This document shows positions 1 through 64,000 of a stretch of 64,000 nt of DNA, piece after piece. Made by a program: the position numbers and the translations under genes. The notes beneath the pieces are model-generated. The model was given only the letters and a program-made list of their open reading frames with translations, did no database searches and was not told the origin of the DNA. Each line of letters opens with the position of its first letter. Within the stretch, counting starts at the first letter, position 1. The DNA comes from Myxosarcina sp. GI1. Its GTDB lineage: Bacteria > Cyanobacteriota > Cyanobacteriia > Cyanobacteriales > Xenococcaceae. The stretch covers positions 463,006 through 527,005 of the forward strand of contig NZ_JRFE01000014.1 in the NCBI RefSeq assembly GCF_000756305.1. Reading direction: 5' to 3'.

Positions 1-2
1 AA

Positions 3-77
3 GCCGATATGGCTGGAGACAAAGCTGAAAATGCTGCTGAAAGCTTTGTAGACTCAGTTAAAGATTTCTTTGAGTAA
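3..77 (+). CDS. C-terminal tail of a small protein (partial)
   Basis: An open frame enters the window and ends at TAA 75-77, encoding 24 residues rich in Ala, Glu, Asp and Lys and ending DFFE. The composition suits a short charged helical protein such as a CsbD-like or general stress protein, but too little is visible to assign a family. The rest lies upstream of the window. Confidence 0.5.
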   Translation, partial: ADMAGDKAENAAESFVDSVKDFFE

Positions 78-192
78 AAATTAAAATAAAGCTGTAAGCC
101 GTAAGCTTTAAGCTTAATTTCGGTTAAACTCTGTTGATGACTAATAGTCTATAGTCTTTAAGGCTATTTAGCCATCAATTTTTTTATACTTC

Positions 193-951
193 TCAGTCCA
201 TTTTGAATTTCATTGCGAGCATTTGCTCTTGTTGCGATCGCCAGTCATGACGCAACAAATGTTTTAATTTGGGTGTAGCTCGTTCAAACACCGCCGATTG
301 ATAGTTAAATAAATTGTTTTCTAAAGGATGAATATACTGCGGTGTATAGTTGCCCAACAAAGATACTCTGGGGCGATCGCTGGTATTTTCCGATGTATCG
401 TGCCAGCATAGCCCATGAGAAATAATCGCCGTTCCCGCAGTTCCCGTTACTTTTTGAGCGATGGATTCAAACTGCTTTACGTCTGGTTTGGTGGCAAGTT
501 TTTGAGTTTCGGCAGCAAATAACGGTGCGCCATTGTTCTCAGTAAAATCTTCTACCAACCAAATTACCTGTATTTCTAAAATAGGATACGCAGGAAAGGG
601 AGAAGACATTGCCCAATAGGGATAATCTACGTGAACTCCCATTCTCGATGCGCCTGGATATAGAACGTGTGCCGAAAATCCACCCAGAATAATATCTTCT
701 CCTAAGATCGCTTCGATAATAGATAGTAAGGTTGGGTTCTGTACTAACCGCTCGAAAATTTCTCCTTGATAGATTAAGCCATAAACTCTGGCTTTGTTAC
801 TGCGATCGCCTGAAGATTGCTCTTGGGATTTTACCCGTTCTAAAACTAAGTTACGGGCGGTTTCGGCTTCTTGAGGAGTTATTAAATTGGGAATTGCTAC
901 ATAACCTTTACCATTAATAATTTCTTGGGTTAAATCTTTAATATCGAGCAT
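193..951 (-). CDS. Phytanoyl-CoA dioxygenase (PhyH) family protein
   Basis: The 252-residue product has the layout of a PhyH-type Fe(II)/2-oxoglutarate oxygenase. The metal-binding H-x-D is seen as GVHVDYPYW (His107, Asp109), and the distal His and 2OG-binding Arg fall in HDTSENTSDRPR (His184, Arg193 or Arg195). The length is normal for the family and there is no signal peptide, so it should be cytoplasmic. The substrate cannot be told from sequence; members hydroxylate lipids, amino acids or natural products. It stands alone with no obvious operon partner. Confidence 0.85.
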   Translation of the reverse strand: MLDIKDLTQEIINGKGYVAIPNLITPQEAETARNLVLERVKSQEQSSGDRSNKARVYGLIYQGEIFERLVQNPTLLSIIEAILGEDIILGGFSAHVLYPGASRMGVHVDYPYWAMSSPFPAYPILEIQVIWLVEDFTENNGAPLFAAETQKLATKPDVKQFESIAQKVTGTAGTAIISHGLCWHDTSENTSDRPRVSLLGNYTPQYIHPLENNLFNYQSAVFERATPKLKHLLRHDWRSQQEQMLAMKFKMD

Positions 952-1004
952 TATATCGATCGCCTCTGTTGCAGTCAGTTACATTGTAGAGCTTACAAAA
1001 AACT

Positions 1005-2222
1005 TTATATTGCATGACGTAAAGAGACAATCGGATCGAGTTTGGCAGCTTGTCTGGCAGGTATTACTCCAAAACAAATACCGATACCGCAGGAATTGGC
1101 GATCGCCAAAACTACTGCCAATGGTGCTACGCTGGCTTCTAGGGGAGTTATAAAAGTAACAATTGTGACACAGCCAGCACCAGCAATAGTACCGAGAATT
1201 CCTCCAGCTAAAGCTAAAATTGCCGTCTCGATTAAAAACTGAGTCAAAATATCACCTGCCGAAGCACCTACGGCTTTACGCAAGCCAATTTCGGCTGTAC
1301 GGGCTTTTACCGACATCAGCATCACATTCATAATGCCGATACCGCTAACTAATAAAGAAGTACTGGCGATCGCGACTAAAGAAGCCGTTAAGCCTAAAGT
1401 TACTAAATTAGAGGTTTGTAAGAATTTTTCCTGGGAGTGAATGGCAAAGTCATTGCGATCGCTAATTCGATGGCGCAATCTTAATAAATTGCTTACCTGA
1501 AACTCAGCCGCCCTAACGCTATCTTTATTTTTGGCAGTAAAAGTAATTGCCGAAACTTCGGTGCCGTAAGGAGAGGTATTGCCAACAATTTTAGTTGCCA
1601 TAGTAGTAATAGGAATAAAAGCGGCATTGTCTTGATTGCTTTCTAGTAAAGAGCCTTTAGCAGCCATAATGCCAATAACTTCAAAGCTGTTATTCTTGAG
1701 GCGTACTCGTTTACCAATAGCGTTTTGGTGGGGAAAAAGTTTTTTCGCTAAGTCTGCACCTAAGACAATAACTAAACTACGGCGTTGGAGATGGTTTTCT
1801 GCAATAAACTCACCTGTCGCTATTTGGAAGTTACGAACGGCAAGAAACTCTGGTGTGGTACCAACTATAGAAGTTTCTAGACTGAGATTTTGAAAATTGA
1901 TTAGCTGCTGGTTTTTAATCTGGGGGGCAACTGCGGTAACAGCAGGAACTTGAGTGGCGATCGCTTCGGCATCTGCCAAAACTAAGGTTTTAGGCATACC
2001 TTTGCTTTGGCGTACATTACCTCGTTCGGGAATTACATAGAGCATATTTGGTCCAAACGATTCTAATTCTTCTGTAGCTAACTTTTTGGTACCTTCTCCT
2101 ACTCCTACCAACAAAATAACCGAAGTATTACCAATAATTAGACCTAATGCCGTCAACAAACTTCGCAACTTATCAGTTTTTAAAGTTGCGATCGCCATTT
2201 GCAGAGAATCAAGAATATTCAT
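1005..2222 (-). CDS. ABC transporter permease, MacB/FtsX type
   Basis: The 405-residue membrane protein starts with a cytoplasmic stretch and a first transmembrane helix near residues 20-45. A large extracytoplasmic MacB_PCD-like domain follows (about 50-260), then three C-terminal helices of the FtsX domain containing SVKARTAEIGLRKAVGAS, a hallmark of the family. Such permeases work with an ATPase of the LolD/MacB type and often a periplasmic adaptor, in lipoprotein, peptide or glycolipid export. Neither partner lies next to it, so they must be encoded elsewhere. The substrate is unknown. Confidence 0.88.
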   Translation of the reverse strand: MNILDSLQMAIATLKTDKLRSLLTALGLIIGNTSVILLVGVGEGTKKLATEELESFGPNMLYVIPERGNVRQSKGMPKTLVLADAEAIATQVPAVTAVAPQIKNQQLINFQNLSLETSIVGTTPEFLAVRNFQIATGEFIAENHLQRRSLVIVLGADLAKKLFPHQNAIGKRVRLKNNSFEVIGIMAAKGSLLESNQDNAAFIPITTMATKIVGNTSPYGTEVSAITFTAKNKDSVRAAEFQVSNLLRLRHRISDRNDFAIHSQEKFLQTSNLVTLGLTASLVAIASTSLLVSGIGIMNVMLMSVKARTAEIGLRKAVGASAGDILTQFLIETAILALAGGILGTIAGAGCVTIVTFITPLEASVAPLAVVLAIANSCGIGICFGVIPARQAAKLDPIVSLRHAI

Positions 2223-2261
2223 AATTGTTGGTTACAAAACTTATATTTTTCGTTCAAATAT

Positions 2262-2663
2262 TTAGCCAAACAAATGTAAAGAATACTGCCAAATGTGACA
2301 TCCCAAAAGAAATAAAGCAGCATAGGTAAGATAAACAAGTTTTTTAAAGTTATATTTTATTTCACTAAATATAAAAGCTAAAAATATCAAAAGATTAAAA
2401 ACTAATAAACCTTCTGCATAAACCCAATAAGTATTTAAGTTATAAAAATCAATGTCTGCTTTTTGGGTCATTAACAAACCATGTACCAAACCAAGAAACA
2501 CTGTGATAATCAAGGCGATACGAGAGATTTGCCACCATGTTGACTTGCGCTTTTGGATAAATTCTATATTATTGGCGATCGCAGGAAAAAAAGCGAAACC
2601 AGAACCTATTAAAGATAATGTGCCTAAAGATTGTGCTAATAAATTTATGTCGATTGAATACAT
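2262..2663 (-). CDS. Small four-helix membrane protein, function unknown
   Basis: The 133-residue product has about four hydrophobic segments (roughly residues 8-30, 45-65, 80-100 and 108-128). Conserved-looking polar residues in the loops include His60 in the LVHGLLM stretch and the motif YWVYAEG. I do not recognise the family. It is read in the same direction as the MacB-like permease and lies 39 bp upstream of it, so the two could be cotranscribed. AT-rich codon use matches the neighbours. Confidence 0.6.
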   Translation of the reverse strand: MYSIDINLLAQSLGTLSLIGSGFAFFPAIANNIEFIQKRKSTWWQISRIALIITVFLGLVHGLLMTQKADIDFYNLNTYWVYAEGLLVFNLLIFLAFIFSEIKYNFKKLVYLTYAALFLLGCHIWQYSLHLFG

Positions 2664-3107
2664 AATTTTAAATTAATTGTTTTTTATATTTAATCGGTCG
2701 TTAAATTTTTTTTAAATAAACTTTACAAGAACTAGCAGATATTTTTAAAACCTCTGCAGTTTATATGTAGAAAAATAAAATTTGGCAGATTAAAAAACCG
2801 CCAATATTTTTTATCTGCAGTAAAAATAGTTAATAGCAAATTACTTCAAAAGTATTTTGCTTGGCTTTGTTGTTTCTAAGATGCCATGAATTGTAAAACC
2901 AAACTATAGTTATGACCGAAAAAATACTCAAACTTCATACTACAAATATCGAGTCAACTTGTAGCTATACTTAGCGAACAAGCCTAGCTATACCTTAAGT
3001 TTGGAGGTGCAGGTAAACTATAAAACGAAATTTAAATTAAACTCTTAAAACACGTGTAGTTCGCTGTATTTAGAAGTTGTGGTAATTACCTAACTAAGTT
3101 AAAGCTT
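2664..3107. other. Intergenic stretch without a gene
   Basis: About 440 bp of AT-rich sequence with no convincing open frame. CTGCAG occurs twice (near 2754 and 2815) and short runs of T are common. It probably holds the promoter of the minus-strand membrane gene that starts at 2663. No RNA gene or mobile element was recognised. Confidence 0.6.
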
Positions 3108-4241
3108 TTATAAAGCTTGTTGATAAACCTGCTCGATTTGTCGAGCGACTGTTTTCCAGCTATAGTTGTTCTTTACATAAGCCAAACAATCATTCTGGCT
3201 GGGTAATTTTCTCTGTCCCGATAATGCTTCATCAATTCCTGCTGCTAACTCGGCAATAGAAGAACCTGCAAATAATAAGTCATTACAAAAAGGCTGCAAA
3301 ATTTCAGGAATTCCTCCTACCGCCGTACCTAGAACTGGAGTCCCTGCCGCTAGAGATTCTACGACAATTAAACCAAAACCTTCTAAAGAAAGGGTAGGAA
3401 CGACCGAAAAATTAGCAGCACGATAGCATAAAGGCAATTGCTCATCCGATACGTATCCTAATAGTTTGACGTTATTCTCTAGCTCTAATGCTGAAATTTG
3501 CTGTTGTAGAGTTGTGGCTAAGACACCTTTTCCAGCTATGTAGAGGATAACATCCCGATGGCGATCGCGAACTTTGGCTATAGCAGCAATCAAATTTTCT
3601 AGTCCCATGCGTCTGGCAAGTCGGCGAATACAAAAAATAGTCGGTCGATCTAAATGCCAGTTAAGTCGATCGCGAGCTTCCGTAGCAGAAATATCGATAT
3701 TAAAGCGATTGAGATCGACTCCACCAGGAATAATATGGATTTTTTCTTCAGGAACTCCATACTGGTGGTGCAAAATATCGCGAAAGGTTTTAGAAAGTAC
3801 GATAAACTGACGCGATCGCTTGTACACTGACTGTTCGACCAGTTTTTTGACCTTAATTGCAATTAGCTTTTGAGTTTCGACATCGCTTTCTAATGCCCAA
3901 GGACCGTGAAAATGGGTAACTAAAGGGCGATTTTGGAGCAGATTTAATACGGGAAAGGCAAAGAGGCTAAAATGAGAAACAATCAGATCGTAGTCATGCT
4001 GGGTAATTTGCTGTTGAAAACTGCTTCTGAGTTTTAGCCATCGCTTTAGTAGAGGAGCCTCTGCGGTTGCGAACGCTTTGACTTTTCCCTCAGAGTCGGA
4101 CTCTACTGTGTTGGAACCTACAACCAAACCATCAAACTCAACGTTGGCTTGAGGTAAATAGTTACAGCAATCATAATAGTAACGATCTAAACCGCCAGCA
4201 CATTCTGGAAACCAACCCAACCCTATCTGTAAAGTTTTCAT
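3108..4241 (-). CDS. Glycosyltransferase family 4 protein
   Basis: The 377-residue protein has the two-domain GT-B layout. The N-terminal acceptor domain begins MKTLQIGLGWFPECAGGLDRY, with the Gly-Gly loop. The C-terminal donor domain contains the retaining E-x7-E motif in SLEGFGLIVVESLAAGTPV, followed by GGIPEI. It transfers a sugar from a nucleotide-sugar donor to a lipid, polysaccharide or small molecule in the cytoplasm. It stands alone, without other polysaccharide genes, so the acceptor cannot be inferred. Confidence 0.9.
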   Translation of the reverse strand: MKTLQIGLGWFPECAGGLDRYYYDCCNYLPQANVEFDGLVVGSNTVESDSEGKVKAFATAEAPLLKRWLKLRSSFQQQITQHDYDLIVSHFSLFAFPVLNLLQNRPLVTHFHGPWALESDVETQKLIAIKVKKLVEQSVYKRSRQFIVLSKTFRDILHHQYGVPEEKIHIIPGGVDLNRFNIDISATEARDRLNWHLDRPTIFCIRRLARRMGLENLIAAIAKVRDRHRDVILYIAGKGVLATTLQQQISALELENNVKLLGYVSDEQLPLCYRAANFSVVPTLSLEGFGLIVVESLAAGTPVLGTAVGGIPEILQPFCNDLLFAGSSIAELAAGIDEALSGQRKLPSQNDCLAYVKNNYSWKTVARQIEQVYQQAL

Positions 4242-4507
4242 CTATTCATTTAATGTTCGGCGATCGCTAACTGTAACAGTAGCTAATTTTATCAATGAAC
4301 AATTGATAATTAGTTAATTTGATTTAAGATCTCTCTTTTTAAATTGATAATAGATAATTGACAATTATTCATTATCCATTCTTAATTATCAATTATTGAA
4401 TTATACTGCCACAAAAAGAGCCAATAAACGCCACTGGATTAAATTTCCAATACGGCAAAAATTGGCAATAAAATTAATATAATATCGATTTGCTTAAAAT
4501 TTCGGTC

Positions 4508-4709
4508 GACTTAAACTGCGTCTATCATCTCAGAACGCTCTGATTGGGGGTTGCGCCCCACCTCGATGATAGTTAAGCAGAGGAAGCGATAAAAACTCTG
4601 CACCTAGCCAACTTTTGATAACTACACTTTATCGTTCTTTGCCTGACAGTTCGCTCTCCTTCGGCATAAGACAATGAGTCACAGCGATATAACCCTCATC
4701 CGATAAAAC
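4508..4709. repeat. Structured direct repeat, copy 1 (about 202 bp)
   Basis: First of two nearly identical copies offset by 217 bp. Each begins GACTTAAACTGCGTC and contains nested inverted repeats: an outer TATCATC/GATGATA stem enclosing CAGAACGCTCTG and GGGGTTGCGCCCC hairpins, which together make a cloverleaf-like three-way fold. A second half carries TTGCC...GGCA-type pairing. No open frame is kept. It may be a structured RNA or a dispersed palindromic element. Confidence 0.75.
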
Positions 4710-4724
4710 TAGTTTGTATTTGTT

Positions 4725-4926
4725 GACTTAAACTGCGTCTATCATCTCAGAACGCTCTGATTGGGGGTTGCGCCCCACCTCGATGATAGTTAAGCAGAGG
4801 AAGCGATAAAAACTCTGCACCTAGCCAACTTTTGATAACTGCTCTTTATCGTTCTTTGCCTGACAGTTCGCTCTCCTTCGGCATAAGACAATGAGTCACA
4901 GCGATATAACCCTCATCCGATAAAAC
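4725..4926. repeat. Structured direct repeat, copy 2 (about 202 bp)
   Basis: Second copy of the 202-bp element, separated from copy 1 by 15 bp. The only differences noticed are in a short patch near 4840 (ACTGCTC here against ACTACAC in copy 1). The stem-loop regions are unchanged. Such high identity means the duplication is recent or is kept uniform by recombination. Confidence 0.75.
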
Positions 4927-5062
4927 AGCTTTTTAGTACTTACACACCTATTAGTTTAATAGTCGAGCGCCCAATAGATAATCATACCCAAGAAGTAAAT
5001 CAGTTAGTTCTTCGGACATAGATCGAGCGGTTATTTTATATGACCTGCGACCGAGCAAATTG

Positions 5063-5347
5063 CTAAGATTCTATTTTTACTCCTCGCCAAAAAGCAATAT
5101 AGCCTTCAATGTTCTTAGCTCGTTCTTTAGCATGAGGATAATACCAGGCAGCATCTCGATTTTCTTCACCGTCAACTACTATGGTGTAATAGCTGGCTTC
5201 ACCTTTCCAGGGACAAGTGGTATGAGTGTTGCTTGACTGAAAATATTCTTGCTTAATAGAATCTGGAGGAAAATACTGATTTCCTTCTACTACTTCTGTG
5301 CGATCGCTCTCGGCTAAAATCGTACCATTCCAAATTGCTCTTGGCAT
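5063..5347 (-). CDS. DUF427 domain-containing protein
   Basis: A small protein of about 94 residues of the DUF427 family, recognisable by MPRAIWNGTILAES at the N-terminus, GNQYFPPDSI, CPWKGEASYY and AWYYPHAKE. The start at 5347 matches the usual family N-terminus and has AGAG eight bases upstream; the frame could also open ten codons earlier at 5377. The fold is a small beta-tent; the function is unknown and it is cytoplasmic. It is divergent from the oxoprolinase-like gene at 5480. Confidence 0.88.
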   Translation of the reverse strand: MPRAIWNGTILAESDRTEVVEGNQYFPPDSIKQEYFQSSNTHTTCPWKGEASYYTIVVDGEENRDAAWYYPHAKERAKNIEGYIAFWRGVKIES

Positions 5348-5479
5348 TTTATCTCTATTTACAAACGCTACTAACATTAAAGATAATGCTCGATCGCAGA
5401 TTTCTGGCTTATTTTAAAGATTACTTTTAAGTTAGCGATCGCCAAAATACCATTTATTTCTTACAATAATTGACCGCTC

Positions 5480-7567
5480 ATGACTGCTAATACTCCCCAA
5501 CGCTGGCAATTTTATATCGATCGCGGCGGCACTTTTACCGATGTAGTTGCCAAAACTCCTGAAAATACTATTATCATTCATAAGCTGCTGTCAGAAAATC
5601 CCGAACTATATCAAGATGCAGCCGTACAGGGGATAAGAGAAGTAATGGGTATCGAAGCAGACTGTCCCATCCCTACACAAGAGATTGAAGTAGTCAAAAT
5701 GGGAACGACAGTGGCGACTAATGCCTTGTTGGAAAGAAAAGGCGATCGCTTGGTACTATTAATCACCAAAGGCTTTAAAGATGCCCTGCGGATTGGTTAT
5801 CAAAACCGTCCCGATATTTTTGCCCGTCAGATTGTTTTGCCTACTATGCTTTACGAAGCGGTAATTGAAGTAGACGAACGCTATGACGCTAGTGGCAAAG
5901 AGCTTAAAGCAGTTGAAATTGAAACTGTTAAAAGAGATTTACAAGCCGCTTATGCTAGAGGTATTCGCAGTTGTGCGATCGTCTTGATGCACGGCTACCG
6001 CTATCCCGACCACGAACGGCAGATATCCCAACTCGCTGAGGAAGTTGGCTTTATCCAAATATCTGTATCCCATCAGGTAAGTCCCTTAATCAAGTTAGTC
6101 AGTCGTGGCGATACCACAGTAGTCGATGCTTATCTCACCCCAATCTTACGCCGCTACGTCGAGCGAGTAGGCAGTCAACTACCCAATGTCAAGTTGATGT
6201 TTATGAAATCTGATGGCGGATTGGTATCGGCGAGCGAGTTTCAGGGGAAAGACAGCATTCTTAGCGGTCCTGCGGGGGGCATTGTCGGCGCAGTCCAGAC
6301 CAGTAAAAGGTTAGGGTTTGACTCGATTATTACTTTTGATATGGGCGGCACCAGTACCGATGTGGCTCATTTTAACGGCGAATACGAACGGGATTTAGAT
6401 TTAGAAATTGCTGGTGCCAGAATGCGAGTTCCCGTACTGTCAATTCATACTGTAGCGGCTGGCGGTGGCTCGATTCTTGCTTTTGATGGTTCTAGCTATC
6501 GCGTCGGTCCAGAGTCGGCTGGTTCAAACCCCGGTCCTGCCTGTTATCGACGGGGAGGAAGCCTGACGGTAACTGATGCTAATGTCATGTTGGGCAAAAT
6601 TCAACCGCAATATTTTCCTGCGGTGTTTGGCGATAATGGGGACTTGCCTTTAGATAAAGCAATTGTAGTTAAAAAGTTTACCGAATTAGATTTGCAAATT
6701 GCCACCGCTACTGGGAAATCTTCTACCCCAGAAAGCATCGCTGCTGGTTTTATCGCTATTGCCGTGATGAACATGGCTAATGCGATTAAAAAAATTAGTC
6801 TGCAACGTGGTTACGATCTTGCCAATTACGTCCTCTGCTGTTTTGGCGGTGCGGGGGCGCAGGTAGCTTGCTTAATTGCCGATACTTTGAGCATCGACAA
6901 AATATTTATTCATCCTTATGCGGGGGTTCTTTCGGCATACGGTATTGGTTTGGCGGATATTAGAGTTACTAAAATTAAGTCGGTAGAGCAAACTCTAACT
7001 TCAGAACTTATGCCGCAACTAAAATCTGTAATACAGTCTTTGGCAACCAAAGGCAAAAATGAGATGGGTTTTGAAAATGAAACTACTACCGAAAGAATGT
7101 TACGCCAGCTAAATTTAAAATACGAAGGAACCGACTCTACTCTAACTGTCAATTTTGTCCCCGATGTCGCTACAATGCAGGACGAATTTGCTACCGAGCA
7201 CAAGTCTCGTTATGGTTTTATTCAACCCGAAAAAAGCTTAGTGGTAGAATCGGCAGTGGTGGAAGTAATTCGAGAAATGGCTACCCCAGAAGAAGCTACT
7301 GTGACTCGCGATTACGCTCCGCGTACCGCCAAAGGCGATCGCGCCCCAGATAAAGCTCCACCAGTCATAGAAACAGTCAAGATGTTTGCTCGAGATAAAT
7401 GGCATGATGCCCTGGTATACCAACGGCAAGATTTACAGCCAGGAGACTACATTAAAGGTGCGGCAATTGTCGTCGAACCGACTAATACAATTATTATCGA
7501 ACCAGACTGGTATGCCGAATTGAGCGATCGCAATTATTTTATTTTGAAAAAACTAGAAAAACTATAA
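5480..7567 (+). CDS. Hydantoinase/5-oxoprolinase A-type subunit (HyuA)
   Basis: The 695-residue protein matches the N-terminal half of ATP-dependent 5-oxoprolinase. FYIDRGGTFTDVVA is the phosphate-binding start of the actin-like fold, GTTVATNALLERKGDR follows, then MKSDGGL, FDMGGTSTDVAH and CCFGGAGAQVACLIADTL. The family opens cyclic amides such as 5-oxoproline or hydantoins with ATP. The full cyanobacterial or eukaryotic enzyme is about 1,200-1,300 residues with a HyuB half; here the frame stops after HyuA and no HyuB follows. HyuB must be elsewhere or lost. Confidence 0.9.
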   Translation: MTANTPQRWQFYIDRGGTFTDVVAKTPENTIIIHKLLSENPELYQDAAVQGIREVMGIEADCPIPTQEIEVVKMGTTVATNALLERKGDRLVLLITKGFKDALRIGYQNRPDIFARQIVLPTMLYEAVIEVDERYDASGKELKAVEIETVKRDLQAAYARGIRSCAIVLMHGYRYPDHERQISQLAEEVGFIQISVSHQVSPLIKLVSRGDTTVVDAYLTPILRRYVERVGSQLPNVKLMFMKSDGGLVSASEFQGKDSILSGPAGGIVGAVQTSKRLGFDSIITFDMGGTSTDVAHFNGEYERDLDLEIAGARMRVPVLSIHTVAAGGGSILAFDGSSYRVGPESAGSNPGPACYRRGGSLTVTDANVMLGKIQPQYFPAVFGDNGDLPLDKAIVVKKFTELDLQIATATGKSSTPESIAAGFIAIAVMNMANAIKKISLQRGYDLANYVLCCFGGAGAQVACLIADTLSIDKIFIHPYAGVLSAYGIGLADIRVTKIKSVEQTLTSELMPQLKSVIQSLATKGKNEMGFENETTTERMLRQLNLKYEGTDSTLTVNFVPDVATMQDEFATEHKSRYGFIQPEKSLVVESAVVEVIREMATPEEATVTRDYAPRTAKGDRAPDKAPPVIETVKMFARDKWHDALVYQRQDLQPGDYIKGAAIVVEPTNTIIIEPDWYAELSDRNYFILKKLEKL

Positions 7568-7637
7568 GTTATAGTGCCGTCGGTTATTGAGAATTAAAAT
7601 CAATTACAATATACTAAACTTGGTTAAAATTTGCACT

Positions 7638-8195
7638 ATGGTTACAATACAACCACTAGTTTCGGAATTCACTATTACTGGCAAATTAGAAGACTTAACT
7701 ATTAGCAATGGCGATCGCGTTAAGTATCTGCAATTATCCACAGAAGCAGAAACGTACTCGATAAAAGTGGCTAAAGAAAAAAAGCGGGTTCTCAGCCAAC
7801 ATTTAAAGCCTGGCTGCTGGCTAAAAGCGATCGGAATGCGAAAGTGCAAACTAGAGCGAGAAGAATTTGAATATATAGCCTACAGAATCGAATTACTTGC
7901 AGAACCAGTTTCAGAACAACTTGCCACTCAAACTGCAGTTGCAACAGCCAAACCTAAAGCCAAAGTGCTGTTCTGTCAAAATTCTACTTGCTGGAAAAAA
8001 GGCGGAAAGGCAGTATGTGAATTATTAACTTCCGAATTACAAGCAAAAGGTATAGCAGATCGAGTTGAAATTAAAACTACTGGCTGTTTGAAGCAATGTA
8101 AACAAGCACCTAATATGGTAATTATGCCAGGAGGAATTCGCCATAGCAGAGTGCGACCGACACAAGTACCTACATTTATCGAACATTTCCTTTAG
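7638..8195 (+). CDS. (2Fe-2S) ferredoxin domain-containing protein
   Basis: The product is about 185 residues from the ATG at 7638. An N-terminal beta-rich domain (residues about 5-85, FTITGKLEDL...) is followed by a thioredoxin-like [2Fe-2S] domain. Its cysteines are seen in VLFCQNSTCWKKGG and TTGCLKQCKQAPN, the usual four-cysteine pattern. It probably carries electrons in the cytoplasm. The frame extends 17 codons further upstream to 7587, but that stretch is rich in Asn and Ile and lies in the spacer after the HyuA gene. Confidence 0.85.
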   Translation: MVTIQPLVSEFTITGKLEDLTISNGDRVKYLQLSTEAETYSIKVAKEKKRVLSQHLKPGCWLKAIGMRKCKLEREEFEYIAYRIELLAEPVSEQLATQTAVATAKPKAKVLFCQNSTCWKKGGKAVCELLTSELQAKGIADRVEIKTTGCLKQCKQAPNMVIMPGGIRHSRVRPTQVPTFIEHFL

Positions 8196-8392
8196 TTTAA
8201 ATACATAAAAAATTTCTTAAAAATGCGATCGCATTTTAGATGGTCAAATTTTGTTGCCTAAATACAAGCATCGATTCATCCTTTGGTGCGATGATAATTG
8301 GCTGTAATTAGCAGTAATTTAAAAAAAGACAGGAGTATTTAAACAGTTCGATTGGCTGTACTCAGACAATAACCATAAATGAGGAATAAATC

Positions 8393-8614
8393 ATGTTTTT
8401 GAAGAATAAGCAATCTGGCGATTTAATTAAAGTTTCGTCAGTAGAAGAACTGTTCGAGCCTACAAAAGATTCTGTTACGGGATCTTTACAAAGCGGTGAA
8501 GATGAGCATCAACAAGAGTCTTTTAAAAAAGAACTATTGATCTTTCCTTCTGGGGAAGATCTTCCTCTTTGTTGGATCGATAGCGAATACCGTTCTAAAA
8601 CTGCTCCAGAATAA
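8393..8614 (+). CDS. Conserved small cyanobacterial protein
   Basis: A 73-residue acidic protein starting MFLKNKQSGDLIKV and ending in ELLIFPSGEDLPLCWIDSEY, a pattern I associate with short conserved cyanobacterial proteins that databases sometimes mislabel as acetyltransferases. AATGAGGAATAAATC before the ATG gives a GAGG ribosome-binding site. It is too short for a catalytic acetyltransferase fold. The function is unknown. Confidence 0.7.
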   Translation: MFLKNKQSGDLIKVSSVEELFEPTKDSVTGSLQSGEDEHQQESFKKELLIFPSGEDLPLCWIDSEYRSKTAPE

Positions 8615-8691
8615 AAGCAGCGAGTAGTAAGTTATCTATTGTCCATTTTTGCTACTTGCTACTTGTGAGGCGAGGCATCGCGTTCTTCGTT

Positions 8692-8798
8692 CACTCGGAT
8701 GCAAGCTCCGAGTGCTGCGAAAACTTCGTCTTGTCGGTTTCCAGCAAAGAGCGAATGCCGTTGGCGTAGCCTTCTCGAAAAGTACCCGAAGGGCTACT
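8692..8798. repeat. Cluster of interspersed palindromes
   Basis: The spacer downstream of purF contains two clear hairpins. One has an 8-bp stem, CACTCGGA/TCCGAGTG (8692-8714). The other pairs GTAGCC...GGCTAC (about 8767-8798) with an inner CTTC/GAAG stem. These look like the dispersed short palindromes common in cyanobacterial genomes rather than a simple terminator, since no long T-run follows. Confidence 0.6.
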
Positions 8799-8809
8799 TG
8801 CTACTTAAT

Positions 8810-10282
8810 TTAAACGTTAGTTTCTTCTAAAATTAATTTTGAACGCTTAATATCATCGGGAATGTTGATTGGATAATCACCAGTAAAACAAGCCGAACAA
8901 AAATTATTCGGATCTTCTCCTGTAGCCTGTAGCATTCCCGACCAACTGAGATAAGCTAAACTATCTACGCCAATTCGCTTTTCAATTTCTCGTTCTGATT
9001 TAGTGGCGGCAATTAGCTGTTTTTGGTTGTCGGTATCGATACCGTAAAAGCAGGGATGGGTAACAGGTGGCGATGAAATTCTCATGTGGACTTCACTTGC
9101 CCCTGCATCTCTTAAAGCTTTAACAATTTTCTTACTGGTCGTACCTCGAACAATAGAATCGTCAACGATAATAACTCGTTTTCCCATTAAGACATCTTTT
9201 AATGTATTGAGCTTCATCCGAATTCCCGATTCGCGCATACTCTGAGTAGGCTGAATAAAGGTTCTACCCACATAGCGATTTTTAATCAATCCTTCCCCAT
9301 AGGGAATGTCAGATTCACGAGAAAAACCGATTGCCGCAGGTATTCCCGAATCTGGTACGCCAATCACTATATCGGCATCAACTATAGATTCTCTAGCAAG
9401 CTGTCTTCCCAGGCGCAAACGATAACTAAACAAAGTCTCATCGTGCATCACGCTATCGGGACGGGCAAAATAAATCATTTCAAAAATGCACAGCTTTTTA
9501 TCTGGTTGTTGCGCCCAGTCGATCGAAACTAGCCCCGATTCAGTTATCCAGACTAATTCTCCAGGATTTACATCTCGTACGTATTCTGCCCCAATAATAT
9601 CCAAACCACAGGTTTCTGAGGCAAGTACATAGCGAGGTGGCTTATCCTCTACTTTCAAAACACCAATTACCAAAGGACGAATTCCGTTGCGGTCGCGCAC
9701 GCCCATTAACCCAACAGGTGTGGCAATAGTCAAACTATACGCCCCAGAACACAGCTTACAGGCACTTATTGCCCCCTGTATCCAATCTTTGCCGCGATTG
9801 ACTTCATCGGCGATCGCCAGAGCGATCATTTCTGAATCTGTGGTAGTAATAAAAGCGGCTTCTCTTTTAGTTAAATGCTTTCGCAGTTCTACTGCATTAA
9901 CCAAATTACCGTTATGTGCGAGTGCCAGAGAACCCAGGCGAGTATCGACTACCACGGGCTGGGCATTGGCTCTTAAGCTAGAACCAGTTGTAGAATAGCG
10001 AGTATGACCGATGGCAATATCACCTGAAAGCTTCTCTAAGGTTGTTTCATTAAAAACTTGCGAAACCAAACCCATATTTTTATAGGAATGTACGATTTTA
10101 CCCGCAAAAGTAGCAATTCCTGCCGATTCTTGTCCTCGATGCTGTAAGGCGTAAAGACCAAAGTAAGTTAGTTTGGCAACATCTTCTCCTGGCGCATAAA
10201 CTCCGAATACTCCACAGGCTTCTTCAGGTTTATCTGGGCGATCGTCTCGGTTCGTCTGCCAATCGAGATAGTTGGGCATCAT
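8810..10282 (-). CDS. purF: Amidophosphoribosyltransferase
   Basis: PurF catalyses the first committed step of purine synthesis, PRPP plus glutamine to phosphoribosylamine. The N-terminal Ntn glutaminase begins after a short propeptide at the catalytic Cys in EEACGVFGVYAPGED, with ALQHRGQESAGI. The phosphoribosyltransferase domain carries VIIVDDSIVRGTT. Cysteines near the C-terminus (NFCSACFTGDYP) fit the FeS form. The start at 10282 (MMPNYLDW) is preferred because AGGAG lies 12 bp upstream; the longer frame from 10324 needs a TTG start. It lies 123 bp downstream of purL on the same strand. Confidence 0.95.
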   Translation of the reverse strand: MMPNYLDWQTNRDDRPDKPEEACGVFGVYAPGEDVAKLTYFGLYALQHRGQESAGIATFAGKIVHSYKNMGLVSQVFNETTLEKLSGDIAIGHTRYSTTGSSLRANAQPVVVDTRLGSLALAHNGNLVNAVELRKHLTKREAAFITTTDSEMIALAIADEVNRGKDWIQGAISACKLCSGAYSLTIATPVGLMGVRDRNGIRPLVIGVLKVEDKPPRYVLASETCGLDIIGAEYVRDVNPGELVWITESGLVSIDWAQQPDKKLCIFEMIYFARPDSVMHDETLFSYRLRLGRQLARESIVDADIVIGVPDSGIPAAIGFSRESDIPYGEGLIKNRYVGRTFIQPTQSMRESGIRMKLNTLKDVLMGKRVIIVDDSIVRGTTSKKIVKALRDAGASEVHMRISSPPVTHPCFYGIDTDNQKQLIAATKSEREIEKRIGVDSLAYLSWSGMLQATGEDPNNFCSACFTGDYPINIPDDIKRSKLILEETNV

Positions 10283-10405
10283 GCTATGAACTTGCTCCTG
10301 CTTTGCGGTAATAGATATTGGCAATTGAGTGGGAAAATTTTGTTAAAAAACAAAATACCTATTTGGCATCTTTTCAACTCTATTGTAATGAAAATTTAAG
10401 ATTCT

Positions 10406-12739
10406 TTAAATACTTAACCTTTTTTCTATTGCTTGTTGCCAGCACTCGATTGCACTGTCAATCTTAACATTGATTAACGAAAGATTATCGTCAGTTAAAA
10501 TTTTTAAGCTGGAGTTGCCTACCGTACCAATTTTTTGCCAATTATTGGCCAAGTTTGACCGTAAATAGTCTTCCCAATCCGCAACTATTTTCGAACTAAC
10601 CGAAACTACTATGTTACTAGCAACTTCCCCAAACAATATTTCATCCAAACGCTGTGTATCGGATACAGCTACCTTGACCTCCGCCCCTAATCTATTGCCA
10701 ATACAGGCTTCAGCCAAAGCAACTGCCAATCCTCCCTCCGCTAAATCGTGAGCCGAGTTAATCCAGCCCTGACGGATGCCGTAGCGACAAACTGCTTGTA
10801 CCTGGCGTTCCAAGTCAAAGTTAACGGTTGGCGGCTTACCAGCAACTGTATTATGAATAGTAGCTAAATATTCCGATGCGCCCAAGGTAGGCAGTTGCAA
10901 ACTACCTAACAAATAGATAAAATCTCCTTCATTTTGCCAGGCTTGTCCGCAAACTTTACCTATGTCAGGGATTAAACCCACCATACCGATTACGGGGGTA
11001 GGATAAATTGCCTGGGGTACGCCGTTAGAATCCAAGGTTTCATTATAAAGGGAAACATTACCGCCAGTAACGGGAGTACCTAATTCTCGACAGGCATCGG
11101 CAACACCGCGACAGGCATTAGCCAGTTGCCAATATCCTACCGCTTGTTCGGGACTGCCGAAATTGAGATTATCGGTAATTGCCAAAGGTTCTGCACCCAC
11201 ACAGCTAAGGTTGCGCGCTGCTTCAGCTACTGCCGCTTTTGCCCCTTCATAAGGATCGAGATAGACATAGCGCGAATTACAGTCTGTAGTTGCTGCCACA
11301 CCAGTCTTACATTCACTGGGTTTGGCATCGAGAGGACGAACCCGCACGATCGCCGCATCCGCACCACCAGGCAATAAGATAGTATTATTTTGCACTTGGC
11401 GATCGTATTGTCGATATACCCAATATTTAGAAGCGATGGTAGGAGTATCTAATAGTTGCAGTAAAAGATCGTTCCAGGTTTTGTAGGTGTTACCTACAAA
11501 CAAACCTTCGTAGTCACAAGCGGGCAAACTCTCGGCTTTCCAGTCCCAGGCTTTTCGAGCATATTCAGGTGGTTCTTCGAGTAATTCTCGATGGTAAATA
11601 GGGGTGTTATCTGCCAGCGCAGTGGCAGGAATTTCTGCCGCTATTTCTCCCTGGTATAAAATTCTAACTATCGGTTCGGCAATGACTTCTCCTGCTACTA
11701 CCGCCTGAAGTTCCCAACGATGAAAGATATCGATTAGTTCCTGTTCTCTTCCTTTTTCGGCAACAAACAACATCCTCTCTTGAGATTCCGAGAGTAGATA
11801 TTCATAGGGAACCATGCCCGTTTCGCGGACGGGAATTTTATCTAAATTCAGTTCGATACCCAAATTACCTTTAGCCGCCATTTCTGAAGTCGAACAGGTA
11901 ATTCCTGCCGCCCCCATATCCTGCGCAGCAACTACCGCGCCAGTTTTAAAGGCTTCCAAACAGGCTTCAATTAAAGATTTCTCTAAAAATGGATCGCCTA
12001 CCTGTACCGCAGGGCGGTCATCCATCGACTTATCGGTTAATTCCGCACTGGCAAAACTCGCCCCGCCCATACCGTCTCTACCAGTAGTGGAACCGACATA
12101 CAACACGGGGTTGCCAACACCAGAAGCCCCAGCCTTAACAATTTCTTGGGTTTCCATTAATCCCAACGCCATTGCATTAACTAAAGGATTGCCCTGATAG
12201 GCGCGATCGAAATAAACTTCTCCTGCTACAGTGGGTACTCCAACGCAATTACCATAGTTACTAATGCCTTCTACTACACCCTGAAAAATCCTTCTAGTCC
12301 TGGCATCGCTCAAATCGCCAAAGCGTAAAGAGTTTAAAATGGCGATGGGACGCGCCCCCATAGTAAAGATATCTCTTAAAATCCCCCCTACACCCGTCGC
12401 CGCCCCTTGAAACGGTTCTACAGCCGAAGGATGATTGTGAGATTCAATTTTAAATGCCAACTGTAATCCGTTTCCTAAGTCTACAACTCCCGCATTTTCT
12501 CCTGGTCCAACTAAGATGCGTTCGCCCGTAGTAGGAAACTGTTTTAATAAGGGACGGGAGTTTTTATAGCAACAGTGTTCCGACCACATTACCCCAAACA
12601 TACCCAACTCTGCTTTATTGGGATGGCGACCTAACCTGTTAACAATTTCTTGGTATTCTTCAGGTTTAAGACCTTCAGCAGCAATTTCTTCAGCAGTAAA
12701 CGGAGTTGACCCAATTTCAGACATGACACTCTCAGACAA
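10406..12739 (-). CDS. purL: Phosphoribosylformylglycinamidine synthase subunit PurL
   Basis: The 777-residue small-type PurL converts FGAR, ATP and ammonia (from PurQ) to FGAM in purine synthesis. Typical signatures are [20 protein letters not shown] near residue 50, [39 protein letters not shown] and [19 protein letters not shown]. The length is right for the type that works with PurS and PurQ, neither of which is next to it. It precedes purF on the same strand, the usual cyanobacterial purL-purF pairing. Confidence 0.96.
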
Positions 12740-12830
12740 ACGGCACAGGGTTCATTTTATCTGTTTTGATGTCTGTAAAACTGTTTTTTTATTAAGGAGA
12801 TACTTTAAAGTACTAAGCAATACAAATTAG

Positions 12831-13091
12831 TTAACCAACAGAATGCTCCAAGCAAAACTGATTGATATTAATAACTGCTTCACCATGATCTGGAATCCAG
12901 GCTATCCACTCCCAGTTAGATATTTGACAAAGTAGCAATGCCTCATGGTGACAAAAAGGATTAAACGATTCTGGCTCTAATAATCGCACCCAGGTATCTA
13001 ACTGTGGTTGGGGTATATCTGTTCTGTTAGAAGGAACAGAACACCATTGCACTGTAGAGTTTTGTTCGTTTGGTTTTTGAAGCGGCATCAT
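12831..13091 (-). CDS. Hypothetical protein, 86 residues
   Basis: A short protein rich in Trp, Gln and acidic residues with the stretch QLDTWVRLLEPESFNPFCHHEALLLC followed by WIAWIPDHGEAV. The frame lies 91 bp upstream of purL on the same strand. The Trp- and His-rich composition is unlike random sequence and GGGAGAAAAATG gives a fair ribosome-binding site. I do not recognise a family. Confidence 0.5.
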   Translation of the reverse strand: MMPLQKPNEQNSTVQWCSVPSNRTDIPQPQLDTWVRLLEPESFNPFCHHEALLLCQISNWEWIAWIPDHGEAVININQFCLEHSVG

Positions 13092-13238
13092 TTTTCTCCC
13101 ATTACAGCAAATACAATTCGTAAATCAAATATTTTGTCTGTATACAAAGTTACAAAAATCTTCGTTAGACAGTCAAGTTAACGTTTCATAACTTAACCCA
13201 GTCACCATAAAAGCAATGAGAAAATCGCTAACTAATCT

Positions 13239-13874
13239 TTACTTCATCATGTGAGAAGGCAAAATAATCTGAGGGATTAAAGGTCTGAGGTCGTCTACAG
13301 AAACCGTCCCATAGGTCATGATGGTTGGCACTTCTACCGTAAAATCTATCAAAGTTCCACTTCTACCGTATTTGCTCTTACCGCCATCAGCAATTAAAGA
13401 AACTTTGTCGCTAAAAAATTTAACTGCCAGATCCGCATCGGTTACTCGAACACCAGCGAAAGAGGCAGAAGTCCCTACAATTGGAAAAGGTACTTCTATA
13501 ACTAGATCGTAAATAAATTGACCAGGACAGGTGACGAAAACATTTTTAAATCCGTTTGTTACTGCTTCAGATAAAGTAGGTTTAGCTGTCATAATCATGG
13601 TCACGGGATAGGGAAAGTGACTCATCATTTGTAAAGCGGCTTGATTTACTTCTACCACTTCTTTGGCTTTTTCTTTGCGGGTAAATATAGCTAAAGGCTG
13701 AGGCGAAGCAAACGCTTTAATTTTATTGAGTTTAGCGATCGCTTGTGTATCGTTGCCATTAACAACTAAGGCGTAAACCGTATCTGTAGGCAGAATAACA
13801 ACTTCCCCTGCTTGAAGGCAGCTTTTAATTTTGGGGATTATATTGCGATCGAGCTTGATAACTTGACTGTTCAT
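13239..13874 (-). CDS. Sua5/YciO/YrdC family protein
   Basis: The product is about 211 residues with the YrdC fold. VVILPTDTVYALVVNG holds the nucleotide-binding start, LNKIKAFASPQPLAIF follows, and the end has ADGGKSKYGRSGTLIDFT. The family includes threonylcarbamoyl-AMP synthase, which makes the precursor of the t6A modification of tRNA. The divergent sequence (KAFASPQPLAIF in place of the usual KxRPxxxPL) leaves open that this is a YciO-type paralogue. The start is the ATG at 13874 rather than an upstream TTG. Confidence 0.85.
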   Translation of the reverse strand: MNSQVIKLDRNIIPKIKSCLQAGEVVILPTDTVYALVVNGNDTQAIAKLNKIKAFASPQPLAIFTRKEKAKEVVEVNQAALQMMSHFPYPVTMIMTAKPTLSEAVTNGFKNVFVTCPGQFIYDLVIEVPFPIVGTSASFAGVRVTDADLAVKFFSDKVSLIADGGKSKYGRSGTLIDFTVEVPTIMTYGTVSVDDLRPLIPQIILPSHMMK

Positions 13875-14153
13875 TGTTTTCAAAAAATTGCAAAGTTTTT
13901 ATTGCTAACAGTTGATAAACTCACAAAACCAAAAAAGTTGCACGAACGCTCTGTCCGTTAGGCTTATCGATTTCATAAGCAGAAACAAAGCAAATCATTA
14001 AAAATTTCTGTATATCTAAATACTTTATGCTTTTTTGTCATGATATATTGACTATAAAGCATAACTATTCTATTTAACTTATTTATTTTTGCTAACTCAA
14101 ATTGAAATGGGTTGCCTGCTTTTATCTCGATTGCCGATCGCATTTACTAACTA

Positions 14154-14726
14154 ATGCTTTATTCAAAAAAAAATTACTCTGCCAGAAAACAGACTAATCG
14201 CTCTGTTTTGAAGCGTTGGAAACGTAGATTTTATGTTTTGCAACAGAGCCGAAAACATCAGCCAAAATTTTCCTGGCAACACATTCTGCTTTCTTATCTT
14301 GGTAGTTTTATCGGGATAGCAGTTTTAGCTTATCTTTCAGTTTATAGTTCCTATCCTTTAATTGCCGCGCCTTTTGGTGCAACTGCGGTCTTGGTTTTTG
14401 GCGTTCCCGATAGTCCTTTGGCTCAACCACGCAATGTTATTGGAGGTAATTTAATTGGCGCATTGACTTGCGTAACCTTAGTACATTTATTTGGTACGGC
14501 ACCTTGGGTAATGGCTCTAGCAGTAGCTACCACGATTAAATTAACTCAATTGACCAGAACCGTACATCCTCCAGCAGGTGCCGTTGCTTTAGTAGGAGTT
14601 TTAAGTAATGCACAGTGGGACTTTATTTTGACTCCTGCTTTAGTGGGATCGATTGTCATTGTAATTGTTACTTTAGTCTTTAGTAATTTAGTTCCTGGCA
14701 GACCCTATCCCAAACACTGGCTTTAA
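14154..14726 (+). CDS. HPP family membrane protein
   Basis: The 190-residue protein has a basic N-terminus followed by four hydrophobic segments. The name-giving motif is seen as RTVHPPAGAVALVG, and APFGATAVLVFGVPDSPLAQPRNVIGGN is the typical first half. In cyanobacteria one HPP protein has been linked to nitrite transport across membranes; whether this one does so cannot be told. The gene stands alone and converges on the acetyltransferase gene at 14758. Confidence 0.88.
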   Translation: MLYSKKNYSARKQTNRSVLKRWKRRFYVLQQSRKHQPKFSWQHILLSYLGSFIGIAVLAYLSVYSSYPLIAAPFGATAVLVFGVPDSPLAQPRNVIGGNLIGALTCVTLVHLFGTAPWVMALAVATTIKLTQLTRTVHPPAGAVALVGVLSNAQWDFILTPALVGSIVIVIVTLVFSNLVPGRPYPKHWL

Positions 14727-14757
14727 AGTTCTATTGTTTTAGTTCTGAAAAAGCTTT

Positions 14758-15390
14758 CTAAATACACATTTTCAAAGCATCAATATCTGCACTGACTATT
14801 TTTTCTAAATTTTTGGTAATTTTTTCAATATTCCAGTTCCACCAACAAATTTCCAATAAAACTAGAATTATTTCATCGGAAAAGCGTTGACGGATAACTT
14901 TTACTGGATTACCGCCGACAACTGTATAAAGTTGAATATCTTTAGTAACTATCGACTTAGCAGCAATAATTGCTCCATCACCAATTTTTACTCCAGGCAT
15001 AATTACTGCTTCATATCCAATCCAAACATCATTGCCAATAACGGTATCACCTTTGAATGGATACCGATCTGGTTTTGGAGCAACCTGCTCCCAGCCATTG
15101 CCAAAAATTTCAAAGGGATAGGTAGAAAACCCAGACATCAAGTGATTTGCACCATTCATAATAAACTTTATGCCTCTTGATAAAGCGCAGAATTTACCAA
15201 TAATTAGCTTGTCCCCAATAAATGGAAAGTGATAGAGTACATTGCGCTCGAAGTTTTCTGAGTCTTCTGGATCGTCGTAATAGGTAAAATCTCCAATAAC
15301 GATATTTGGATTGGAGACAGTATTTTTAATAAAACAAACCTGGGGAAATTTAGGCAATGGATGAGCATTATTTGGATCGGGATATTGCAT
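14758..15390 (-). CDS. Vat/CatB-like O-acetyltransferase (left-handed beta-helix)
   Basis: The 210-residue product matches the xenobiotic acetyltransferase branch of the hexapeptide-repeat family. Signs are FTYYDDPEDSENFERNVLYH, the catalytic-loop NGANHLMSGFSTYPFEIFG with its His, and hexapeptide turns in DTVIGNDVWIGYEAVIMPGVKIGDGAIIAA, then VVGGNPVKVIRQRF. These trimeric enzymes acetylate streptogramin A or chloramphenicol, but environmental members often have unknown substrates. There is no sign of a mobile carrier nearby. Confidence 0.88.
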   Translation of the reverse strand: MQYPDPNNAHPLPKFPQVCFIKNTVSNPNIVIGDFTYYDDPEDSENFERNVLYHFPFIGDKLIIGKFCALSRGIKFIMNGANHLMSGFSTYPFEIFGNGWEQVAPKPDRYPFKGDTVIGNDVWIGYEAVIMPGVKIGDGAIIAAKSIVTKDIQLYTVVGGNPVKVIRQRFSDEIILVLLEICWWNWNIEKITKNLEKIVSADIDALKMCI

Positions 15391-15400
15391 TACACAATGA

Positions 15401-15490
15401 TTATTTATTATCTAATTCAAACACTACAGTAGCCCGTCATAGCCCTGTTTTACTTCCTTGTCTGCTAAGGGCGATCGCTTTAATTGTGAG
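15401..15490 (-). pseudogene. Decayed copy of the 3' end of the DUF3352 gene
   Basis: About 80 bp here align with the last 80 bp of the neighbouring gene (15509-15600) at roughly four bases in five. Translated in the same sense it reads IKAIALSRQGSKTGL, then a TGA stop, then RATVVFELDN and a TAA at 15401. The intact gene ends IKAIALSSQGSKAGVRRATVVFELENS. It is therefore the remnant of a tandem duplicate. Confidence 0.8.
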
Positions 15491-15508
15491 AGTAACTTAA
15501 GTTTTAGC

Positions 15509-17176
15509 TTAACTATTTTCCAACTCAAACACTACAGTAGCCCGACGCACTCCCGCTTTACTTCCCTGACTACTAAGAGCGATCGCTTTGATGTGAGCCA
15601 GTAAAGACTGTGCCGATAGTTCGATCGCTTTAATTATGGGTAACTCTCTTTCTAAAAACGCTTTGCCGTCGGCATAGTTGACATAAACATAGCCATCATT
15701 TTCGCTAGGTAAAGAAGCGACGATTTTTTGAAATTCTGGGTTAGATAAAAAAGAATTTCGACTATCTAAAGCTAGGGCAACTGTTTCTAAAGAGTCTGCC
15801 AGAATCACATAATTATCGGTGACGGCGTGCGCTCCTCTAACTTCGGCATTGAGACTGACAGAGTTTGGTTTGGAGGCGGTTTTCAATCTCGTCCAGGCGG
15901 TAACATTTGTATCCCCTACGGGAAACTCCCCGACGCTCAAACCCTGCTGTCTGGCGAGACTGTCTAAATGGGCGATCGCTTCAGTAATATCTTCACTGGC
16001 GGTATTTTCGGCAACAAACAGCCAGCCCGAACTATTTTCGGGAGAAGATAACAAAGCTAAGGCATATTCACCTTTTACCCAGGAAAAAATATCTTCTGCC
16101 AGATCGATTTTTAAGGGAGTTTCGATACTGGCGATAATTTGATTGGCTAACTGTGCGAGTGGGCTTTGTGGGTTTAAACCCGCCTGAATTTTTTGCCAAA
16201 AGTCGTCTAAGTTAGTTCCTGCAACTGCGACAACATTATTAGCAGGAAGATAGGATAGAGCGGTTACGGGTTCGCTCAAAGCAGGTGTGCGATCGCTTTC
16301 GTTTTTGACTCCAATTAAAGCGGTTTCGGCTGCTACACCCGCTCGTTTGACTGCCAGAGTTACTGTTAGGGTTTGTTTTTCTGTAGTTTGAGGAACTGCT
16401 GCTTTATCCAACCATGCCGATACTCCTGGAAGATTGAGATATGCTAGCCCAATACGAGGCTGATAGATAGTTTCAAGGGCAGTTTGGTAAAAATCGGCTC
16501 TTGCTAAACTTAAATCTATAGCCTGGGCATTGTTAATCGCTTGTCGCAAGACTTCGGGATGATTGGCAAACAGCACAAAATCACCCACTACGGCATTTGC
16601 CCAAATGCTAGGATTGGCTTCGGGAGCTAGAGAACGTTGATAAATTATATTAACTCCCTTGTATTTTTCGTAGGCTAAATCGATCGATTCGGAAATTGCA
16701 CCTTCAGAAAGAGAGATTTGTAAAAATTCTTTAGCTAATTCCGTATCTTTAGTAGCAGTAGCCAATAAATATCCAGGCTGTACGCCGTTATTGGGGTTGC
16801 GATCGTAATCTAGAGAAGTAATTGCCAGGGTAATTTCTTCTCCCAACCAGGGTTTGATATCTCGCCGATAGTCCAATCCCGTTTGCGCCAGTAAATTGGT
16901 TTTTAACTCGTCCCATTCCAAACGTGATTGTCTTCTCTTGCTTATCGGCACCGATAGCTGGCGTAGCGCATCGAGCTTTTCGGGATTGACCAATAATGAT
17001 ATAGCCGCAGGAGCCTGTTTGGATATAAAAAGTGCTGCCTGGGGATATGCTACTACCCCACCACCCAATAGACTGAGAGGACTACGACCGATTATCCAGA
17101 AAAAACCTACAGCCGCAACCACAAATACCGCGATCGCACCTGTGGTTAAAATCGTAAAAAAAGAACGAGGTTTCAT
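15509..17176 (-). CDS. DUF3352 domain-containing protein
   Basis: The 555-residue protein has one N-terminal membrane helix (FFTILTTGAIAVFVVAAVGFF, about residues 7-30) and then a long soluble domain with the DUF3352 pattern of pseudo-repeated segments. It contains LPANNVVAVAGTNLDDFW, DIFSWVKGEYALALL and NDGYVYVNYADGKAFLE. It should be anchored in the plasma or thylakoid membrane with the bulk outside the cytoplasm. The family is common in cyanobacteria and its function is unknown. A decayed copy of its 3' end lies just downstream. Confidence 0.88.
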   Translation of the reverse strand: MKPRSFFTILTTGAIAVFVVAAVGFFWIIGRSPLSLLGGGVVAYPQAALFISKQAPAAISLLVNPEKLDALRQLSVPISKRRQSRLEWDELKTNLLAQTGLDYRRDIKPWLGEEITLAITSLDYDRNPNNGVQPGYLLATATKDTELAKEFLQISLSEGAISESIDLAYEKYKGVNIIYQRSLAPEANPSIWANAVVGDFVLFANHPEVLRQAINNAQAIDLSLARADFYQTALETIYQPRIGLAYLNLPGVSAWLDKAAVPQTTEKQTLTVTLAVKRAGVAAETALIGVKNESDRTPALSEPVTALSYLPANNVVAVAGTNLDDFWQKIQAGLNPQSPLAQLANQIIASIETPLKIDLAEDIFSWVKGEYALALLSSPENSSGWLFVAENTASEDITEAIAHLDSLARQQGLSVGEFPVGDTNVTAWTRLKTASKPNSVSLNAEVRGAHAVTDNYVILADSLETVALALDSRNSFLSNPEFQKIVASLPSENDGYVYVNYADGKAFLERELPIIKAIELSAQSLLAHIKAIALSSQGSKAGVRRATVVFELENS

Positions 17177-17330
17177 TAAAAAGCAACCAAAACTACCAAA
17201 TAAGAGCAGGAAACAATCTTAATTTACTATATGACAGTATTAGTAGTTAGCTTTTTGTCTGCGATCGCAACAATAAAATTAAGAAATAGCTTAAAGCTAA
17301 TAGCTAAAAACTTTATAATAAGGAATAGTT

Positions 17331-17681
17331 ATGTTTTATAGTTCTCCAATCCCAGAAATAGATGTTGATGATTTGGCATTACGTATGGCAGATGCAGACC
17401 AAAATTTGCAGCTTATTGATGTCAGAGAACGAAATGAAGTGGCGATCGCCTGTATTCCTCAATTTGAAGTGCTACCATTGAGCGAATTCGAGCGATGGTC
17501 GGATAGTATTCTTACCCGTCTTAACCCTGAAGCCGAAACCATTGTTATGTGCCATCATGGAATGCGATCGGCTCAATTATGCCAGTGGTTAATAGCTAGA
17601 GGTTTTAACAATGTTAAAAATGTTGCCGGGGGAATCGATGCTTATTCTCAGGCGGTCGATTCGACTATTCCTCGCTATTAG
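17331..17681 (+). CDS. Rhodanese-like domain protein
   Basis: The 116-residue protein is a single rhodanese domain: LQLIDVRERNEVAIACIP is the first motif and the active-site loop is VMCHHGMRSAQ with the cysteine in place, followed by the FNNVKNVAGGIDAYSQ end motif. Such proteins move sulfane sulfur in sulfur trafficking, cyanide detoxification or signalling. AATAAGGAATAGTTATG gives AGGA seven bases before the start. It lies 99 bp ahead of hrcA. Confidence 0.92.
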   Translation: MFYSSPIPEIDVDDLALRMADADQNLQLIDVRERNEVAIACIPQFEVLPLSEFERWSDSILTRLNPEAETIVMCHHGMRSAQLCQWLIARGFNNVKNVAGGIDAYSQAVDSTIPRY

Positions 17682-17780
17682 TTGTTATTGCGCCATCACA
17701 TAGTCTTTTATTTTTGGTCGGGTTAGAACTATAATCGACCAAAAAATTGGGGTATATTTGTTTAATAATTTGTTTATTCT

Positions 17781-18857
17781 ATGGCTCATTTACCCGATCT
17801 GAGTACGAGATATCAGAACATACTCAAAGCCACAGTAAAACACTATATTGCTACTGCCGAACCAGTAGGGTCTAAAACTCTAGCTGAAGAATACGACTTG
17901 AATGTGAGTTCGGCAACCATTCGCAATGCAATGGGACGTTTGGAGAATGCGGGGCTATTATATCAGCCTCACGTTTCGGCAGGGCGTATTCCTTCCGATT
18001 CTGGCTATCGCATTTATGTCGATCGCCTGCTAGTTCGCGATGAAAACATCGGCAAAATTATCGCTCAATTTTTACAGCACGAGCTTCAGTCAGAAAAAGG
18101 CAGTTTTGAAGCTTTGCTGCAAAGAGCTACTAAAATTTTAGCAGCTTTAAGCGGTTATATTGCTCTGATTACTTTTCCCCAAAAACTTAATACTACTTTA
18201 CATCACTTACAGTTAGTGCGAGTTGCTTCGGGTCAGATAATGCTGATTGTCGTAACAGATTCTTATCATACCCAGTCGCTTTTAATTGAATCTCCATTTA
18301 AAAATGAAGCAGCGATCGACGAAGAGGCGATCGCAGGAGAGTTACAAATCTTATCTAATTTTCTCAATCAACAATTAAAGGGGCAGTCATTAGACAAAAT
18401 TATCACTATAGACTGGCAAGAAATCGATCGCCAATTTGCTTGCTATACTGGTTTTCTCAAAAAACTGGCAGCAACGATCCAGCATTCGCTTCAACCTTCA
18501 ACATTTAACCCCATTGCCATTCATGGAGTTGCAGAAATTTTGCGCCAGCCTGAATTTTCTCAACTAGACCAGGTTCAAACTTTACTTTATCTGCTAGAAG
18601 AAGAACAGGAGCAGCTTTTACCCGTTATTTTCTCTATTTCCGACTTAGAACGGCAACTACAGAAAGTTAAGATCGTAATTGGCGCGGAAAACCCCCTCGA
18701 ACCGATGCAAATCTGTACTTTGGTATCGGCAAACTACTATCAAGATAATATACCGATTGGCAGTGTGGGGGTCATTGGTCCGACGCGAATGCTCTATGAA
18801 AATGCGATCGCTCTAGTAGAAAGTACTGCCGACTATCTTTCCGATACTTTTAAGTAA
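17781..18857 (+). CDS. hrcA: Heat-inducible transcription repressor HrcA
   Basis: The 358-residue repressor has an N-terminal winged helix (LKATVKHYIATAEPVGSKTLAE, then SSATIRNAMGRLENAGLLYQPH) followed by the central and C-terminal HrcA domains ending VGVIGPTRMLYENAIALVESTADYLSDTF. HrcA binds the CIRCE inverted repeat and represses groE and related chaperone genes until heat shock. No CIRCE was noticed just upstream. The gene is followed after 16 bp by dndE, so the two are probably cotranscribed. Confidence 0.95.
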   Translation: MAHLPDLSTRYQNILKATVKHYIATAEPVGSKTLAEEYDLNVSSATIRNAMGRLENAGLLYQPHVSAGRIPSDSGYRIYVDRLLVRDENIGKIIAQFLQHELQSEKGSFEALLQRATKILAALSGYIALITFPQKLNTTLHHLQLVRVASGQIMLIVVTDSYHTQSLLIESPFKNEAAIDEEAIAGELQILSNFLNQQLKGQSLDKIITIDWQEIDRQFACYTGFLKKLAATIQHSLQPSTFNPIAIHGVAEILRQPEFSQLDQVQTLLYLLEEEQEQLLPVIFSISDLERQLQKVKIVIGAENPLEPMQICTLVSANYYQDNIPIGSVGVIGPTRMLYENAIALVESTADYLSDTFK

Positions 18858-18873
18858 ATTTATCCGATTATCA

Positions 18874-19263
18874 ATGGACAGCCCTATCGAACGCGTTCGC
18901 CTATCTAAAACTGCCGAAGACCAATTGAATAAACTCAAGCGCGTTACCAAAATCAAACAGTGGAATATATTGTGTAGATGGGCGTTATGTCGTTCTCTAG
19001 CCGAACCAAGCCTGCCTTCTGCGGTACCGATTAAGACCGACAGTAAAGTAGAAATAGCCTGGAACGTGTTTGGGGGAGAAATTGCCGATATTTTGCTAAT
19101 TGCTCTCAAACAAAGATGCGATCGCGATGGTTTGGGAACAGATCGAGAAGTCCTCAAACAGCAGTTTACCCTGCATCTCCATCGCGGTATCGGTTACTTG
19201 GCAGGAGATTCTAACATCAAAAATATCGAAGATTTAGTGGCGATCGCTATGAAGGATGTTTGA
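18874..19263 (+). CDS. dndE: DNA sulfur modification protein DndE (solitary)
   Basis: The 129-residue protein has DndE signatures: RLSKTAEDQLNKLKR at the start, then QWNILCRWALCRSLAEP, VEIAWNVFGGEIADILLIAL and LHLHRGIGYLAGD. DndE is a small basic DNA-binding component of the dndBCDE phosphorothioate system, which places sulfur in the DNA backbone. None of dndA, B, C or D is within the window. It follows hrcA by 16 bp. It may serve a dnd cluster elsewhere, be a remnant, or have another role. Confidence 0.88.
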   Translation: MDSPIERVRLSKTAEDQLNKLKRVTKIKQWNILCRWALCRSLAEPSLPSAVPIKTDSKVEIAWNVFGGEIADILLIALKQRCDRDGLGTDREVLKQQFTLHLHRGIGYLAGDSNIKNIEDLVAIAMKDV

Positions 19264-19283
19264 TAAATTTAAAAAAAATTGAT

Positions 19284-20093
19284 ATGAACTACAAACTCAA
19301 CGTCGAACTATCCGATAAATTAGAATCCTATCGTGGTGCTATTGAAGCTACAATCCAACCCTATATCAAAATAGAATTAACCGATAATAATAACCCTACT
19401 TTGTGGCAGAGTAAGTTTGGTGGTCATCCTTATATGCCTCAAGATTTTGAGTATCCTAAAAGCTATGATGGCAAATATCTTTATTTACTGGCGCAGATTA
19501 ATTTTGCAGAGATTCCCAAAATTGAAAAGCTACCAGATAAAGGAATATTACAGTTTTATTTAGCAGCAGATTTAGACTATTACGGTTGTGATTTTGAAGA
19601 ACCTTTTAAACAAGATGAATTTAGAGTTATATATTTTCCTGAAGTGGATCTGGAAATAAACAATTTATTGACTGATTTTAGTTTCTTGCCAAAACTTGAA
19701 TCCAAATATTGGCTGTTGCCATTTCAGGGATGTTGTGCGCTTAAATTCAATCTGGATTCTTCTCCAATTAGTCCAAGTGACTATCAATTTGATTTTTTCA
19801 ATACTCACAATCGTAACAATGAATATTATGAAAAATTAGATGAATATTGGGATAAATTTAATTCTGCTGGACATAAATTGTTAGGATATCCTTCTTTTAC
19901 ACAAGACGATCCACGTCGCGATTTATCTCAAAACGAGCCGTATATTTTATTGTTACAAATAGACAGCGATAGTAATGAAAGCGGATGCGAGATTGTATGG
20001 GGTGATAATGGTATTGCTAACTTTTTTATTAAGCGATCGCAACTTGAAAAACTAGATTTTACTGAAATCTTATATAACTGGGATTGCACTTAA
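19284..20093 (+). CDS. DUF1963 (YwqG-like) protein
   Basis: The product is about 269 residues of the DUF1963 family. It opens ELSDKLESYRGAIEATIQPY, contains LWQSKFGGHPYMPQDFEYP and LYLLAQINFAEIP, then HKLLGYPSFTQDDPR and LLLQIDSDS, and ends in a WGDNGIANFFI block. The family is cytoplasmic and of unknown biochemical role. The ATG at 19284 is preferred; an upstream TTG at 19260 would overlap the dndE stop. The very AT-rich codon use differs from the more balanced hrcA and dndE before it. Confidence 0.88.
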   Translation: MNYKLNVELSDKLESYRGAIEATIQPYIKIELTDNNNPTLWQSKFGGHPYMPQDFEYPKSYDGKYLYLLAQINFAEIPKIEKLPDKGILQFYLAADLDYYGCDFEEPFKQDEFRVIYFPEVDLEINNLLTDFSFLPKLESKYWLLPFQGCCALKFNLDSSPISPSDYQFDFFNTHNRNNEYYEKLDEYWDKFNSAGHKLLGYPSFTQDDPRRDLSQNEPYILLLQIDSDSNESGCEIVWGDNGIANFFIKRSQLEKLDFTEILYNWDCT

Positions 20094-20107
20094 TTCTAAA
20101 AAAACTT

Positions 20108-20129
20108 TTTTACTGCAATTGCAGTAAAA
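20108..20129. promoter_or_regulatory. Perfect 22-bp palindrome between convergent genes
   Basis: ACTGCAATTGCAGT flanked by TTTT and AAAA forms a perfect palindrome between the 3' ends of two convergent genes. A stem with A and T runs on both sides could act as a bidirectional terminator. The lack of a loop means that it might instead be a dimeric protein site. Confidence 0.6.
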
Positions 20130-20162
20130 GCCCAACAAGAGCGGATATTTTTATAGTGAATT

Positions 20163-21032
20163 CTACTTCAAACTTTTGTTTTGACTGGCTTCCCAGGCTA
20201 ATAAAGCTGACTTTCTTTCGGTTCCCCATCTATAGCCACCCATCTCGCCCGACTCTCTAATTACTCGATGACAGGGAATTAGATAGCCAACAGGATTTTT
20301 TCCTATGGCATTACCAACTGCTCTGGCAGCATTTGGTCGGTTGATTAATGTTGCTAGTCCTCGATATGTAGCAATACTACCCAAAGGAATTTTTAAAAGT
20401 GCTCGCCAAACTTGAATCTGAAAATTAGTTCCTTTGACATGAAGAATCAAAGCCGATCCTTCAACCTCAGTAGGCTGAAAAATGCGATCGATAGTTTCTT
20501 TTGTTGCTTGTGAATCGTAGATAAGTTCTGCATTAGTCCATTCCCCGAGAAGACAATTTTCGGCTACCGTCTCATCAACTGAGTCATAAAAATGCAAATT
20601 ACAGATGCCACGAGTTGTTTTAGCAATAAGACAAATACCAAAAGGAGTATCGTGGATTCCATACCGTATTTGCAGTCCTTTGCCTTTCGTCTTAAATTCA
20701 CCAGGCGACATAGCCTCTAGATTGACAAACAAATCGTGTAATCGCCCTGGACTTGACAAACCAGCATCTAAGGTTAACTCCAAAATATTTTTTGTTTTAG
20801 CTATTTGGGCTTTGGCATATTCCACCGTGAGATATTGCGAAAAACGCTTTGGGCTAATGCCAGCCCATTGAGTAAACAATCTTTGAAAATGATACTTACT
20901 AAGGTTTACTTGTTGGGCAATAGTTTCTAGATCGGGCTGTTGGCAATGATTTTGGCGCATAAAAGCAATTGCTTTAGCAATAAGTTCATAAGTTTCGCGG
21001 TCGCTAAATGTTTTGTCTAAGGAGAATTTCAT
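20163..21032 (-). CDS. AraC-type HTH fused to methylated-DNA-cysteine methyltransferase
   Basis: The 289-residue protein joins an AraC helix-turn-helix (residues about 25-110, LETIAQQVNLSKYHFQRLFTQWAGISPKRF) to an O6-alkylguanine-DNA alkyltransferase domain. The acceptor cysteine is in NPVGYLIPCHRVIRESG, and IPLGSIATYRGLA is the DNA-binding helix. It resembles the C-terminal two thirds of Ada without the zinc-binding phosphotriester domain. It should repair O6-methylguanine by irreversible transfer and may regulate transcription. Confidence 0.92.
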   Translation of the reverse strand: MKFSLDKTFSDRETYELIAKAIAFMRQNHCQQPDLETIAQQVNLSKYHFQRLFTQWAGISPKRFSQYLTVEYAKAQIAKTKNILELTLDAGLSSPGRLHDLFVNLEAMSPGEFKTKGKGLQIRYGIHDTPFGICLIAKTTRGICNLHFYDSVDETVAENCLLGEWTNAELIYDSQATKETIDRIFQPTEVEGSALILHVKGTNFQIQVWRALLKIPLGSIATYRGLATLINRPNAARAVGNAIGKNPVGYLIPCHRVIRESGEMGGYRWGTERKSALLAWEASQNKSLK

Positions 21033-21398
21033 TCAATCGAACTAATATCGCTTGGATTGTATAAACTTAAATGTATCTGTAGTAGCGATCGAATACTACC
21101 CGTTTATTGCTATTTATCTCGATTGAAAAACCAAATATCCGACCATTTTAAAAAAGTATATAAAGTCCAAAAAAGAATGCTACATAAATAATAGGGATCG
21201 GAAATTAGAGATTAGGAACTTTTGCCCATTCACCAATCCCCAGTCCCAAACCTCATCCTTTTGGAGCAAACATTTAGGTGTTTCATATTAAAAGTCAATA
21301 GAGATAAATGCCAATTTACAAACAAAAAAGAGAAAGGAATTTATAAACCACCTTTCCCTTAAATTTTGCAACTGACGATCGAGTTGAATTAGCTGCGC
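21033..21398. other. Intergenic stretch without a gene
   Basis: About 365 bp of AT-rich spacer between two minus-strand genes. It contains only short broken frames and a few A-runs (near 21150-21180). No RNA, repeat or element was recognised. It presumably holds the promoter of the alkyltransferase gene and the terminator of the M48 gene further right. Confidence 0.6.
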
Positions 21399-23108
21399 TT
21401 ATTCTTCGGTTTCTTTCTCATCATTATCTACTTCTTCTTTAATTTTTATTCCCTTACATTTTTCTTCATCGACAGTTACGCCGCGCTCTTTTTTATCGCT
21501 ACATTTTTCTTGTAAGAACTCTTGCCAGAGACTGGTAACTTTTGCTTTCATTTCCTGATGTTTGGTTACCCCCTCATAGGCATAACGATTTAAATTGCGA
21601 TCGACAATCAAATTTTCCATATAGCTAATTCTGTCTTCGCTGTCGGGGTGAGTCGATAGCCAGGCGGGAGGATGAGGATTATCCTCTGCTTTATTGATTT
21701 CATCTAGTTTAGCCATTAAATTGCGGACACCATCGGCAGCATAGCCAGCCGCAACCAAAATTCTCGTACCAAAAATATCTGCTTGTCTTTCCATACCCCT
21801 GCTGTAGTCGAGAACTATAAGATTGGTAGCCGTGCTGCCTACATAGGGAACGTATTGCACCACATTGGCGGTGAAATTACCTTTGGTAACTAACTGAAAA
21901 CCATGAGATAAGGCTGCATGAGAGACTTCGTGAGCGAGTAAACCTGCCAGTTCCGCTTCGGTATCCGTGTTCATAATCGCACCAGCATTAACAAATACTT
22001 TACCTCCTGGCAGGGCAAAGGCATTGAGGCGATCGTCCATAATCACATAAAATTCGTACTCAAAATCATCTCTACCTGCAACTTCAGCAATATTACTACC
22101 AACTTTCCGCACGTAATTCAATACTTCTTCATTCTCCAGCATGGGAATTTGCTTCTGAACCTGTTTGGCAAAACCTTCCCCAACCGCTGATTCTCCTCTC
22201 AACATTAATACGGTGGTTTCAATTGCCGAAATAGGTCCAAATAAGTTGCCCGTTAACGCAAAACCTGCCGCTCCTGCGATAACGTTGCCAACGGCATTCC
22301 AAGTCATGTCCGAACGTAACTCACTCTTATATTCTTCTAGGTATTTGTCTGCTAGTTGAGTAAATTCCTCGGCTTTAGGACTATTGGGATTGAATAAGGC
22401 AAACTGCCGCGCCGCAATTGATGCTTCCAACCACTTTTCGGCAGCGACATCAGCCTGCATTTTGGCTTTAAGCAGTTTTGAATCGCTGGGATATAAATTG
22501 GTGGCTTGCTCTAATATTTGTAAAGCTTCTGGTTCTCTGTCATATTGAGTTAAAACTTTGGCATACTCGGTGTAACCAGGAATAAATTCTGGCTGTTGAG
22601 CGATTAATAGTTCTAAAGAACTAAAAATTTTACTTTCTAACTGCTGTTTTTTGCCCTGTTGATAATTGCGCCAATAAACTTTGCCTCCAGGACTTAGTTT
22701 GGCAGGATCGTAAATTGCTTCTAGTATTTCATCATTATGTTTGATTTCCTGTTCCCAAGGTTCTTTAGCTTCTCGATACAAAGTTGCTGCTTCGGCTTTG
22801 TTTCCTTGAAGGTAAAGTTTATCTGCTGCGGCTAATTTTTCTAAACGAGCAATTTCTTCTGGGCTAGGCTTATCGGAGGTAGTAACTTCCGAAGTTTGCT
22901 CTTTAGATGTTTCGGGTGTTTCTATCGGTTTACCGCCAGAGTCATTGTTATTAACTTCTTCGTTCTCCTCTCGAGCAGAATTCTCTGTTTCTACCTTTTC
23001 TGTACGAGTAGCTGGCAAATCTAAATTTTGTAAACCACCTTGAGCTAGAGCAGTACCAGGAGCAGAGACAATACTTAAAATAACTAGAAATAAATTTAAA
23101 GACTTCAT
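21399..23108 (-). CDS. Secreted M48 family metalloprotease with TPR-like region
   Basis: The 569-residue protein has a signal peptide (MKSLNLFLVILSIVSAPGTALAQ), an acidic linker (about 25-90), a helical TPR-like region (about 90-250) and an M48 protease domain. The zinc site is LLAHEVSHAALSHG with the third ligand region in SRGMERQADIFGTRIL; STHPDSEDRI follows. It resembles BepA-type periplasmic proteases that control outer-membrane assembly. The C-terminus is rich in Glu and Lys. Confidence 0.92.
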   Translation of the reverse strand: MKSLNLFLVILSIVSAPGTALAQGGLQNLDLPATRTEKVETENSAREENEEVNNNDSGGKPIETPETSKEQTSEVTTSDKPSPEEIARLEKLAAADKLYLQGNKAEAATLYREAKEPWEQEIKHNDEILEAIYDPAKLSPGGKVYWRNYQQGKKQQLESKIFSSLELLIAQQPEFIPGYTEYAKVLTQYDREPEALQILEQATNLYPSDSKLLKAKMQADVAAEKWLEASIAARQFALFNPNSPKAEEFTQLADKYLEEYKSELRSDMTWNAVGNVIAGAAGFALTGNLFGPISAIETTVLMLRGESAVGEGFAKQVQKQIPMLENEEVLNYVRKVGSNIAEVAGRDDFEYEFYVIMDDRLNAFALPGGKVFVNAGAIMNTDTEAELAGLLAHEVSHAALSHGFQLVTKGNFTANVVQYVPYVGSTATNLIVLDYSRGMERQADIFGTRILVAAGYAADGVRNLMAKLDEINKAEDNPHPPAWLSTHPDSEDRISYMENLIVDRNLNRYAYEGVTKHQEMKAKVTSLWQEFLQEKCSDKKERGVTVDEEKCKGIKIKEEVDNDEKETEE

Positions 23109-23156
23109 AAAAATAATTAATTCATGGTTGACAAGGTGAAATCACTGGTTCTTCTA

Positions 23157-23177
23157 TTGCCGAGGAAACCTCGGCAA
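23157..23177. repeat. Palindrome with 9-bp stem
   Basis: TTGCCGAGG, AAA and CCTCGGCAA form a perfect hairpin upstream of the M48 protease gene. The core GAGGAAACCTC is shared (on the other strand) with the palindrome at 40484-40498, so it belongs to a dispersed family. The rest of the spacer from 23109 to 23548 has only a 60-codon frame without support and a second weak hairpin near 23312-23345. Confidence 0.6.
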
Positions 23178-23548
23178 TCCGAACCACTAATTTTTGATAG
23201 TTTTGAAATCGAGGCAACAATAGGTTATACAGAGCCAAATTTTTTGCTGGTGAATACTCGAATTAACCTCACGACCAAAAATCGCAGCGAACTAGAAGGA
23301 AGTTAAAAAAAGCTCGTCACAGCACAACAGTGTCTTGGCGAGCGGCTTCTAATAAATCGCAACGATATACTATATTGATTGACTAATTAAGATCTAGACG
23401 TAACGAAACTCTAAAAGTATCCCTGTAATTCAAACAATACAGAAAATTAACAAATAATAAAAAAATATTAACTATTACTTTTTATTCTACAATCAACAGC
23501 CTATAGACTAGAAAATATTTACTAGTGCCTTTTAATAGCAAAATACCA

Positions 23549-23734
23549 ATGACTACTCACTTTATTACTGCTGAAATCGATTTAAAAGAATCACAACCTT
23601 TACAACAGGAAATTGAAGCTCAATTATCTCAACATGGCAATCCTTTGCGTTGGGCAGTTACCAAAGTAGACAAAGAAAATGAAAAAGTTACGGTAGAGGC
23701 GATTGTCACTCAAAGTGACAAAGCAGCAAAATAA
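23549..23734 (+). CDS. Small conserved-looking protein, 61 residues
   Basis: The protein starts MTTHFITAEIDLKE and is a compact mix of beta and helix (LQQEIEAQLSQHGNPLRWAV, then ENEKVTVEAIV). It lies 2 bp ahead of the DUF3326 gene, which suggests cotranscription and translational coupling. The frame could open earlier at GTG 23525. I do not recognise the family. Confidence 0.65.
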   Translation: MTTHFITAEIDLKESQPLQQEIEAQLSQHGNPLRWAVTKVDKENEKVTVEAIVTQSDKAAK

Positions 23735-23736
23735 TT

Positions 23737-24789
23737 GTGAAGCCTTTTACAGTAGTTTTAATTGTTCCCACGGGAGTAGGAGCGGCAATTGGCGGTTATG
23801 CTGGCGATGCTTTGCCAGTAGCCCGCGCCATAGCACAAATAAGCGATCGCCTGATTACCCATCCCAATGTACTTAACGGCGCACAGCTATATTATCCCCA
23901 GGGTAATACTCTGTACGTAGAAGGCTATGGACTCGATCGCTTTGCCGCAGGTGACTGGGGGTTACTTCCAGTAAGGCAAAATAAGGTAGGGTTGCTGTTG
24001 GATTGCGGTATCGAACCAGAACTACGCCTGCGACACCTGCAAGCTGCCGATGCAGCTAGAGCGACTTTGGGCTTGAGCCTGAGCGATTATGTTGTTACCG
24101 ACGCTCCTTTAAAAGTAGAATTGCGTACTGCTAGTAGCGGTGCTAGCTGGGGTACTATTGGCAATCCCGATAGTCTATTGAGAGCCGCCGATAAACTAAT
24201 TACTCAGGCAGGGGCAGAAGCGATCGCTGTCGTGGCTCGATTCCCCGATGATGAAGATAGCCCCGAACTACAAAACTATCGTTATGGAAGAGGAGTAGAC
24301 TGTTTGGCAGGGGCAGAAGCGGTTATTTCTCATTTAATCGTGCGTGAGTTTCAAATTCCTGCCGCTCACGCTCCCGCTTTAATGCCTTTACCAGTCGATC
24401 CTCAAGTTTCGCCCCGTGCTGCCGCTGAAGAACTAGGCTATACCTTTTTACCCTGTGTCTTAGTGGGTTTGAGTCGTGCGCCTCAGTTTACAGACAATCG
24501 TACTTTTAATTCCCAAACAATTTGGTCTGATATAGTAGATGCACTAATAATACCTCATACAGCCTGTGGTGGTAGTGCTACCTTGAGCTTTAGTAATTCT
24601 CCAACTACCAAAATTATTAGCGTTAGTGACAACTTTACCCAAATGCAAACCCCTCCCGAACCTTTAGGTGTTAAAACCATTAGAGTAAAATCTTATTTGG
24701 AGGCATTGGGAGTTTTGGTTTCAATGCGAGCGGGTGTCGATTTTCGAGTTTTCGCGCCCTCTATATCCTCTCTTCGTTGCTTATCATAA
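23737..24789 (+). CDS. DUF3326 domain-containing protein
   Basis: The 350-residue product starts at a GTG with FTVVLIVPTGVGAAIGGYAGDA, the typical opening of DUF3326. The middle carries YPQGNTLYVEGYGLDRFAAGDWGL and ARFPDDEDSPELQNYRYGRGVDCLAGAEA, and the end has HTACGGSATLSFSNS. The family is found in cyanobacteria and plants; its function is not known. It is probably cotranscribed with the 61-residue gene before it and the CPBP protease after it. Confidence 0.9.
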   Translation: MKPFTVVLIVPTGVGAAIGGYAGDALPVARAIAQISDRLITHPNVLNGAQLYYPQGNTLYVEGYGLDRFAAGDWGLLPVRQNKVGLLLDCGIEPELRLRHLQAADAARATLGLSLSDYVVTDAPLKVELRTASSGASWGTIGNPDSLLRAADKLITQAGAEAIAVVARFPDDEDSPELQNYRYGRGVDCLAGAEAVISHLIVREFQIPAAHAPALMPLPVDPQVSPRAAAEELGYTFLPCVLVGLSRAPQFTDNRTFNSQTIWSDIVDALIIPHTACGGSATLSFSNSPTTKIISVSDNFTQMQTPPEPLGVKTIRVKSYLEALGVLVSMRAGVDFRVFAPSISSLRCLS

Positions 24790-24797
24790 AAAAATCC

Positions 24798-25394
24798 GTG
24801 GCAAATTCAAACAGTCCCGAAATAGAACCCCTTAGCCGAACTCAAATTTTAGTTGTCATGGGAGTGACAGCAATTATTTTGCTGACAATCGTTAAAGTAT
24901 GGCAGAAATTTAGCTCGGTTCGACTACTGCCAGTAGAGTTTAACTCTCAAGCTCTGTTATGGGGTTTAGGCACGGCAGCAAGTATTATTATCAGTAGCAG
25001 CATAATCTATCGTATTTGGCCTGCCTATCGTCGGAGTGCTGAAGCTTACCTGAAGTTAATCATCAAACCATTGATTTGGGGAGATTTAATCTGGTTGGGA
25101 TTATTACCTGGTTTAAGCGAAGAATTATTGTTTCGCGGTATGATGCTTCCTGCTTTCGGCTTTAATTGGACGGCACTAATAGTTTCAAGCCTGTTATTTG
25201 GCGTTCTGCACCTTAGTGGTGCCAGTCAGTGGTCTTATGTAGTCTGGGCGACTGTAGTTGGTTTTGTTTTGGGCTACTGTACTCTGATTACAGGAAATCT
25301 TTTGGTGCCAATAATAGCTCACGTAATTACTAATTTTCTTTCTAGCTGTTTATGGAAAGTTAATTACGGCAAGCAGGCAATGGAAGGGGAATAG
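24798..25394 (+). CDS. CPBP family intramembrane glutamic protease
   Basis: The membrane protein of about 198 residues has a CPBP/Abi (CAAX-protease-like) core: LPGLSEELLFRGMML carries the Glu-Glu and Arg of motif 1, FGVLHLSG gives the motif 2 His, and the last helix has IIAHVITNF. Such proteases cleave within membranes or act in regulation and bacteriocin immunity. I prefer the GTG at 24798, 8 bp after the DUF3326 stop, over an earlier TTG at 24777 that overlaps it. Confidence 0.88.
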   Translation: MANSNSPEIEPLSRTQILVVMGVTAIILLTIVKVWQKFSSVRLLPVEFNSQALLWGLGTAASIIISSSIIYRIWPAYRRSAEAYLKLIIKPLIWGDLIWLGLLPGLSEELLFRGMMLPAFGFNWTALIVSSLLFGVLHLSGASQWSYVVWATVVGFVLGYCTLITGNLLVPIIAHVITNFLSSCLWKVNYGKQAMEGE

Positions 25395-25498
25395 TAAGTA
25401 GCGAGTAGCGAGTAGCAAGTAGCGAGTAAAAAGTTTCTACTCTTGGCTCTTGGCTCTTGCCTGTTCCCCGTTCCTCGTTCCCCGTTCCCCGTTCCCTA
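25393..25498. repeat. Heptanucleotide tandem repeats (STRR)
   Basis: Two blocks of seven-base repeats follow one another: AGTAGCG-type units (25397-25425) and TTCCCCG-type units (about 25460-25498). Short tandemly repeated sequences of this sort are typical of cyanobacterial spacers. They carry no gene. Confidence 0.7.
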
Positions 25499-25597
25499 AA
25501 GCCTAAATATACTTTTTACTTTTTACTGTTTTTTTGCTCGCGATCGCTGTAGAGCATAGGATAATTAATAGCTGATAATTAATAAATAAATTGATAA

Positions 25598-26665
25598 ATG
25601 CCTGAAAGTGTTGGTGTGAATGGTTTGAACGGCAACTCCATACCTAAAGAAGAAATAGTTGCTGCTCTAGAGACTCCTATAGATTTTGATTTCGATCTAC
25701 CAGATCCCGAAGATGAAGCGATACGGGAATCTGATTTTCAACAGCAGCTAGATACATTTTGGCGCATCTGCGAACGCTTCGATTTGCAAACCGATATTTG
25801 GCGGGGGCGGATCTTAAGAGCGGTAAGAGATCGGGAAAAAAAAGGTGGTGAAGGCAGGGGTGCTGGCTTTATCAACTGGTTAAAAAATCGTGAAATTACC
25901 AAGTCCCAGGCGTATGCTCTGATACAGTTAGCCAATAGTGCCGATACGTTGCTGGCTGAAGGGCAGCTAGACCCTAATAGTATCAACAACTTTAGCAAAC
26001 GGGCTTTTGTGGAAACTGCCAAAGCCGAACCAGAAATTCAAAAGTTAGTCAGCGAAGCGGCTCAACAGGGCGATCGCATTACCCGTCGTGAAGTAAAACA
26101 GCTTGCCGATGAATGGACGGCAATGAGTTCGGAATTATTACCCGATGAAGTAAAAGAAAAAGCAACCGAAGGTTCTTTACCCGCTCGCCATCTCGCACCG
26201 TTAGTTAGAGAGATGGAAAAACTGCCAGATTCCCATTTAGCCGAAATCAGAAAAGAGATTGCCGCCAGTCCCGACATCGATACGGTTAAGCTAATGACTA
26301 GCGAAGCCAAAAATCTGGCAAAATATCTCGATGCTTGCGCTCAGGTACAAACTATTAGAGACTCCGCGATCGATTTGGAAATGGCATTAGAAGAAGCTTT
26401 AAGATTAGACTGCATTAATACTGCCGCCGATTTAGTCAAGCAGGCTACTAACTTGGAGCAGACTGTAGGCAAACTCTATACTACTTGGAAACGTTTGGGT
26501 AATGTTGCCGATCGCCTGTATGTAGAAACTGGTGCATCCAACCCTCACCTAAGATCTTTGTTAACCTGTTTGGAAACTCTAACCAACGACACTATCGAAG
26601 TTTATTTAGATGAATCGGGCGATCGCCTGGTGCGATTAAGAGTAATTAGCGAAGGGGAAGCATAA
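25598..26665 (+). CDS. Conserved helical protein, function unknown
   Basis: The 355-residue protein has an acidic N-terminus (LPDPEDEAIRESDF), then a mostly helical body. A central stretch (about residues 95-135, GFINWLKNREITKSQAYALIQLANSAD) could be a helix-turn-helix, and EQTVGKLYTTWKRLGNVADRLY is a likely coiled coil. No signal peptide or membrane segment is present. I do not recognise a named family; a DNA-associated role is only a guess. Confidence 0.65.
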   Translation: MPESVGVNGLNGNSIPKEEIVAALETPIDFDFDLPDPEDEAIRESDFQQQLDTFWRICERFDLQTDIWRGRILRAVRDREKKGGEGRGAGFINWLKNREITKSQAYALIQLANSADTLLAEGQLDPNSINNFSKRAFVETAKAEPEIQKLVSEAAQQGDRITRREVKQLADEWTAMSSELLPDEVKEKATEGSLPARHLAPLVREMEKLPDSHLAEIRKEIAASPDIDTVKLMTSEAKNLAKYLDACAQVQTIRDSAIDLEMALEEALRLDCINTAADLVKQATNLEQTVGKLYTTWKRLGNVADRLYVETGASNPHLRSLLTCLETLTNDTIEVYLDESGDRLVRLRVISEGEA

Positions 26666-26843
26666 GATAGTAAGGGCAAGACAGTGAAGAGGGATTGCCA
26701 GTTACTATGTCCTTTACGGAGTGTCCTTACAGCGAACCAGACCATACTGGGCTTAGCCTACTCTTACGAGCAGGCAACCCAATTTCGCTTCTCTCCTAAA
26801 AGTACGCCCCCATTGCCTGGGGAAGAGTTTGAGTATCTCACTG

Positions 26844-26982
26844 AAGTGAAGTGACTGTTTATGGGAACGCTGAGGATGATGAAATCGATATCGAGTTACT
26901 AGCGGATTTCGATGGCAACGGCGATCTCGTCTTTGCTGTTGCAGGGGAAGATTTTATCAATTTAGCTGGGGGTAACAACTGA
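26844..26982 (+). pseudogene. Short fragment with an FG-GAP/Ca-binding-like end
   Basis: A 45-codon frame bounded by stops reads NAEDDEIDIELLADFDGNGD, then LVFAVAGEDFINLAGGNN. The DFDGNGD stretch resembles a calcium-binding loop of FG-GAP or RTX-like proteins. No start codon or upstream portion is present. It looks like the tail of a lost gene. The sequence before it (26666-26843) has no open frame of note. Confidence 0.35.
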
Positions 26983-27301
26983 ATATTGGTGTTCTAGCGA
27001 TCGCACCTTAGTCGATTTTCCTTTACTGCTAGATGTGTCTCATGTAAATATTTGGCATGGTGGAAATAGTCAAGCGACACGAGAAACTTGCCTGAATCTA
27101 ATTAATTCGGGTTCGGTAGGAGCAATACATTTGAGTCACAACAAAGGTAAAGCAGACACGCACGATCTCATCCCTGAAGAAATTTGGTTTAATGAATATC
27201 TCGCAGAATGGAATCAGAATTATTATCTTACCTATGAAAGTTTGCCTATCGAATATAGAGTTTATGAAAGGTTAGATAAATATCGCGGGCAACTAAAATA
27301 A
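26974..27301 (+). pseudogene. C-terminal fragment of a TIM-barrel (DUF692-like) protein
   Basis: About 109 codons remain, from TTEYWCSSDRTLVDFPLLLD to the stop at 27301. LLLDVSHVNIWHGG and AIHLSHNKGKADTHDLIP look like the last strands and metal ligands (His, Asp) of a xylose-isomerase-like or DUF692 barrel. These proteins are normally 270-300 residues, so the N-terminal two thirds is missing. A GTG at 27035 could start translation, but the product would be an incomplete barrel. Confidence 0.55.
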
Positions 27302-27309
27302 TTTCCACG

Positions 27310-28635
27310 TTAGCTATCGATATACTGTTTAAATTCCCAAGGCGTAACTTCACTAGAATAAGAATTCCATTCATTATGGCGGAAGTCGAGATAGGTTTTG
27401 GCTCCCATTTCTCCTAAAACAGTCATCAACAGATCGTCTGCTTCCAAACACTGCAAAGCTTCATATAGGGTGTTTGGTATAGTTTCTAAGTCGGTAAACT
27501 CCAAACCGCGTGCAAACATATTTTCATCTAAGCGTTCCCCTGGAGAAGTATGATTTTTCATGCCTACCAAACCTGCGGCTAAAATGCCTGCCTGTGCGAG
27601 ATACATCGTAGCGGCACCATCTACCAAGCGACACTCAAAACGACCAGCTTCGGGAATGCGAATCATGTGGCTGCGATTATTACCCCCGTAGGAGATGTAG
27701 CGGGGACTCCAGGTACTACCAGAAGTAGTCGTAGTCGCACCGAGACGGCGATAGGAATTAATAGTGGGGTTGCAAAGTGCCGTCAAACCCCGTCCGTGTT
27801 TGAGGACTCCGCCTAAAAACTCATAGCCTTGCTGAGATAAGCCCATTTCGTCGTTAGCATCGGCAAATACATTATTGTCGCCCTGCCAGAGACTGAGGTG
27901 TAGGTGTGCGCCGTTGCCTGTCAGGTTAGAAAATGGTTTGGGCATAAAAGTAGCCGTCAGTCCTCGCTGTTCTGCCAGGGTTTTAACCATATACTTAAAA
28001 AAGACGTGGCGATCGCCCGTAGTTAGAGCATCGCTGTATTTCCAGTTGATTTCAAACTGTCCGTTACCGTCTTCGTGGTCGCATTGATAGGGTTCCCAGC
28101 CCAACTGTTCGAGGTATTCAATAATCGTAGAGAGAAAATCGAACTGACGCATCAGGTTCATTTGGTCATAGCAGGGACGAACGGCAGTATCTTTACTATC
28201 GGCAATTTGCAAGCCATTATCAGTGTCTTTGAGTAAGAAAAATTCCGCTTCAACGCCTGTCTTTAGTTCGTAACCGAGCTTATGGCATTTGTCTAGAACC
28301 TGCTTGAAAATAATTCTCGGCGAAGCAGGAAACGGTTCTCCGTCGAGGTAAACATCGCTAGCCACCCAGGCAACATTGGGCTGCCAGGGTAAAACGATTA
28401 AAGAGCTGGGATCGGGAATGGCTGCTACTTCTCCTGCATCGGGTCCTAGTCCCAAATTTGAGGCAAAGGGAGCAAAAAAAGCACCAGATTCTTCGACGGA
28501 GGCAATTTTAGCCGCAGGAACTAACTTAGCCCGCGTTCCCCCTAAAAGATCGGTGTAGGATACTAAGAAAAATTTTAGTTCTAATTCTTCTGCAAGTTGA
28601 ACTAAAGTTTTACTAGCAGTTAAAGTTGCAATCAC
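27310..28635 (-). CDS. glnT: Type III glutamine synthetase (GlnT/GmaS-like)
   Basis: The 441-residue ligase belongs to the glutamine synthetase superfamily. TGVEAEFFLL and DHEDGNGQFEINW hold metal-binding Glu residues, NGAHLHLSLW the His motif, STWSPRYISYGGNNRSHMIRIPE the phosphate-binding part. It is close to GlnT and to gamma-glutamylmethylamide synthetase. It is last in an operon-like run with glxD, glxC and glxB, the same set as the mgsABC-gmaS genes of methylamine users. It may make glutamine or gamma-glutamylmethylamide. The start is GTG. Confidence 0.88.
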   Translation of the reverse strand: MIATLTASKTLVQLAEELELKFFLVSYTDLLGGTRAKLVPAAKIASVEESGAFFAPFASNLGLGPDAGEVAAIPDPSSLIVLPWQPNVAWVASDVYLDGEPFPASPRIIFKQVLDKCHKLGYELKTGVEAEFFLLKDTDNGLQIADSKDTAVRPCYDQMNLMRQFDFLSTIIEYLEQLGWEPYQCDHEDGNGQFEINWKYSDALTTGDRHVFFKYMVKTLAEQRGLTATFMPKPFSNLTGNGAHLHLSLWQGDNNVFADANDEMGLSQQGYEFLGGVLKHGRGLTALCNPTINSYRRLGATTTTSGSTWSPRYISYGGNNRSHMIRIPEAGRFECRLVDGAATMYLAQAGILAAGLVGMKNHTSPGERLDENMFARGLEFTDLETIPNTLYEALQCLEADDLLMTVLGEMGAKTYLDFRHNEWNSYSSEVTPWEFKQYIDS

Positions 28636-28827
28636 GATCTTACTCCTTGTTATATAAATAGCTTTAAGCTATTAGCTCTAAGCTGTTAGCTTTATTTGTA
28701 GTTTGTCTAGATGTCTCGAATTAGAATAAGTTTAAATATTTTGAGCGATCGGCTAATAGCTTTCTAAAAACCATATCCGATCGCGCCTAATAGAAACCGC
28801 ACTATTGGTTACAGTTAGGGATAAAAT

Positions 28828-30135
28828 TTATCTCATTACAAAATCTGTTCCTGCCAGGGGTAACTTAGTCATTGCCGAGGCTTCTAAGGTTAATGCCACC
28901 AAATCTTCTCGCTCTAAGTTGTGAATGTCGGATTTGCCACAAGCTCTCGCGAGGCTTTGAACCTCCATCATCATCGATTGTAGGTAGTTAGCTACCCAAA
29001 TCCTTCCCTGTTCTACTGGCAATCTCTGCATCAATTCTTCATCCTGTGTAGTAATGCCTACAGGACACATTCCCGTATGGCAGTGGTGGCAGTGATAGGG
29101 TTCCGTACCTAGCTTGTGATAATCCTCGATATAAACTGGTTTGTTACAGCCCATCGCAATTAGGGTAGCAGTTCCCAAACTTACCGCATCCGCGCCTAAT
29201 GCCAAGGCTTTAGCCACATCGGGACCCGAACGAATCCCGCCAGAAATAACTAACTGCACCTCGCCATAAACATCGAGTTCTTTGAGTGCCTCTACTGCCT
29301 GTGCTAAAGCTGGTAGGGTAGGAATCCCCGTATGTTCTTGAAAAATACTTTGAGTAGCTGCCGTTCCCCCTTCCATACCGTCAAGGACTACTACATCTGC
29401 CCCTGCTTTAACCGCTAATTTGACATCGTCCTTAACGCGGGTAGCACCCATCTTGACATAGATAGGAATTTGCCAGTCCGTTGCTTCCCGCAACTCCTCG
29501 ATTTTGATTCTCAGATCGTCAGCACCTACCCAGTCAGGATGGCGACAGGGCGATCGCTGATCGACTCCTTCGGGTAAAGTTCGCATTCCAGCTACCACTT
29601 TACTTACCTTTTGACCGAGTAGTAAACCACCGCCCCCAGGTTTAGCACCCTGTCCTACGACAATTTCGATCGCGTCGGCTTTTTTTAAGTCCTTAACATT
29701 AAAGCCATAGCGAGAAGGCAAACATTGATAGACCAGTTTAGACGAAGCTTCTCTCTCTGCTGGCAGCATACCCCCGTCACCCGTAGTTGTAGAAGTTCCT
29801 ACCAAAGTCGCTGCCTGTCCCAAAGCTACTTTAGCGTTACGCGACAGTGCGCCAAAACTCATCCCCGCAATAGTTATGGGAATTTCCAATTCCATCGGGC
29901 GTTTGGCATAGCGAGTTCCTAACACTGTTTTGGTCTGGCATTTCTCTCGATAACCTTCTAAGGGAAAGCGCGTTAGAGAAGCCGTCAAAAAAACCAGATC
30001 GTCAAAGCGCGGAACATTACGAAAAGCACCATAGCCCCGAATCAAGTAGCGTCCGAGTTCGGCTCTTTCCTGAATCGCTTTAATGGTTTGAGGATTATAG
30101 GTACTGCTAGTCTCTAAAGTTTGTTTATCTATCAT
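28828..30135 (-). CDS. glxD: FMN-binding glutamate synthase family protein (GlxD/MgsC-like)
   Basis: The 435-residue protein is the FMN barrel of glutamate synthase as a separate subunit. Signatures are PITIAGMSFGALSRNAKVALGQAA, TTTGDGGMLPAERE, GQGAKPGGGGLLLGQKV, VVLDGMEGGTAATQ and the cysteine cluster CHHCHTGMCPVGITTQD. With GlxB and GlxC it should form a glutamate-synthase-like complex. In methylotrophs the same trio makes N-methylglutamate from methylamine and glutamate. It is the third gene of the run that starts at 31996. Confidence 0.9.
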   Translation of the reverse strand: MIDKQTLETSSTYNPQTIKAIQERAELGRYLIRGYGAFRNVPRFDDLVFLTASLTRFPLEGYREKCQTKTVLGTRYAKRPMELEIPITIAGMSFGALSRNAKVALGQAATLVGTSTTTGDGGMLPAEREASSKLVYQCLPSRYGFNVKDLKKADAIEIVVGQGAKPGGGGLLLGQKVSKVVAGMRTLPEGVDQRSPCRHPDWVGADDLRIKIEELREATDWQIPIYVKMGATRVKDDVKLAVKAGADVVVLDGMEGGTAATQSIFQEHTGIPTLPALAQAVEALKELDVYGEVQLVISGGIRSGPDVAKALALGADAVSLGTATLIAMGCNKPVYIEDYHKLGTEPYHCHHCHTGMCPVGITTQDEELMQRLPVEQGRIWVANYLQSMMMEVQSLARACGKSDIHNLEREDLVALTLEASAMTKLPLAGTDFVMR

Positions 30136-30215
30136 TATTAATGTTTTTTAAATTGCTTATAAAGCAGGAAATATTAAAAAAACTTTTGCCTTTTGACTTT
30201 TAACTTTTGCCTTTT

Positions 30216-30953
30216 TTAATACGCATCCTTAAATTTGAACCAATCTTCTGATTTAAAATGATGCAATTCTTTAGCGGAAACTATTTTTTTAAAGCTATAG
30301 GTGCGAGGATCGATTTTTAGATTATTCAATTCCGTCTTTAAAAACTGCCAGTCTTCCGCCGTCATCGGTTCGAGCTTGGCATCGGCTCCCAAAGAGGTAA
30401 TATTTCCCCCAACATAAATCGCTCCCTCATAAATCGAGTCGGCTAAATTTCCCGCCGCATCGCCACAGATAATTATGCGTCCCTCCTGCATCATAAATGC
30501 CGAACCATAACCCACGTTACCAGTAACAATTAAAGTCCCACCCTTAAGAGAAATCCCCGCTCTCGCTCCTGCATTACCCAGAATGCAAACTCTGCCTCCA
30601 TGAGCAGACGCGGCAGCATTAGCCGAAGCATTACCGCGAACGATAATCTGACCGTCCATTAAGTTTTCTCCCAACGACCAGCCGCAGTTACCTGATATTT
30701 TCAGGTTTATACCACTACTCAAACCGCCGCAGTAATAACCTACCGAGCCGTCAATCTCAATAGCGATCGCCTCTGTCATCCCTACTGCTAAATTATGCTT
30801 GCCAGCAGGATTGACTAATTTCACCCTGTCAATTCCTTCCGCAACCATAGCTTTTAGTTGCTGATTGATTTCTCTGGTACTTAATTTCTCGCAGTCAATG
30901 ACCGTATCCTGTAAAACTGTTGGTTGTTGCATAATTGTTTCGAGCGATCGCAA
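30216..30953 (-). CDS. glxC: GXGXG-repeat glutamate synthase subunit (GlxC/MgsB-like)
   Basis: The 245-residue protein is the GXGXG beta-helix domain of glutamate synthase (the alpha-3 domain). Repeated turns are seen in YYCGGLSSGINLKISGNCGW, IIVRGNASANAAASAHGG, LIVTGNVGYGSAFMMQEG and IIICGDAAGNLADSI. It would position the amidotransferase and FMN subunits. It lies between glxB and glxD on the same strand. Confidence 0.9.
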   Translation of the reverse strand: MRSLETIMQQPTVLQDTVIDCEKLSTREINQQLKAMVAEGIDRVKLVNPAGKHNLAVGMTEAIAIEIDGSVGYYCGGLSSGINLKISGNCGWSLGENLMDGQIIVRGNASANAAASAHGGRVCILGNAGARAGISLKGGTLIVTGNVGYGSAFMMQEGRIIICGDAAGNLADSIYEGAIYVGGNITSLGADAKLEPMTAEDWQFLKTELNNLKIDPRTYSFKKIVSAKELHHFKSEDWFKFKDAY

Positions 30954-31042
30954 ATTGTGTTATCTAAATTGACGTTAATGAACCGACAGGGAAAGCTTTA
31001 TAAGTAGCAAGTAGCAAATAATAATTTATTACCTATTACCTA

Positions 31043-31996
31043 TTACCTATTAATAAAAACCTTCGCCTGAGAGGGAAAATCAGCCGAATTAGCCGCTACC
31101 GACCAAATATTAATTTCTCCCGCATCGGGTTCGCGAATTGACCCGTTAGGATCGAGACTTGGTATATTGAGTAAAGCTCGATGTTCTGAGGCGATCGCCA
31201 CCATAGTATCCGATTCATAGATTGCGGCGGGTTTGGCAGCATACTTGTCTCTGACCAAACCGACTTTATCTGGCGTTGCTACTAAGAAAGTATAGGTACC
31301 GTCAAAGTCTTTTAAAACACTCGCTAACGAATCTTCTAATGTCTTACCCTGAAGTAACTGGTAACGCAGATAATTAGCGATCGCTTCCGAATCGTTATCT
31401 GTCTCAAACAAAATTCCTTTGCGTTCTAACTCAAAGCGCAGTTTGTAGTAATTAGCAATTTGCCCATTGTGAACGATACACATATCTGGTGCAGCACTAA
31501 AAGGATGTGCCCGTAGATTATCTACCATTGATTCGGTTGCCATCCGTGTATGAGCGAGTCCGTGACTACCTGTAAATTCTGTCAGATTGTACTTGGCGAA
31601 TAAACTAGCAGCATCGCTTACTTCTTTATAAATTTCTAGTTGTTGTCCGCTGCTTTGCAGGTGTACTTGAGGTAAATGTTTTACTAGTTGGCTTTTTAAA
31701 TCTTCAATGGTGCAGTTGTTTCGTAGCTCTAATTCGACCCGAAAACCTGCATGAATCTTTTCTAACTCGTTGATTTTTGCCCATCTATCGAGCAATTCTG
31801 ATAGTTCTTTCCAAACTACACTTTCTATGCGTAAGATTAGTTTGATTTTAGGAGGCTCGACTCTTTTGCCGTATACGCCTACTCCACAAGAATCAGTTCC
31901 TCTACTCTCTAGTGGCGCGATCGCACTAAGTAAATCTTTGCCCAAACGATAATATTGTTGAGGATCGCGATAGATAATTCCAGCAATGCCGCACAC
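31043..31996 (-). CDS. glxB: Class II glutamine amidotransferase (GlxB/MgsA-like)
   Basis: The 317-residue protein is an Ntn-type glutaminase with the catalytic Cys at position 2 (start MCGIAGII after GTG). SRGTDSCGVGVYG, LAHTRMATESMVDNLRAHPF and CIVHNGQIANY are the expected motifs. It would release ammonia from glutamine for the FMN subunit or, in N-methylglutamate synthases, support amine transfer. A strong GGAGGA lies six bases before the start. It is first of the glxB-glxC-glxD-glnT run. Confidence 0.9.
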   Translation of the reverse strand: MCGIAGIIYRDPQQYYRLGKDLLSAIAPLESRGTDSCGVGVYGKRVEPPKIKLILRIESVVWKELSELLDRWAKINELEKIHAGFRVELELRNNCTIEDLKSQLVKHLPQVHLQSSGQQLEIYKEVSDAASLFAKYNLTEFTGSHGLAHTRMATESMVDNLRAHPFSAAPDMCIVHNGQIANYYKLRFELERKGILFETDNDSEAIANYLRYQLLQGKTLEDSLASVLKDFDGTYTFLVATPDKVGLVRDKYAAKPAAIYESDTMVAIASEHRALLNIPSLDPNGSIREPDAGEINIWSVAANSADFPSQAKVFINR

Positions 31997-32020
31997 GAGT
32001 TAGTCCTCCAAATAAATCTT

Positions 32021-32038
32021 CACTTGTCATAACAAGTG
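32021..32038. promoter_or_regulatory. Hairpin in the glxB leader
   Basis: CACTTGT, CATA and ACAAGTG form a perfect 7-bp stem 25 bp upstream of the glxB start codon on the coding side. It could be an operator or a leader stem affecting access to the GGAGGA site. It does not match the glnA-type glutamine riboswitch as far as I can see. Confidence 0.45.
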
Positions 32039-32180
32039 CTGCTATCGTTTAGGTTATGAGGAAGACAAAAGAAAATCAGTCGCGATCGCTACATTTTAGG
32101 TCATCTAATAAAAAACGATCGCCTGATTAAAAAGTGGCGATCGCTCTATAAGTTTTAAATTAATACCAAATTATGAGAGT

Positions 32181-32735
32181 TTAGCTAGTCGCGCTGCCTA
32201 CCGCACCTTTAAGAGCAGCAATACCTTGTTCGACACTGCCCCAAATGCCCATATCTGGTTCTTTACCAGCCATTTCTCTTGTTCCGACAAAGTAAAGAAT
32301 GCCTTTAAGAATTTCTTGATGAGCGCGATTTTCAAAATTTACTTTATTCAAAGGCTCTACTGCATCTTGGAGTTTATCGTCTAATGATTGAGCAACTTTA
32401 TGAATTACCAAGCCAGTCATAGTCTGTTGATGCTTTAGTAACTCTAGCTGAAAAAATTTATCATACAGGCTTAATTCGGAGCCATCCATCATTTGTCCGA
32501 CCTTTTCGGCGTGTTTTTGAGTGATGTCACGAGGTTCTGCGGTACTACCGAGTTTAGAAATGGCTTCTTCGATAGAATTAAGATTTTCGCGATCGCTAGA
32601 CATCATTTTTTCTAGCCGTTCGCGGATTTTACTATCATCTGTCGCTGCTACTAGTTTTTGAGCATTTTCAATTAAAACGTTTTGAAACAGCTTGAGATCT
32701 GCAAGCTTTGTTTCTAGAGTGGTCATGTCAGCCAT
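32181..32735 (-). CDS. Helical protein, possibly hemerythrin/ferritin-like
   Basis: The product of about 184 residues starts MADMTTLETKLADLKLFQNV and is nearly all helix, with several conserved-looking His and Glu residues (LYDKFFQLELLKHQQTMTGLVIHK, then FENRAHQEILKGILYF) spaced as in four-helix metal-binding bundles. The ATG at 32735 has GGAGACAAC upstream, so it is preferred over a TTG four codons earlier. Assignment to a hemerythrin or ferritin-like fold is an inference. Confidence 0.65.
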   Translation of the reverse strand: MADMTTLETKLADLKLFQNVLIENAQKLVAATDDSKIRERLEKMMSSDRENLNSIEEAISKLGSTAEPRDITQKHAEKVGQMMDGSELSLYDKFFQLELLKHQQTMTGLVIHKVAQSLDDKLQDAVEPLNKVNFENRAHQEILKGILYFVGTREMAGKEPDMGIWGSVEQGIAALKGAVGSATS

Positions 32736-32899
32736 TGTTGTCTCCAAATTGGGATTTCTATAAACTATTTCTTTTAAGATTCCATGATATTTACTGAATC
32801 CCCTCGTTCCTAAGAGAGATTCAGCTACAAAATTCTTAACAATTATATCGATCGATACATTGTTGCGATCGCTGATAGAGCAAACTTAAATTAAAGCTT

Positions 32900-33514
32900 T
32901 TAGCTTTTAGCTACTTGATATTTAGATAATTCTAATTGGTAGCGATCGCGAGTATTAAGGTCCGATATAACTTCTGAGGTGCTAAATTCTACTTTAGCGA
33001 TCGCATTATAAAACTTGTTGACAACCCGACGTAAGCCTAAACTAGCTTCAGTAATGTTTTTTAGTTCTGGTAGTAAGCGATCGCTAAATAATAAAGGATG
33101 TCCTAATTTCCCTCGATGACAAGGGGCTACAATTAAAGCTTGTTTTTGTCGATAGGTTTGCAGTAAAGACTGATAGATACAAAGCGATCGCGGCTGATCG
33201 ACGGCGGAAATAATAACGCTAGAGAAGTGTTGAGGAAGAAGTTGTAAGCCAGTTAAAATCGAGCTAGTTTTACCGTTCTGACTACACTCATTAATTACAA
33301 CTCGGCTACCATCGGGACAATCTACTTGACGTTGGGCATTATGCGAACCAAGCACGATAATTGGGGTAATGCCAGTCTGTAAAAACTGTTCTGCCTGGTA
33401 GCGTAGCAAGGTTCTATTATCGTGCCAGGGAAGTGAAGTTTTACAAATACCCATGCGGGTAGAAAAACCAGCCGCCAAAATTAGCGCGAAATCTCGATTA
33501 GGGCAGTGGCGCAT
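32900..33514 (-). CDS. MocA-like molybdenum cofactor nucleotidyltransferase
   Basis: The 204-residue protein has the nucleotidyltransferase P-loop FALILAAGFSTRMGICKTSLPW near the N-terminus and SAVDQPRSL as the metal-binding motif, like MocA, which transfers CMP to the molybdopterin cofactor. It overlaps the end of xdhC by 17 bp and is the last gene of the xanthine dehydrogenase operon. It should modify the cofactor used by that enzyme, although the family also includes MobA-like enzymes. Confidence 0.85.
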   Translation of the reverse strand: MRHCPNRDFALILAAGFSTRMGICKTSLPWHDNRTLLRYQAEQFLQTGITPIIVLGSHNAQRQVDCPDGSRVVINECSQNGKTSSILTGLQLLPQHFSSVIISAVDQPRSLCIYQSLLQTYRQKQALIVAPCHRGKLGHPLLFSDRLLPELKNITEASLGLRRVVNKFYNAIAKVEFSTSEVISDLNTRDRYQLELSKYQVAKS

Positions 33515-34553
33515 AAGCTAATTCTTCCAGATGAATCCGCGATCGCGCTGATAAGTTTTGTAACCTTTGGGAAAGAGATTTACCCGTACCGCCACGACGC
33601 ACTTTAATTAATTCGCCGCAAATACTTACGGCAATTTCTTCGGGTGTAAGGGCACCGATATCCAAGCCGATAGGTGCATAAATATCTTGTAATCTCTCTA
33701 AAGGTATTCCCTGCTGCTGTAAGACTTGATAGAGGGTACGAATACGTTTTTGACTGCCGATCGCGCCGATATACTGGTAAACTACAGGACGTTGTAAAAG
33801 AGTCTGCATCGCTTCGAGATCCTGGGGATAGCCTCGGGTTACTAAAGCAACATAAAGCTGAGATTGGGCAAGAGTATCTAAAGCAGTGTTAATAGACTGA
33901 AACAAATGCAGTGCTTGAGGAAATCTTTGCGAAGTAACAAATTCAGCGCGATCGTCCTGTACGGCAATTTGAAATCCTGCTAAACTAGCAACTTTCGCCA
34001 AAGCTACACCTACATGACCACCGCCAACTATTAGTAAAGTAGGTGAGGGTTGGATAGTTTCAATAAACTGAAGATGGGGTAAACTTTCTAATTCACTAAA
34101 AAAATCTCGTTCCCGTGAAAAGTCTAAGTCTCCAATTAAATAAGGTCGGGTGTATTTAGTAAATGGAGTAATTAACTTAACAGTCTGTCCCAATCTAAAT
34201 GACTCCAAAATTTGCTCGACAAGGGCAATTTCCCATTCCGACCATTTTTCTAGCCATATTTTTACTTTACCGCCGCATATACCCCGCACATCTTCTCCTG
34301 ACGTACCAGTAAGATCGATTTCGATAAGCTGCTTTTCTCCTGTCTCTAGTACCTTCAAAGATCGTTCTATTACTTCTCCTTCACCCGCACCACCGCCAAT
34401 TGTACCAATAATGTTACCATCACCGCATACTGCCATTTTTGCTCCAACTTCTCTCGGTGCAGAACCAATAACTTTAACGATAGTTGCCATTACTACCGAT
34501 TCTCTTTGAAGAACATTTATAAGTTGTTGATAGAAACTTTGGTTATTGGTCAT
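33498..34553 (-). CDS. xdhC: XdhC family molybdenum cofactor insertion protein
   Basis: The 351-residue protein has the XdhC N-terminal domain (ESVVMATIVKVIGSAPREVGAKM, then GTIGGGAGEGEVI) and the C-terminal Rossmann domain (TLLIVGGGHVGVALAKVASLAGF, YIGAIGSQKRI, DIYAPIGLDIGALTPEEIAVSI). XdhC binds, sulfurates and delivers the molybdenum cofactor to xanthine dehydrogenase. It lies between the dehydrogenase gene and the MocA-like gene in the same direction, as expected. Confidence 0.92.
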   Translation of the reverse strand: MTNNQSFYQQLINVLQRESVVMATIVKVIGSAPREVGAKMAVCGDGNIIGTIGGGAGEGEVIERSLKVLETGEKQLIEIDLTGTSGEDVRGICGGKVKIWLEKWSEWEIALVEQILESFRLGQTVKLITPFTKYTRPYLIGDLDFSRERDFFSELESLPHLQFIETIQPSPTLLIVGGGHVGVALAKVASLAGFQIAVQDDRAEFVTSQRFPQALHLFQSINTALDTLAQSQLYVALVTRGYPQDLEAMQTLLQRPVVYQYIGAIGSQKRIRTLYQVLQQQGIPLERLQDIYAPIGLDIGALTPEEIAVSICGELIKVRRGGTGKSLSQRLQNLSARSRIHLEELAYAPLP

Positions 34554-34610
34554 TAGTCTTAAATTGTTAGTGTTAATTTGATATTAAAAGCCAAAACTTA
34601 TCAAAACCTT

Positions 34611-37337
34611 CTACTTGCTATTTGCCACTTTTTCTATTGCTTGCCATACTCGTTCGGGAATCATCGGTAATTGAGTTAGGCGTACTCCTGTAGCGTTAGC
34701 GACGGCGTTGGCGATCGCAGGTGCAGTGCAGTTGGTGCCAATTTCGCCAATACCCTTAGCACCAAAAGGACCGTAAGGATCGGCTTTTTCGATTAAGAAT
34801 ACATCCATTGGTGGGGCATCGGTAGCCGCAGGAATGCGATAGGTACGCAGGCAGGGATTAAGTATCTTGCCTCGTTCGTCAAAGCGCAGTTCTTCATTTA
34901 GGGCATATCCCAAGCCCATAACTATACCCCCCGTTGCCTGTCCGTGACACATACGCGGATTAATTGCTTTACCGATATCGATCGCCTCGGCGCAGCGCAA
35001 GACGGTGATTCTGCCCGTCTCTGTATCTACTTCAACTTCTACACCCATAAAGGCAAAAGTTAGAGAAGCGCGATCGCTAGTGTGTTCTAATTCTACAGCA
35101 ATTAGTTCTCCTCGTTCTGCTAATTGCTGGAGAGATATATTTGCTGAGGAATTAAATACTTTATCTTCGTCTAACTCTAATTTATCTGGCTTGACTTCCA
35201 TAATCTTGGCAGCGGTTTTAAGAAGTTGCGATCGCAATTTTTGAGCGGCTAAATTTACGGCTTGTCCCGAAATAAAAGCGGTAGCGGAGGCGTAAGAACC
35301 AGCATCGAATGGCGTATTGTGAGTATCGGCAGCAACTAAACTTATGTTTTCTACTGTAGTTGCCAAAACCTCTGCCGCTATCTGACGCAAGGTAGTATCC
35401 GAACCCGTACCTACATCTACAGAACCCGTTCGCAGTTCGTATTTTCCGTTAGGTAACAGGGAAATTTTGACGCTGGCTAAATGAATTTTAGCTAAACCAC
35501 TGGCTTGCATAGTGGCGGCAAAGCCTACACCGCGCTTTAGATGTTTTTTTGTTTCCAGTTTCTTTCCTGACCGATCGTCTAACGCCTGAGTAACTTTAGC
35601 TATACACTCATCGAGAGCGTAACTACCGATAATATGAAAATGTTCTTCTCTGCCAATTAAAATTTCATCTTCGGCAGTAATTATATTTTTCTGGCGCAGC
35701 TTTATTGGGTCGAGATTTAATTTACTGGCAACTTCATCAAGTTGAGACTCCATTGCAAAGGTGCCTTGAGTCGCACCATAACCGCGAAACGCACCTGCGG
35801 GCATGGTATTGGTATAAACTACAGTTCCTTTATAAAATTGGTTAGCACAGCGATATAAGCCCAGGGGAAAACAACCTGTCAGAAAAGTTACCGTTTCGCC
35901 ATGATTGCCATAAGCTCCCGTATTAGAAATTGCTCTCATTTCCTGAGCGACAATTGTACCGTCTTTTTTTACCCCAGTCTTAAGACAGATCTGCATTGCA
36001 TGACGGCTATTGGTAGCGGTAAATTCTTCTTCTCTGGTAAATCGCCACTGGACTGGTTTACCCGTTTTTACAGTTGCTAAAACACACAAGTCTTCGGTTA
36101 GTATTTCCTGTTTGTTACCAAAGCCACCACCCAATTGTGGTTTATAAACCCTTAGCTTTTCTTTGGGAATGTCAAATAGTTCCGATAATAATCTCTGACA
36201 GTGAAATGGTACTTGTGTACTGGAACGAACTACTAAAGTTCCATCTTCGTCGAACCAGGTAATACTAACGTGGGGTTCTAAATGTACGTGCTGGACGGCT
36301 GGTAAGGTGTAGGTGTTTTCAACAATTAAATCGGCTTCGGCAAAACCTGCTTCTGTATTGCCTTTTTCTAATACTATCTCAGCAGCAATATTATGTGCCG
36401 CATCGTGAATCTGGCTCGATTCTGGTTCGTCGTGAAGGACAATATCTCCCCGCATCGCTTCAATAGGATCGATCGTGTAAGGCAAAATCTCATAATCGAC
36501 TTTGATTAAATCGCAAGCTAGAGCGGCTATAGCTTCAGTTTCGGCAACTACAGCCGCCACGCGATCGCCGATAAACCTGACTTTATTATCCAATAAATAA
36601 TGGTCGAAAGGATCGGGAACTGGTGCGCCGTGTCCTGCGGTACTGTATGCCCTGCGAGTAACATCTTTATGAGTAAAAACTGCTGCGACTCCCTGCATAG
36701 ACTCCGCTTTAGTCGTATCGATACTGCGGATACGTGCATGGGGATGGGGCGATCGCACTACTTTAAGATGTAATAATCCTGGGGGCGACCAGTCGGCGGT
36801 GTATACTGGTTTTCCCGTAACTAAATCGGGTCCATCTTGTTTGGGAACGTCTTTTCCTACCTGTCCTTCTTTGGCGGTTATCGGTTTTACAGTGCTGTTT
36901 TTACCGCATTCGAGAACGCTCTCGATAATTGCCTGATAGCCAGTGCAGCGACAGAGGTTGCCTTCTAATTCTGCTCGTAATTCTGCTTCCGAACCACACT
37001 CTAGCTTACTGGCGGTCATAATCATCCCAGGAGTACAGTAACCACACTGAAAACCCTGCTTATCTAAAAAAGCTTGCTGCATTGGCGATAAGCTGCCATT
37101 TTCCAATCCTTCAATAGTGGTTATCTGATGGCTATCTGCCCTCATCGCAGGATAAATACAGCTATGAATGGGTTTATCGTCCAGCCACACCGTACAGCTA
37201 CCGCAGTCACCCGACTCGCAAACCTGATGTACCCCTGCATATCCCAAATTACGAAGCATACTTAATAAGCTGGTTCCTGGGTTGCATTTCGCTTTGTGGT
37301 TTTTGTTGTTGACTTGGAAATTAAGGGATTGTGGCAT
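34611..37337 (-). CDS. Xanthine dehydrogenase, fused FeS and molybdopterin subunits
   Basis: The 908-residue protein joins a two-[2Fe-2S] small subunit (residues about 1-150: CESGDCGSCTVW for the plant-type cluster, CGYCTPGMIM and GNLCRCTGYQ for the second) to the molybdopterin subunit. The latter has PQLGGGFGNKQ, AFRGYGATQGTFAMES and the C-terminal GPFGAKGIGEIG with the active-site Glu. FAD is bound by the separate product of the gene upstream. Its context with guanine deaminase and purine transport supports hypoxanthine or xanthine as substrate. Confidence 0.9.
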   Translation of the reverse strand: MPQSLNFQVNNKNHKAKCNPGTSLLSMLRNLGYAGVHQVCESGDCGSCTVWLDDKPIHSCIYPAMRADSHQITTIEGLENGSLSPMQQAFLDKQGFQCGYCTPGMIMTASKLECGSEAELRAELEGNLCRCTGYQAIIESVLECGKNSTVKPITAKEGQVGKDVPKQDGPDLVTGKPVYTADWSPPGLLHLKVVRSPHPHARIRSIDTTKAESMQGVAAVFTHKDVTRRAYSTAGHGAPVPDPFDHYLLDNKVRFIGDRVAAVVAETEAIAALACDLIKVDYEILPYTIDPIEAMRGDIVLHDEPESSQIHDAAHNIAAEIVLEKGNTEAGFAEADLIVENTYTLPAVQHVHLEPHVSITWFDEDGTLVVRSSTQVPFHCQRLLSELFDIPKEKLRVYKPQLGGGFGNKQEILTEDLCVLATVKTGKPVQWRFTREEEFTATNSRHAMQICLKTGVKKDGTIVAQEMRAISNTGAYGNHGETVTFLTGCFPLGLYRCANQFYKGTVVYTNTMPAGAFRGYGATQGTFAMESQLDEVASKLNLDPIKLRQKNIITAEDEILIGREEHFHIIGSYALDECIAKVTQALDDRSGKKLETKKHLKRGVGFAATMQASGLAKIHLASVKISLLPNGKYELRTGSVDVGTGSDTTLRQIAAEVLATTVENISLVAADTHNTPFDAGSYASATAFISGQAVNLAAQKLRSQLLKTAAKIMEVKPDKLELDEDKVFNSSANISLQQLAERGELIAVELEHTSDRASLTFAFMGVEVEVDTETGRITVLRCAEAIDIGKAINPRMCHGQATGGIVMGLGYALNEELRFDERGKILNPCLRTYRIPAATDAPPMDVFLIEKADPYGPFGAKGIGEIGTNCTAPAIANAVANATGVRLTQLPMIPERVWQAIEKVANSK

Positions 37338-37509
37338 TATTTTTCGGATGGTCTATGTAAGGGCGCGATATTACTTTGTTTCTACAAATTAAGTTGCTAA
37401 TTGACAACTAAGAACACTATCTATAAATAAATGGCTGTTAAATTTCTCCCTATCTCCTTGTCCTCCCGTCTCTCGGTCAACCTCAACCTATTGTTTCAAA
37501 ATTAATTTT

Positions 37510-38334
37510 TTAATAGCGACGATCGCCTTTCATTCCCGTAGTTAATTCGGTAATACCGCGCTGCATTAGTACTCCCGTAACATGACGACGATAGGCAGTA
37601 CTACCGCGTTCGTCTTCTAGATATTCGACACTGGGTGGCATTTGTTCGTGTAGTGATATACTACCAAGCTCCCCTGTAACTAACTGTGGCGATCGCACGC
37701 TCCCTGCAATGCCAAATCTTACCTGCTGGGTTTGAGTGTGATAGGCTGTTACCACAATGGCGATCGCATATCCAGCAGTACAAACCGCCATACGTTTAAA
37801 GCTAGTTTGCCATTGCAAATTCTGTGCGGGAATTTTAATGCGTCGCAATACTTCTCCTGGCTGCAAGATAGTCTGCTGCGGTGCGGTTTGAAAATCTACT
37901 GCATCGACAAAGTATGGTTCGCCATTGGGTCGCCAAATTTCATAGCTGGCATCCAAAGCCACCATCACGGGAGCAAAGGTACTGGCACTTAAAGCCAAAC
38001 AAATATTTCCGCCGACCGTTGCCGCATGGGACAGCTTAAACGAAGCCAATTCTCTCACTGCATCTTTAAGTGCTTCTGTAGCAGTCCAAGATTCGGGAAA
38101 AGAAAAATCCAGTAGATCGTTTTGGATGCAGGTTGCACCTATAGTCAAACCTTCTGGCGTAATTTCTATTTCCGTCCAGTCAAACTTTTCCATATCTACC
38201 AGGGTTTTTACCTGGGGTTGAGCTTGGTTAAAGATCCAGGTTCCGCCAGCCAACCAATTCCAGTCAGATTGCCAAGCCTTTACTTCTTGTAAAGATTTTG
38301 GCTGTAGATAGGTTTCAACGCCATACAAATCCAT
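37510..38334 (-). CDS. Xanthine dehydrogenase FAD-binding subunit
   Basis: The 274-residue protein belongs to the CoxM/XdhB FAD family. It has the flavin-binding LAGGTWIFN at about residues 30-38 and LSHAATVGGNICLALSASTFAPVMVALDA in the middle. It would pass electrons from the FeS clusters of the fused dehydrogenase to NAD. It is first in the operon FAD subunit - fused XDH - xdhC - mocA-like. A purine-type operator motif lies 59-80 bp upstream of its start. Confidence 0.88.
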   Translation of the reverse strand: MDLYGVETYLQPKSLQEVKAWQSDWNWLAGGTWIFNQAQPQVKTLVDMEKFDWTEIEITPEGLTIGATCIQNDLLDFSFPESWTATEALKDAVRELASFKLSHAATVGGNICLALSASTFAPVMVALDASYEIWRPNGEPYFVDAVDFQTAPQQTILQPGEVLRRIKIPAQNLQWQTSFKRMAVCTAGYAIAIVVTAYHTQTQQVRFGIAGSVRSPQLVTGELGSISLHEQMPPSVEYLEDERGSTAYRRHVTGVLMQRGITELTTGMKGDRRY

Positions 38335-38392
38335 AAACCTAGCAACTCATAATTTATTCAACTCTCTATCGTGAGATAGAATTAGCTCGCAC

Positions 38393-38414
38393 ACTGTATA
38401 CAATGTTTCAAAAT
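38393..38414. promoter_or_regulatory. Putative purine-regulon operator, site 1
   Basis: The motif CTGTATACAATGTTTCA with flanks A and AAAAT lies upstream of the xanthine dehydrogenase operon. It differs at two positions from the sites at 44023 and 47307, which are identical to each other over 22 bp. TGTATACA inside it is a perfect palindrome. The sites sit in both orientations relative to their genes, which suits a protein operator better than a promoter box. Confidence 0.7.
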
Positions 38415-38579
38415 ATCGTTCTTTATTATTTATTCCACTTTCAAAATTAATTTAAAGAACGGATATTAATTAGTATTGCTTACTCATCTAAATAGCAAGC
38501 GACTTTTGTTTTTAACTGCTTCGCGGTAGTTTAAAGCTTATGGCTTATAGCTCAAAGCTCTTTTTTAATCTCCTGAAAA

Positions 38580-39590
38580 CTAGTTTGGGTTAGCAATGCT
38601 ATCTGACTTATCAGCATAGGAAAATAGTTTTTCGCTAATTTTTTCTCTTTGAATTACCATCACTACACCTAATAAGGTCAAAACCACTCCTATCCACTGA
38701 ATAAAAGTAAGTGACTCCAATAAAAATAGGTAACTAAATAGCATGGCAAAAACAGGTGTCAAAAAAATTAAAGAGCTAATACTCGTAAGACTACCTACGG
38801 AAGCTAAATAGAAAAAGAGTCCGTAAGTTAATGCGGTACCAAATAATGTTGCGTAACCCAAAGCCGTCCAACCCACACTATCTAAATTATTCCATTGATT
38901 AGTCTCTGTCCAAGCAGACAAGACAAATAAAGGAATTCCTCCCAAGAGCATGTGCCAACCCGTAGCTACAACGACATCTGCATGTTGGCGCACATAGCGA
39001 ATCATAATCGTCCCAAAAGACATAGAGAGAGCCGCTAAAAGCATCAAAAATTCTCCACTCTGAATTAGGCTTTGCCAGCTAATAGCAGTCAACTGATTTT
39101 GTAAAAAGCTAAAATTTCCCGTCGCCAGGCTCGTAATCCACTGACTGGGTAAACCACAACAGCTAATACCAATCGCTCCCAAACTCAAACCCAACCACCC
39201 CCATAAACCAATAAACTCTCCGAACAGCAATCTTGCTAAAATAGCGACTACTAAAGGTTGAGCATCGATCAGCACCGCACCGATACCCGCTCCCGTACTT
39301 ACCAAGCCTTCTGTCAGGAAACCTTGAAACATCGCTCCATCAATAAGGGAGAATAGCAATATCCATAGCCAAGCTTTCCAGGTTTTAGGTTGAGGTAGTT
39401 TCCACCAGGCAGCCAATAGTAAAACAATGATTCCCGCAGGAACTAGCCGAAAACCAGCCATGAATAAAGGTGTAGTGTCACTGATAATCGCCTTCATTGC
39501 TACCATTGCCGTGCCTAGAAAAAAGAAGGGTGCAATTAAGACTATGGGGGATTGTGCGAAATTTTTTGGCGAATTGTTCTCTATAGTCAT
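38580..39590 (-). CDS. DMT/EamA family transporter
   Basis: The 336-residue protein has ten hydrophobic segments arranged as two EamA repeats (about residues 15-150 and 175-315). FMAGFRLVPAGIIVLLLAAWW and LTPVFAMLFSYLFLLESLTFIQWIGVVLTLLGVVMV are typical. It moves a small metabolite across the plasma membrane; the operator-like palindrome upstream hints at a purine compound, but this is inference. The motif lies about 100 bp upstream of its start. Confidence 0.88.
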   Translation of the reverse strand: MTIENNSPKNFAQSPIVLIAPFFFLGTAMVAMKAIISDTTPLFMAGFRLVPAGIIVLLLAAWWKLPQPKTWKAWLWILLFSLIDGAMFQGFLTEGLVSTGAGIGAVLIDAQPLVVAILARLLFGEFIGLWGWLGLSLGAIGISCCGLPSQWITSLATGNFSFLQNQLTAISWQSLIQSGEFLMLLAALSMSFGTIMIRYVRQHADVVVATGWHMLLGGIPLFVLSAWTETNQWNNLDSVGWTALGYATLFGTALTYGLFFYLASVGSLTSISSLIFLTPVFAMLFSYLFLLESLTFIQWIGVVLTLLGVVMVIQREKISEKLFSYADKSDSIANPN

Positions 39591-39689
39591 TGCCTACTGG
39601 TTGAGTAAGTGTATCCTTCGATAATGTATATATTTTTGGTATAAAAGCTGTATTTATGATGACAAAAGATTATTGGCGACTCTGTAAAG

Positions 39690-39703
39690 TATACTGTATA
39701 CAG
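39690..39703. promoter_or_regulatory. Putative purine-regulon operator, site 2 (short form)
   Basis: TATACTGTATACAG contains the palindrome CTGTATACAG, the core of the other sites, but lacks the ATGTTTCA half. It lies about 100 bp upstream of the minus-strand DMT transporter gene and 164 bp upstream of the plus-strand SH3 gene. It is weaker evidence than the other three. Confidence 0.5.
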
Positions 39704-39866
39704 CAAGCAGAAAATAAAAAAAAATCGATCGAAACTTACTGCTATTTGTAAAACTTTTAGCAAACTGAGAAAGAACTATCTCGATCGCTTTAGAGAAATT
39801 TTTAGTTTCTAGAGTTTAATTTACGTCGAAAGTTATTAATTTTGGAGCATAAATAAGGTAAAAGTA

Positions 39867-40421
39867 ATGAAAATAACAAAAGTATTGAATTTGAAGCAAG
39901 TCTGCATCGGTCTTTTAGCTGGTGTTGCTGCGATCGCAGTTGGTTTGGGTAATTTTTCTTCGGCTTTAGCTGCCGATGCCTACAATTATCAAAATAATCA
40001 AGAATTAAATCAATCGGCTACTCTAACTGCTTCCAATAGCGATCGCCCAATTAATTTTTATCCCCAACCAGATTTACGCAAGCCACCTTTAGGCAAAGCA
40101 CAAACGGGCGATCGCGTCACTGTCTTGCAACAGATAAGCGGGAATCGGGGCAAACAATGGGATTATGTCAAATTTGAGAACGAAAAACAGTCAGAGGGTT
40201 GGATACAACAAGATTTTATTGCCATTCAAACTCAACAGACTTCCCAACAAGAGCAAAAACCCGATCGACAAAGCCAAAGTCAATCGGCTACTGCATATTC
40301 TCAACAAGAAGATTATCCAGATTCTCAGCAGTCAAACAAATATCAAACCAATCAAAAGCAAGCTTATTCCCAAGAAAAACAGGAACATCAAAAATCTCAA
40401 AGCTATGGGCGAAATCAATAA
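39867..40421 (+). CDS. Secreted SH3b-domain protein with Gln/Ser-rich tail
   Basis: The 184-residue protein begins with a signal peptide (about residues 1-36, LLAGVAAIAVGLGNFSSALA). One bacterial SH3 domain follows (about 55-120, INFYPQPDLRKPPLGKAQTG, then WDYVKFENEKQSEGWIQQDF). The last 60 residues are low-complexity Gln, Ser, Lys and Tyr. It is probably periplasmic or wall-associated and may bind peptidoglycan. No enzyme domain is present. Confidence 0.85.
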   Translation: MKITKVLNLKQVCIGLLAGVAAIAVGLGNFSSALAADAYNYQNNQELNQSATLTASNSDRPINFYPQPDLRKPPLGKAQTGDRVTVLQQISGNRGKQWDYVKFENEKQSEGWIQQDFIAIQTQQTSQQEQKPDRQSQSQSATAYSQQEDYPDSQQSNKYQTNQKQAYSQEKQEHQKSQSYGRNQ

Positions 40422-40471
40422 AATTTAGGAACATATCTCATACTGCAATGCAGAAGTCAAAAGTTAAAAGC

Positions 40472-40514
40472 GGCGAGACCCCGCTGAGGTTTCCTCAGCA
40501 AGGGAACGCTCGCC
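40472..40514. repeat. Nested palindrome
   Basis: An outer GGCGAG/CTCGCC stem encloses CTGAGG-TTT-CCTCAG (40484-40498). The inner core is the reverse complement of that at 23157-23177. It lies downstream of the SH3 gene and may serve as its terminator, but the shared core marks it as a copy of a dispersed palindrome. Confidence 0.6.
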
Positions 40515-40718
40515 AAGAAGTCAAAAGACAAAAGCTTTACCGAGCAAGGCTAAGATTTTTAAAAGGTTGCTTTACTTACGCCCTAGTCTACTAGTTAATT
40601 TTTAGGGTCTTCAAGGGGTCGAAAATTACTAAGTTGTCAATCTCAATTAAGCTTATAGCTAATGGCTTAAGGCTAAAAGCTTTTTTTTAAAAAATTAGCA
40701 GTTTATTGTTTTTTTATC

Positions 40719-42050
40719 ATGTCATCATCTACTAAAGTTATTCGTAGTTCCTTTTTAGACTTTGTTGAAGATCCTTTTTATCAATCCGAATCTGATAGCA
40801 TTCGCTATGTACTAGACGGGTTATTGGTAGTAGAAGATGGCAAAATACAAGCTTTGGGAAGTTATGAAAGCTTAAAAGAACGCTATAGTGATGCTGAAAT
40901 TATTAGCTATCCAGATAAATTAATTACTCCAGGCTTAATCGATCTCCACGTTCACTATCCTCAAACTGAGATGATTGGTGCCTATGGAGAACAACTGTTG
41001 CAATGGCTGGATAAATATACGTTTCCAGTCGAAGCAAAATTTAAAGATGCCGAATATGCTCGCACCATTGCCGTTTTTTTTCTCGACGAACTACTACGCA
41101 ATGGAACGACAACAGCCGTAGTTTTAACTACTATCTTTCCAGAATCGGTGGAAGCTTTATTTACTGAGGCGCAAAGTCGCAAAATGCGAATTATCGCAGG
41201 ACAAATGATGATGACGCGCAATGCACCCGATTTTTTACTCAATGATGCTTCAACTGCCTACGGACAGATACGGGAACAAATTCAGCAGTGGCACGGGTTA
41301 GATCGATTACTTTATGCTATTACTCCTCGCTTTGCTATTACCTCTACTCCAGAGGAGTTATCTCTAGCAGGTAAGCTAAAAGCTGAATATCCCAATGTCT
41401 ACGTGCATACTCACCTGGCAGAAAATGTCAGTGAAGTGGAGTTTACTGCCGAACTTTTTCCCGAAAGTAAAGACTATTTGAATGTATACGAACAATTCGG
41501 CTTGGTTAGCGATCGCACTATTTTTGCCCACTGCATTCAATTAGATGACTCGGCTTTTACCAGACTATCTGAATCGGGTGCGGCGATCGCTTTCTGTCCG
41601 ACTTCCAATCTATTTTTAGGAAGTGGTTTGTTTAAACTCGACAAGTCAAAATCAACAACAACACCAGTCAAGGTAGGATTGGCTACGGATGTCGGTGCGG
41701 GAACTAGCTTGTCGCAACTGCGAACTATGTGTGATGCTTACAAGGTGATGCAGTTGCAAAATAAGAGTTTGTCGGTATTTCAGGCTTTTTACTTAGCAAC
41801 ACTGGGGGCAGCTAAAGCTCTTTCTTTGGAAGATAAAATTGGCAGTTTTGAGGTTGAGAAAGAAGCCGATTTTGTAGTTTGGGATTTACAAGCCACACCT
41901 ATAATGAAACTACGTAACCCCGACGGTAAAGCGCAAAATCTGGCAGAATTAGCTGAAAAAGCATTTGCCACGATGATTTTAGGGGACGATCGAGCAGTTG
42001 CAGCTACTTACGTTGCGGGGGAGCTATTAGCCAATCACAGCAGTTATTGA
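40719..42050 (+). CDS. guaD: Guanine deaminase
   Basis: The 443-residue enzyme is an amidohydrolase with the guanine deaminase pattern. PGLIDLHVHYPQTEMIGAYG has the metal-binding HxH, VYVHTHLAEN the third His, FAHCIQLDD the next, FCPTSNLFLGSGLF and LATDVGAGTS the metal-binding Asp. It turns guanine into xanthine, which feeds the xanthine dehydrogenase encoded nearby. It is cytoplasmic, monocistronic and of normal length. Confidence 0.95.
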   Translation: MSSSTKVIRSSFLDFVEDPFYQSESDSIRYVLDGLLVVEDGKIQALGSYESLKERYSDAEIISYPDKLITPGLIDLHVHYPQTEMIGAYGEQLLQWLDKYTFPVEAKFKDAEYARTIAVFFLDELLRNGTTTAVVLTTIFPESVEALFTEAQSRKMRIIAGQMMMTRNAPDFLLNDASTAYGQIREQIQQWHGLDRLLYAITPRFAITSTPEELSLAGKLKAEYPNVYVHTHLAENVSEVEFTAELFPESKDYLNVYEQFGLVSDRTIFAHCIQLDDSAFTRLSESGAAIAFCPTSNLFLGSGLFKLDKSKSTTTPVKVGLATDVGAGTSLSQLRTMCDAYKVMQLQNKSLSVFQAFYLATLGAAKALSLEDKIGSFEVEKEADFVVWDLQATPIMKLRNPDGKAQNLAELAEKAFATMILGDDRAVAATYVAGELLANHSSY

Positions 42051-42178
42051 TTGGGTAGACCAAATTAAATTGTTTTAAGTAATAGGTAATAAGCTGTTCC
42101 CTGTTCGCTATTTCCTATTCCCCAGATCGAAACTAGCTAATTTTGTACTCATCGCGCCTCACGTACTGTAAGTTCGCC

Positions 42179-42466
42179 CTATTCACCATACAGCGATCTA
42201 ATAAGCGATCGCTTGGCTGCGCCCATAGGTTCTATTAGAGTAAAGTCACTAATTTGAGTGTCCTTAGATACTGAAGTTAGCTCCAGATTAATACATCTTT
42301 GCAAATGTTCGACTTTTCTGGATACAGATATTTCTCTGACTAATGAATTAGCAAGGGAACACTGTCCTCTGACAAGCAATCGAGTTAACCAGTTTGGAGG
42401 TTGGGGTGCAGTTATATATTCGGGTAATTGTTCCCAGCGTCGATAATTTTCCCAATTTTTTTGCAT
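42179..42466 (-). CDS. Hypothetical protein, 95 residues
   Basis: The frame starts MQKNWENYRRWEQLPEYITA and contains PNWLTRLLVRGQCSLANSLVRE, basic and Trp-rich. It starts 47 bp from the divergent beta-helix gene and has AAGAACAATATG before the start, a weak ribosome-binding site. The family is not recognised; it could be a short cyanobacterial conserved protein. Confidence 0.45.
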   Translation of the reverse strand: MQKNWENYRRWEQLPEYITAPQPPNWLTRLLVRGQCSLANSLVREISVSRKVEHLQRCINLELTSVSKDTQISDFTLIEPMGAAKRSLIRSLYGE

Positions 42467-42512
42467 ATTGTTCTTATAAAGTAGCTAAAGTTACTGAAAA
42501 TATTTTTGTTCT

Positions 42513-43979
42513 GTGAATATTCTATCTAATTTATTTAGTTCGTTGTCCAGATTGGGACTATTTTGGTTATTAATCTTGCTTTGCATGGGTTTTTTAATTG
42601 CTCCAGCAAGAGCGATCGAGCTAGACTCGATTCCTGCTCGAATTATGGTGACAACCACTAACGATATTGGTCGGGGTTCTTTGCGAGAGGCGATCGACCT
42701 AGCCAATCGGTATCCAGATGATAATGTTATCGATCTCAGTCAAGTCAGCGGCGCGATCGCCCTGAACTCTCCCCTACCCAAAATTTGTAGCAATTTAGCG
42801 ATCGTCGGTGATGGCAACGATGTTATTAGTGGTAACGATCTCTATCGGGTGCTTTACATAGAACGCGGAGAAGTAAGCATTAGCAAACTATCTATTAGCA
42901 ACGGTCTGGCAAAAGGAGAAGACGGACGTAACGGTAGTGGTGCGGGGGCAGGAATGGGAGGCGGAATATTTATCGACGATGGAACGGTTATTTTAAGCGA
43001 GGTTACTTTTACTAATAATCGGGCAGTTGGAGGAGATGGATGGGAAGAGAAAAGACTAGAAACTACGGCTTTTAACAGCCATATTAGTGAAGATAACCAT
43101 CATTTTCGCGTCAATCGTGGGGCAACATCGGAAATTAATGGCATTGGTATTAATAATTTAGCCGCGCTTCCCTTACGAGAACGAGAGGTGGATATAGCCA
43201 CTGACAGTAACAAATATAAGGTCAATCGCGGGGCAGTAGCAGGAGTCAATGGCATCGGAGTGAACGGTATTGGCAGCATTGTTTTTGGCGGTGGCGGTGG
43301 TTTTGGAGGCTTTGGTAATGCTGGTAATGGCGGCAATGGCGGCAATGGCGGTAGCGAAGGAGGAAACGGCGGCAATGGTGGTGATGGAGGAAATGGGGGA
43401 ACTGGGATATTTGGCAGTTTTGGTTTAATGGACGATAGAGGCAGCATCGGAACGGTTGTCTTCAGTGGAGGCGGTGGTTTTGGAGGCTTTGGCAATGCTG
43501 GTAATGGCGGCAATGGCGGCAATTTTGTTGTGAGTGGTAATGGCGGTAATGGCGGTAATGGCGGTGACGGTGGTTTTGGCGGTGGCGGAGGCAGTGGAGG
43601 TTTTGGCGGCAGTGGCGCAATCGCTGGTAAAACGGGACGAGGAGGAAGAAGCGGTTTTGGCGGTAGCGATGGTGGAGTTGGTTATAGCGGTAGTGGTGCT
43701 GGTTTGGGTGGTGGAATTTTTATCCGTTCTGGTAAGTTAATTCTATCTAAAACTATATTTACCCATAATCAGGCAATTGGTGGTAAAGGTATTGATTCTG
43801 GTTGGGGAAAAGGTGGTGCTATGTTTATCGTTACCGAAACTCTGGCTAGACAAAGTGGCGATCGCCCTCCTCAAGTAGTATCTTTAGGAGCGCTGCCAAA
43901 ATTCAATCATAATCTTGCCGATGCTAGTAACTTTTCTAATGATGAAGTTGATGTTTATGGGAAAATCTCGCTTCAGTAA
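42513..43979 (+). CDS. Secreted Gly-rich beta-helix protein
   Basis: The 488-residue protein starts at GTG with a signal peptide (LFWLLILLCMGFLIAPARA). Next comes the TTTNDIGRGSLREAIDLAN block found at the front of right-handed beta-helix and choice-of-anchor proteins, then helical turns such as LSISNGLA and VILSEVTFTNNRAVGGDG. Residues about 255-400 are a GGNGGNGG-type glycine-rich region resembling PGRS sequence. It should be exported and surface-associated. The Gly-rich part is made of short repeated DNA units and is probably variable between strains. Confidence 0.8.
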   Translation: MNILSNLFSSLSRLGLFWLLILLCMGFLIAPARAIELDSIPARIMVTTTNDIGRGSLREAIDLANRYPDDNVIDLSQVSGAIALNSPLPKICSNLAIVGDGNDVISGNDLYRVLYIERGEVSISKLSISNGLAKGEDGRNGSGAGAGMGGGIFIDDGTVILSEVTFTNNRAVGGDGWEEKRLETTAFNSHISEDNHHFRVNRGATSEINGIGINNLAALPLREREVDIATDSNKYKVNRGAVAGVNGIGVNGIGSIVFGGGGGFGGFGNAGNGGNGGNGGSEGGNGGNGGDGGNGGTGIFGSFGLMDDRGSIGTVVFSGGGGFGGFGNAGNGGNGGNFVVSGNGGNGGNGGDGGFGGGGGSGGFGGSGAIAGKTGRGGRSGFGGSDGGVGYSGSGAGLGGGIFIRSGKLILSKTIFTHNQAIGGKGIDSGWGKGGAMFIVTETLARQSGDRPPQVVSLGALPKFNHNLADASNFSNDEVDVYGKISLQ

Positions 43980-44022
43980 TAGAAAATTGGATCTAGGTTT
44001 TAGTTTTGACTTTTAACTTTTG

Positions 44023-44044
44023 ACTGTATGCAATGTTTCAGAAT
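44023..44044. promoter_or_regulatory. Putative purine-regulon operator, site 3
   Basis: CTGTATGCAATGTTTCA with flanks A and GAAT lies 58-79 bp upstream of the AzgA permease start. All 22 bp are identical to the site at 47307-47328. A further ATACTGTAT half site follows at 44047-44055. Confidence 0.75.
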
Positions 44045-44101
44045 AAATACTGTATCGAGGATATCTTAATTAAATAATTATTAAATAATGAGGTATTTAC
44101 T

Positions 44102-45520
44102 ATGAGTCGGAAACCTTCACCTACTCCGACTAAAACGAAATCCGAGCTAGACGCATCATCAACTAGTTCGAGTGGCATAGCTGGTTTCTTTGGCTTCGAT
44201 CGCCTGGAAACGAATTTCCGCACCGAAGTTTTGGCAGGGGTTACGACATTTGTAACTATGGCTTACATTTTAGCTGTAAATCCAGATATTCTCTCCAACG
44301 CTATCTTTTTACAAGAGTCGGGAGATTTATTTGGTGAGTTGGTTTTTGCTACGGCAATTTCTGCGGCGATCGCTACCCTGATAATGGGACTCTACGCTAA
44401 GTATCCTTTTGCCCTGGCACCAGGTATGGGTATCAATGCTTACTTTGCTTTTTCGGTAGTCTTGGGCTTGGGAATAGACTGGCGTGTGGCTTTAGCGGCA
44501 GTATTTATCGAGGGACTGATTTTTATAGTCATGTCCCTATCAAAGATACGTAGTCGCATCGTCGCTGCCATACCAGACTGTCTCAAACACGCCACTGCTT
44601 CAGGTATAGGTTTATTTATTGCCTATATTGCTCTGACCAGTAATTCAGGAATTATCGTTACCAGTGAGACTACCACTACGACGTTGGGTAATATAGCCGC
44701 TCCTAATACCCTCATGGCGATCGCAGGTATTTTAATTACTGCCGCATTTGTAGCGCGAAGAGTCAAGGGTGCATTGCTAATTGGTATTTTTGCAACTGCC
44801 TTACTAGGCTGGATTTTAGGAGTTGCCCCCTGGCCTCAAGGTATTGTTGGTTTCCCCTCCTTTCCCGTCAATATTGCAGGACAGGCTTTTGTCGGGTTGA
44901 GTCAGGTATTTCAAAACAATATTTGGAACTTGCTAGCAGTAATATTTGTTTTCTTATTTGTCGATACTTTCGATACCGTAGGAACCCTGACAGGAGTTGG
45001 TGTTAAGGCTGGTTTTGTCGATGAACAAGGAGAACTACCCCATGCTGAAAAAGCATTTATGGCAGATGCGGTAGGAACCACTGCTGGTGCGGCTTTAGGC
45101 ACCTCTACTGTCGCTACCTACATCGAGTCTGCGGCTGGCGTATCTGAAGGGGGACGCAGTGGTTTAACTGCTGTGGTTGCAGCAATTTTATTTGCTCTGG
45201 CAATCTTTTTTACCCCTCTACTTTCGGCTATTCCTCCTTTTGCTACCGCACCAGTATTATTAATTGTGGGAGTTTTGATGGCGGGTAGCATTACCGAAAT
45301 TAACTGGAACGATCCTGCCGAATCGATACCTTCTTTTCTAACTATTTTGTTTATTCCCCTCAGTTTTTCAATCGCCGAAGGTTTAGCTGTTGGCTTTATT
45401 AGTTATCCCCTGCTTAAAACCTTTCAGGGTAAAGCTCACGAAACCGATTTTGCCGTCTGGATTTTAGCAGCAATATTTTTGCTGAGATTCGTCTTTTTGG
45501 CTTTAGAAATTGGCGCGTAA
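44102..45520 (+). CDS. AzgA-type purine permease (NCS2 family)
   Basis: The 472-residue protein has about 12-14 membrane segments. The AzgA signature is seen as FGFDRLETNFRTEVLAGVTTFVTMAYILAVNPDIL, and ALAPGMGINAYFAF, GTLTGVGVKAGFVDEQGE and GTSTVATYIESAAGVSEGGRSGL are typical. It should import adenine, guanine or hypoxanthine by proton symport. With guanine deaminase, xanthine dehydrogenase and the nucleoside hydrolase it makes a purine use pathway. An operator-like motif lies just upstream. Confidence 0.92.
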   Translation: MSRKPSPTPTKTKSELDASSTSSSGIAGFFGFDRLETNFRTEVLAGVTTFVTMAYILAVNPDILSNAIFLQESGDLFGELVFATAISAAIATLIMGLYAKYPFALAPGMGINAYFAFSVVLGLGIDWRVALAAVFIEGLIFIVMSLSKIRSRIVAAIPDCLKHATASGIGLFIAYIALTSNSGIIVTSETTTTTLGNIAAPNTLMAIAGILITAAFVARRVKGALLIGIFATALLGWILGVAPWPQGIVGFPSFPVNIAGQAFVGLSQVFQNNIWNLLAVIFVFLFVDTFDTVGTLTGVGVKAGFVDEQGELPHAEKAFMADAVGTTAGAALGTSTVATYIESAAGVSEGGRSGLTAVVAAILFALAIFFTPLLSAIPPFATAPVLLIVGVLMAGSITEINWNDPAESIPSFLTILFIPLSFSIAEGLAVGFISYPLLKTFQGKAHETDFAVWILAAIFLLRFVFLALEIGA

Positions 45521-45696
45521 AAAACAAACTGATGATGAGTTGTCTGACGCGATCGCAAATACATTTAACGTAGATAAATAGATGGGTGTAATTAAATATA
45601 AAACACTCAGTACCAATAGCCTATCGCGATCGCATCATGAATTTTGTCTTAATACCTTTCCGCAATATTTATCTGGCTAGTATGCAGGGTACAAGC

Positions 45697-47223
45697 TCAA
45701 GCAAAAACTATGTCAGACTCACTAATTTGAGTCGCTTCCACATTAGCAAGTACGGCTAAATCTGTATTAAAAGCACGAATAATAGTGTTGTTGCCATCGG
45801 CGACAAATTTTAAAGTATCGAAGTCGAGGCTGGTATTGGCAAAACCAATTACATCTCCCTCGGAACTCTTAAAATCTGTAATCACGTTTGGCTTAGTCGG
45901 AAAGCTACCTTCCTCAGAAAGAATCCAAAATTGGTCGGCACCTACTCCACCAGTAACTAAATTATTGCTTCCCGTACCGATAAAAAATGTATCTTTTCCC
46001 AAATTGCCAATAAGACGATTATTACTACCAGCTAATAAAATATCGTCGCCACCCCCTGCATAAATACGGTTGTGCCCAAAAGCTAGAGAGGCATCGATTA
46101 AGTCGTCACCGCTACCTGCAAACAAAATATCGTTATTGCCATCAAAATCGCTATTTAGTTCGCTTGAATCAATTAAGTCATCGCCAACGCTGCCAAAAAC
46201 CGTTTCAATTGATTCGTCTACTGTAGGAAGCTCTTCTAAATAGGAAAATACTTCATCCGCAGTAAAGCTAAGGTTGTCAAAGCTAGGATCTAAAGATACC
46301 AGAGTATTAGGCGGTAAATCGGGAACGGCTATGGTTTCACCTTGGGTATCCCCTGGGGCAGATTCGGTATCGATATCAAGGTGTAAAGGAGTTTCGGGTG
46401 AGAACTTGGGTTCGCTGAGGTTAATTGCAGCAACTAAATCCCAAACGGGGTTAGGATCGTTACCGCTTTGGATGACTTCCAGGGCATAATTTAAAAACTC
46501 CGCAGCAATAGTACTTTCAGGAGTACCCGTGTCTAACCAGGCTTGGTAATCTTGGAGATCGAATTCAATTTGGTTGGTCGCATCGAGGGGAGTAAGCTGT
46601 ATTTTTAATCCCTTTTCTCCAGCGTCAAATACTTCTTGGGCGGCTACAGGATCGACCCAAGTGTTAAACTCGGCATCAGTATTGGTAGAATAAGGCGGCT
46701 CTGGCAGTACGGGCAAATTTCCCTCGGTAAATACAGCCCCACCCATGATTTGAACTATTTCAATATTGTCAATTATACTCGGCTCGCGGCGCAAAGCTTC
46801 AGCTATATTAGTCAGAGTACCAGTTGCTAAAATCGCCACTGGTTCGGGGGAATTTTGAATGGTATCGATAATTAAATCTACCGCATCTTCTGTAGCAACG
46901 TCTGGTGTTTCCTCTGGTAAAGAAACATACGGCGACCAAAAAGTGTCGGCACCATCGCGGATAAAGTTGGGAAATTGATTATTACCTTCTAATGGAGTCG
47001 ATCGCCCTACGCCAACGGGAACTTCTAGATCGTCCAAACGCTTCAGCATTTTTAGTAGGTTATCTTCAAAAATTTCGGGACGAGCAATTCCTTGAGCGAT
47101 GGTAATAGCTTTGACATCAAATTGAGGATTCGCCAGCATATATGCTACTGCGGTCATTCCATCTTGGCTACCATCATCGTCGATAATTAGAGGAGTTGGC
47201 TCGGCATAATTGGTAATTGTCAT
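45697..47223 (-). CDS. Nucleoside hydrolase with C-terminal RTX repeats
   Basis: The 508-residue protein has an IunH-type domain (residues about 8-340): PLIIDDDGSQDGMTAV holds the calcium-binding Asp cluster, VGVGRSTPLEGN and ILATGTLTNIAEALR follow, then IVQIMGGAVFTEGN. The C-terminus (about 345-500) has RTX-type nonapeptides such as GSGDDLIDAS and YAGGGDDILLAGSNN. No signal peptide is present, which fits type I secretion. It would split nucleosides outside the cell. A purine-type operator lies 84-105 bp upstream. Confidence 0.9.
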   Translation of the reverse strand: MTITNYAEPTPLIIDDDGSQDGMTAVAYMLANPQFDVKAITIAQGIARPEIFEDNLLKMLKRLDDLEVPVGVGRSTPLEGNNQFPNFIRDGADTFWSPYVSLPEETPDVATEDAVDLIIDTIQNSPEPVAILATGTLTNIAEALRREPSIIDNIEIVQIMGGAVFTEGNLPVLPEPPYSTNTDAEFNTWVDPVAAQEVFDAGEKGLKIQLTPLDATNQIEFDLQDYQAWLDTGTPESTIAAEFLNYALEVIQSGNDPNPVWDLVAAINLSEPKFSPETPLHLDIDTESAPGDTQGETIAVPDLPPNTLVSLDPSFDNLSFTADEVFSYLEELPTVDESIETVFGSVGDDLIDSSELNSDFDGNNDILFAGSGDDLIDASLAFGHNRIYAGGGDDILLAGSNNRLIGNLGKDTFFIGTGSNNLVTGGVGADQFWILSEEGSFPTKPNVITDFKSSEGDVIGFANTSLDFDTLKFVADGNNTIIRAFNTDLAVLANVEATQISESDIVFA

Positions 47224-47306
47224 TGTGAAATCTATAAATGTAGCGAGTTGAGTTGTAAATATGCTTAATTCTTAGTTGCTTACTATGGAACAAAACAATT
47301 TTGTAT

Positions 47307-47328
47307 ACTGTATGCAATGTTTCAGAAT
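47307..47328. promoter_or_regulatory. Putative purine-regulon operator, site 4
   Basis: CTGTATGCAATGTTTCA with flanks A and GAAT lies upstream of the nucleoside hydrolase gene and matches the site at 44023-44044 base for base. GTATAC precedes it. Its orientation relative to the gene is opposite to that of site 3. Confidence 0.75.
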
Positions 47329-47543
47329 TAAAATTTTATTGAAGTTAATTAATTAAAAACTATTAATCGCTACGCAATAGAATATATAGCTTAATACCCA
47401 AAGCTAGAAGGCAAGCAGAACTGTCGATTGCCACACTGAATGTCGTCTTGACAAATAGTTTGTCTTCTCCTGTCAATCTCTAAAAACCTCAATTAGAAAA
47501 GATTATAAGCTTTTTTATGGCGGTCAAGTGTCTAAAGTCATGG

Positions 47544-47591
47544 TTGACAAATTGATTGTCCGATCTTCAACATTTGACAAATTGATTGTCC
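47544..47591 (+). mobile_element. Candidate transposon end: two TnsB-like sites
   Basis: TTGACAAATTGATTGTCC occurs twice, at 47544-47561 and 47574-47591, with a 30-bp period. From memory, the left end of the Scytonema hofmannii type V-K element has TGACAAATT..(T)GTC-type TnsB sites, which read inward from the end. By that rule an element would extend to the right, toward the tnsB gene at 60391. No TGTACA-like terminus or target duplication was recognised. The rest of 47224-47769 carries only the purine operator and HIP1 sites. Confidence 0.5.
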
Positions 47592-47769
47592 AAATTCACA
47601 AACAGGGTAAAAATCATAAGAGGATAAGTTTAGAGTATCTCAATAATATTTGCATCGATCGCGATATTTTGTTTCAAAAGAATAGCGATCGCTCGTTGTA
47701 ACCAATAATAATCGGGAACTTGTAGCGATCGCTAGATGAAAATCAAATATTACTGATGCTCGCGTTAAA

Positions 47770-48834
47770 TTAGGCAGCGTCTAAATCTGTATTACGAGAG
47801 ATCGAGTTTCTAACTGCATCGAGATCGACAAATCGATCTGCTAAAAGCTGCAATCTATTACTGACAGAGTCTCGCGAAGCAATAACTGTTACCTCCACAT
47901 CACGTTGCTTGATTTCTTCGATGAGAGGATAAAAGTCACCGTCGCCACTGATTAAAATAAGGCGATCGCCTGGTTTGACTTCTTTTAAAATATCGATACA
48001 GATTTGGAGATCGTCACCAACGGTTTTAAAGGCACCTTCTGGACGAGGGACTCTAGGCAAACAAGTAACTCGATAATTTAGATTTCGTAAGTGAGAATGC
48101 AGTTCGATGTTTTTACTTTGGGGACAAACGCCATCATAAAAATTGAGTTTGATTTTGCCGTTGGATGGCATCAAATATGCTTTTAAAGCTCTATAGTTTA
48201 TTTTTGTGTTATGGGTAGAGCATTTAAAATTGTTGCCATCAAAGTAAGCATGAGTAGTTGGCTGTTCGTCAATTAAAATTTTGGTTATTTTTTGAGACTT
48301 AGATGAAGAATAAGATTTATTGTTTGATTTTTGCTTTTTTACATTGTCTTTTTCGAGCTTTTTTACTCGATGCTCTTGTCTATCTAACTGCGATCGCATA
48401 TTAGTTTGCTGTTTTTCTTGCGCTTTAAGCTGCTGCTTATTTTTATCGATCGCTTTGAAGTGTTTTTCTAGTTTAGTTTCAATTTGCTGCGATCGCTTGG
48501 AAAAATTTTCTATTGCTGCCGTATAGCTATCTGATGTACCGACGCGACCTTCAAGTTCTTGATATTTGTTATCAAGTTCATTTTTAGTATTCTCAAGCGA
48601 TCGCGATGTGTTGTCAATTTTTTCATATACATTGTTTTGCCAATTGGCGAACTCATTTTTTGTAGTAAAGCGATCGAGTTTTTCATCTATTGCCTGTTGT
48701 TTGACTATGCAAGTAAAAAGCAGTGTACCAATGCTCAAATCTTTCATTGATGAATTTTGAGTAACTGCACCTGAAATAAAGAATGTTCCAGCAAGGGCAA
48801 AGATAACGTTAGTAATAAATTTAGTAGTTTTCAT
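47770..48834 (-). CDS. Membrane-anchored coiled-coil NYN (PIN-like) protein
   Basis: From the ATG at 48834 the protein has about 354 residues. A hydrophobic N-terminus (MKTTKFITNVIFALAGTFFI) could be a membrane anchor, residues about 65-170 form a long coiled coil, and a basic Ser/Lys linker follows. The C-terminal NYN domain contains HAYFDGNNFKC, NFYDGVC and RLILISGDGDFYPLIEEIKQRDVEVTVIAS, with the acidic residues of a PIN-like RNase. The frame continues upstream to 48915. It lies next to the CRISPR arrays and is read away from them. Confidence 0.85.
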   Translation of the reverse strand: MKTTKFITNVIFALAGTFFISGAVTQNSSMKDLSIGTLLFTCIVKQQAIDEKLDRFTTKNEFANWQNNVYEKIDNTSRSLENTKNELDNKYQELEGRVGTSDSYTAAIENFSKRSQQIETKLEKHFKAIDKNKQQLKAQEKQQTNMRSQLDRQEHRVKKLEKDNVKKQKSNNKSYSSSKSQKITKILIDEQPTTHAYFDGNNFKCSTHNTKINYRALKAYLMPSNGKIKLNFYDGVCPQSKNIELHSHLRNLNYRVTCLPRVPRPEGAFKTVGDDLQICIDILKEVKPGDRLILISGDGDFYPLIEEIKQRDVEVTVIASRDSVSNRLQLLADRFVDLDAVRNSISRNTDLDAA

Positions 48835-49182
48835 AGTAGTTAGTGAATAGAGAATAGGGAATAGAAAAGCAATAGAGTGATATTTCGCTTTAGCTTCTTT
48901 CATTTCCTTCTGCATACAAATGTAACCGACTTGTCTTTGACAAACTACCTAATGAAAATATTCACTCTAAAAAAATATCTCTATAAAAATCCATTCTCTA
49001 CAATGCTTTGAGTTTTTGTTATACGTATTACTCAATATTTTCTTTTTTTGTTTACTTCACACAAAAAAAGCGATCGCTTTTTGAGCGGCGATCGACATCT
49101 TTAAAATAACGATGAATGGTGAACGATTAATGCGGAATTAAAGACAAAAATTCATTATTCCTAATTCATCATTGATTACTTC

Positions 49183-49300
49183 GTTTCTATTCAATTGAGT
49201 TCTCCTTAGAAGAGAAATTGCAAAGTACACCTAACAGCAATAAAAGGTTATTATGACTACTCAAGTTTCCATTCAATTAGGTTCTCCGTAGAGGAGAAAC
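49183..49300 (-). CRISPR. CRISPR array A (two repeats, reads left)
   Basis: Two 36-bp repeats (49183-49218 and 49265-49300) enclose one 46-bp spacer. They are inverted relative to array B. Read on the minus strand they begin GTTTCTCC...GGAGAACC and end TTGAATGGAAAC. The outer copy is degenerate (ends ATTTC and ATAGAAAC), which marks the distal end. The leader should thus lie to the right, in 49301-49623. Confidence 0.88.
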
Positions 49301-49623
49301 TCTTTATCCGAACAAAATAAAGAAGAAAGTTTATGTCATCTTTCTCAAGTAAAAACTTGGGGTGTCGGTAATGAGCTTACAAAACCTCCTACTTCGATAA
49401 TTGTTTGATTTTTTGATGGATTTATTTTTATTGAATGAAAAATTTGCGAGGGATAGCCAAAATCGCGGTAACTATATTAGTCTCGTTCTGAGCCTCGATA
49501 TATTACTGTATAAGGCTTTAGAGATTTTGAAAATTGGAAAATCGCTTATTACAGATTCCTGTTTTTCTGAGCCTCGCAAACCTTTTCTCGACATCAGACC
49601 AGATCTGGGTTTCAATGGAGGGA
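49301..49623. promoter_or_regulatory. Shared central region between two divergent arrays
   Basis: This 323-bp AT-rich stretch lies between arrays that read outward, so it should hold the leaders and promoters for both. TTCTGAGCCTCG occurs twice here (about 49486-49497 and 49564-49575), 78 bp apart. An 89-codon frame in the region runs into repeat 1 of array B and is not believable as a gene. The spacer to the left (48835-49182) holds only HIP1 sites and A/T runs. Confidence 0.6.
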
Positions 49624-49913
49624 GTTTCTCTTTTATAGAGAACCTAATTGAATGGAAACTTGACCGATAAAGCTATTTTTTGCCTGTACTTTTTTTAGGT
49701 AAGCATCGTTTCTCTTTTATAGAGAACCTAATTGAATGGAAACACCCTGACGTTTAGCCCAGATTGCCTGAATGGGTGAGCGCTCGGGGTCTACGAAGTT
49801 TCTCTTTTATAGAGAACCTAATTGAATGGAAACTTGATTTTGATATTGTTGTTGTTGACTCATTTTCTTTTGCCTATGTTCCTCTTTTATAGAGAGCCTA
49901 ATTGAATGGAAAC
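49624..49913 (+). CRISPR. CRISPR array B (four repeats, reads right)
   Basis: Four 36-bp repeats start at 49624, 49708, 49798 and 49878 and enclose spacers of 48, 54 and 44 bp. The first three are identical; the last has GTTCC and AGAGAGCC changes, marking the distal end. The repeat has a TCTCT-TTTAT-AGAGA hairpin near its start and ends TTGAATGGAAAC. In array A the stem is TCTCC/GGAGA, a compensatory change. Uneven, long spacers suit type I-D or III-like cyanobacterial loci. Confidence 0.93.
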
Positions 49914-50018
49914 TAAGTATTTAATGATGAATACGGAAATGATTTAAAACTCCTAATTCATCATTCATACTTTATCGTTATCAAAAATTATTATCTAATC
50001 AATTTACAGACAATAGTT

Positions 50019-50372
50019 ATGAACAATTCCTTAATGGTAATCTTTCCCTATAGATTGCATGACACCTGGGTTTTTGATGACTCGGCAGTAGGTTTACAGC
50101 AAGAACCCTTTGTTAACGGTATACCAGAAATTATCGATCTTTTAGTTGAAAACAAAAATATTGCCAATGCCGAACAAGGCTTTAAACTAATATTTTCTCA
50201 AACTCCCTTTCCTGGCTGCGACTTAGAATTAGATTGGCGGTCAGAAGAATACGGTGGCAACTGGTATTACTGCCAACAATACGATCGCGAAGGTTGGTTG
50301 TGTCCTGCTTTGTTTAAATACTTCGATCGCGCCCCGCAAAAAATTTACTGTCAGGCAGAAGCGGTTAAATAA
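50019..50372 (+). CDS. DUF6717-like protein
   Basis: The 117-residue protein begins MNNSLMVIFPYRLHDTWVFD and contains GLQQEPFVNGIPEIIDLLVE, then FPGCDLELDWRSEEYGGNWYY and EGWLCPALFKYFDRAPQKIY. This matches my memory of the DUF6717 family, small proteins of unknown function. It has no CRISPR signature. It lies between array B and cas1 on the opposite strand to cas1, so it was probably included by chance. Confidence 0.75.
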   Translation: MNNSLMVIFPYRLHDTWVFDDSAVGLQQEPFVNGIPEIIDLLVENKNIANAEQGFKLIFSQTPFPGCDLELDWRSEEYGGNWYYCQQYDREGWLCPALFKYFDRAPQKIYCQAEAVK

Positions 50373-50472
50373 ATTATGAATAAAGAACGATGAATCAGAA
50401 TTAAAAACAAAATTCATCATTCATAGTTCATATTTCATTAATAATAAAAATGTCTATTCTATTCCCTACTCC

Positions 50473-51474
50473 CTACCTAATCGAATAAGGACGATAAAGC
50501 TGCGTTGGTTGATAGACAAACTGCTTGTATAACCTCACCTGCTGCATCAAAATATGCCATCGAGGTTGATTTTCACCCAAATTGGTTTGTACTTCTTCTT
50601 CCATACGCTGAATAAAAGCTTTTAGATATTTCTTGCGTCCAGAATTGTTGAGATAGCAACCGCCATCATGATAGGTAAAGTCATCTTCAACTTTCATTAT
50701 TCTACGATTAACTAAGTACAAAACTAAAGAATCGACAATTGGGGCGCGAAACTCTTCGATTAAATCTGAAGCTAAAGCAGCGTGGCGATCGCTTGCCCGA
50801 TGCAAACAAGCCTGATAGGGATCGAGTTGCTGTAGTTCAATGATGGCTAAAAGATGATTCCACAACACCTGATAGCCAAAACTCAACATCGCATTGACGG
50901 GATTTCCAGGGGGGCGACGGCGACGGGCGACAAACACAAAATCAGAATTTGTAATAGTTTCGCCATAAGCAGAAAAATAATTAGCTGCTGCTGCACCCTC
51001 ACAACCAATAAGTCGTTCGAGACTTTCTACACGACCTGCTTTAGAAATCAGATATTCTAAGTTCAGTATAGTTTGGGCTACAGTTGCCGATTCTCGTTTT
51101 CGTTGCTGTCTTTGTAGCCAAACACGACTATTTTTATTTTTAAGCTTACCAATGACTATTTCTCTGGCTACTGCCAATCTTTCAGCAAATGATAGCTGTT
51201 GTTGATAGCGAGATAGCTGGCGGTATCCTCTGGCTAAAGGTAAAATTCGCCCGTAACAATAACCCATACGAGAGAGATAGACAATCGGAATATCTTGCCG
51301 AATACAAGCTTTAATTGCTTGTGTAGTTACTTGCGAGTTGCCAAAAACTAATATCTGTTCGATTAACGGTATCTGGATCTCCTGCAAAATATTCTGCTTG
51401 CGCTTAACTATCAAAGTCTCTTTATTTAGATAAACGTAACAGCCTTGTTGGGAAATATAGAGACTTTTCCTCAA
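50473..51474 (-). CDS. cas1: CRISPR-associated integrase Cas1
   Basis: The 333-residue protein has the N-terminal beta domain (SLYISQQGCYVYLNKETLIV, then IPIVYLSRMGYCYGRI) and the helical catalytic domain. The metal-binding residues are in place: Glu in RLIGCEGAAAANYF, His in CLHRASDRHAALASDL and Glu in IEEFRAPIVDSLV. It integrates new spacers. The TTG start overlaps the csx18 TGA (TTGA), which implies coupling. No cas2, cas6 or effector gene is in the window. Confidence 0.94.
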   Translation of the reverse strand: MRKSLYISQQGCYVYLNKETLIVKRKQNILQEIQIPLIEQILVFGNSQVTTQAIKACIRQDIPIVYLSRMGYCYGRILPLARGYRQLSRYQQQLSFAERLAVAREIVIGKLKNKNSRVWLQRQQRKRESATVAQTILNLEYLISKAGRVESLERLIGCEGAAAANYFSAYGETITNSDFVFVARRRRPPGNPVNAMLSFGYQVLWNHLLAIIELQQLDPYQACLHRASDRHAALASDLIEEFRAPIVDSLVLYLVNRRIMKVEDDFTYHDGGCYLNNSGRKKYLKAFIQRMEEEVQTNLGENQPRWHILMQQVRLYKQFVYQPTQLYRPYSIR

Positions 51475-51758
51475 TAAATTCTTTTTTGTATCTCAGAGGA
51501 ACGTTGTGTATGGCTTAAATCGTTATCAAAGTGAGGTGCAGAAAATCTATTTTGGCGTGACGGAGATATCGACAGCCAAGAGACAACCATATCGGCAAAA
51601 ACACCGACAAAAAAGCTAGCTACAGTTACAAAAAAAGTGTTGCCGACTACCGCAGCTAAACCTAAAGGTGCAATTAATAATAAAGTTAGAGTAATCGCTC
51701 CGTTGGTAATAGCAGTCGCCAAATTTCTTACTACGGCAGCACGAGTTGATATATACAT
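51471..51758 (-). CDS. csx18: Csx18-like CRISPR-associated membrane protein
   Basis: The 95-residue protein begins MYISTRAAVVRNLATAITNG and has two hydrophobic segments (about residues 18-38 and 42-65, LLIAPLGLAAVVGNTFFVTV and FFVGVFADMVVSWL), then a polar tail. This is the pattern I know as Csx18, found in cyanobacteria next to cas1. Its role is unknown. It is upstream of cas1 and overlaps it by 4 bp. Confidence 0.8.
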   Translation of the reverse strand: MYISTRAAVVRNLATAITNGAITLTLLLIAPLGLAAVVGNTFFVTVASFFVGVFADMVVSWLSISPSRQNRFSAPHFDNDLSHTQRSSEIQKRIY

Positions 51759-51982
51759 GAATAAAAGTTTTTATAGTTAAATACAGCACTAATTTAGCCA
51801 GTTTTTCAAAGCTTTTCTCGTAAATCCCGATATTTACTCAAGCAATAATTTAAAACCCAAACTTATAATTAGACTTGGTTATTGTTACTAGAGAGCCAAA
51901 TTTAACAAATATTTTCTTTCAATTGACTCAAAAAAAATCTCCTGAAGATCTAAGATCGAGGATTGAAAATTCTCTGTCCCTC

Positions 51983-52009
51983 ATTCCCCATTCCCCATTC
52001 CCCATTCCC
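51983..52009. repeat. Heptamer repeats at the WYL gene start
   Basis: Four CATTCCC-type heptamers end six bases before the ATG of the WYL regulator, in the place where a ribosome-binding site should be. Copy number changes would alter the leader. Such short tandem repeats are common in cyanobacterial spacers. Confidence 0.7.
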
Positions 52010-52014
52010 AAAAA

Positions 52015-53178
52015 ATGAACCTCTCTCCAAAAATAAACCGCTATGATAGTCCACAGTCTTTAGAAAGATTGTTACTGCTAATTACTACTTTGATTAAATA
52101 TCCTGGTATTGGTTGTGCCGACCCAGATCGTACTCTTAACGGCAAACATCACAACGCTTTAGAGTTGGTTCGAGACAAACTAAGAGAAATAGCTGCATCG
52201 CTACAAATTGAGCTACCAGATAATTATCCTGCAATACCGACTATTCGCAAAGATTTAGAATTACTTAAAGACTATGAAATTTTAGATCGTAGAATGTATC
52301 GCTGGGGTTATTACTTGGGTACGGGAGTAATGAATAAGCGAGAACTAAAAGCGGCTTTTAACGCTCTAGAGTCTCAGGCAATATATCAGGGAGATCCCGA
52401 ACTGAGGAAAATTTATCACACACTTAAGCGCAGAATGAAAGGGTTTGAGTTTGGCGATCGCCAAGACTTTTTTTATCCCGTCAGACAACACCTCAACCGC
52501 GCCATCAACTATACCGATCCTCAAGAAATGATGAAAAAGGGAAAATATCAACACACCTTATTTCATCAAATAGAAACACTCGAAAATGCCATTATCAAAG
52601 GACAGGCGATCGAGCTTTTTCGCGATCGCGATCCCTATCAGCAAGAGCAACTTGGATTTGTCTCTGTCTACCCTTTACAGCTAATTTATTACGATATTGC
52701 CTGGTATTTAATTTATGAAGACTATCGCGATTGCACTTTATCGGTAGAAAGAATCGATCGCTTTAAAGACCATCTCAAGATTATTACCTCTGAAGGTAGA
52801 AACGTTAGCGAACAAAAAACCAGTCTCGACAATGCTCACAAGCTTCTAAAAAATGGTTGGGGATTATATTTGGGCAATGCCGAGGAGCAACAACGAGAAT
52901 TACAGGGAAAACTAGATTTACTCGATTTTAAAGTACGTTTCTATCCTCCCGTAAACAGATTTATAGCGGAAGGTGAGCTACGACATCCACGACAGAGTAT
53001 AAAAAAACACAAGGAAGAATATCTAGATTATTCAGTCAAATTACCACCGCGATCGCTCAAAGAGTTCGGCATTTGGGTCAATAAATATCTCGACTGCGCT
53101 ATGGTCTTATCTCCTCCCAAACTAGTTGAAGAACATCGTAATAAGGCTTTAGCTTTAGCAAAAAGATATGGTTTTTAA
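52015..53178 (+). CDS. WYL-domain transcriptional regulator
   Basis: The 387-residue protein has an N-terminal winged-helix-like part (about residues 10-120, IPTIRKDLELLKDYEILDRRMYRWGYY) and a WYL domain (about 215-300) with PLQLIYYDIAWYLIYEDYRDC, followed by a WCX-type C-terminal region (VRFYPPVNRFIAEGELRHPRQS). WYL regulators near cas genes control CRISPR expression, often in response to nucleic-acid ligands. It is divergent from csx18-cas1. Confidence 0.88.
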   Translation: MNLSPKINRYDSPQSLERLLLLITTLIKYPGIGCADPDRTLNGKHHNALELVRDKLREIAASLQIELPDNYPAIPTIRKDLELLKDYEILDRRMYRWGYYLGTGVMNKRELKAAFNALESQAIYQGDPELRKIYHTLKRRMKGFEFGDRQDFFYPVRQHLNRAINYTDPQEMMKKGKYQHTLFHQIETLENAIIKGQAIELFRDRDPYQQEQLGFVSVYPLQLIYYDIAWYLIYEDYRDCTLSVERIDRFKDHLKIITSEGRNVSEQKTSLDNAHKLLKNGWGLYLGNAEEQQRELQGKLDLLDFKVRFYPPVNRFIAEGELRHPRQSIKKHKEEYLDYSVKLPPRSLKEFGIWVNKYLDCAMVLSPPKLVEEHRNKALALAKRYGF

Positions 53179-53229
53179 AAGGAATAGGGAAAATAGGGAA
53201 CAGGGAATGGGGAATAGAAAATAATAATC

Positions 53230-56200
53230 CTAGCAAAGTTCTACCCGCAAATTCGATCCTAGTTGTGACTTTTGAACTTTAATTTGGGTAAATTGCTCGG
53301 CTAAGGCTGGAATATGAGTAATTACACCAATTAAACGATCTTGCTGTCGCAAAGATTCTAGTGTGCGCGTAACTATATCTAATGTCTCGCGATCGAGCGT
53401 TCCAAAACCTTCGTCTAAGAAAAGACAACCAATTTCAGCACCCATCGATAATTTTTCGGATAAGGAGAGAGCCATTGACAGAGAAGCGGCAAAAGTTTCC
53501 CCTCCTGATAGAGTCCGAATTCCGCGCATTTCGCCAGCATTCCAATTATCTTCAACGCGATATTCTCCATTTTCTATTTTTAAAGCGTAACGAGAATCAG
53601 TTAAATCCTGTAAAAGCACGGTGGCACGAGTTACTAACTCTCTTTCTAAATGCTCTAGGATAAATGCCTGAAAATGGTTGGTTTGAAGATCGCGAGCTAA
53701 AGTTTGATAGATGTGTTCTTGCTGTTTGACTTGTTGCTGGCGTTCTAGCAAGTCTTGACTTTGCTGCTGTTTGGTGGCTGCATTTTTTAGCCAAATTTCT
53801 AATTCTATTTTTTGTTCTCGTGATTCTTCTAATTTTTTCTCTGCTAGTTGTTTGGCTTCGCGTCTCTTAGTTAAACTAGCTTCATCAGTAGTGCGATCGC
53901 CAATATTATCTTTAATTTCTCGAACACGGCTGGTTGCTTCAATTTTTTGCTGTGTGTAAGATGCGATCTCTTTTTGCCATTCTTGTTGTTTGGTTTCAGT
54001 TACTAGTGCTTCTTTAAAGCTAATTTCAGTGAAGCTGTTATCGGCAAGTGCAACTTGCCATTGGGTTTCTAAATGCTCTTGTTGAGATTTTGTGTGAGCA
54101 AAGTTTTCATTGGAATTATTGTATGTAGTTTCTGCTTGAGTAAAGTGATTTTGCGCTTGGTTAAATTTAGCATCCGTTTCTTGCTTTTGCATTTTCCACT
54201 GATTTTTATCTCTTTCTAGCTCATGCTTGAGACTATCGTAAGTCTTACCATTGGTAACTTGATGAAGCTTATCTTGAATTTCAACAAGTAGTTGCTGACG
54301 ATACTCTACTTCTGCATTTGCTGCATCCAATTCTTCACGAGCAGTTTCTATATTGTTCTGACAAAATTCTAAACTTTGCTCTGAACGCTCTAATTCTGCT
54401 TCAACCTTCTGTTTTTGAATCAATGCTTGCTGATAAGCTTTGTTTTGCTCTGAAAGACGTTTTTGCTCTTGTTTGAGAGCCTTGCTATCCCATACTTCGG
54501 CTTTTAAAATATCTGCGATCTGATTTTGAAACTTGGATAATTCTATTTGAGCTATTTTAAGCTCTTGCTGCAAGCTCGTTTCCTGTTTTTGTAGCGACTC
54601 TAGGCGCGTTATAATTTGAGTCAAAGTAGTTTGAGCTTGTTGGCAATTTTGACGAGTATTGTTAACGAACTTCTCTAAAGGTTTGAGTTCGATAATTTCG
54701 GCATCGGTTAAGAATGGCAGCAAATGAGCTTCGGGATATTTACCACCACAAACAGGACAGTCATCACCTGGATATAGTGCAGTGCGTAAAATAGCTGCAT
54801 GGTTTTTTCGAGCGAAGCGATCGTTGCTAGCTTTCGCCTCTTCTAAACTTAACTCAGCCTCTTGTAACTTTACCTCAATAACTTCTAATTGTTCTAATGA
54901 TGAAGTATGTTCGGACTGTAATTGTTGTTTTTCCTTAACAGTTCGATCTAGCTTTTCGCGGACTGTTTGCTCTTGACGAACAGCAGTTTCCCATTGAGGT
55001 ATCAGGGGAACTACCATATCTAAAATTTCTAAACGAGAAGTATCTGGAGATGTTTGAGCAAGAGTATTATTAACTGTCTCTAGTTTTTTTTGAGCTTTGG
55101 TTACTGTTTCTCGTACCTGTCTAACTTCAACTTCTCGCTCTTGGCACTGCTTTGTCTTTTGCTGTAGTTTATTTTGTGCTTGGCTGAATTCTATTTTGGC
55201 TTGTCCCTCTTGTTGGCTATAGGCTTCAGCAGTTGCTAAATTTTGGCTTCTTCGGTCGAATTGAGCTTCTTTTTCACTAGCAATAGCTTGAAGGCAATCG
55301 CGGTTTTCTTGCTGTGTTTTCAATTCACTCTTGGCACGAGCTAATTTGTCAGTAGCATCCTGTAAATTATCTGACGTTTTGGTAAATCGCTGCCGAATAT
55401 CTCGAACCCTATCCCAATCAGACTTAAGCCGATTTGCAGCTTGAGCTATTTTAAGTTTTTGTTTTAGCTTCTCGATTTCGGTTTCTTTGAGGTTTATCTG
55501 GGCTAAATTTTGCTGTAATTTCTCTAAGCGTCGAATTTGCTCTAATAATTTTTCTTCTTCTTCTAAAAGTTTGCCCGCGATCGCAACTTCTTCTGTCAAT
55601 TGTGGAAGGTTTTGCTCTAATGTTTCAAGCTCGGTTTGGTTGGTTGTTATTTCTGCATCTGTGGGTAATTCTAGTCCTTCAATTTTTCCATTAATCTCGG
55701 CTAGTTTTATTTGAGCATTCTTGACGCGATCGCTGGCACGTTGACGCATTTCCTCGAAAATATTGAGTCCTCCCAAGTTTCGTAAAATTTCACGGCGTTT
55801 TGCTGCGCTTCCTTTGAGAAACTCATCGAACTGTCCTTGAGGAAGTACAATTACTCGCGTAAAGGTATCGAAGTCCATACCCAGAATATCTTCTACCGAG
55901 CGATCGCAACGTTGCCACTGTCCTTGTTCGAGGTGATCGAGTAAAAAATTTGTCTTGGTTCCGCTACGACGATCTTTCCAAGAACGAGTGATTTTATACT
56001 CTGTTTGCTTAAGTTGAAATTGAAACGAAACCTTTAAGCTTTGTTCGCCTTGACTGACTAATTCTGGAATATCTGCTTTGCGTGTAACTTTACCAGGTAC
56101 TTTTTCGTAAAGAGCGTAAGTTATAGCATCGAGTAAAGAAGATTTCCCTGCTCCTGTAGCTCCAGTAATGGCAAACAGATCTAGTTCGGTAAAGTCTAAT

Positions 56201-56256
56201 TCTTGCTTAGTACGAAAACTGGTAAATCCTTCAACGGTTAGTTTAATTGGACGCAT
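53230..56256 (-). CDS. sbcC: SbcC (Rad50-like) exonuclease subunit
   Basis: The 1,008-residue ATPase has Walker A in ITGATGAGKSSLLDAITYALYE, two long coiled coils (about 170-470 and 520-830), the zinc hook CPVCGGKYPEAHL at about 500, the ABC signature RTLSGGETFAASLSMALSLSE and Walker B in CLFLDEGFGTLD. It works with SbcD on DNA ends and hairpins. It overlaps sbcD by 14 bp and is last in the nurA-herA-sbcD-sbcC run. Confidence 0.95.
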   Translation of the reverse strand: MRPIKLTVEGFTSFRTKQELDFTELDLFAITGATGAGKSSLLDAITYALYEKVPGKVTRKADIPELVSQGEQSLKVSFQFQLKQTEYKITRSWKDRRSGTKTNFLLDHLEQGQWQRCDRSVEDILGMDFDTFTRVIVLPQGQFDEFLKGSAAKRREILRNLGGLNIFEEMRQRASDRVKNAQIKLAEINGKIEGLELPTDAEITTNQTELETLEQNLPQLTEEVAIAGKLLEEEEKLLEQIRRLEKLQQNLAQINLKETEIEKLKQKLKIAQAANRLKSDWDRVRDIRQRFTKTSDNLQDATDKLARAKSELKTQQENRDCLQAIASEKEAQFDRRSQNLATAEAYSQQEGQAKIEFSQAQNKLQQKTKQCQEREVEVRQVRETVTKAQKKLETVNNTLAQTSPDTSRLEILDMVVPLIPQWETAVRQEQTVREKLDRTVKEKQQLQSEHTSSLEQLEVIEVKLQEAELSLEEAKASNDRFARKNHAAILRTALYPGDDCPVCGGKYPEAHLLPFLTDAEIIELKPLEKFVNNTRQNCQQAQTTLTQIITRLESLQKQETSLQQELKIAQIELSKFQNQIADILKAEVWDSKALKQEQKRLSEQNKAYQQALIQKQKVEAELERSEQSLEFCQNNIETAREELDAANAEVEYRQQLLVEIQDKLHQVTNGKTYDSLKHELERDKNQWKMQKQETDAKFNQAQNHFTQAETTYNNSNENFAHTKSQQEHLETQWQVALADNSFTEISFKEALVTETKQQEWQKEIASYTQQKIEATSRVREIKDNIGDRTTDEASLTKRREAKQLAEKKLEESREQKIELEIWLKNAATKQQQSQDLLERQQQVKQQEHIYQTLARDLQTNHFQAFILEHLERELVTRATVLLQDLTDSRYALKIENGEYRVEDNWNAGEMRGIRTLSGGETFAASLSMALSLSEKLSMGAEIGCLFLDEGFGTLDRETLDIVTRTLESLRQQDRLIGVITHIPALAEQFTQIKVQKSQLGSNLRVELC

Positions 56257-57413
56257 CGCTTAACTCCTGATACAAATCATTAAATGCCCGTTTTACAGCA
56301 GGTTCGAGATTTTTTGCCGACTGCTCTTGGTAATAGCGAGCGAATTCTTCGGTGGGATTGAAAGTCTGATAATCGATTGATTCGGTTTGTCTTTCTACTG
56401 CCGTTTTGGTGTATTTCGGTTGAATAATTAAGGTTTGAGGACAAATTCGGCGCACGCGATCGCCTAACCCCATTTGCTGGGTTTCCATTTCGACAATAAC
56501 TTTGAGATAGCCAGGATGTTGCCGATGCGCTGTCAAGATTTCATCTAAATTATTTTCGTTACAGTACAAAACTTTTAGAGGTTTATGGCAGGGAATTACT
56601 TTAAATTCGACTTTGGCAGGGCGATTGGGTTCGACGGTAACTAAATTAAAACCTTTTTCTTCTTCTGCTTCACCAAAATCGACCTGAATGAGCGAACCCG
56701 AATAGTAAGTGGGAGCGGCATTAGGAATTTGTTGCGGTTTGTGGATATGCCCTAAAGCTACATACTGAGCGACTGAAGGAATCGACCCTTCGGAAAGACT
56801 GTAAGCACCTTTCGTGTAGAAATCGACTTCTGAATGGGAAAGTTTGGCACTCTGTACGGTTAAATGCGCCATTATTACATTGACGCAGTTTTCTTCAAAG
56901 CTTTGAACTAATTGCTCGAATAGGTAACTAACAACTTTTTTGTAGTTTTGCTGTTGTTGTGAATCGCTTTTTTCCCAAAGTTCTTCAGCTTTGAGCAAAC
57001 GACGCTCTGAAGCAAAGGGCATAGCAGCTACACAAAGTCTCCCGTTACGAGTATCTAGCTTAATAACCCCTCCCTGACTAGCTTTGCAAGGTCTTCCTAA
57101 AGCGCGAACTCCAACATGAGCCACAAGTTTAGCTATACCATCGATGCGGTTGGCAGAGTCATGATTACCTGCAATAACTACGGCAGGAATGTTGGCTTCT
57201 TTATAGTTGACAAAAAAAGTTGTAAGCAACCTGTTCGGCATCGGCGGTTGGGCTGGGAGTTTCAAAAATATCTCCTGCAACTAAAACCGCATCGACTTCT
57301 AAATCTTTTGCTTGTTCTAATAATTGGTCAAGTGCAAATTTTATTTCAGGAGTGCGATCGACTCCTCTAAGTTTTCTGCCTAAATGCCAGTCGGAAGTAT
57401 GAATGAGACGCAT
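56243..57413 (-). pseudogene. sbcD: SbcD (Mre11-like) nuclease, frameshifted
   Basis: Two overlapping frames make one SbcD of about 389 residues. The first has IHTSDWHLGRKLRG and VLVAGDIFETPSPTADAEQV; the second continues IPAVVIAGNHDSANRI, MAHLTVQSAKLSHSEV and VALGHIHKPQQIP, so all metal-binding motifs are encoded. The break is at a run of seven A on the plus strand (57212-57218). With six the frame reads YNFFVNYKEANIPAV without a gap. It is either a sequencing error, a recent mutation or a slippage site. Confidence 0.9.
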
Positions 57414-57440
57414 AAAAAATTGTTAATAGCAAAAATGTAA

Positions 57441-59183
57441 TTAAAAACGATCGAGGTCAGCTTCTATTTCGGCAATTTCTGCTTGAGAAAGACTGACTTC
57501 ACTTTGACGAGTCGCATAAGCAGGAAAAGGAAAATTCACTAATAACGGTGCGGGAACTTCAGGCTGATGAATAAACATACTTCCCGACTTTAATAAAAGC
57601 GATCGCTTGCGACAGGCTTCCGTAAGAAAGTTATACTCTGGTCTTTCTGCCTCAGCAGAATCTAATCTGCCAACGACGCGAATTGAAGCTTGTCCGACAA
57701 CTCTTCGTTCTACCTCTGAAGCCGTTTGCTGTGCGCCAACCAGAATGATTCCCAAAGAACGTCCTCGTTCGGCAATTTCTACCAACAAATTTTTAATCGG
57801 ACTGCGTCCTTCACGGGGAGCATATTTATTGAGTTCATCTAAGACGATAAAGACAATAGGGTCTTGTCCTCGTTTTTCTTTCTCGGTAAAAAGCTTTTGC
57901 AACAGTATGCTAACGACAAACTTTTGGGCTTTTCCGCCTAGTTTGTTGATGTCTACGACTGAAAGTTGATATGCTGCATCGAGAGGATCGAGTCGGCAAT
58001 CTGCCATGTCTTTGGGCGATAAATCTCCCCGAATTAAATGACTCATTTCGCTTTTGATTCCCCAAAGCCGACGAATTAAAGCTTCAGCCGTAGCACCTGC
58101 ATTGCGTCCGAGCCAACTTCTGTCCTCGACTTCCAATAACTTGTACTCTAGAAAATCAATTAGATCGCTAAAAGTTTCAATATTTAGCTTGTTGTTATTT
58201 CCATAAGCTTCATCAGCAACTAAATTAGTCCCTGATTCGCGATTGTTTTTTCGATCCTCTTTATCATTATCCAGTGCTAATTTAGCTAGTTTTTCGGTAA
58301 CTCCAGCCACTAAAAATCCTAAATTTCCTCTTTCTAAATCCTCACCTGCAAACAAAAAACTAAACAGGCGATCGCGGCATAATTCTCGTAGACTCCAAAG
58401 ATAAACTTTAATATCGTCTTGTCTTCGATCCAAATGAGGTGAAAGATCGGGAGAAAATTTACGCGGTGCGGCACAGAAACGAGCATCCTTAAAAGGTTCT
58501 ATAGGAATCCCTAAAGTCTGATAATCATTACGAGCCTCATCTTTCAGACAGCTATTTGCTTTATCTAGAAAAAATAAATCCTCTCCTTTAACGTTAAAAA
58601 TTAAGGCTTTAGTATTGGCTTTACGATTGCCTAAAGCCGCAGAATTAAAAATAGCATGAAGTAAAAAAAGTGCGTACGAAGTTTTGGTAGCTACACCAGA
58701 AACGCCTGAAATATTTATATGTGCGCCTTTTTCGCCGTTAATAAACTCGAAATTTAAATAGGCAGGTCGTCCATTTCGCATCAATCCAGCAGGAATTGGT
58801 TTTTCCATGCCATCGAAATACAAAGCTTTCTTCAAGTCTTCGTTTTCAGCTAAATATACCGTATCTCCTGGTTGTGGCGGTAGATATTCTTCTGGTTCGA
58901 TACGAGTTACTCGAACGTGAGCGGCATAAGAAATATTTACGGGTAAGCGTCCTTGAGTAACTAAAAACGTATCGGTATCAAACTGCGTACCTTCATAAAG
59001 AGTGCGAACATAATCCACTACTCCATAAAAATGAATAATTTTATTTGGCTCGCCAGGACGATAAGTTTGTAGTTCGATCGCGTCATCAAGTCTGAGTACG
59101 CGATTGGGAATAACAGCAACCCAAAATTCTAAAGGGGTTGATTCTTGAGTACCGAGAACGTATCCGACAGATGTTTTAGTCAT
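57441..59183 (-). CDS. herA: HerA-like ATPase/helicase
   Basis: The 580-residue protein has an N-terminal HAS barrel (TSVGYVLGTQESTPLEFWVA) and a FtsK/HerA motor. The P-loop region reads ISGVSGVATKTSYALFLL, in which Thr-Lys-Thr replaces the usual Gly-Lys-Ser/Thr, a form I recall from cyanobacterial homologues. Walker B is FIVLDELNKYAP, and IILVGAQQTASEVERRVVGQ follows. HerA pumps DNA ends into NurA during end resection. It is 21 bp from nurA and 27 bp from sbcD. Confidence 0.88.
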   Translation of the reverse strand: MTKTSVGYVLGTQESTPLEFWVAVIPNRVLRLDDAIELQTYRPGEPNKIIHFYGVVDYVRTLYEGTQFDTDTFLVTQGRLPVNISYAAHVRVTRIEPEEYLPPQPGDTVYLAENEDLKKALYFDGMEKPIPAGLMRNGRPAYLNFEFINGEKGAHINISGVSGVATKTSYALFLLHAIFNSAALGNRKANTKALIFNVKGEDLFFLDKANSCLKDEARNDYQTLGIPIEPFKDARFCAAPRKFSPDLSPHLDRRQDDIKVYLWSLRELCRDRLFSFLFAGEDLERGNLGFLVAGVTEKLAKLALDNDKEDRKNNRESGTNLVADEAYGNNNKLNIETFSDLIDFLEYKLLEVEDRSWLGRNAGATAEALIRRLWGIKSEMSHLIRGDLSPKDMADCRLDPLDAAYQLSVVDINKLGGKAQKFVVSILLQKLFTEKEKRGQDPIVFIVLDELNKYAPREGRSPIKNLLVEIAERGRSLGIILVGAQQTASEVERRVVGQASIRVVGRLDSAEAERPEYNFLTEACRKRSLLLKSGSMFIHQPEVPAPLLVNFPFPAYATRQSEVSLSQAEIAEIEADLDRF

Positions 59184-59204
59184 AGAAAAATCGATAATAG
59201 TAAA

Positions 59205-60218
59205 TTAATCAATCAAAAAATTACGTAGGCGACGCTCGATCGTTTTGCGATCGCCCATATATCTGCCTAATTGCTTTTCCAATCCCGATACTGGAGTAAG
59301 GTTTTGGGGAGCGCGAGGATCGCGAACGGGATGGGAAGCATATTGAGGAATGAGTACGGTACTAAGATTGGCGATCTCTATAGCTTTTTCTATGGGAACT
59401 TCACTATACAAATCCAGACGAACAATGCCATGTAAATCGTGATAGCCAAGTTTTTTGGGAACGATATTTTGTTCTCCAGAACGCAAGTACCAACTCCAAT
59501 GGGATTTAAACTTTTCTGGTTTGCCTACTGCAAAAATAGGTGTACGTTCGCCTAGCCCTAAATGCCAAAGTATTGATGCTGCATCTTCTGTAAGATATTG
59601 CCGACCCATCGTTTTGACATAACCGAGCGTTAACCCAGGAGATTTATAAGAGCCATACAACAAAGGTCCATCGCGAATAACTAGTATGTCAGGATGATTA
59701 TATTTTTCGGCTAATCTTGCTTCAGCTTTTAGCATTGCTTTTTGTATTGAAGAAAGAGCAGCTTGAGGACTATTTTCGGTGCAGTTCAAACAAAGATCGT
59801 AGGTAAGAGTTGCCTGACTGCCAAAAGGACAAGGAATATGAGTAACGGGAGAAGTTAGATCTCCACAAAGCGCGATCGCTCGCTGTACAATAGGTTCAAC
59901 ACAGGTAGCGCGGCAAGCGAGGCGATCGACTGCTACTGCACCTACAGCTAAAGTAGCAAAAGCACCATAGAGAACTTCGTTGTCTTTGCGTCCCAAAAAT
60001 CGAGAATCCAGACGAAGGCGACCGTCGATGAAGAGAATTTTGTCTGGTATTTTTGCAAATTTATCTAACTAAATGGCTGTCCATTCATGGGTTTCTACGG
60101 TGAGATCGATCCGTTCGGGCTGTGTACATTCTAGATTAGTCAGATTAATCGGACTGTCATATTCGGTCGCCCAAGGTTCTACACGAATTCGATAATTACT
60201 CCAGAAATTTTCAGACAT
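59205..60218 (-). pseudogene. nurA: NurA nuclease with an in-frame stop codon
   Basis: The full frame from ATG 60218 would give 337 residues. It starts MSENFWSNYRIRVEPWATEY and reads HEWTAI before a TAG at 60069-60071 (codon 50), then LDKFAKIPDKILFIDGRLRL. The Asp of FIDGR (codon 65) is the expected first metal ligand. A restart at TTG 59996 would lose it, while the rest (VRLDLYSEVPI, IPQYASHPVRDPRAPQN) is intact. Without read-through the nuclease should be inactive. Confidence 0.85.
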
Positions 60219-60330
60219 TAATCTTCAAATACTAGCTCTGTTGAATATTTTGAAGCCGCAAGTGATATCTACTAACTAATTACCTTAACTTTTGCTTAAC
60301 TCAAAATAACAGCGAAAGATTACGCAAATC

Positions 60331-60405
60331 TGTTGACAATAGCTATCGTCTATAAAATAATAACATAATGTTTTTATTTAACAATTTAAGTTGACGAACG
60401 ACAAA
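60331..60405 (+). mobile_element. Candidate left end next to tnsB
   Basis: TGTTGACAATAGCTATCGTC begins at 60331, and TAACAATTTAAGTTGAC (60379-60395) and GACGAACGACAA follow up to the start of tnsB. The first part is a near palindrome, GAC.ATAGCTAT.GTC. This is where left ends of V-K elements normally lie, but the sites fit the TnsB motif less well than those at 47.54 kb. It might also be an operator of the transposition genes. Confidence 0.35.
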
Positions 60406-62105
60406 AATAGCGATCGCTATATAATTCCAACAGAGTTTGATGAAGAAATTAAGCGCAAAATGGAAATCATTGAGAGCTTGATGGAACCCTGTAATCGCAA
60501 GACTTACAGCAAGAAACTCAAAAAAGCAGCAAAGAAGCTTGGTAAATCCAAAAAAACAGTACAAAGACTAGTCCAAAGATGGAAAGAGGAGGGAATAGCA
60601 GGATTAAAAACTGGCGAAAGAAATGATAAAGGTCAACACCGCATATCTCAAGAGTGGCAGGACTTTATCTTTAATACCTTTCGGGAAGGAAATAAAGGTA
60701 GTAGAAAAATGTCTCGCAAGCAAGTAGCGGTGAGAGTTAAAAATAAGGCACAAGAATTAGGTGTAAAAAAATACCCGAATTGCCGAACTGTATATCGCGT
60801 ATTGCAACCCTTAATCGAAGCTCGAGAATCCAAACCCAAGATTCGTTCTGTAGGCTGGCGAGGCTCTAGTCTATCAGTCAAAACTCGCGACGGAAACTAC
60901 ATTGGTGTGGAATACAGCAATCACGTTTGGCAGTGCGACCATACAAAGGTGGATATTCTGCTGGTCGATAAATTTGGAGATTTGGTGGATCGCCCTTGGC
61001 TAACTACTGTTATAGATACTTATTCGCGTTGTATTATTGGCATTCGTTTGGGTTTTGATGCACCTAGTTCTCCAGTAGTAGCTTTGGCTTTGCGTCATGC
61101 GATATTGCCTAAAAATTATAGTCCTGAATATGGTCTTAATTGTGAGTGGGGAACTTATGGAAAGCCAGAATACTTTTTTACAGATGGAGGTAAAGATTTT
61201 CGTTCCAATCATTTGAGGCAGATTGGAGTTCAGTTAGGCTTTACTTGCGAACTGAGAAATCGCCCTTCAGAAGGCGGTATCGTAGAGCGTCCTTTTGGAA
61301 CCTTTAATACTGAATTGTTTTCTACTCTTCCTGGCTATACAGGTTCCAATGTCCAAGAACGTCCCAAAGAAGCCGAAAAAGATGCCTGTCTGACTCTAAG
61401 AGAATTAGAAAAATTATTCGTTCGCTATATCGTCGATAACTACAATCAAAGAATCGACGCTAGATTGGGCGACCAAACTCGATATCAACGTTGGGAAGCA
61501 GGATTATTATCTACTCCTCATTTGATGAGCGATCGCGAATTGGATATTTGTCTGATGAAGCAATCAACTCCGTTGATTCGACGTTGCTCCGCAACGGCGG
61601 ATTGCCAAAGGCAATCAATCGTTCTATCTATCGAGATGGCTATATTCGCTTCGAGAATTTAATTTACAAAGGCGAAAATTTAGCTGGTTATGCTGGAGAG
61701 CAAATAGCTTTACGTTACGATCCCAGCGATATTACTCAAGTTCTAGTTTATCGAAGAGAGCAGGGAAAAGATATCTTTCTAGCTAGAGCTTTTGCTCAAG
61801 ATTTAGAAACTGAAACACTATCCCTAGAAGATATTAAAGCTACTAACAAAAAAATTCGCGACAAAGGTAAATCCATAAGCAATCACTCGATTTTGGAAGA
61901 AGTTAAAGAGCGAGATCTTTTTGTTGCCAAGAAAACAACCAAAAAAGAGAAACGCAAGCAAGAGCAATTTGAGTTCGATGAAGGCAAAGTTTCAACTCGG
62001 GTAATTGAAACAGAATCAGAGATTGAAGAAACAACCACGTACGTAGAACCAGAACCAGTGGAAATTTTGGATTACGAAGACGCAATGGACGAATTTGGAT
62101 GGTAA
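60391..62105 (+). pseudogene. tnsB: TnsB transposase of a type V-K CAST, interrupted
   Basis: The two frames together cover a TnsB of about 570 residues, close to that of the S. hofmannii CAST. The first (TTG start, to about 61566) has the HTH KKLGKSKKTVQRLVQRWKEEG and the complete DDE core: VWQCDHTKVDILLVD, FFTDGGKDFRSNHL and RPSEGGIVERPF. The second resumes at 61620 with RSIYRDGYIRFENLIYKGEN and keeps the C-terminal barrel and tail. A 53-bp sequence stands where one codon is expected, shifting the frame. The transposase should be inactive unless rescued. Confidence 0.9.
61567..61619 (+). repeat. 53-bp palindromic insertion inside tnsB
   Basis: The inserted stretch contains two hairpins, CGTTGC-TCC-GCAACG and GATTGCC-AAA-GGCAATC. 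GCAATCAA occurs at both edges (61560-61567 and 61611-61618), like a target duplication. Neither reading frame through it encodes residues known from TnsB; homologues read MKQSRR here. It is similar in style to other palindromes in the window. Confidence 0.8.
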
Positions 62106-62107
62106 CT

Positions 62108-63007
62108 ATGGCTAAATCTAATGAAGATCGAGACGATTACAAAGAAGAAAATAGTCGGTATAAAAACTCAAGTGACAAAGATCAAGCTCAAGAATATGCG
62201 GATGATTTGGGAAAAATAGAACTCCCAAACGAGTCTATCCAAAAAGAAATCGCTCGACTGAGATGTAAAAATATTGTTCTACTGCAACAGGTTGAACATT
62301 TACATAATTGGTTGGAAGGAAAAAGAAAATCCCGTCAGTCTTGTCGTATTGTGGGGGAATCTCGTACTGGTAAAACTATCGCTTGTGAGTCATACAAATT
62401 GAGACACAAGCCAAAACAAGAAACAGGAAAACCGCCAATTGTCCCTGTAATCAATATTCAACCCCCTCAAGAATGTGGTTCGAGAGATTTGTTTGCTCTA
62501 ATTATTGAACATTTAAAGTACAAGGTTGTCAAAGGAACAGTCGGAGAAATTAGAAATAGAACTCTAAAAGTTTTGGAAAGATGCCAGGTTGAAATGCTAA
62601 TTATTGACGAAGCAGACCGCCTAAGACCAAAAACTTTTGCTGATGTTAGAGACATTTTCGATAATTTAGGGATTTCTGTAGTTTTAGTGGGAACAGATCG
62701 TTTGGACGCAGTAGTGAAGCGAGACGAACAAGTTCACAATCGTTTTCGAGCTTGTCATCGCTTTGGCAAATTATCTGGGGTTGAATTTCAAAAGACAGTA
62801 ACTCTTTGGGAAAGGAACGTTTTGAAACTTCCTGTAGCCTCGAACCTGAGTAGTAAAGCTATGCTCAAAGTTTTAGCACCAGCAACTGGGGGTTATATTG
62901 GTTTGCTAGATATGATTCTGCGAGAGTCTGCTGTTAGAGCTTTAGAAAAAGGTTTGAAGAAAATCGATCTAGCAACTTTGAAAGAGGTAGCGGGAGAGTA
63001 TAAGTAA
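62108..63007 (+). CDS. tnsC: TnsC AAA+ regulator of a type V-K CAST
   Basis: The protein of about 299 residues resembles the CAST TnsC along its length. It has a charged N-terminus, then LLQQVEHLHNWLEGKRKSRQ, Walker A GESRTGKT, Walker B EMLIIDEADRLRPKTFADVR and the sensor VVLVGTDRLDAVVKRDEQV. TnsC forms filaments on DNA and couples TniQ/Cas12k target choice to TnsB. The ATG at 62108 follows the tnsB stop by 2 bp; an ATG at 62099 overlaps it. It is intact. Confidence 0.94.
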   Translation: MAKSNEDRDDYKEENSRYKNSSDKDQAQEYADDLGKIELPNESIQKEIARLRCKNIVLLQQVEHLHNWLEGKRKSRQSCRIVGESRTGKTIACESYKLRHKPKQETGKPPIVPVINIQPPQECGSRDLFALIIEHLKYKVVKGTVGEIRNRTLKVLERCQVEMLIIDEADRLRPKTFADVRDIFDNLGISVVLVGTDRLDAVVKRDEQVHNRFRACHRFGKLSGVEFQKTVTLWERNVLKLPVASNLSSKAMLKVLAPATGGYIGLLDMILRESAVRALEKGLKKIDLATLKEVAGEYK

Positions 63008-63504
63008 TGGCAGAACTTCAGTCTTGGCTGTTTCAATTGGAACCTTATGAGGGAGAAAGTCTCAGCCATTTTTTGGGTAGATTTCGACGAGAGAATAATT
63101 TTACTACTTCTGTTTTAGGTCAAGAAGCAGGAATTGGTGCAGTAATTTCACGCTGGGAAAGACTTTATCACAATCCTTTTCCACCCCAGGAAGATTTAAA
63201 AGCACTAGCTAAAGTTGTTAAAGTAGACGTTAATCGCTTGAGAAAGATGCTACCACCAAAAGGTATTGGTATGAAGCATCAGCCAATTCGCCTCTGTGCA
63301 GCTTGTTATGTTGAATCACCTTGTCATCGCATTGAATGGCAGTTTAAGCAGACAGACAGATGTGAGAAACATCAGCTTAGGTTGTTATCGGAGTGTCCTA
63401 ATTGTAAAGCTAAATTTTCTATTCCTGCTTTATGGGCAAATGGCTGGTGCAGCAGGTGTTTTTTGACTTTTGCTGAAATGGTGCAGTATCAAAAATCTGT
63501 TTAA
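63007..63504 (+). CDS. tniQ: TniQ target-selection protein of a type V-K CAST
   Basis: The 165-residue protein is the short TniQ form of V-K elements (about 167 residues in S. hofmannii). WLFQLEPYEGESLSHFLGRFRREN is the N-terminal signature, ISRWERLYHNPFPP follows, and two zinc fingers are seen (CAACYVESPCH, then CEKHQ, CPNC and CSRC). It bridges Cas12k and TnsC. Its first base is the last base of the tnsC stop, so the genes are coupled. It is intact. Confidence 0.94.
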   Translation: MAELQSWLFQLEPYEGESLSHFLGRFRRENNFTTSVLGQEAGIGAVISRWERLYHNPFPPQEDLKALAKVVKVDVNRLRKMLPPKGIGMKHQPIRLCAACYVESPCHRIEWQFKQTDRCEKHQLRLLSECPNCKAKFSIPALWANGWCSRCFLTFAEMVQYQKSV

Positions 63505-63546
63505 TTGTATTAAAGCGATCGCTGTTTTGAATAATGCGATCGCATT

Positions 63547-64000
63547 TTATTTTTTTGTTCGATAGGCTTGTTCGGGATGACTTGGTTTGTCGGGGTATCT
63601 TAATTCTATAAGTCCTTCTTCTACCATCTTTTTAAGAAATCGAGTTCTAAGCGTAGAATTAGTGCGATCGAGTATTACTTCTAATTGTTGCAGGGTTAAA
63701 AATCTCTCTTTGCACACCTCTAAAATAGCTTGTCGCATTACATCTGCTGAAACTTTTCTTTTCTCTCTGACAGGTCTTGCGATCGCCTTTAGTTTTTCCA
63801 AATCATCAGAGTTTTCACTTAAATGATCGGAGTTAACTGGCAAATGATCGGAGTTAACTGGCAAATGATCGGAGTTAACTGGCAAATGATCGGAGCTACT
63901 TACAGAAACTTGAATATTTTGATTCAATAGTAATGCTTTAGAAATATCTAAAGTGGGCAAACAATAGTAAGTGCCACGACCATGACCGTATTTTTGCAAC
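63547..64000 (-). CDS. C-terminal part of an AlbA_2-type ATP-binding protein (partial)
   Basis: The visible 150 residues start YGHGRGTYYCLP, the end of the GHKL-like part found in AlbA_2/RecG-like putative transcription regulators. A repeated linker, SDHLPVN three times, comes next, then a winged helix with KVSADVMRQAILEVCKERFLTLQQLEVILDRTNSTLR and the end LIELRYPDKPSHPEQAYRTKK. The start lies beyond 64000. It converges on tniQ and may be cargo. Confidence 0.8.
   Translation of the reverse strand, partial: LQKYGHGRGTYYCLPTLDISKALLLNQNIQVSVSSSDHLPVNSDHLPVNSDHLPVNSDHLSENSDDLEKLKAIARPVREKRKVSADVMRQAILEVCKERFLTLQQLEVILDRTNSTLRTRFLKKMVEEGLIELRYPDKPSHPEQAYRTKK
63821..63895. repeat. 21-bp tandem repeats within a linker
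   Basis: AAATGATCGGAGTTAACTGG plus C occurs three times in a row (63821, 63842, 63863) with a partial fourth copy. Each unit encodes SDHLPVN on the minus strand, so copy number changes keep the frame. Confidence 0.9.

Follow-up and report, generated by a model that had tools for sequence, protein, structure and literature searches.

Two exact copies of the 18-base motif TTGACAAATTGATTGTCC, at 47544-47561 (+) and 47574-47591 (+) of the window (the whole 64,000-nucleotide stretch of Myxosarcina sp. GI1 DNA that was analysed, G000:C14:463006-527005; coordinates from 64001 onwards denote the contig beyond it, with the numbering continued), very probably form part of the authentic end on the tnsB side (the right end) of one type V-K CAST of 27,462 bp, in which about 12.7 kb of DNA has been inserted between TnsB sites 4 and 5. 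Both ends of this element, the spacing of their sites, the homing spacer with its protospacer and the position of the split are direct observations. The features of the element are collected in Table 1.

Table 1. Features of the type V-K element and of the DNA enclosed by its ends (coordinates of the window)
Feature	Position	Strand	Remarks
5-bp flank AGAAC	47417..47421		Outside the tnsB-side end
tnsB-side end, terminus TGTCGATTGCCACA and predicted TnsB sites 1-4	47422..47591	+	Order and spacing as in G441, G432, G428 and others
Predicted TnsB site 1 (TTGCCACACTGAATGTC)	47428..47444	+
Predicted TnsB site 2 (TTGACAAATAGTTTGTC)	47448..47464	+
Predicted TnsB site 3 (first twin site)	47544..47560	+
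Predicted TnsB site 4 (second twin site)	47574..47590	+	Exactly 30 bp past site 3, as in relatives
Spacer remnant between sites 4 and 5, junction region	47592..47620	+	Alignment to G432 and G428 fading
Inserted DNA (extra cargo), about 12.7 kb	47617..60325		Between site 4 and site 5
NYN-domain protein, 381 aa	47770..48915	-	PF01936
Two small convergent CRISPR arrays	49183..49913		Repeat end GAACCTAATTGAATGGAAAC; repeat nowhere else in the genome
DUF6717 protein	50019..50372	+
cas1	50473..51474	-
csx18	51471..51758	-
CARF/WYL-type regulator	52015..53178	+
sbcC-like ATPase	53230..56256	-
sbcD-like nuclease	56243..57280	-
herA-like helicase	57441..59183	-
nurA-like gene	59205..59996	-	Named from its place within a conserved operon of four genes; the gene itself matched no family
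Predicted degenerate TnsB site 5 and tnsB promoter region	60326..60390	+	Homologous to the region upstream of G014 tnsB
tnsB, V-K type, two frames	60391..62105	+	Interrupted by about 50 bp of inserted DNA
tnsC, V-K type	62099..63007	+
tniQ, V-K type	63007..63504	+
cas12k	71951-73906		Beyond the window; in-frame TAG at 72632

The Twin Motif Forms Part of a Complete TnsB-side End

The two exact copies are accompanied by a third one with 3 mismatches at 47448. In shuffles with up to 3 mismatches allowed, 0.12 matches were expected per window, and three matches were reached in none of 100. The twin copies are the sole exact matches in the 7.07-Mb genome. A pair of sites spaced exactly 30 bp and preceded, about 96 bp upstream, by a third is found at this one place in the 123 kb of C14, and Markov simulations of 64 kb produced it in 0 of 30 runs; the genome's second CAST has the pattern too, confined to the tnsB-side end of that element. 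A scan of the 123 kb for TGACA-N7-TGTC returned these three sites and one inverted site at 74821, and nothing more.

The regions upstream of V-K tnsB genes were scanned for end sites in relatives, where site 1 lies seven bases inside the terminus, site 2 follows twenty bases later, sites 3 and 4 are exactly 30 bp apart and site 5 comes 45-58 bp further on, followed by tnsB. The offsets of sites 1 to 4 in our element (0/20/116/146, with the sites placed at 47429, 47449, 47545 and 47575 in this comparison) agree exactly with those of G046 at sites 1, 3 and 4 and differ by no more than one base from those of G441, and a multiple alignment with G441, G432 and G428 is ungapped from the TGTCG terminus through site 4. 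By this comparison the twin motifs are confirmed as the third and fourth predicted TnsB sites in a tnsB-side end that is complete and starts at 47422. Single palindromic look-alikes of the motif do occur elsewhere in the genome (C26:361490), as would be expected if the motifs were due to chance or were ordinary regulatory repeats with no tie to transposition, but this explanation is scarcely credible, given that about 190 bp match the TnsB ends of relatives in both spacing and sequence and that an inverted partner end is present.

The Partner End Lies beside a tRNA-Asn Gene

The terminus at 47422 (+) recurs at 74883 (-), as the same 14 bases in inverted orientation, outside the window (G000:C14:537888). 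This partner end extends down to 74820, contains three TnsB sites and aligns equally well with G441 and G432; the size of the element given above follows from the two inverted termini. A tRNA-Asn gene (74907-74978) adjoins the far end, and just inside this end a homing spacer of 17 nt, AATCGATTGGTTGTAGG (74788-74804), stands next to a truncated repeat ending in TTTGAAAG. The spacer matches the tRNA-Asn gene at 16 of 17 positions with a GTT PAM, and 55-60 nt separate this PAM from the insertion point. The same layout was described in a survey of 118 CASTs, where the anchor spacer has 17 nt, the PAM is GTN and the distance is 46-82 nt (PMC9938897). Since the published convention takes the tRNA side as the left end and the tnsB side as the right end (PMC9938897, PMC11406308), what an earlier note on this DNA had called the left end is the right end of the element.

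The earlier note, made from the sequence of the window, had also proposed to look for the matching end and for a 5-bp target duplication. The matching end is the one at 74883. As to the duplication, the flanks AGAAC outside the tnsB-side end and AGGAC at the far end (G000:C14:537889-537893) are identical at four of five positions. An identity of 4 or 5 of 5 has a chance probability of about 1.6%; this weak match says little in either case, because the reference elements C24, G441 and G432 have no duplication.

The tnsB-side end is flanked by purine genes at 40.7-47.2 kb. In the family comparison, which covered 27 genomes, all outside the genus of the query, G007 and other relatives keep the order AAT-rimM-r161-tRNA-Asn without this element, and the purine genes are not adjacent there. 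G008 was considered as an empty site and set aside, because its amidohydrolase gene adjoins rimM in a different relative orientation. The tRNA-Asn gene beside r161 is a hotspot for CASTs in the family, with assorted CAST-like ends directly after it in about half of the genomes (L122-L147). As a separate feature, the window contains a near-perfect 217-bp tandem duplication at 4508-4926.

The End Is Split between Sites 4 and 5

Among the 30 nearest TnsB loci, the end is found directly upstream of tnsB in 28 (one of them, L195, was read by eye in a locus that is cut short), and only this element and its G014 sister depart from that arrangement. In this element, the terminus and the start of the tnsB ORF are separated by 12,969 bp and about ten genes, in agreement with the 12.8 kb or so of the earlier note. 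Also as that note had it, the sites just upstream of tnsB are poorer, consisting of a single degenerate one (TTGACAATAGCTATCGTC, 60333). The alignment to relatives fades where site 5 is due, near 47617, and homology with the region upstream of G014 tnsB starts at 60326; that region, which reads AAATCTATTGACAAAATTTTTGTCCGCTAAAATAATAACAATATG in G014 and AAATCTGTTGACAATAGCTATCGTCTATAAAATAATAACATAATG in this element, corresponds to site 5 and the promoter. If the two sides of the split are rejoined, site 5 falls about 44 bp after site 4, as compared with 46-48 bp in the nearest relatives (hand count). The 5-bp sequence AAATC is present at both inner junctions and may be there by chance; apart from it and common HIP1-type octamers, the inner junctions showed no clean ends or repeats of an inserted element. 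A smaller displacement was observed at L109 (G212:C3), where about 1 kb of unrelated DNA separates tnsB from the end upstream of it; the G212 genome has two identical-scoring copies of this tnsB.

In a TnsB tree of 51 rows, this element pairs with G014 (100/99), and the enclosing clade (100/99) adds G441, G465, G428 and G432, all of them with TGTCG termini. The labels for end type, that of the query included, require 3 changes on this tree, as compared with 14.3 when shuffled. The end at 47422 is thus of the type expected for this TnsB, which argues against a random relic. Taken with the inverted partner beside tRNA-Asn and its homing spacer, and with the finding of no other tnsB-side end between 47.6 kb and tnsB, this result favors the first of the two possibilities raised in the earlier note, the true end of a large CAST, over the second, an end left behind by an older, lost insertion, for which neither a partner with an identical terminus nor a fit to the resident TnsB would be expected.

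The CAST fragment of G014 (C279) has the closest TnsB (82%) and the same site 5 and promoter as this element. Sites 1-4 are absent from the 4.6 kb between its tnsB and the contig end. It differs in the genes upstream of tnsB, which encode EAD8-trypsin and VMAP-C proteins, and its contig stops short of any outer end. The CAST of G432 (C6:2898577-2914361; TnsB 73%, TnsC 71% and HsdR 75% identical) shares the end type, the MerR regulator, cas12k and the adjacency to a tRNA gene (tRNA-Lys), but it is compact (15.8 kb), with five sites directly upstream of tnsB and without the 12.7-kb insert. From such a compact arrangement the present one can be derived, as judged from the sequences, by one insertion. 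The highest-scoring matches to the TnsB model (L084-L088) were set aside, as they are about 46% identical and have no such end motif near tnsB, and all plasmid TnsB matches were below 60% identity.

The preferred explanation starts from the compact end of the relatives, in which TnsB sites 1-5 stand together immediately ahead of tnsB. Foreign DNA of about 12.7 kb would have entered between sites 4 and 5 in this lineage, leaving sites 1-4 at the outer boundary, while site 5 and the tnsB promoter would have stayed beside tnsB. TnsB would then bind sites 1-4 and the three far-end sites, which implies that sites 1-4 suffice for transposition, and would move as cargo everything that they enclose; the choice of tRNA-Asn would fall to Cas12k and the 17-nt homing spacer.

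A composite origin, from two tandem CASTs or from a solo relic, is the main alternative, possible but improbable. The end at 47422 would then come from an older, closely related CAST at tRNA-Asn that lost its core genes, the present CAST would have lost its sites 1-4, and the DNA between them would be leftover cargo or host DNA. That tRNA-Asn is a hotspot speaks for such a history, which is conceivable because tandem V-K CASTs with different TnsB types lie side by side in G428 (L242 and L247, on C50) and G536 (L246, on C35). However, it requires at least two precise deletions, one of them ending exactly at site 5; the 47.6-60.3 kb region contains neither a CAST gene relic nor a TnsB site with one mismatch or fewer; both termini carry TGTCGATTGCCACA and fit the TnsB clade; and the sister element has the same split point at tnsB.

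The Inserted DNA Consists of Accessory Modules

Judged by gene content and distribution, the insert is an assembly of separable accessory modules. The cas1, csx18 and WYL genes resemble the adaptation half of a type III-B-like locus. Plasmid pNOS7524.01 of Nostoc sp. PCC 7524 likewise has a divergent WYL gene and csx18-cas1, with cas1 65% identical, and differs in having cas2 and the type III-B effector gene cas10, neither of which was found in the insert. No cas2 lies next to cas1 (50373-50473), so the adaptation module looks incomplete; for the type III-B cas10 and effectors, the ORF list and the family searches yielded only cas1 and csx18.

The nurA-herA-sbcD-sbcC block is colinear with G049:C300 at 76% nucleotide identity, and the match ends at 60238, short of the tnsB promoter region. 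G049:C300 is an 8.7-kb contig without a CAST, in which the resection operon lies beside a tRNA-Pro-like gene (read by eye). HerA was found in just 12 of the 388 genomes of the order, so we regard the block as accessory; elsewhere in the family, it was found only in G004, as a 34% match. None of nine other loci has cas1 beside nurA/herA.

The NYN gene, the CRISPR arrays, cas1-csx18, the WYL regulator and the resection operon are thus all enclosed by the two ends, as the earlier note had supposed for the case of a true end, in which they would be cargo; movement of the segment together with the element and its route of entry are both inferred. The 12.7 kb may instead have been acquired in situ, when the CAST was already in place at tRNA-Asn; it would then lie inside the element and would never have been cargo. 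This variant, which shares the anatomy of the preferred explanation and differs from it only in history, deserves serious consideration, although we hold it to be the less likely course. The core genes are interrupted, so the insert may have come into a copy that was already dead; moreover, the nurA operon occurs elsewhere on a contig without a CAST. Against it, sites 1-4 are likewise absent near tnsB in the sister element of G014, which belongs to another genus, and this suggests that the split predates this locus. It is conceivable, though less likely than not, that the V-K CAST lineage of this genome and G014 inherited a second cargo bay between sites 4 and 5, which each element may have filled with different defence-type genes.

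The Core Genes of This Copy Are Interrupted

PADLOC V-K models matched tnsB, tnsC and tniQ in this order (E 7.5e-182, 3.6e-99 and 3.3e-75). The insertion of about 50 bp that splits tnsB (61560-61618) is bounded by GCAATCAA at 61560 and 61611, and the examined C14 and C24 stretches contain no second exact copy of it. Beyond the window, Cas12k profiles matched two ORFs with one in-frame stop between them (E 2.9e-171 and 3.6e-77). With these interruptions in both tnsB and cas12k, the copy has probably lost its activity and mobility.

The V-K CRISPR lies between two diverged tracrRNA-like copies (73951-74150 and 74528-74730), recognized by homology to G441 and G009; Rfam models gave no match to them. 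The doubling is older than this element, since G009:C61 shows the same. Type I restriction genes are located beyond the window, between tniQ and cas12k. In L013, a 940-aa ORF (5479-8301, -) joins a MerR regulator to a type I restriction HsdR, with the MerR part at the CvkR position beside cas12k; G432 has two separate neighbouring ORFs instead. This genome also contains a second V-K CAST (C24:90415-122076; L015-L017), which lies beside tRNA-Ala and has a canonical architecture, with a TGTAC-type end that precedes tnsB by about 260 bp and with helicase and methylase genes as cargo.

Implications and Comparison with Known CASTs

Surveys that assume an end beside tnsB would cut this element in half and miss its cargo. 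The separation of the end-forming sites 1-4 from site 5, which stays at the tnsB promoter, provides a natural test of which sites transposition needs and which may have a regulatory role. The enclosure of cas1 and CRISPR arrays within the boundaries of a V-K CAST bears on the source of new spacers and, if the cargo-bay reading is true, an RNA-guided transposon would ship parts for spacer acquisition that V-K CASTs otherwise lack. Benler et al. (PMC8649781) described one Tn7 transposon of an I-B-like kind in which cas1-cas4 and cas2 accompany an array, so adaptation genes have been seen before in a transposon of this sort; our literature search found no V-K precedent for a CRISPR adaptation gene inside the transposon.

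In most respects the element resembles the type V-K, Tn7-like CASTs ShCAST, AcCAST and AnCAST, with which it has in common the TnsB-TnsC-TniQ order, Cas12k, and the tracrRNA and CRISPR copies. Type V-K CASTs likewise have a truncated repeat with a 17-nt spacer that matches a tRNA gene with a GTN PAM, TGT termini with arrays of TnsB sites, a MerR-type regulator beside cas12k, and restriction genes between tniQ and cas12k. In the type V-K CASTs described previously, tnsB-tnsC-tniQ are always the first genes beside the tnsB-side end (PMC9938897), whereas in this element that end is split and 12.7 kb of cargo precedes tnsB.

Follow-up and report, generated by a model that had tools for sequence, protein, structure and literature searches.

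Does the cluster of transposition genes near the end of this 64,000-nucleotide stretch of DNA (the window) belong to a CRISPR-associated transposon, and can that transposon still move or bind its targets? The window corresponds to C14:463006-527005 of a genome of 7.07 Mb in 76 contigs. The genes at 60391-63504 form the transposition module only; the full element is about nine times longer, running for about 27-27.5 kb from a right end at window position 47422 to a left end at C14:537888, with most of it inside the window. We regard it as nearly certain that this element is a type V-K CRISPR-associated (Tn7-like) transposon that no longer functions. The wider account, of a dead V-K element inserted at tRNA-Asn with a split right end and a fused homing guide, is in our judgement probable. 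It is built on features legible in the DNA itself: the identity of the module, both ends, the match between anchor and protospacer, the lesions in tnsB and cas12k, the split right end and the doubled tracrRNA.

A broken transposition module and a broken cas12k

In phmmer searches of the PDB, the best solved relatives of all three products are the ShCAST proteins, with E-values of 4e-182 for TnsB against ShTnsB (residues 8-399), 1.6e-116 for TnsC against ShTnsC and 4e-72 for TniQ against ShTniQ. The gene order, tnsB, tnsC and a short tniQ, is likewise that of ShCAST, as expected of a V-K CAST. The tnsC gene (62099..63007, forward strand, 302 aa, TniB at 121.6 bits) and tniQ (63007..63504, forward strand, 165 aa, the short V-K form) are intact. 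The initial annotation had described the three genes as V-K-like, with tnsB interrupted and the other two whole, and both the open reading frames and the phmmer matches agree with it.

The tnsB gene (60391..62105, forward strand) is a frameshifted pseudogene, with a main frame at 60391-61662 and an out-of-frame remainder reaching 62105. The frame is lost after ...DICLMKQ, and the Mu-transpos_C domain resumes in a different frame. The break coincides with a segment of about 50 bp (61568..61617, forward strand), part of which has matches of 78-100% elsewhere in the genome, at two places on C12 and one each on C35 and C4; its 25-bp core has no further copies at up to three mismatches, only looser or shorter relatives. 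Because part of the segment recurs at these four places, insertion of a dispersed repeat, rather than a base-calling error or an assembly slip, is the most likely cause of the break, as far as the sequence allows. The closest TnsB found (82.5%, G014:C279) comes from a truncated gene that has likewise received short repeat inserts.

Beyond tniQ, the cargo begins with an ATP-binding (HATPase_c_4) protein with a Fic-like C-terminal part, encoded on the reverse strand from 63547..64000 and on past the window to L009:13063. Fragments of type I hsdS and hsdM follow, and at L009:16978-19800 (reverse strand) there is a MerR-HsdR fusion of the CvkR-HsdR form. About 8 kb past the window lies cas12k (L020:13927-15912, forward strand; L020 positions become window coordinates on adding 57994), which scores 842 bits on NF038191 (cut-off 150), identifying it as a V-K Cas12k, and is a pseudogene. 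It carries a frameshift in its start region, an in-frame TAG at L020:14638-14640 and an in-frame insertion of about 33 extra codons; an error in one base might account for the lone TAG. Downstream are a first tracrRNA (L020:15955-16159), a V-K CRISPR repeat (L020:16365-16401), a second tracrRNA with a truncated repeat and the anchor spacer (L020:16532-16810), the left end with three TnsB sites (L020:16823-16889) and a tRNA-Asn gene (L020:16913-16984, reverse strand). The array is nearly gone.

Cas12k and tracrRNA, which the initial annotation had proposed to seek past 64 kb, lie 8-11 kb beyond the window, as do the anchor crRNA, the left end and the tRNA gene. The lack of any Cas12k within about 20-30 kb, named there together with a complete Tn5053-type gene set as evidence against a V-K element, does not apply, even if the gene found is broken. 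A non-CRISPR, Tn5053-type transposon, suggested by the Pfam names TniB and TniQ, is hardly conceivable with Cas12k, tracrRNA, an anchor spacer and a tRNA-proximal left end all present, and with a TnsC that is about 62-75% identical to those of many elements from Cas12k-bearing genomes. Membership of Tn5053/Tn402 (tniA, tniB, tniQ, the serine resolvase gene tniR and no Cas12k) was rejected on the presence of Cas12k. In a tree, TnsC sits among sequences from genomes that mostly bear Cas12k; its exact place within the V-K sequences is not firm, 13 branches being open and the tree having no non-V-K outgroup. Two genomes, G132 and G148, have TnsC relatives and no Cas12k match. No TnsA match was obtained among the ORFs scanned between the element ends, small ORFs being covered in part.

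Since tnsB and cas12k are both broken, the element is dead: this copy cannot transpose alone, as the initial annotation had supposed from tnsB, and it probably cannot bind targets alone. The earlier suggestion that target binding could remain if Cas12k were intact is not supported in cis, given the frameshift, TAG and insertion in cas12k and an array reduced to one or two repeats. Recent inactivation, also suggested, is doubtful because tnsB, cas12k, hsdM and hsdS are all damaged.

Ends, target site and the probable cargo within the right end

The terminus TGTCGATTGCCACA (14 bp) is identical at window position 47422 and at C14:537888. At 47422..47591 (forward strand) it is followed by TnsB sites at 47448, 47544 and 47574, with a spacing that agrees with the right ends of other V-K elements, and we are fairly confident that this is the right end of the element. 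Immediately outside it, AGAAC (47417..47421) is a putative target-site duplication; the copy at the other end, AGGAC, agrees in four of five positions, so the duplication is imperfect and suggestive only.

In the anchor unit adjoining the left end, ...GAAAG precedes AATCGATTGGTTGTAGG, a spacer that agrees with tRNA-Asn at 16/17 positions; the protospacer has a GTT PAM, 60 bp from the left end. Both spacer and distance agree with the published rules of a 17-nt anchor spacer and a GTN PAM within 46-82 nt of the left end (PMC9938897). The element probably once inserted at this distance from the PAM in the tRNA-Asn gene, with its own anchor crRNA as guide. An empty site was not seen by way of flanking genes in 40 relatives, where the tRNA-Asn neighbourhood is conserved on one side only, because the left flank (permease, nucleoside hydrolase) does not stand beside tRNA-Asn in them.

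The left-end sequence recurs beside other tRNA genes in the source genome and in relatives. We considered whether the TGTCGATT terminus, recurring in this way, belongs to a foreign family of ends, and rejected this because the inspected copies, except that at L053, adjoin a tRNA or a tRNA-like 3' fragment, and past the copy in G006:C22 come tracrRNA and cas12k. At L053:5800-5900 (G003:C15) the V-K ends TGTACAGTAAC and TGTCGATTGAC abut, about 5 bp apart, in nested or tandem elements.

In other V-K elements with an end found, 206-372 bp separate the right end from tnsB, and additional sites are present, the last of them about 63 bp upstream of the gene; in the published V-K survey, too, tnsB adjoins the right end (PMC9938897). 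This layout, in which the right end is followed at once by tnsB, is usual though not demanded by the mechanism, and it does not hold here if 47422 is the right end: 12.7 kb of cargo separates TnsB sites 1-4 (47422-47591) from the tnsB promoter and the last site at 60334. The latter, a fifth TnsB-site-like sequence TTGACAATAGCTATCGTC (60334..60390, forward strand) overlapping the promoter, is the counterpart of the site at about 63 bp in other elements and is conserved in G014:C279.

The intervening block (47592..60333), annotated with Pfam, PADLOC and NCBIfam, encodes on the reverse strand an NYN protein (nuclease; 47770-48915), a solo cas1 (50473-51474), SbcC (53230-56256), an SbcD split into two overlapping frames of 345 and 70 aa (56243-57413), HerA (57441-59183) and a NurA-like protein (59205-60218), and on the forward strand DUF6717 (50019-50372) and a CARF/WYL-type regulator (52015-53178). 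The NurA-like gene, named from its sequence and neighbourhood with no family match, has an interrupted frame: an in-frame TAG near 60069 seems to divide it, and its N-terminus can be read from a 49-aa ORF upstream. A small, degenerate CRISPR remnant of GTTTCTCTTTTATAGAGAACCTAATTGAATGGAAAC, with one inverted copy, occupies 49261-49917; no cas2 or effector was recognised near this remnant and the solo cas1. In relatives of the same family the block is absent, patchy or scattered, and not syntenic. The cargo was probably acquired within the right end, at a point separating TnsB site 4 from site 5; an insertion there would disrupt neither the outer sites nor the tnsB promoter-operator.

The terminus at 47422 could instead stem from another, mostly lost V-K element, with 47592-60333 as ordinary chromosome and the true right end lost from beside tnsB. 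The imperfect duplication and the presence of other orphan left ends in this genome speak for such a neighbour. Against it, the terminus equals the left end over 14 bp, whereas the complete element on contig C24 has TGTAC ends; the site set at 47422 lacks a fifth site, exactly the one present before tnsB at 60334; the cargo block has a patchy distribution among relatives; and G014, the closest TnsB relative, has the same separation, its last site lying beside tnsB and sites 1-4 being absent within 4.7 kb of that gene. A lost neighbour is accordingly unlikely, retaining a minor share of weight because the duplication is imperfect and an empty site was not found.

Other V-K elements in the genome

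The second V-K element, on contig C24 (L013:3842-6813 and L025:5333-11776), lies at tRNA-Ala with an anchor spacer matching at 16/17 positions. Its tnsB, tnsC and cas12k are intact and a CvkR-like gene is present; its TniQ has lost 28 internal residues, some of them from the zinc-binding region, and its CRISPR/left-end region contains a maturase/HNH-type ORF, perhaps of a group II intron. A third cas12k, at C4:68008-68793 (L026), is degenerate: it contains two TAA codons and is accompanied by a fragment of a tracrRNA, and a tRNA-Phe lies about 1 kb away. Orphan V-K left ends at L048:10478 (C12) and L049:10402 (C10), 20-40 bp downstream of a tRNA-Ser gene and of a tRNA-like 3' fragment, read as footprints of lost elements. 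Elsewhere, in a related V-K element of a Prochloraceae MAG, tniQ is immediately followed by an open frame of 2494 aa (L014:6288-13772).

Trans action by the C24 element is possible, though the termini differ (TGTCGATT versus TGTAC). The window element would then be defective in cis only and still mobilised, and its whole TniQ might in turn complement the C24 protein lacking 28 residues. The open frames of C24 tnsB, tnsC and cas12k and the similarity of the internal TnsB sites in both elements fit such an exchange. Apart from the termini, the two TnsB proteins are only about 60% identical, there is no sign of movement and the number of lesions suggests long inactivity, making continued mobilisation improbable.

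The second tracrRNA and the anchor

The two tracrRNA copies after cas12k are 83% alike over 90 nt, and the second abuts the truncated repeat and anchor spacer; Rfam gave no tracrRNA model match. In a screen of 38 V-K elements, seven have two tracrRNAs, the second copy ending 19-53 nt before the anchor in every case. Three others (G006, G037 and G119) have a single tracrRNA, located at the anchor, and where a lone tracrRNA is unfused and the anchor was identified, as in 21 elements, the gap is 212-3289 nt. The tRNA matches are kept at 15-17/17. Both copies are conserved between genera, G014 and G047 each carrying an orthologue of copy 1 and another of copy 2, and a tracrRNA tree places second copies, with modest support, in at least two and probably three positions.

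Between tracrRNA and anchor, linker hairpins often abut the GAAAG handle, with sequences that differ among elements (stems AATTCTC/GAGAATT, AATCCATC/GATGGATT, AATCCGCTTT/AAAGTGGATT and AGTTTA/TAAACT). Upon shuffling, the stem has p<0.05 in four of ten fused elements (G036, G119, G136 and G151) and p of 0.05-0.35 in G104, G037, G014 and the window element (exact stem test, p=0.35 for the last), with no support in G006 and G047. The window RNA as a whole folds better than its shuffles (z -2.6).

These arrangements make it reasonably likely that tracrRNA 2, the truncated repeat and the anchor constitute a natural single-guide RNA for homing. A single transcript of all three parts would load Cas12k for homing, with tracrRNA 1 serving the CRISPR array. 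We lean slightly towards the broader proposal that several V-K lineages independently fused a second tracrRNA to a truncated repeat and anchor, giving a homing-dedicated guide, with G037 and G119 retaining the fused form only. The tandem copies might also be a neutral duplication with no guide role, as their presence in a pseudogene cluster and the weak linker stems of G006 and G047 could indicate. This we consider rather unlikely in view of the second copy lying directly at the anchor in 7/7 two-copy elements, the single tracrRNAs adjoining the anchor in G037 and G119, the retained tRNA matches, the orthologous copies in different genera and a tree suggesting more than one origin.

ShCAST (Tn7747, Scytonema hofmannii) shares the tnsB-tnsC-tniQ order, short TniQ, Cas12k, tracrRNA and tRNA homing; the window element differs in its broken tnsB and cas12k, cargo-split right end, TGTCGATT termini and second tracrRNA at the anchor. 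The V-K survey that includes AnCAST describes a MerR-type (CvkR-like) gene divergent from cas12k, MerR-HsdR (CvkR-HsdR) fusions in four elements, and a lone tracrRNA gene, the R*-anchor unit being separate from it (PMC9938897). The window element shares the MerR-type gene by cas12k, the MerR-HsdR fusion, the 17-nt anchor and the GTN PAM distance, and departs from these elements in having tnsB far from the right end and two tracrRNAs, the second joined to the anchor unit. For Cas9, a natural single-guide RNA (tracr-L) combines tracrRNA and guide part in one transcript and represses cas genes; the predicted V-K form joins the same parts and would instead direct transposon homing. A limited literature search returned no description of twin tracrRNAs or a natural single-guide RNA in V-K systems, and novelty is provisional. 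Ziemann 2025 reportedly treats a V-K tracrRNA subgroup, V2, and a 2021 preprint by Hsieh and Peters is said to treat truncated repeat-spacer units; both overlap with our subject and may already describe the fused guide.

Taken as a dead transposon alone, the element is ordinary. Its split right end points to the intervals between TnsB sites as places where cargo can be taken up, with implications for how CASTs acquire genes. If the fused-guide reading is true, the DNA of some V-K CASTs specifies a finished single-guide RNA to the home site, of the kind later engineered for ShCAST; such guides could explain how homing is separated from the array-guided pathway, and would supply natural linker designs.
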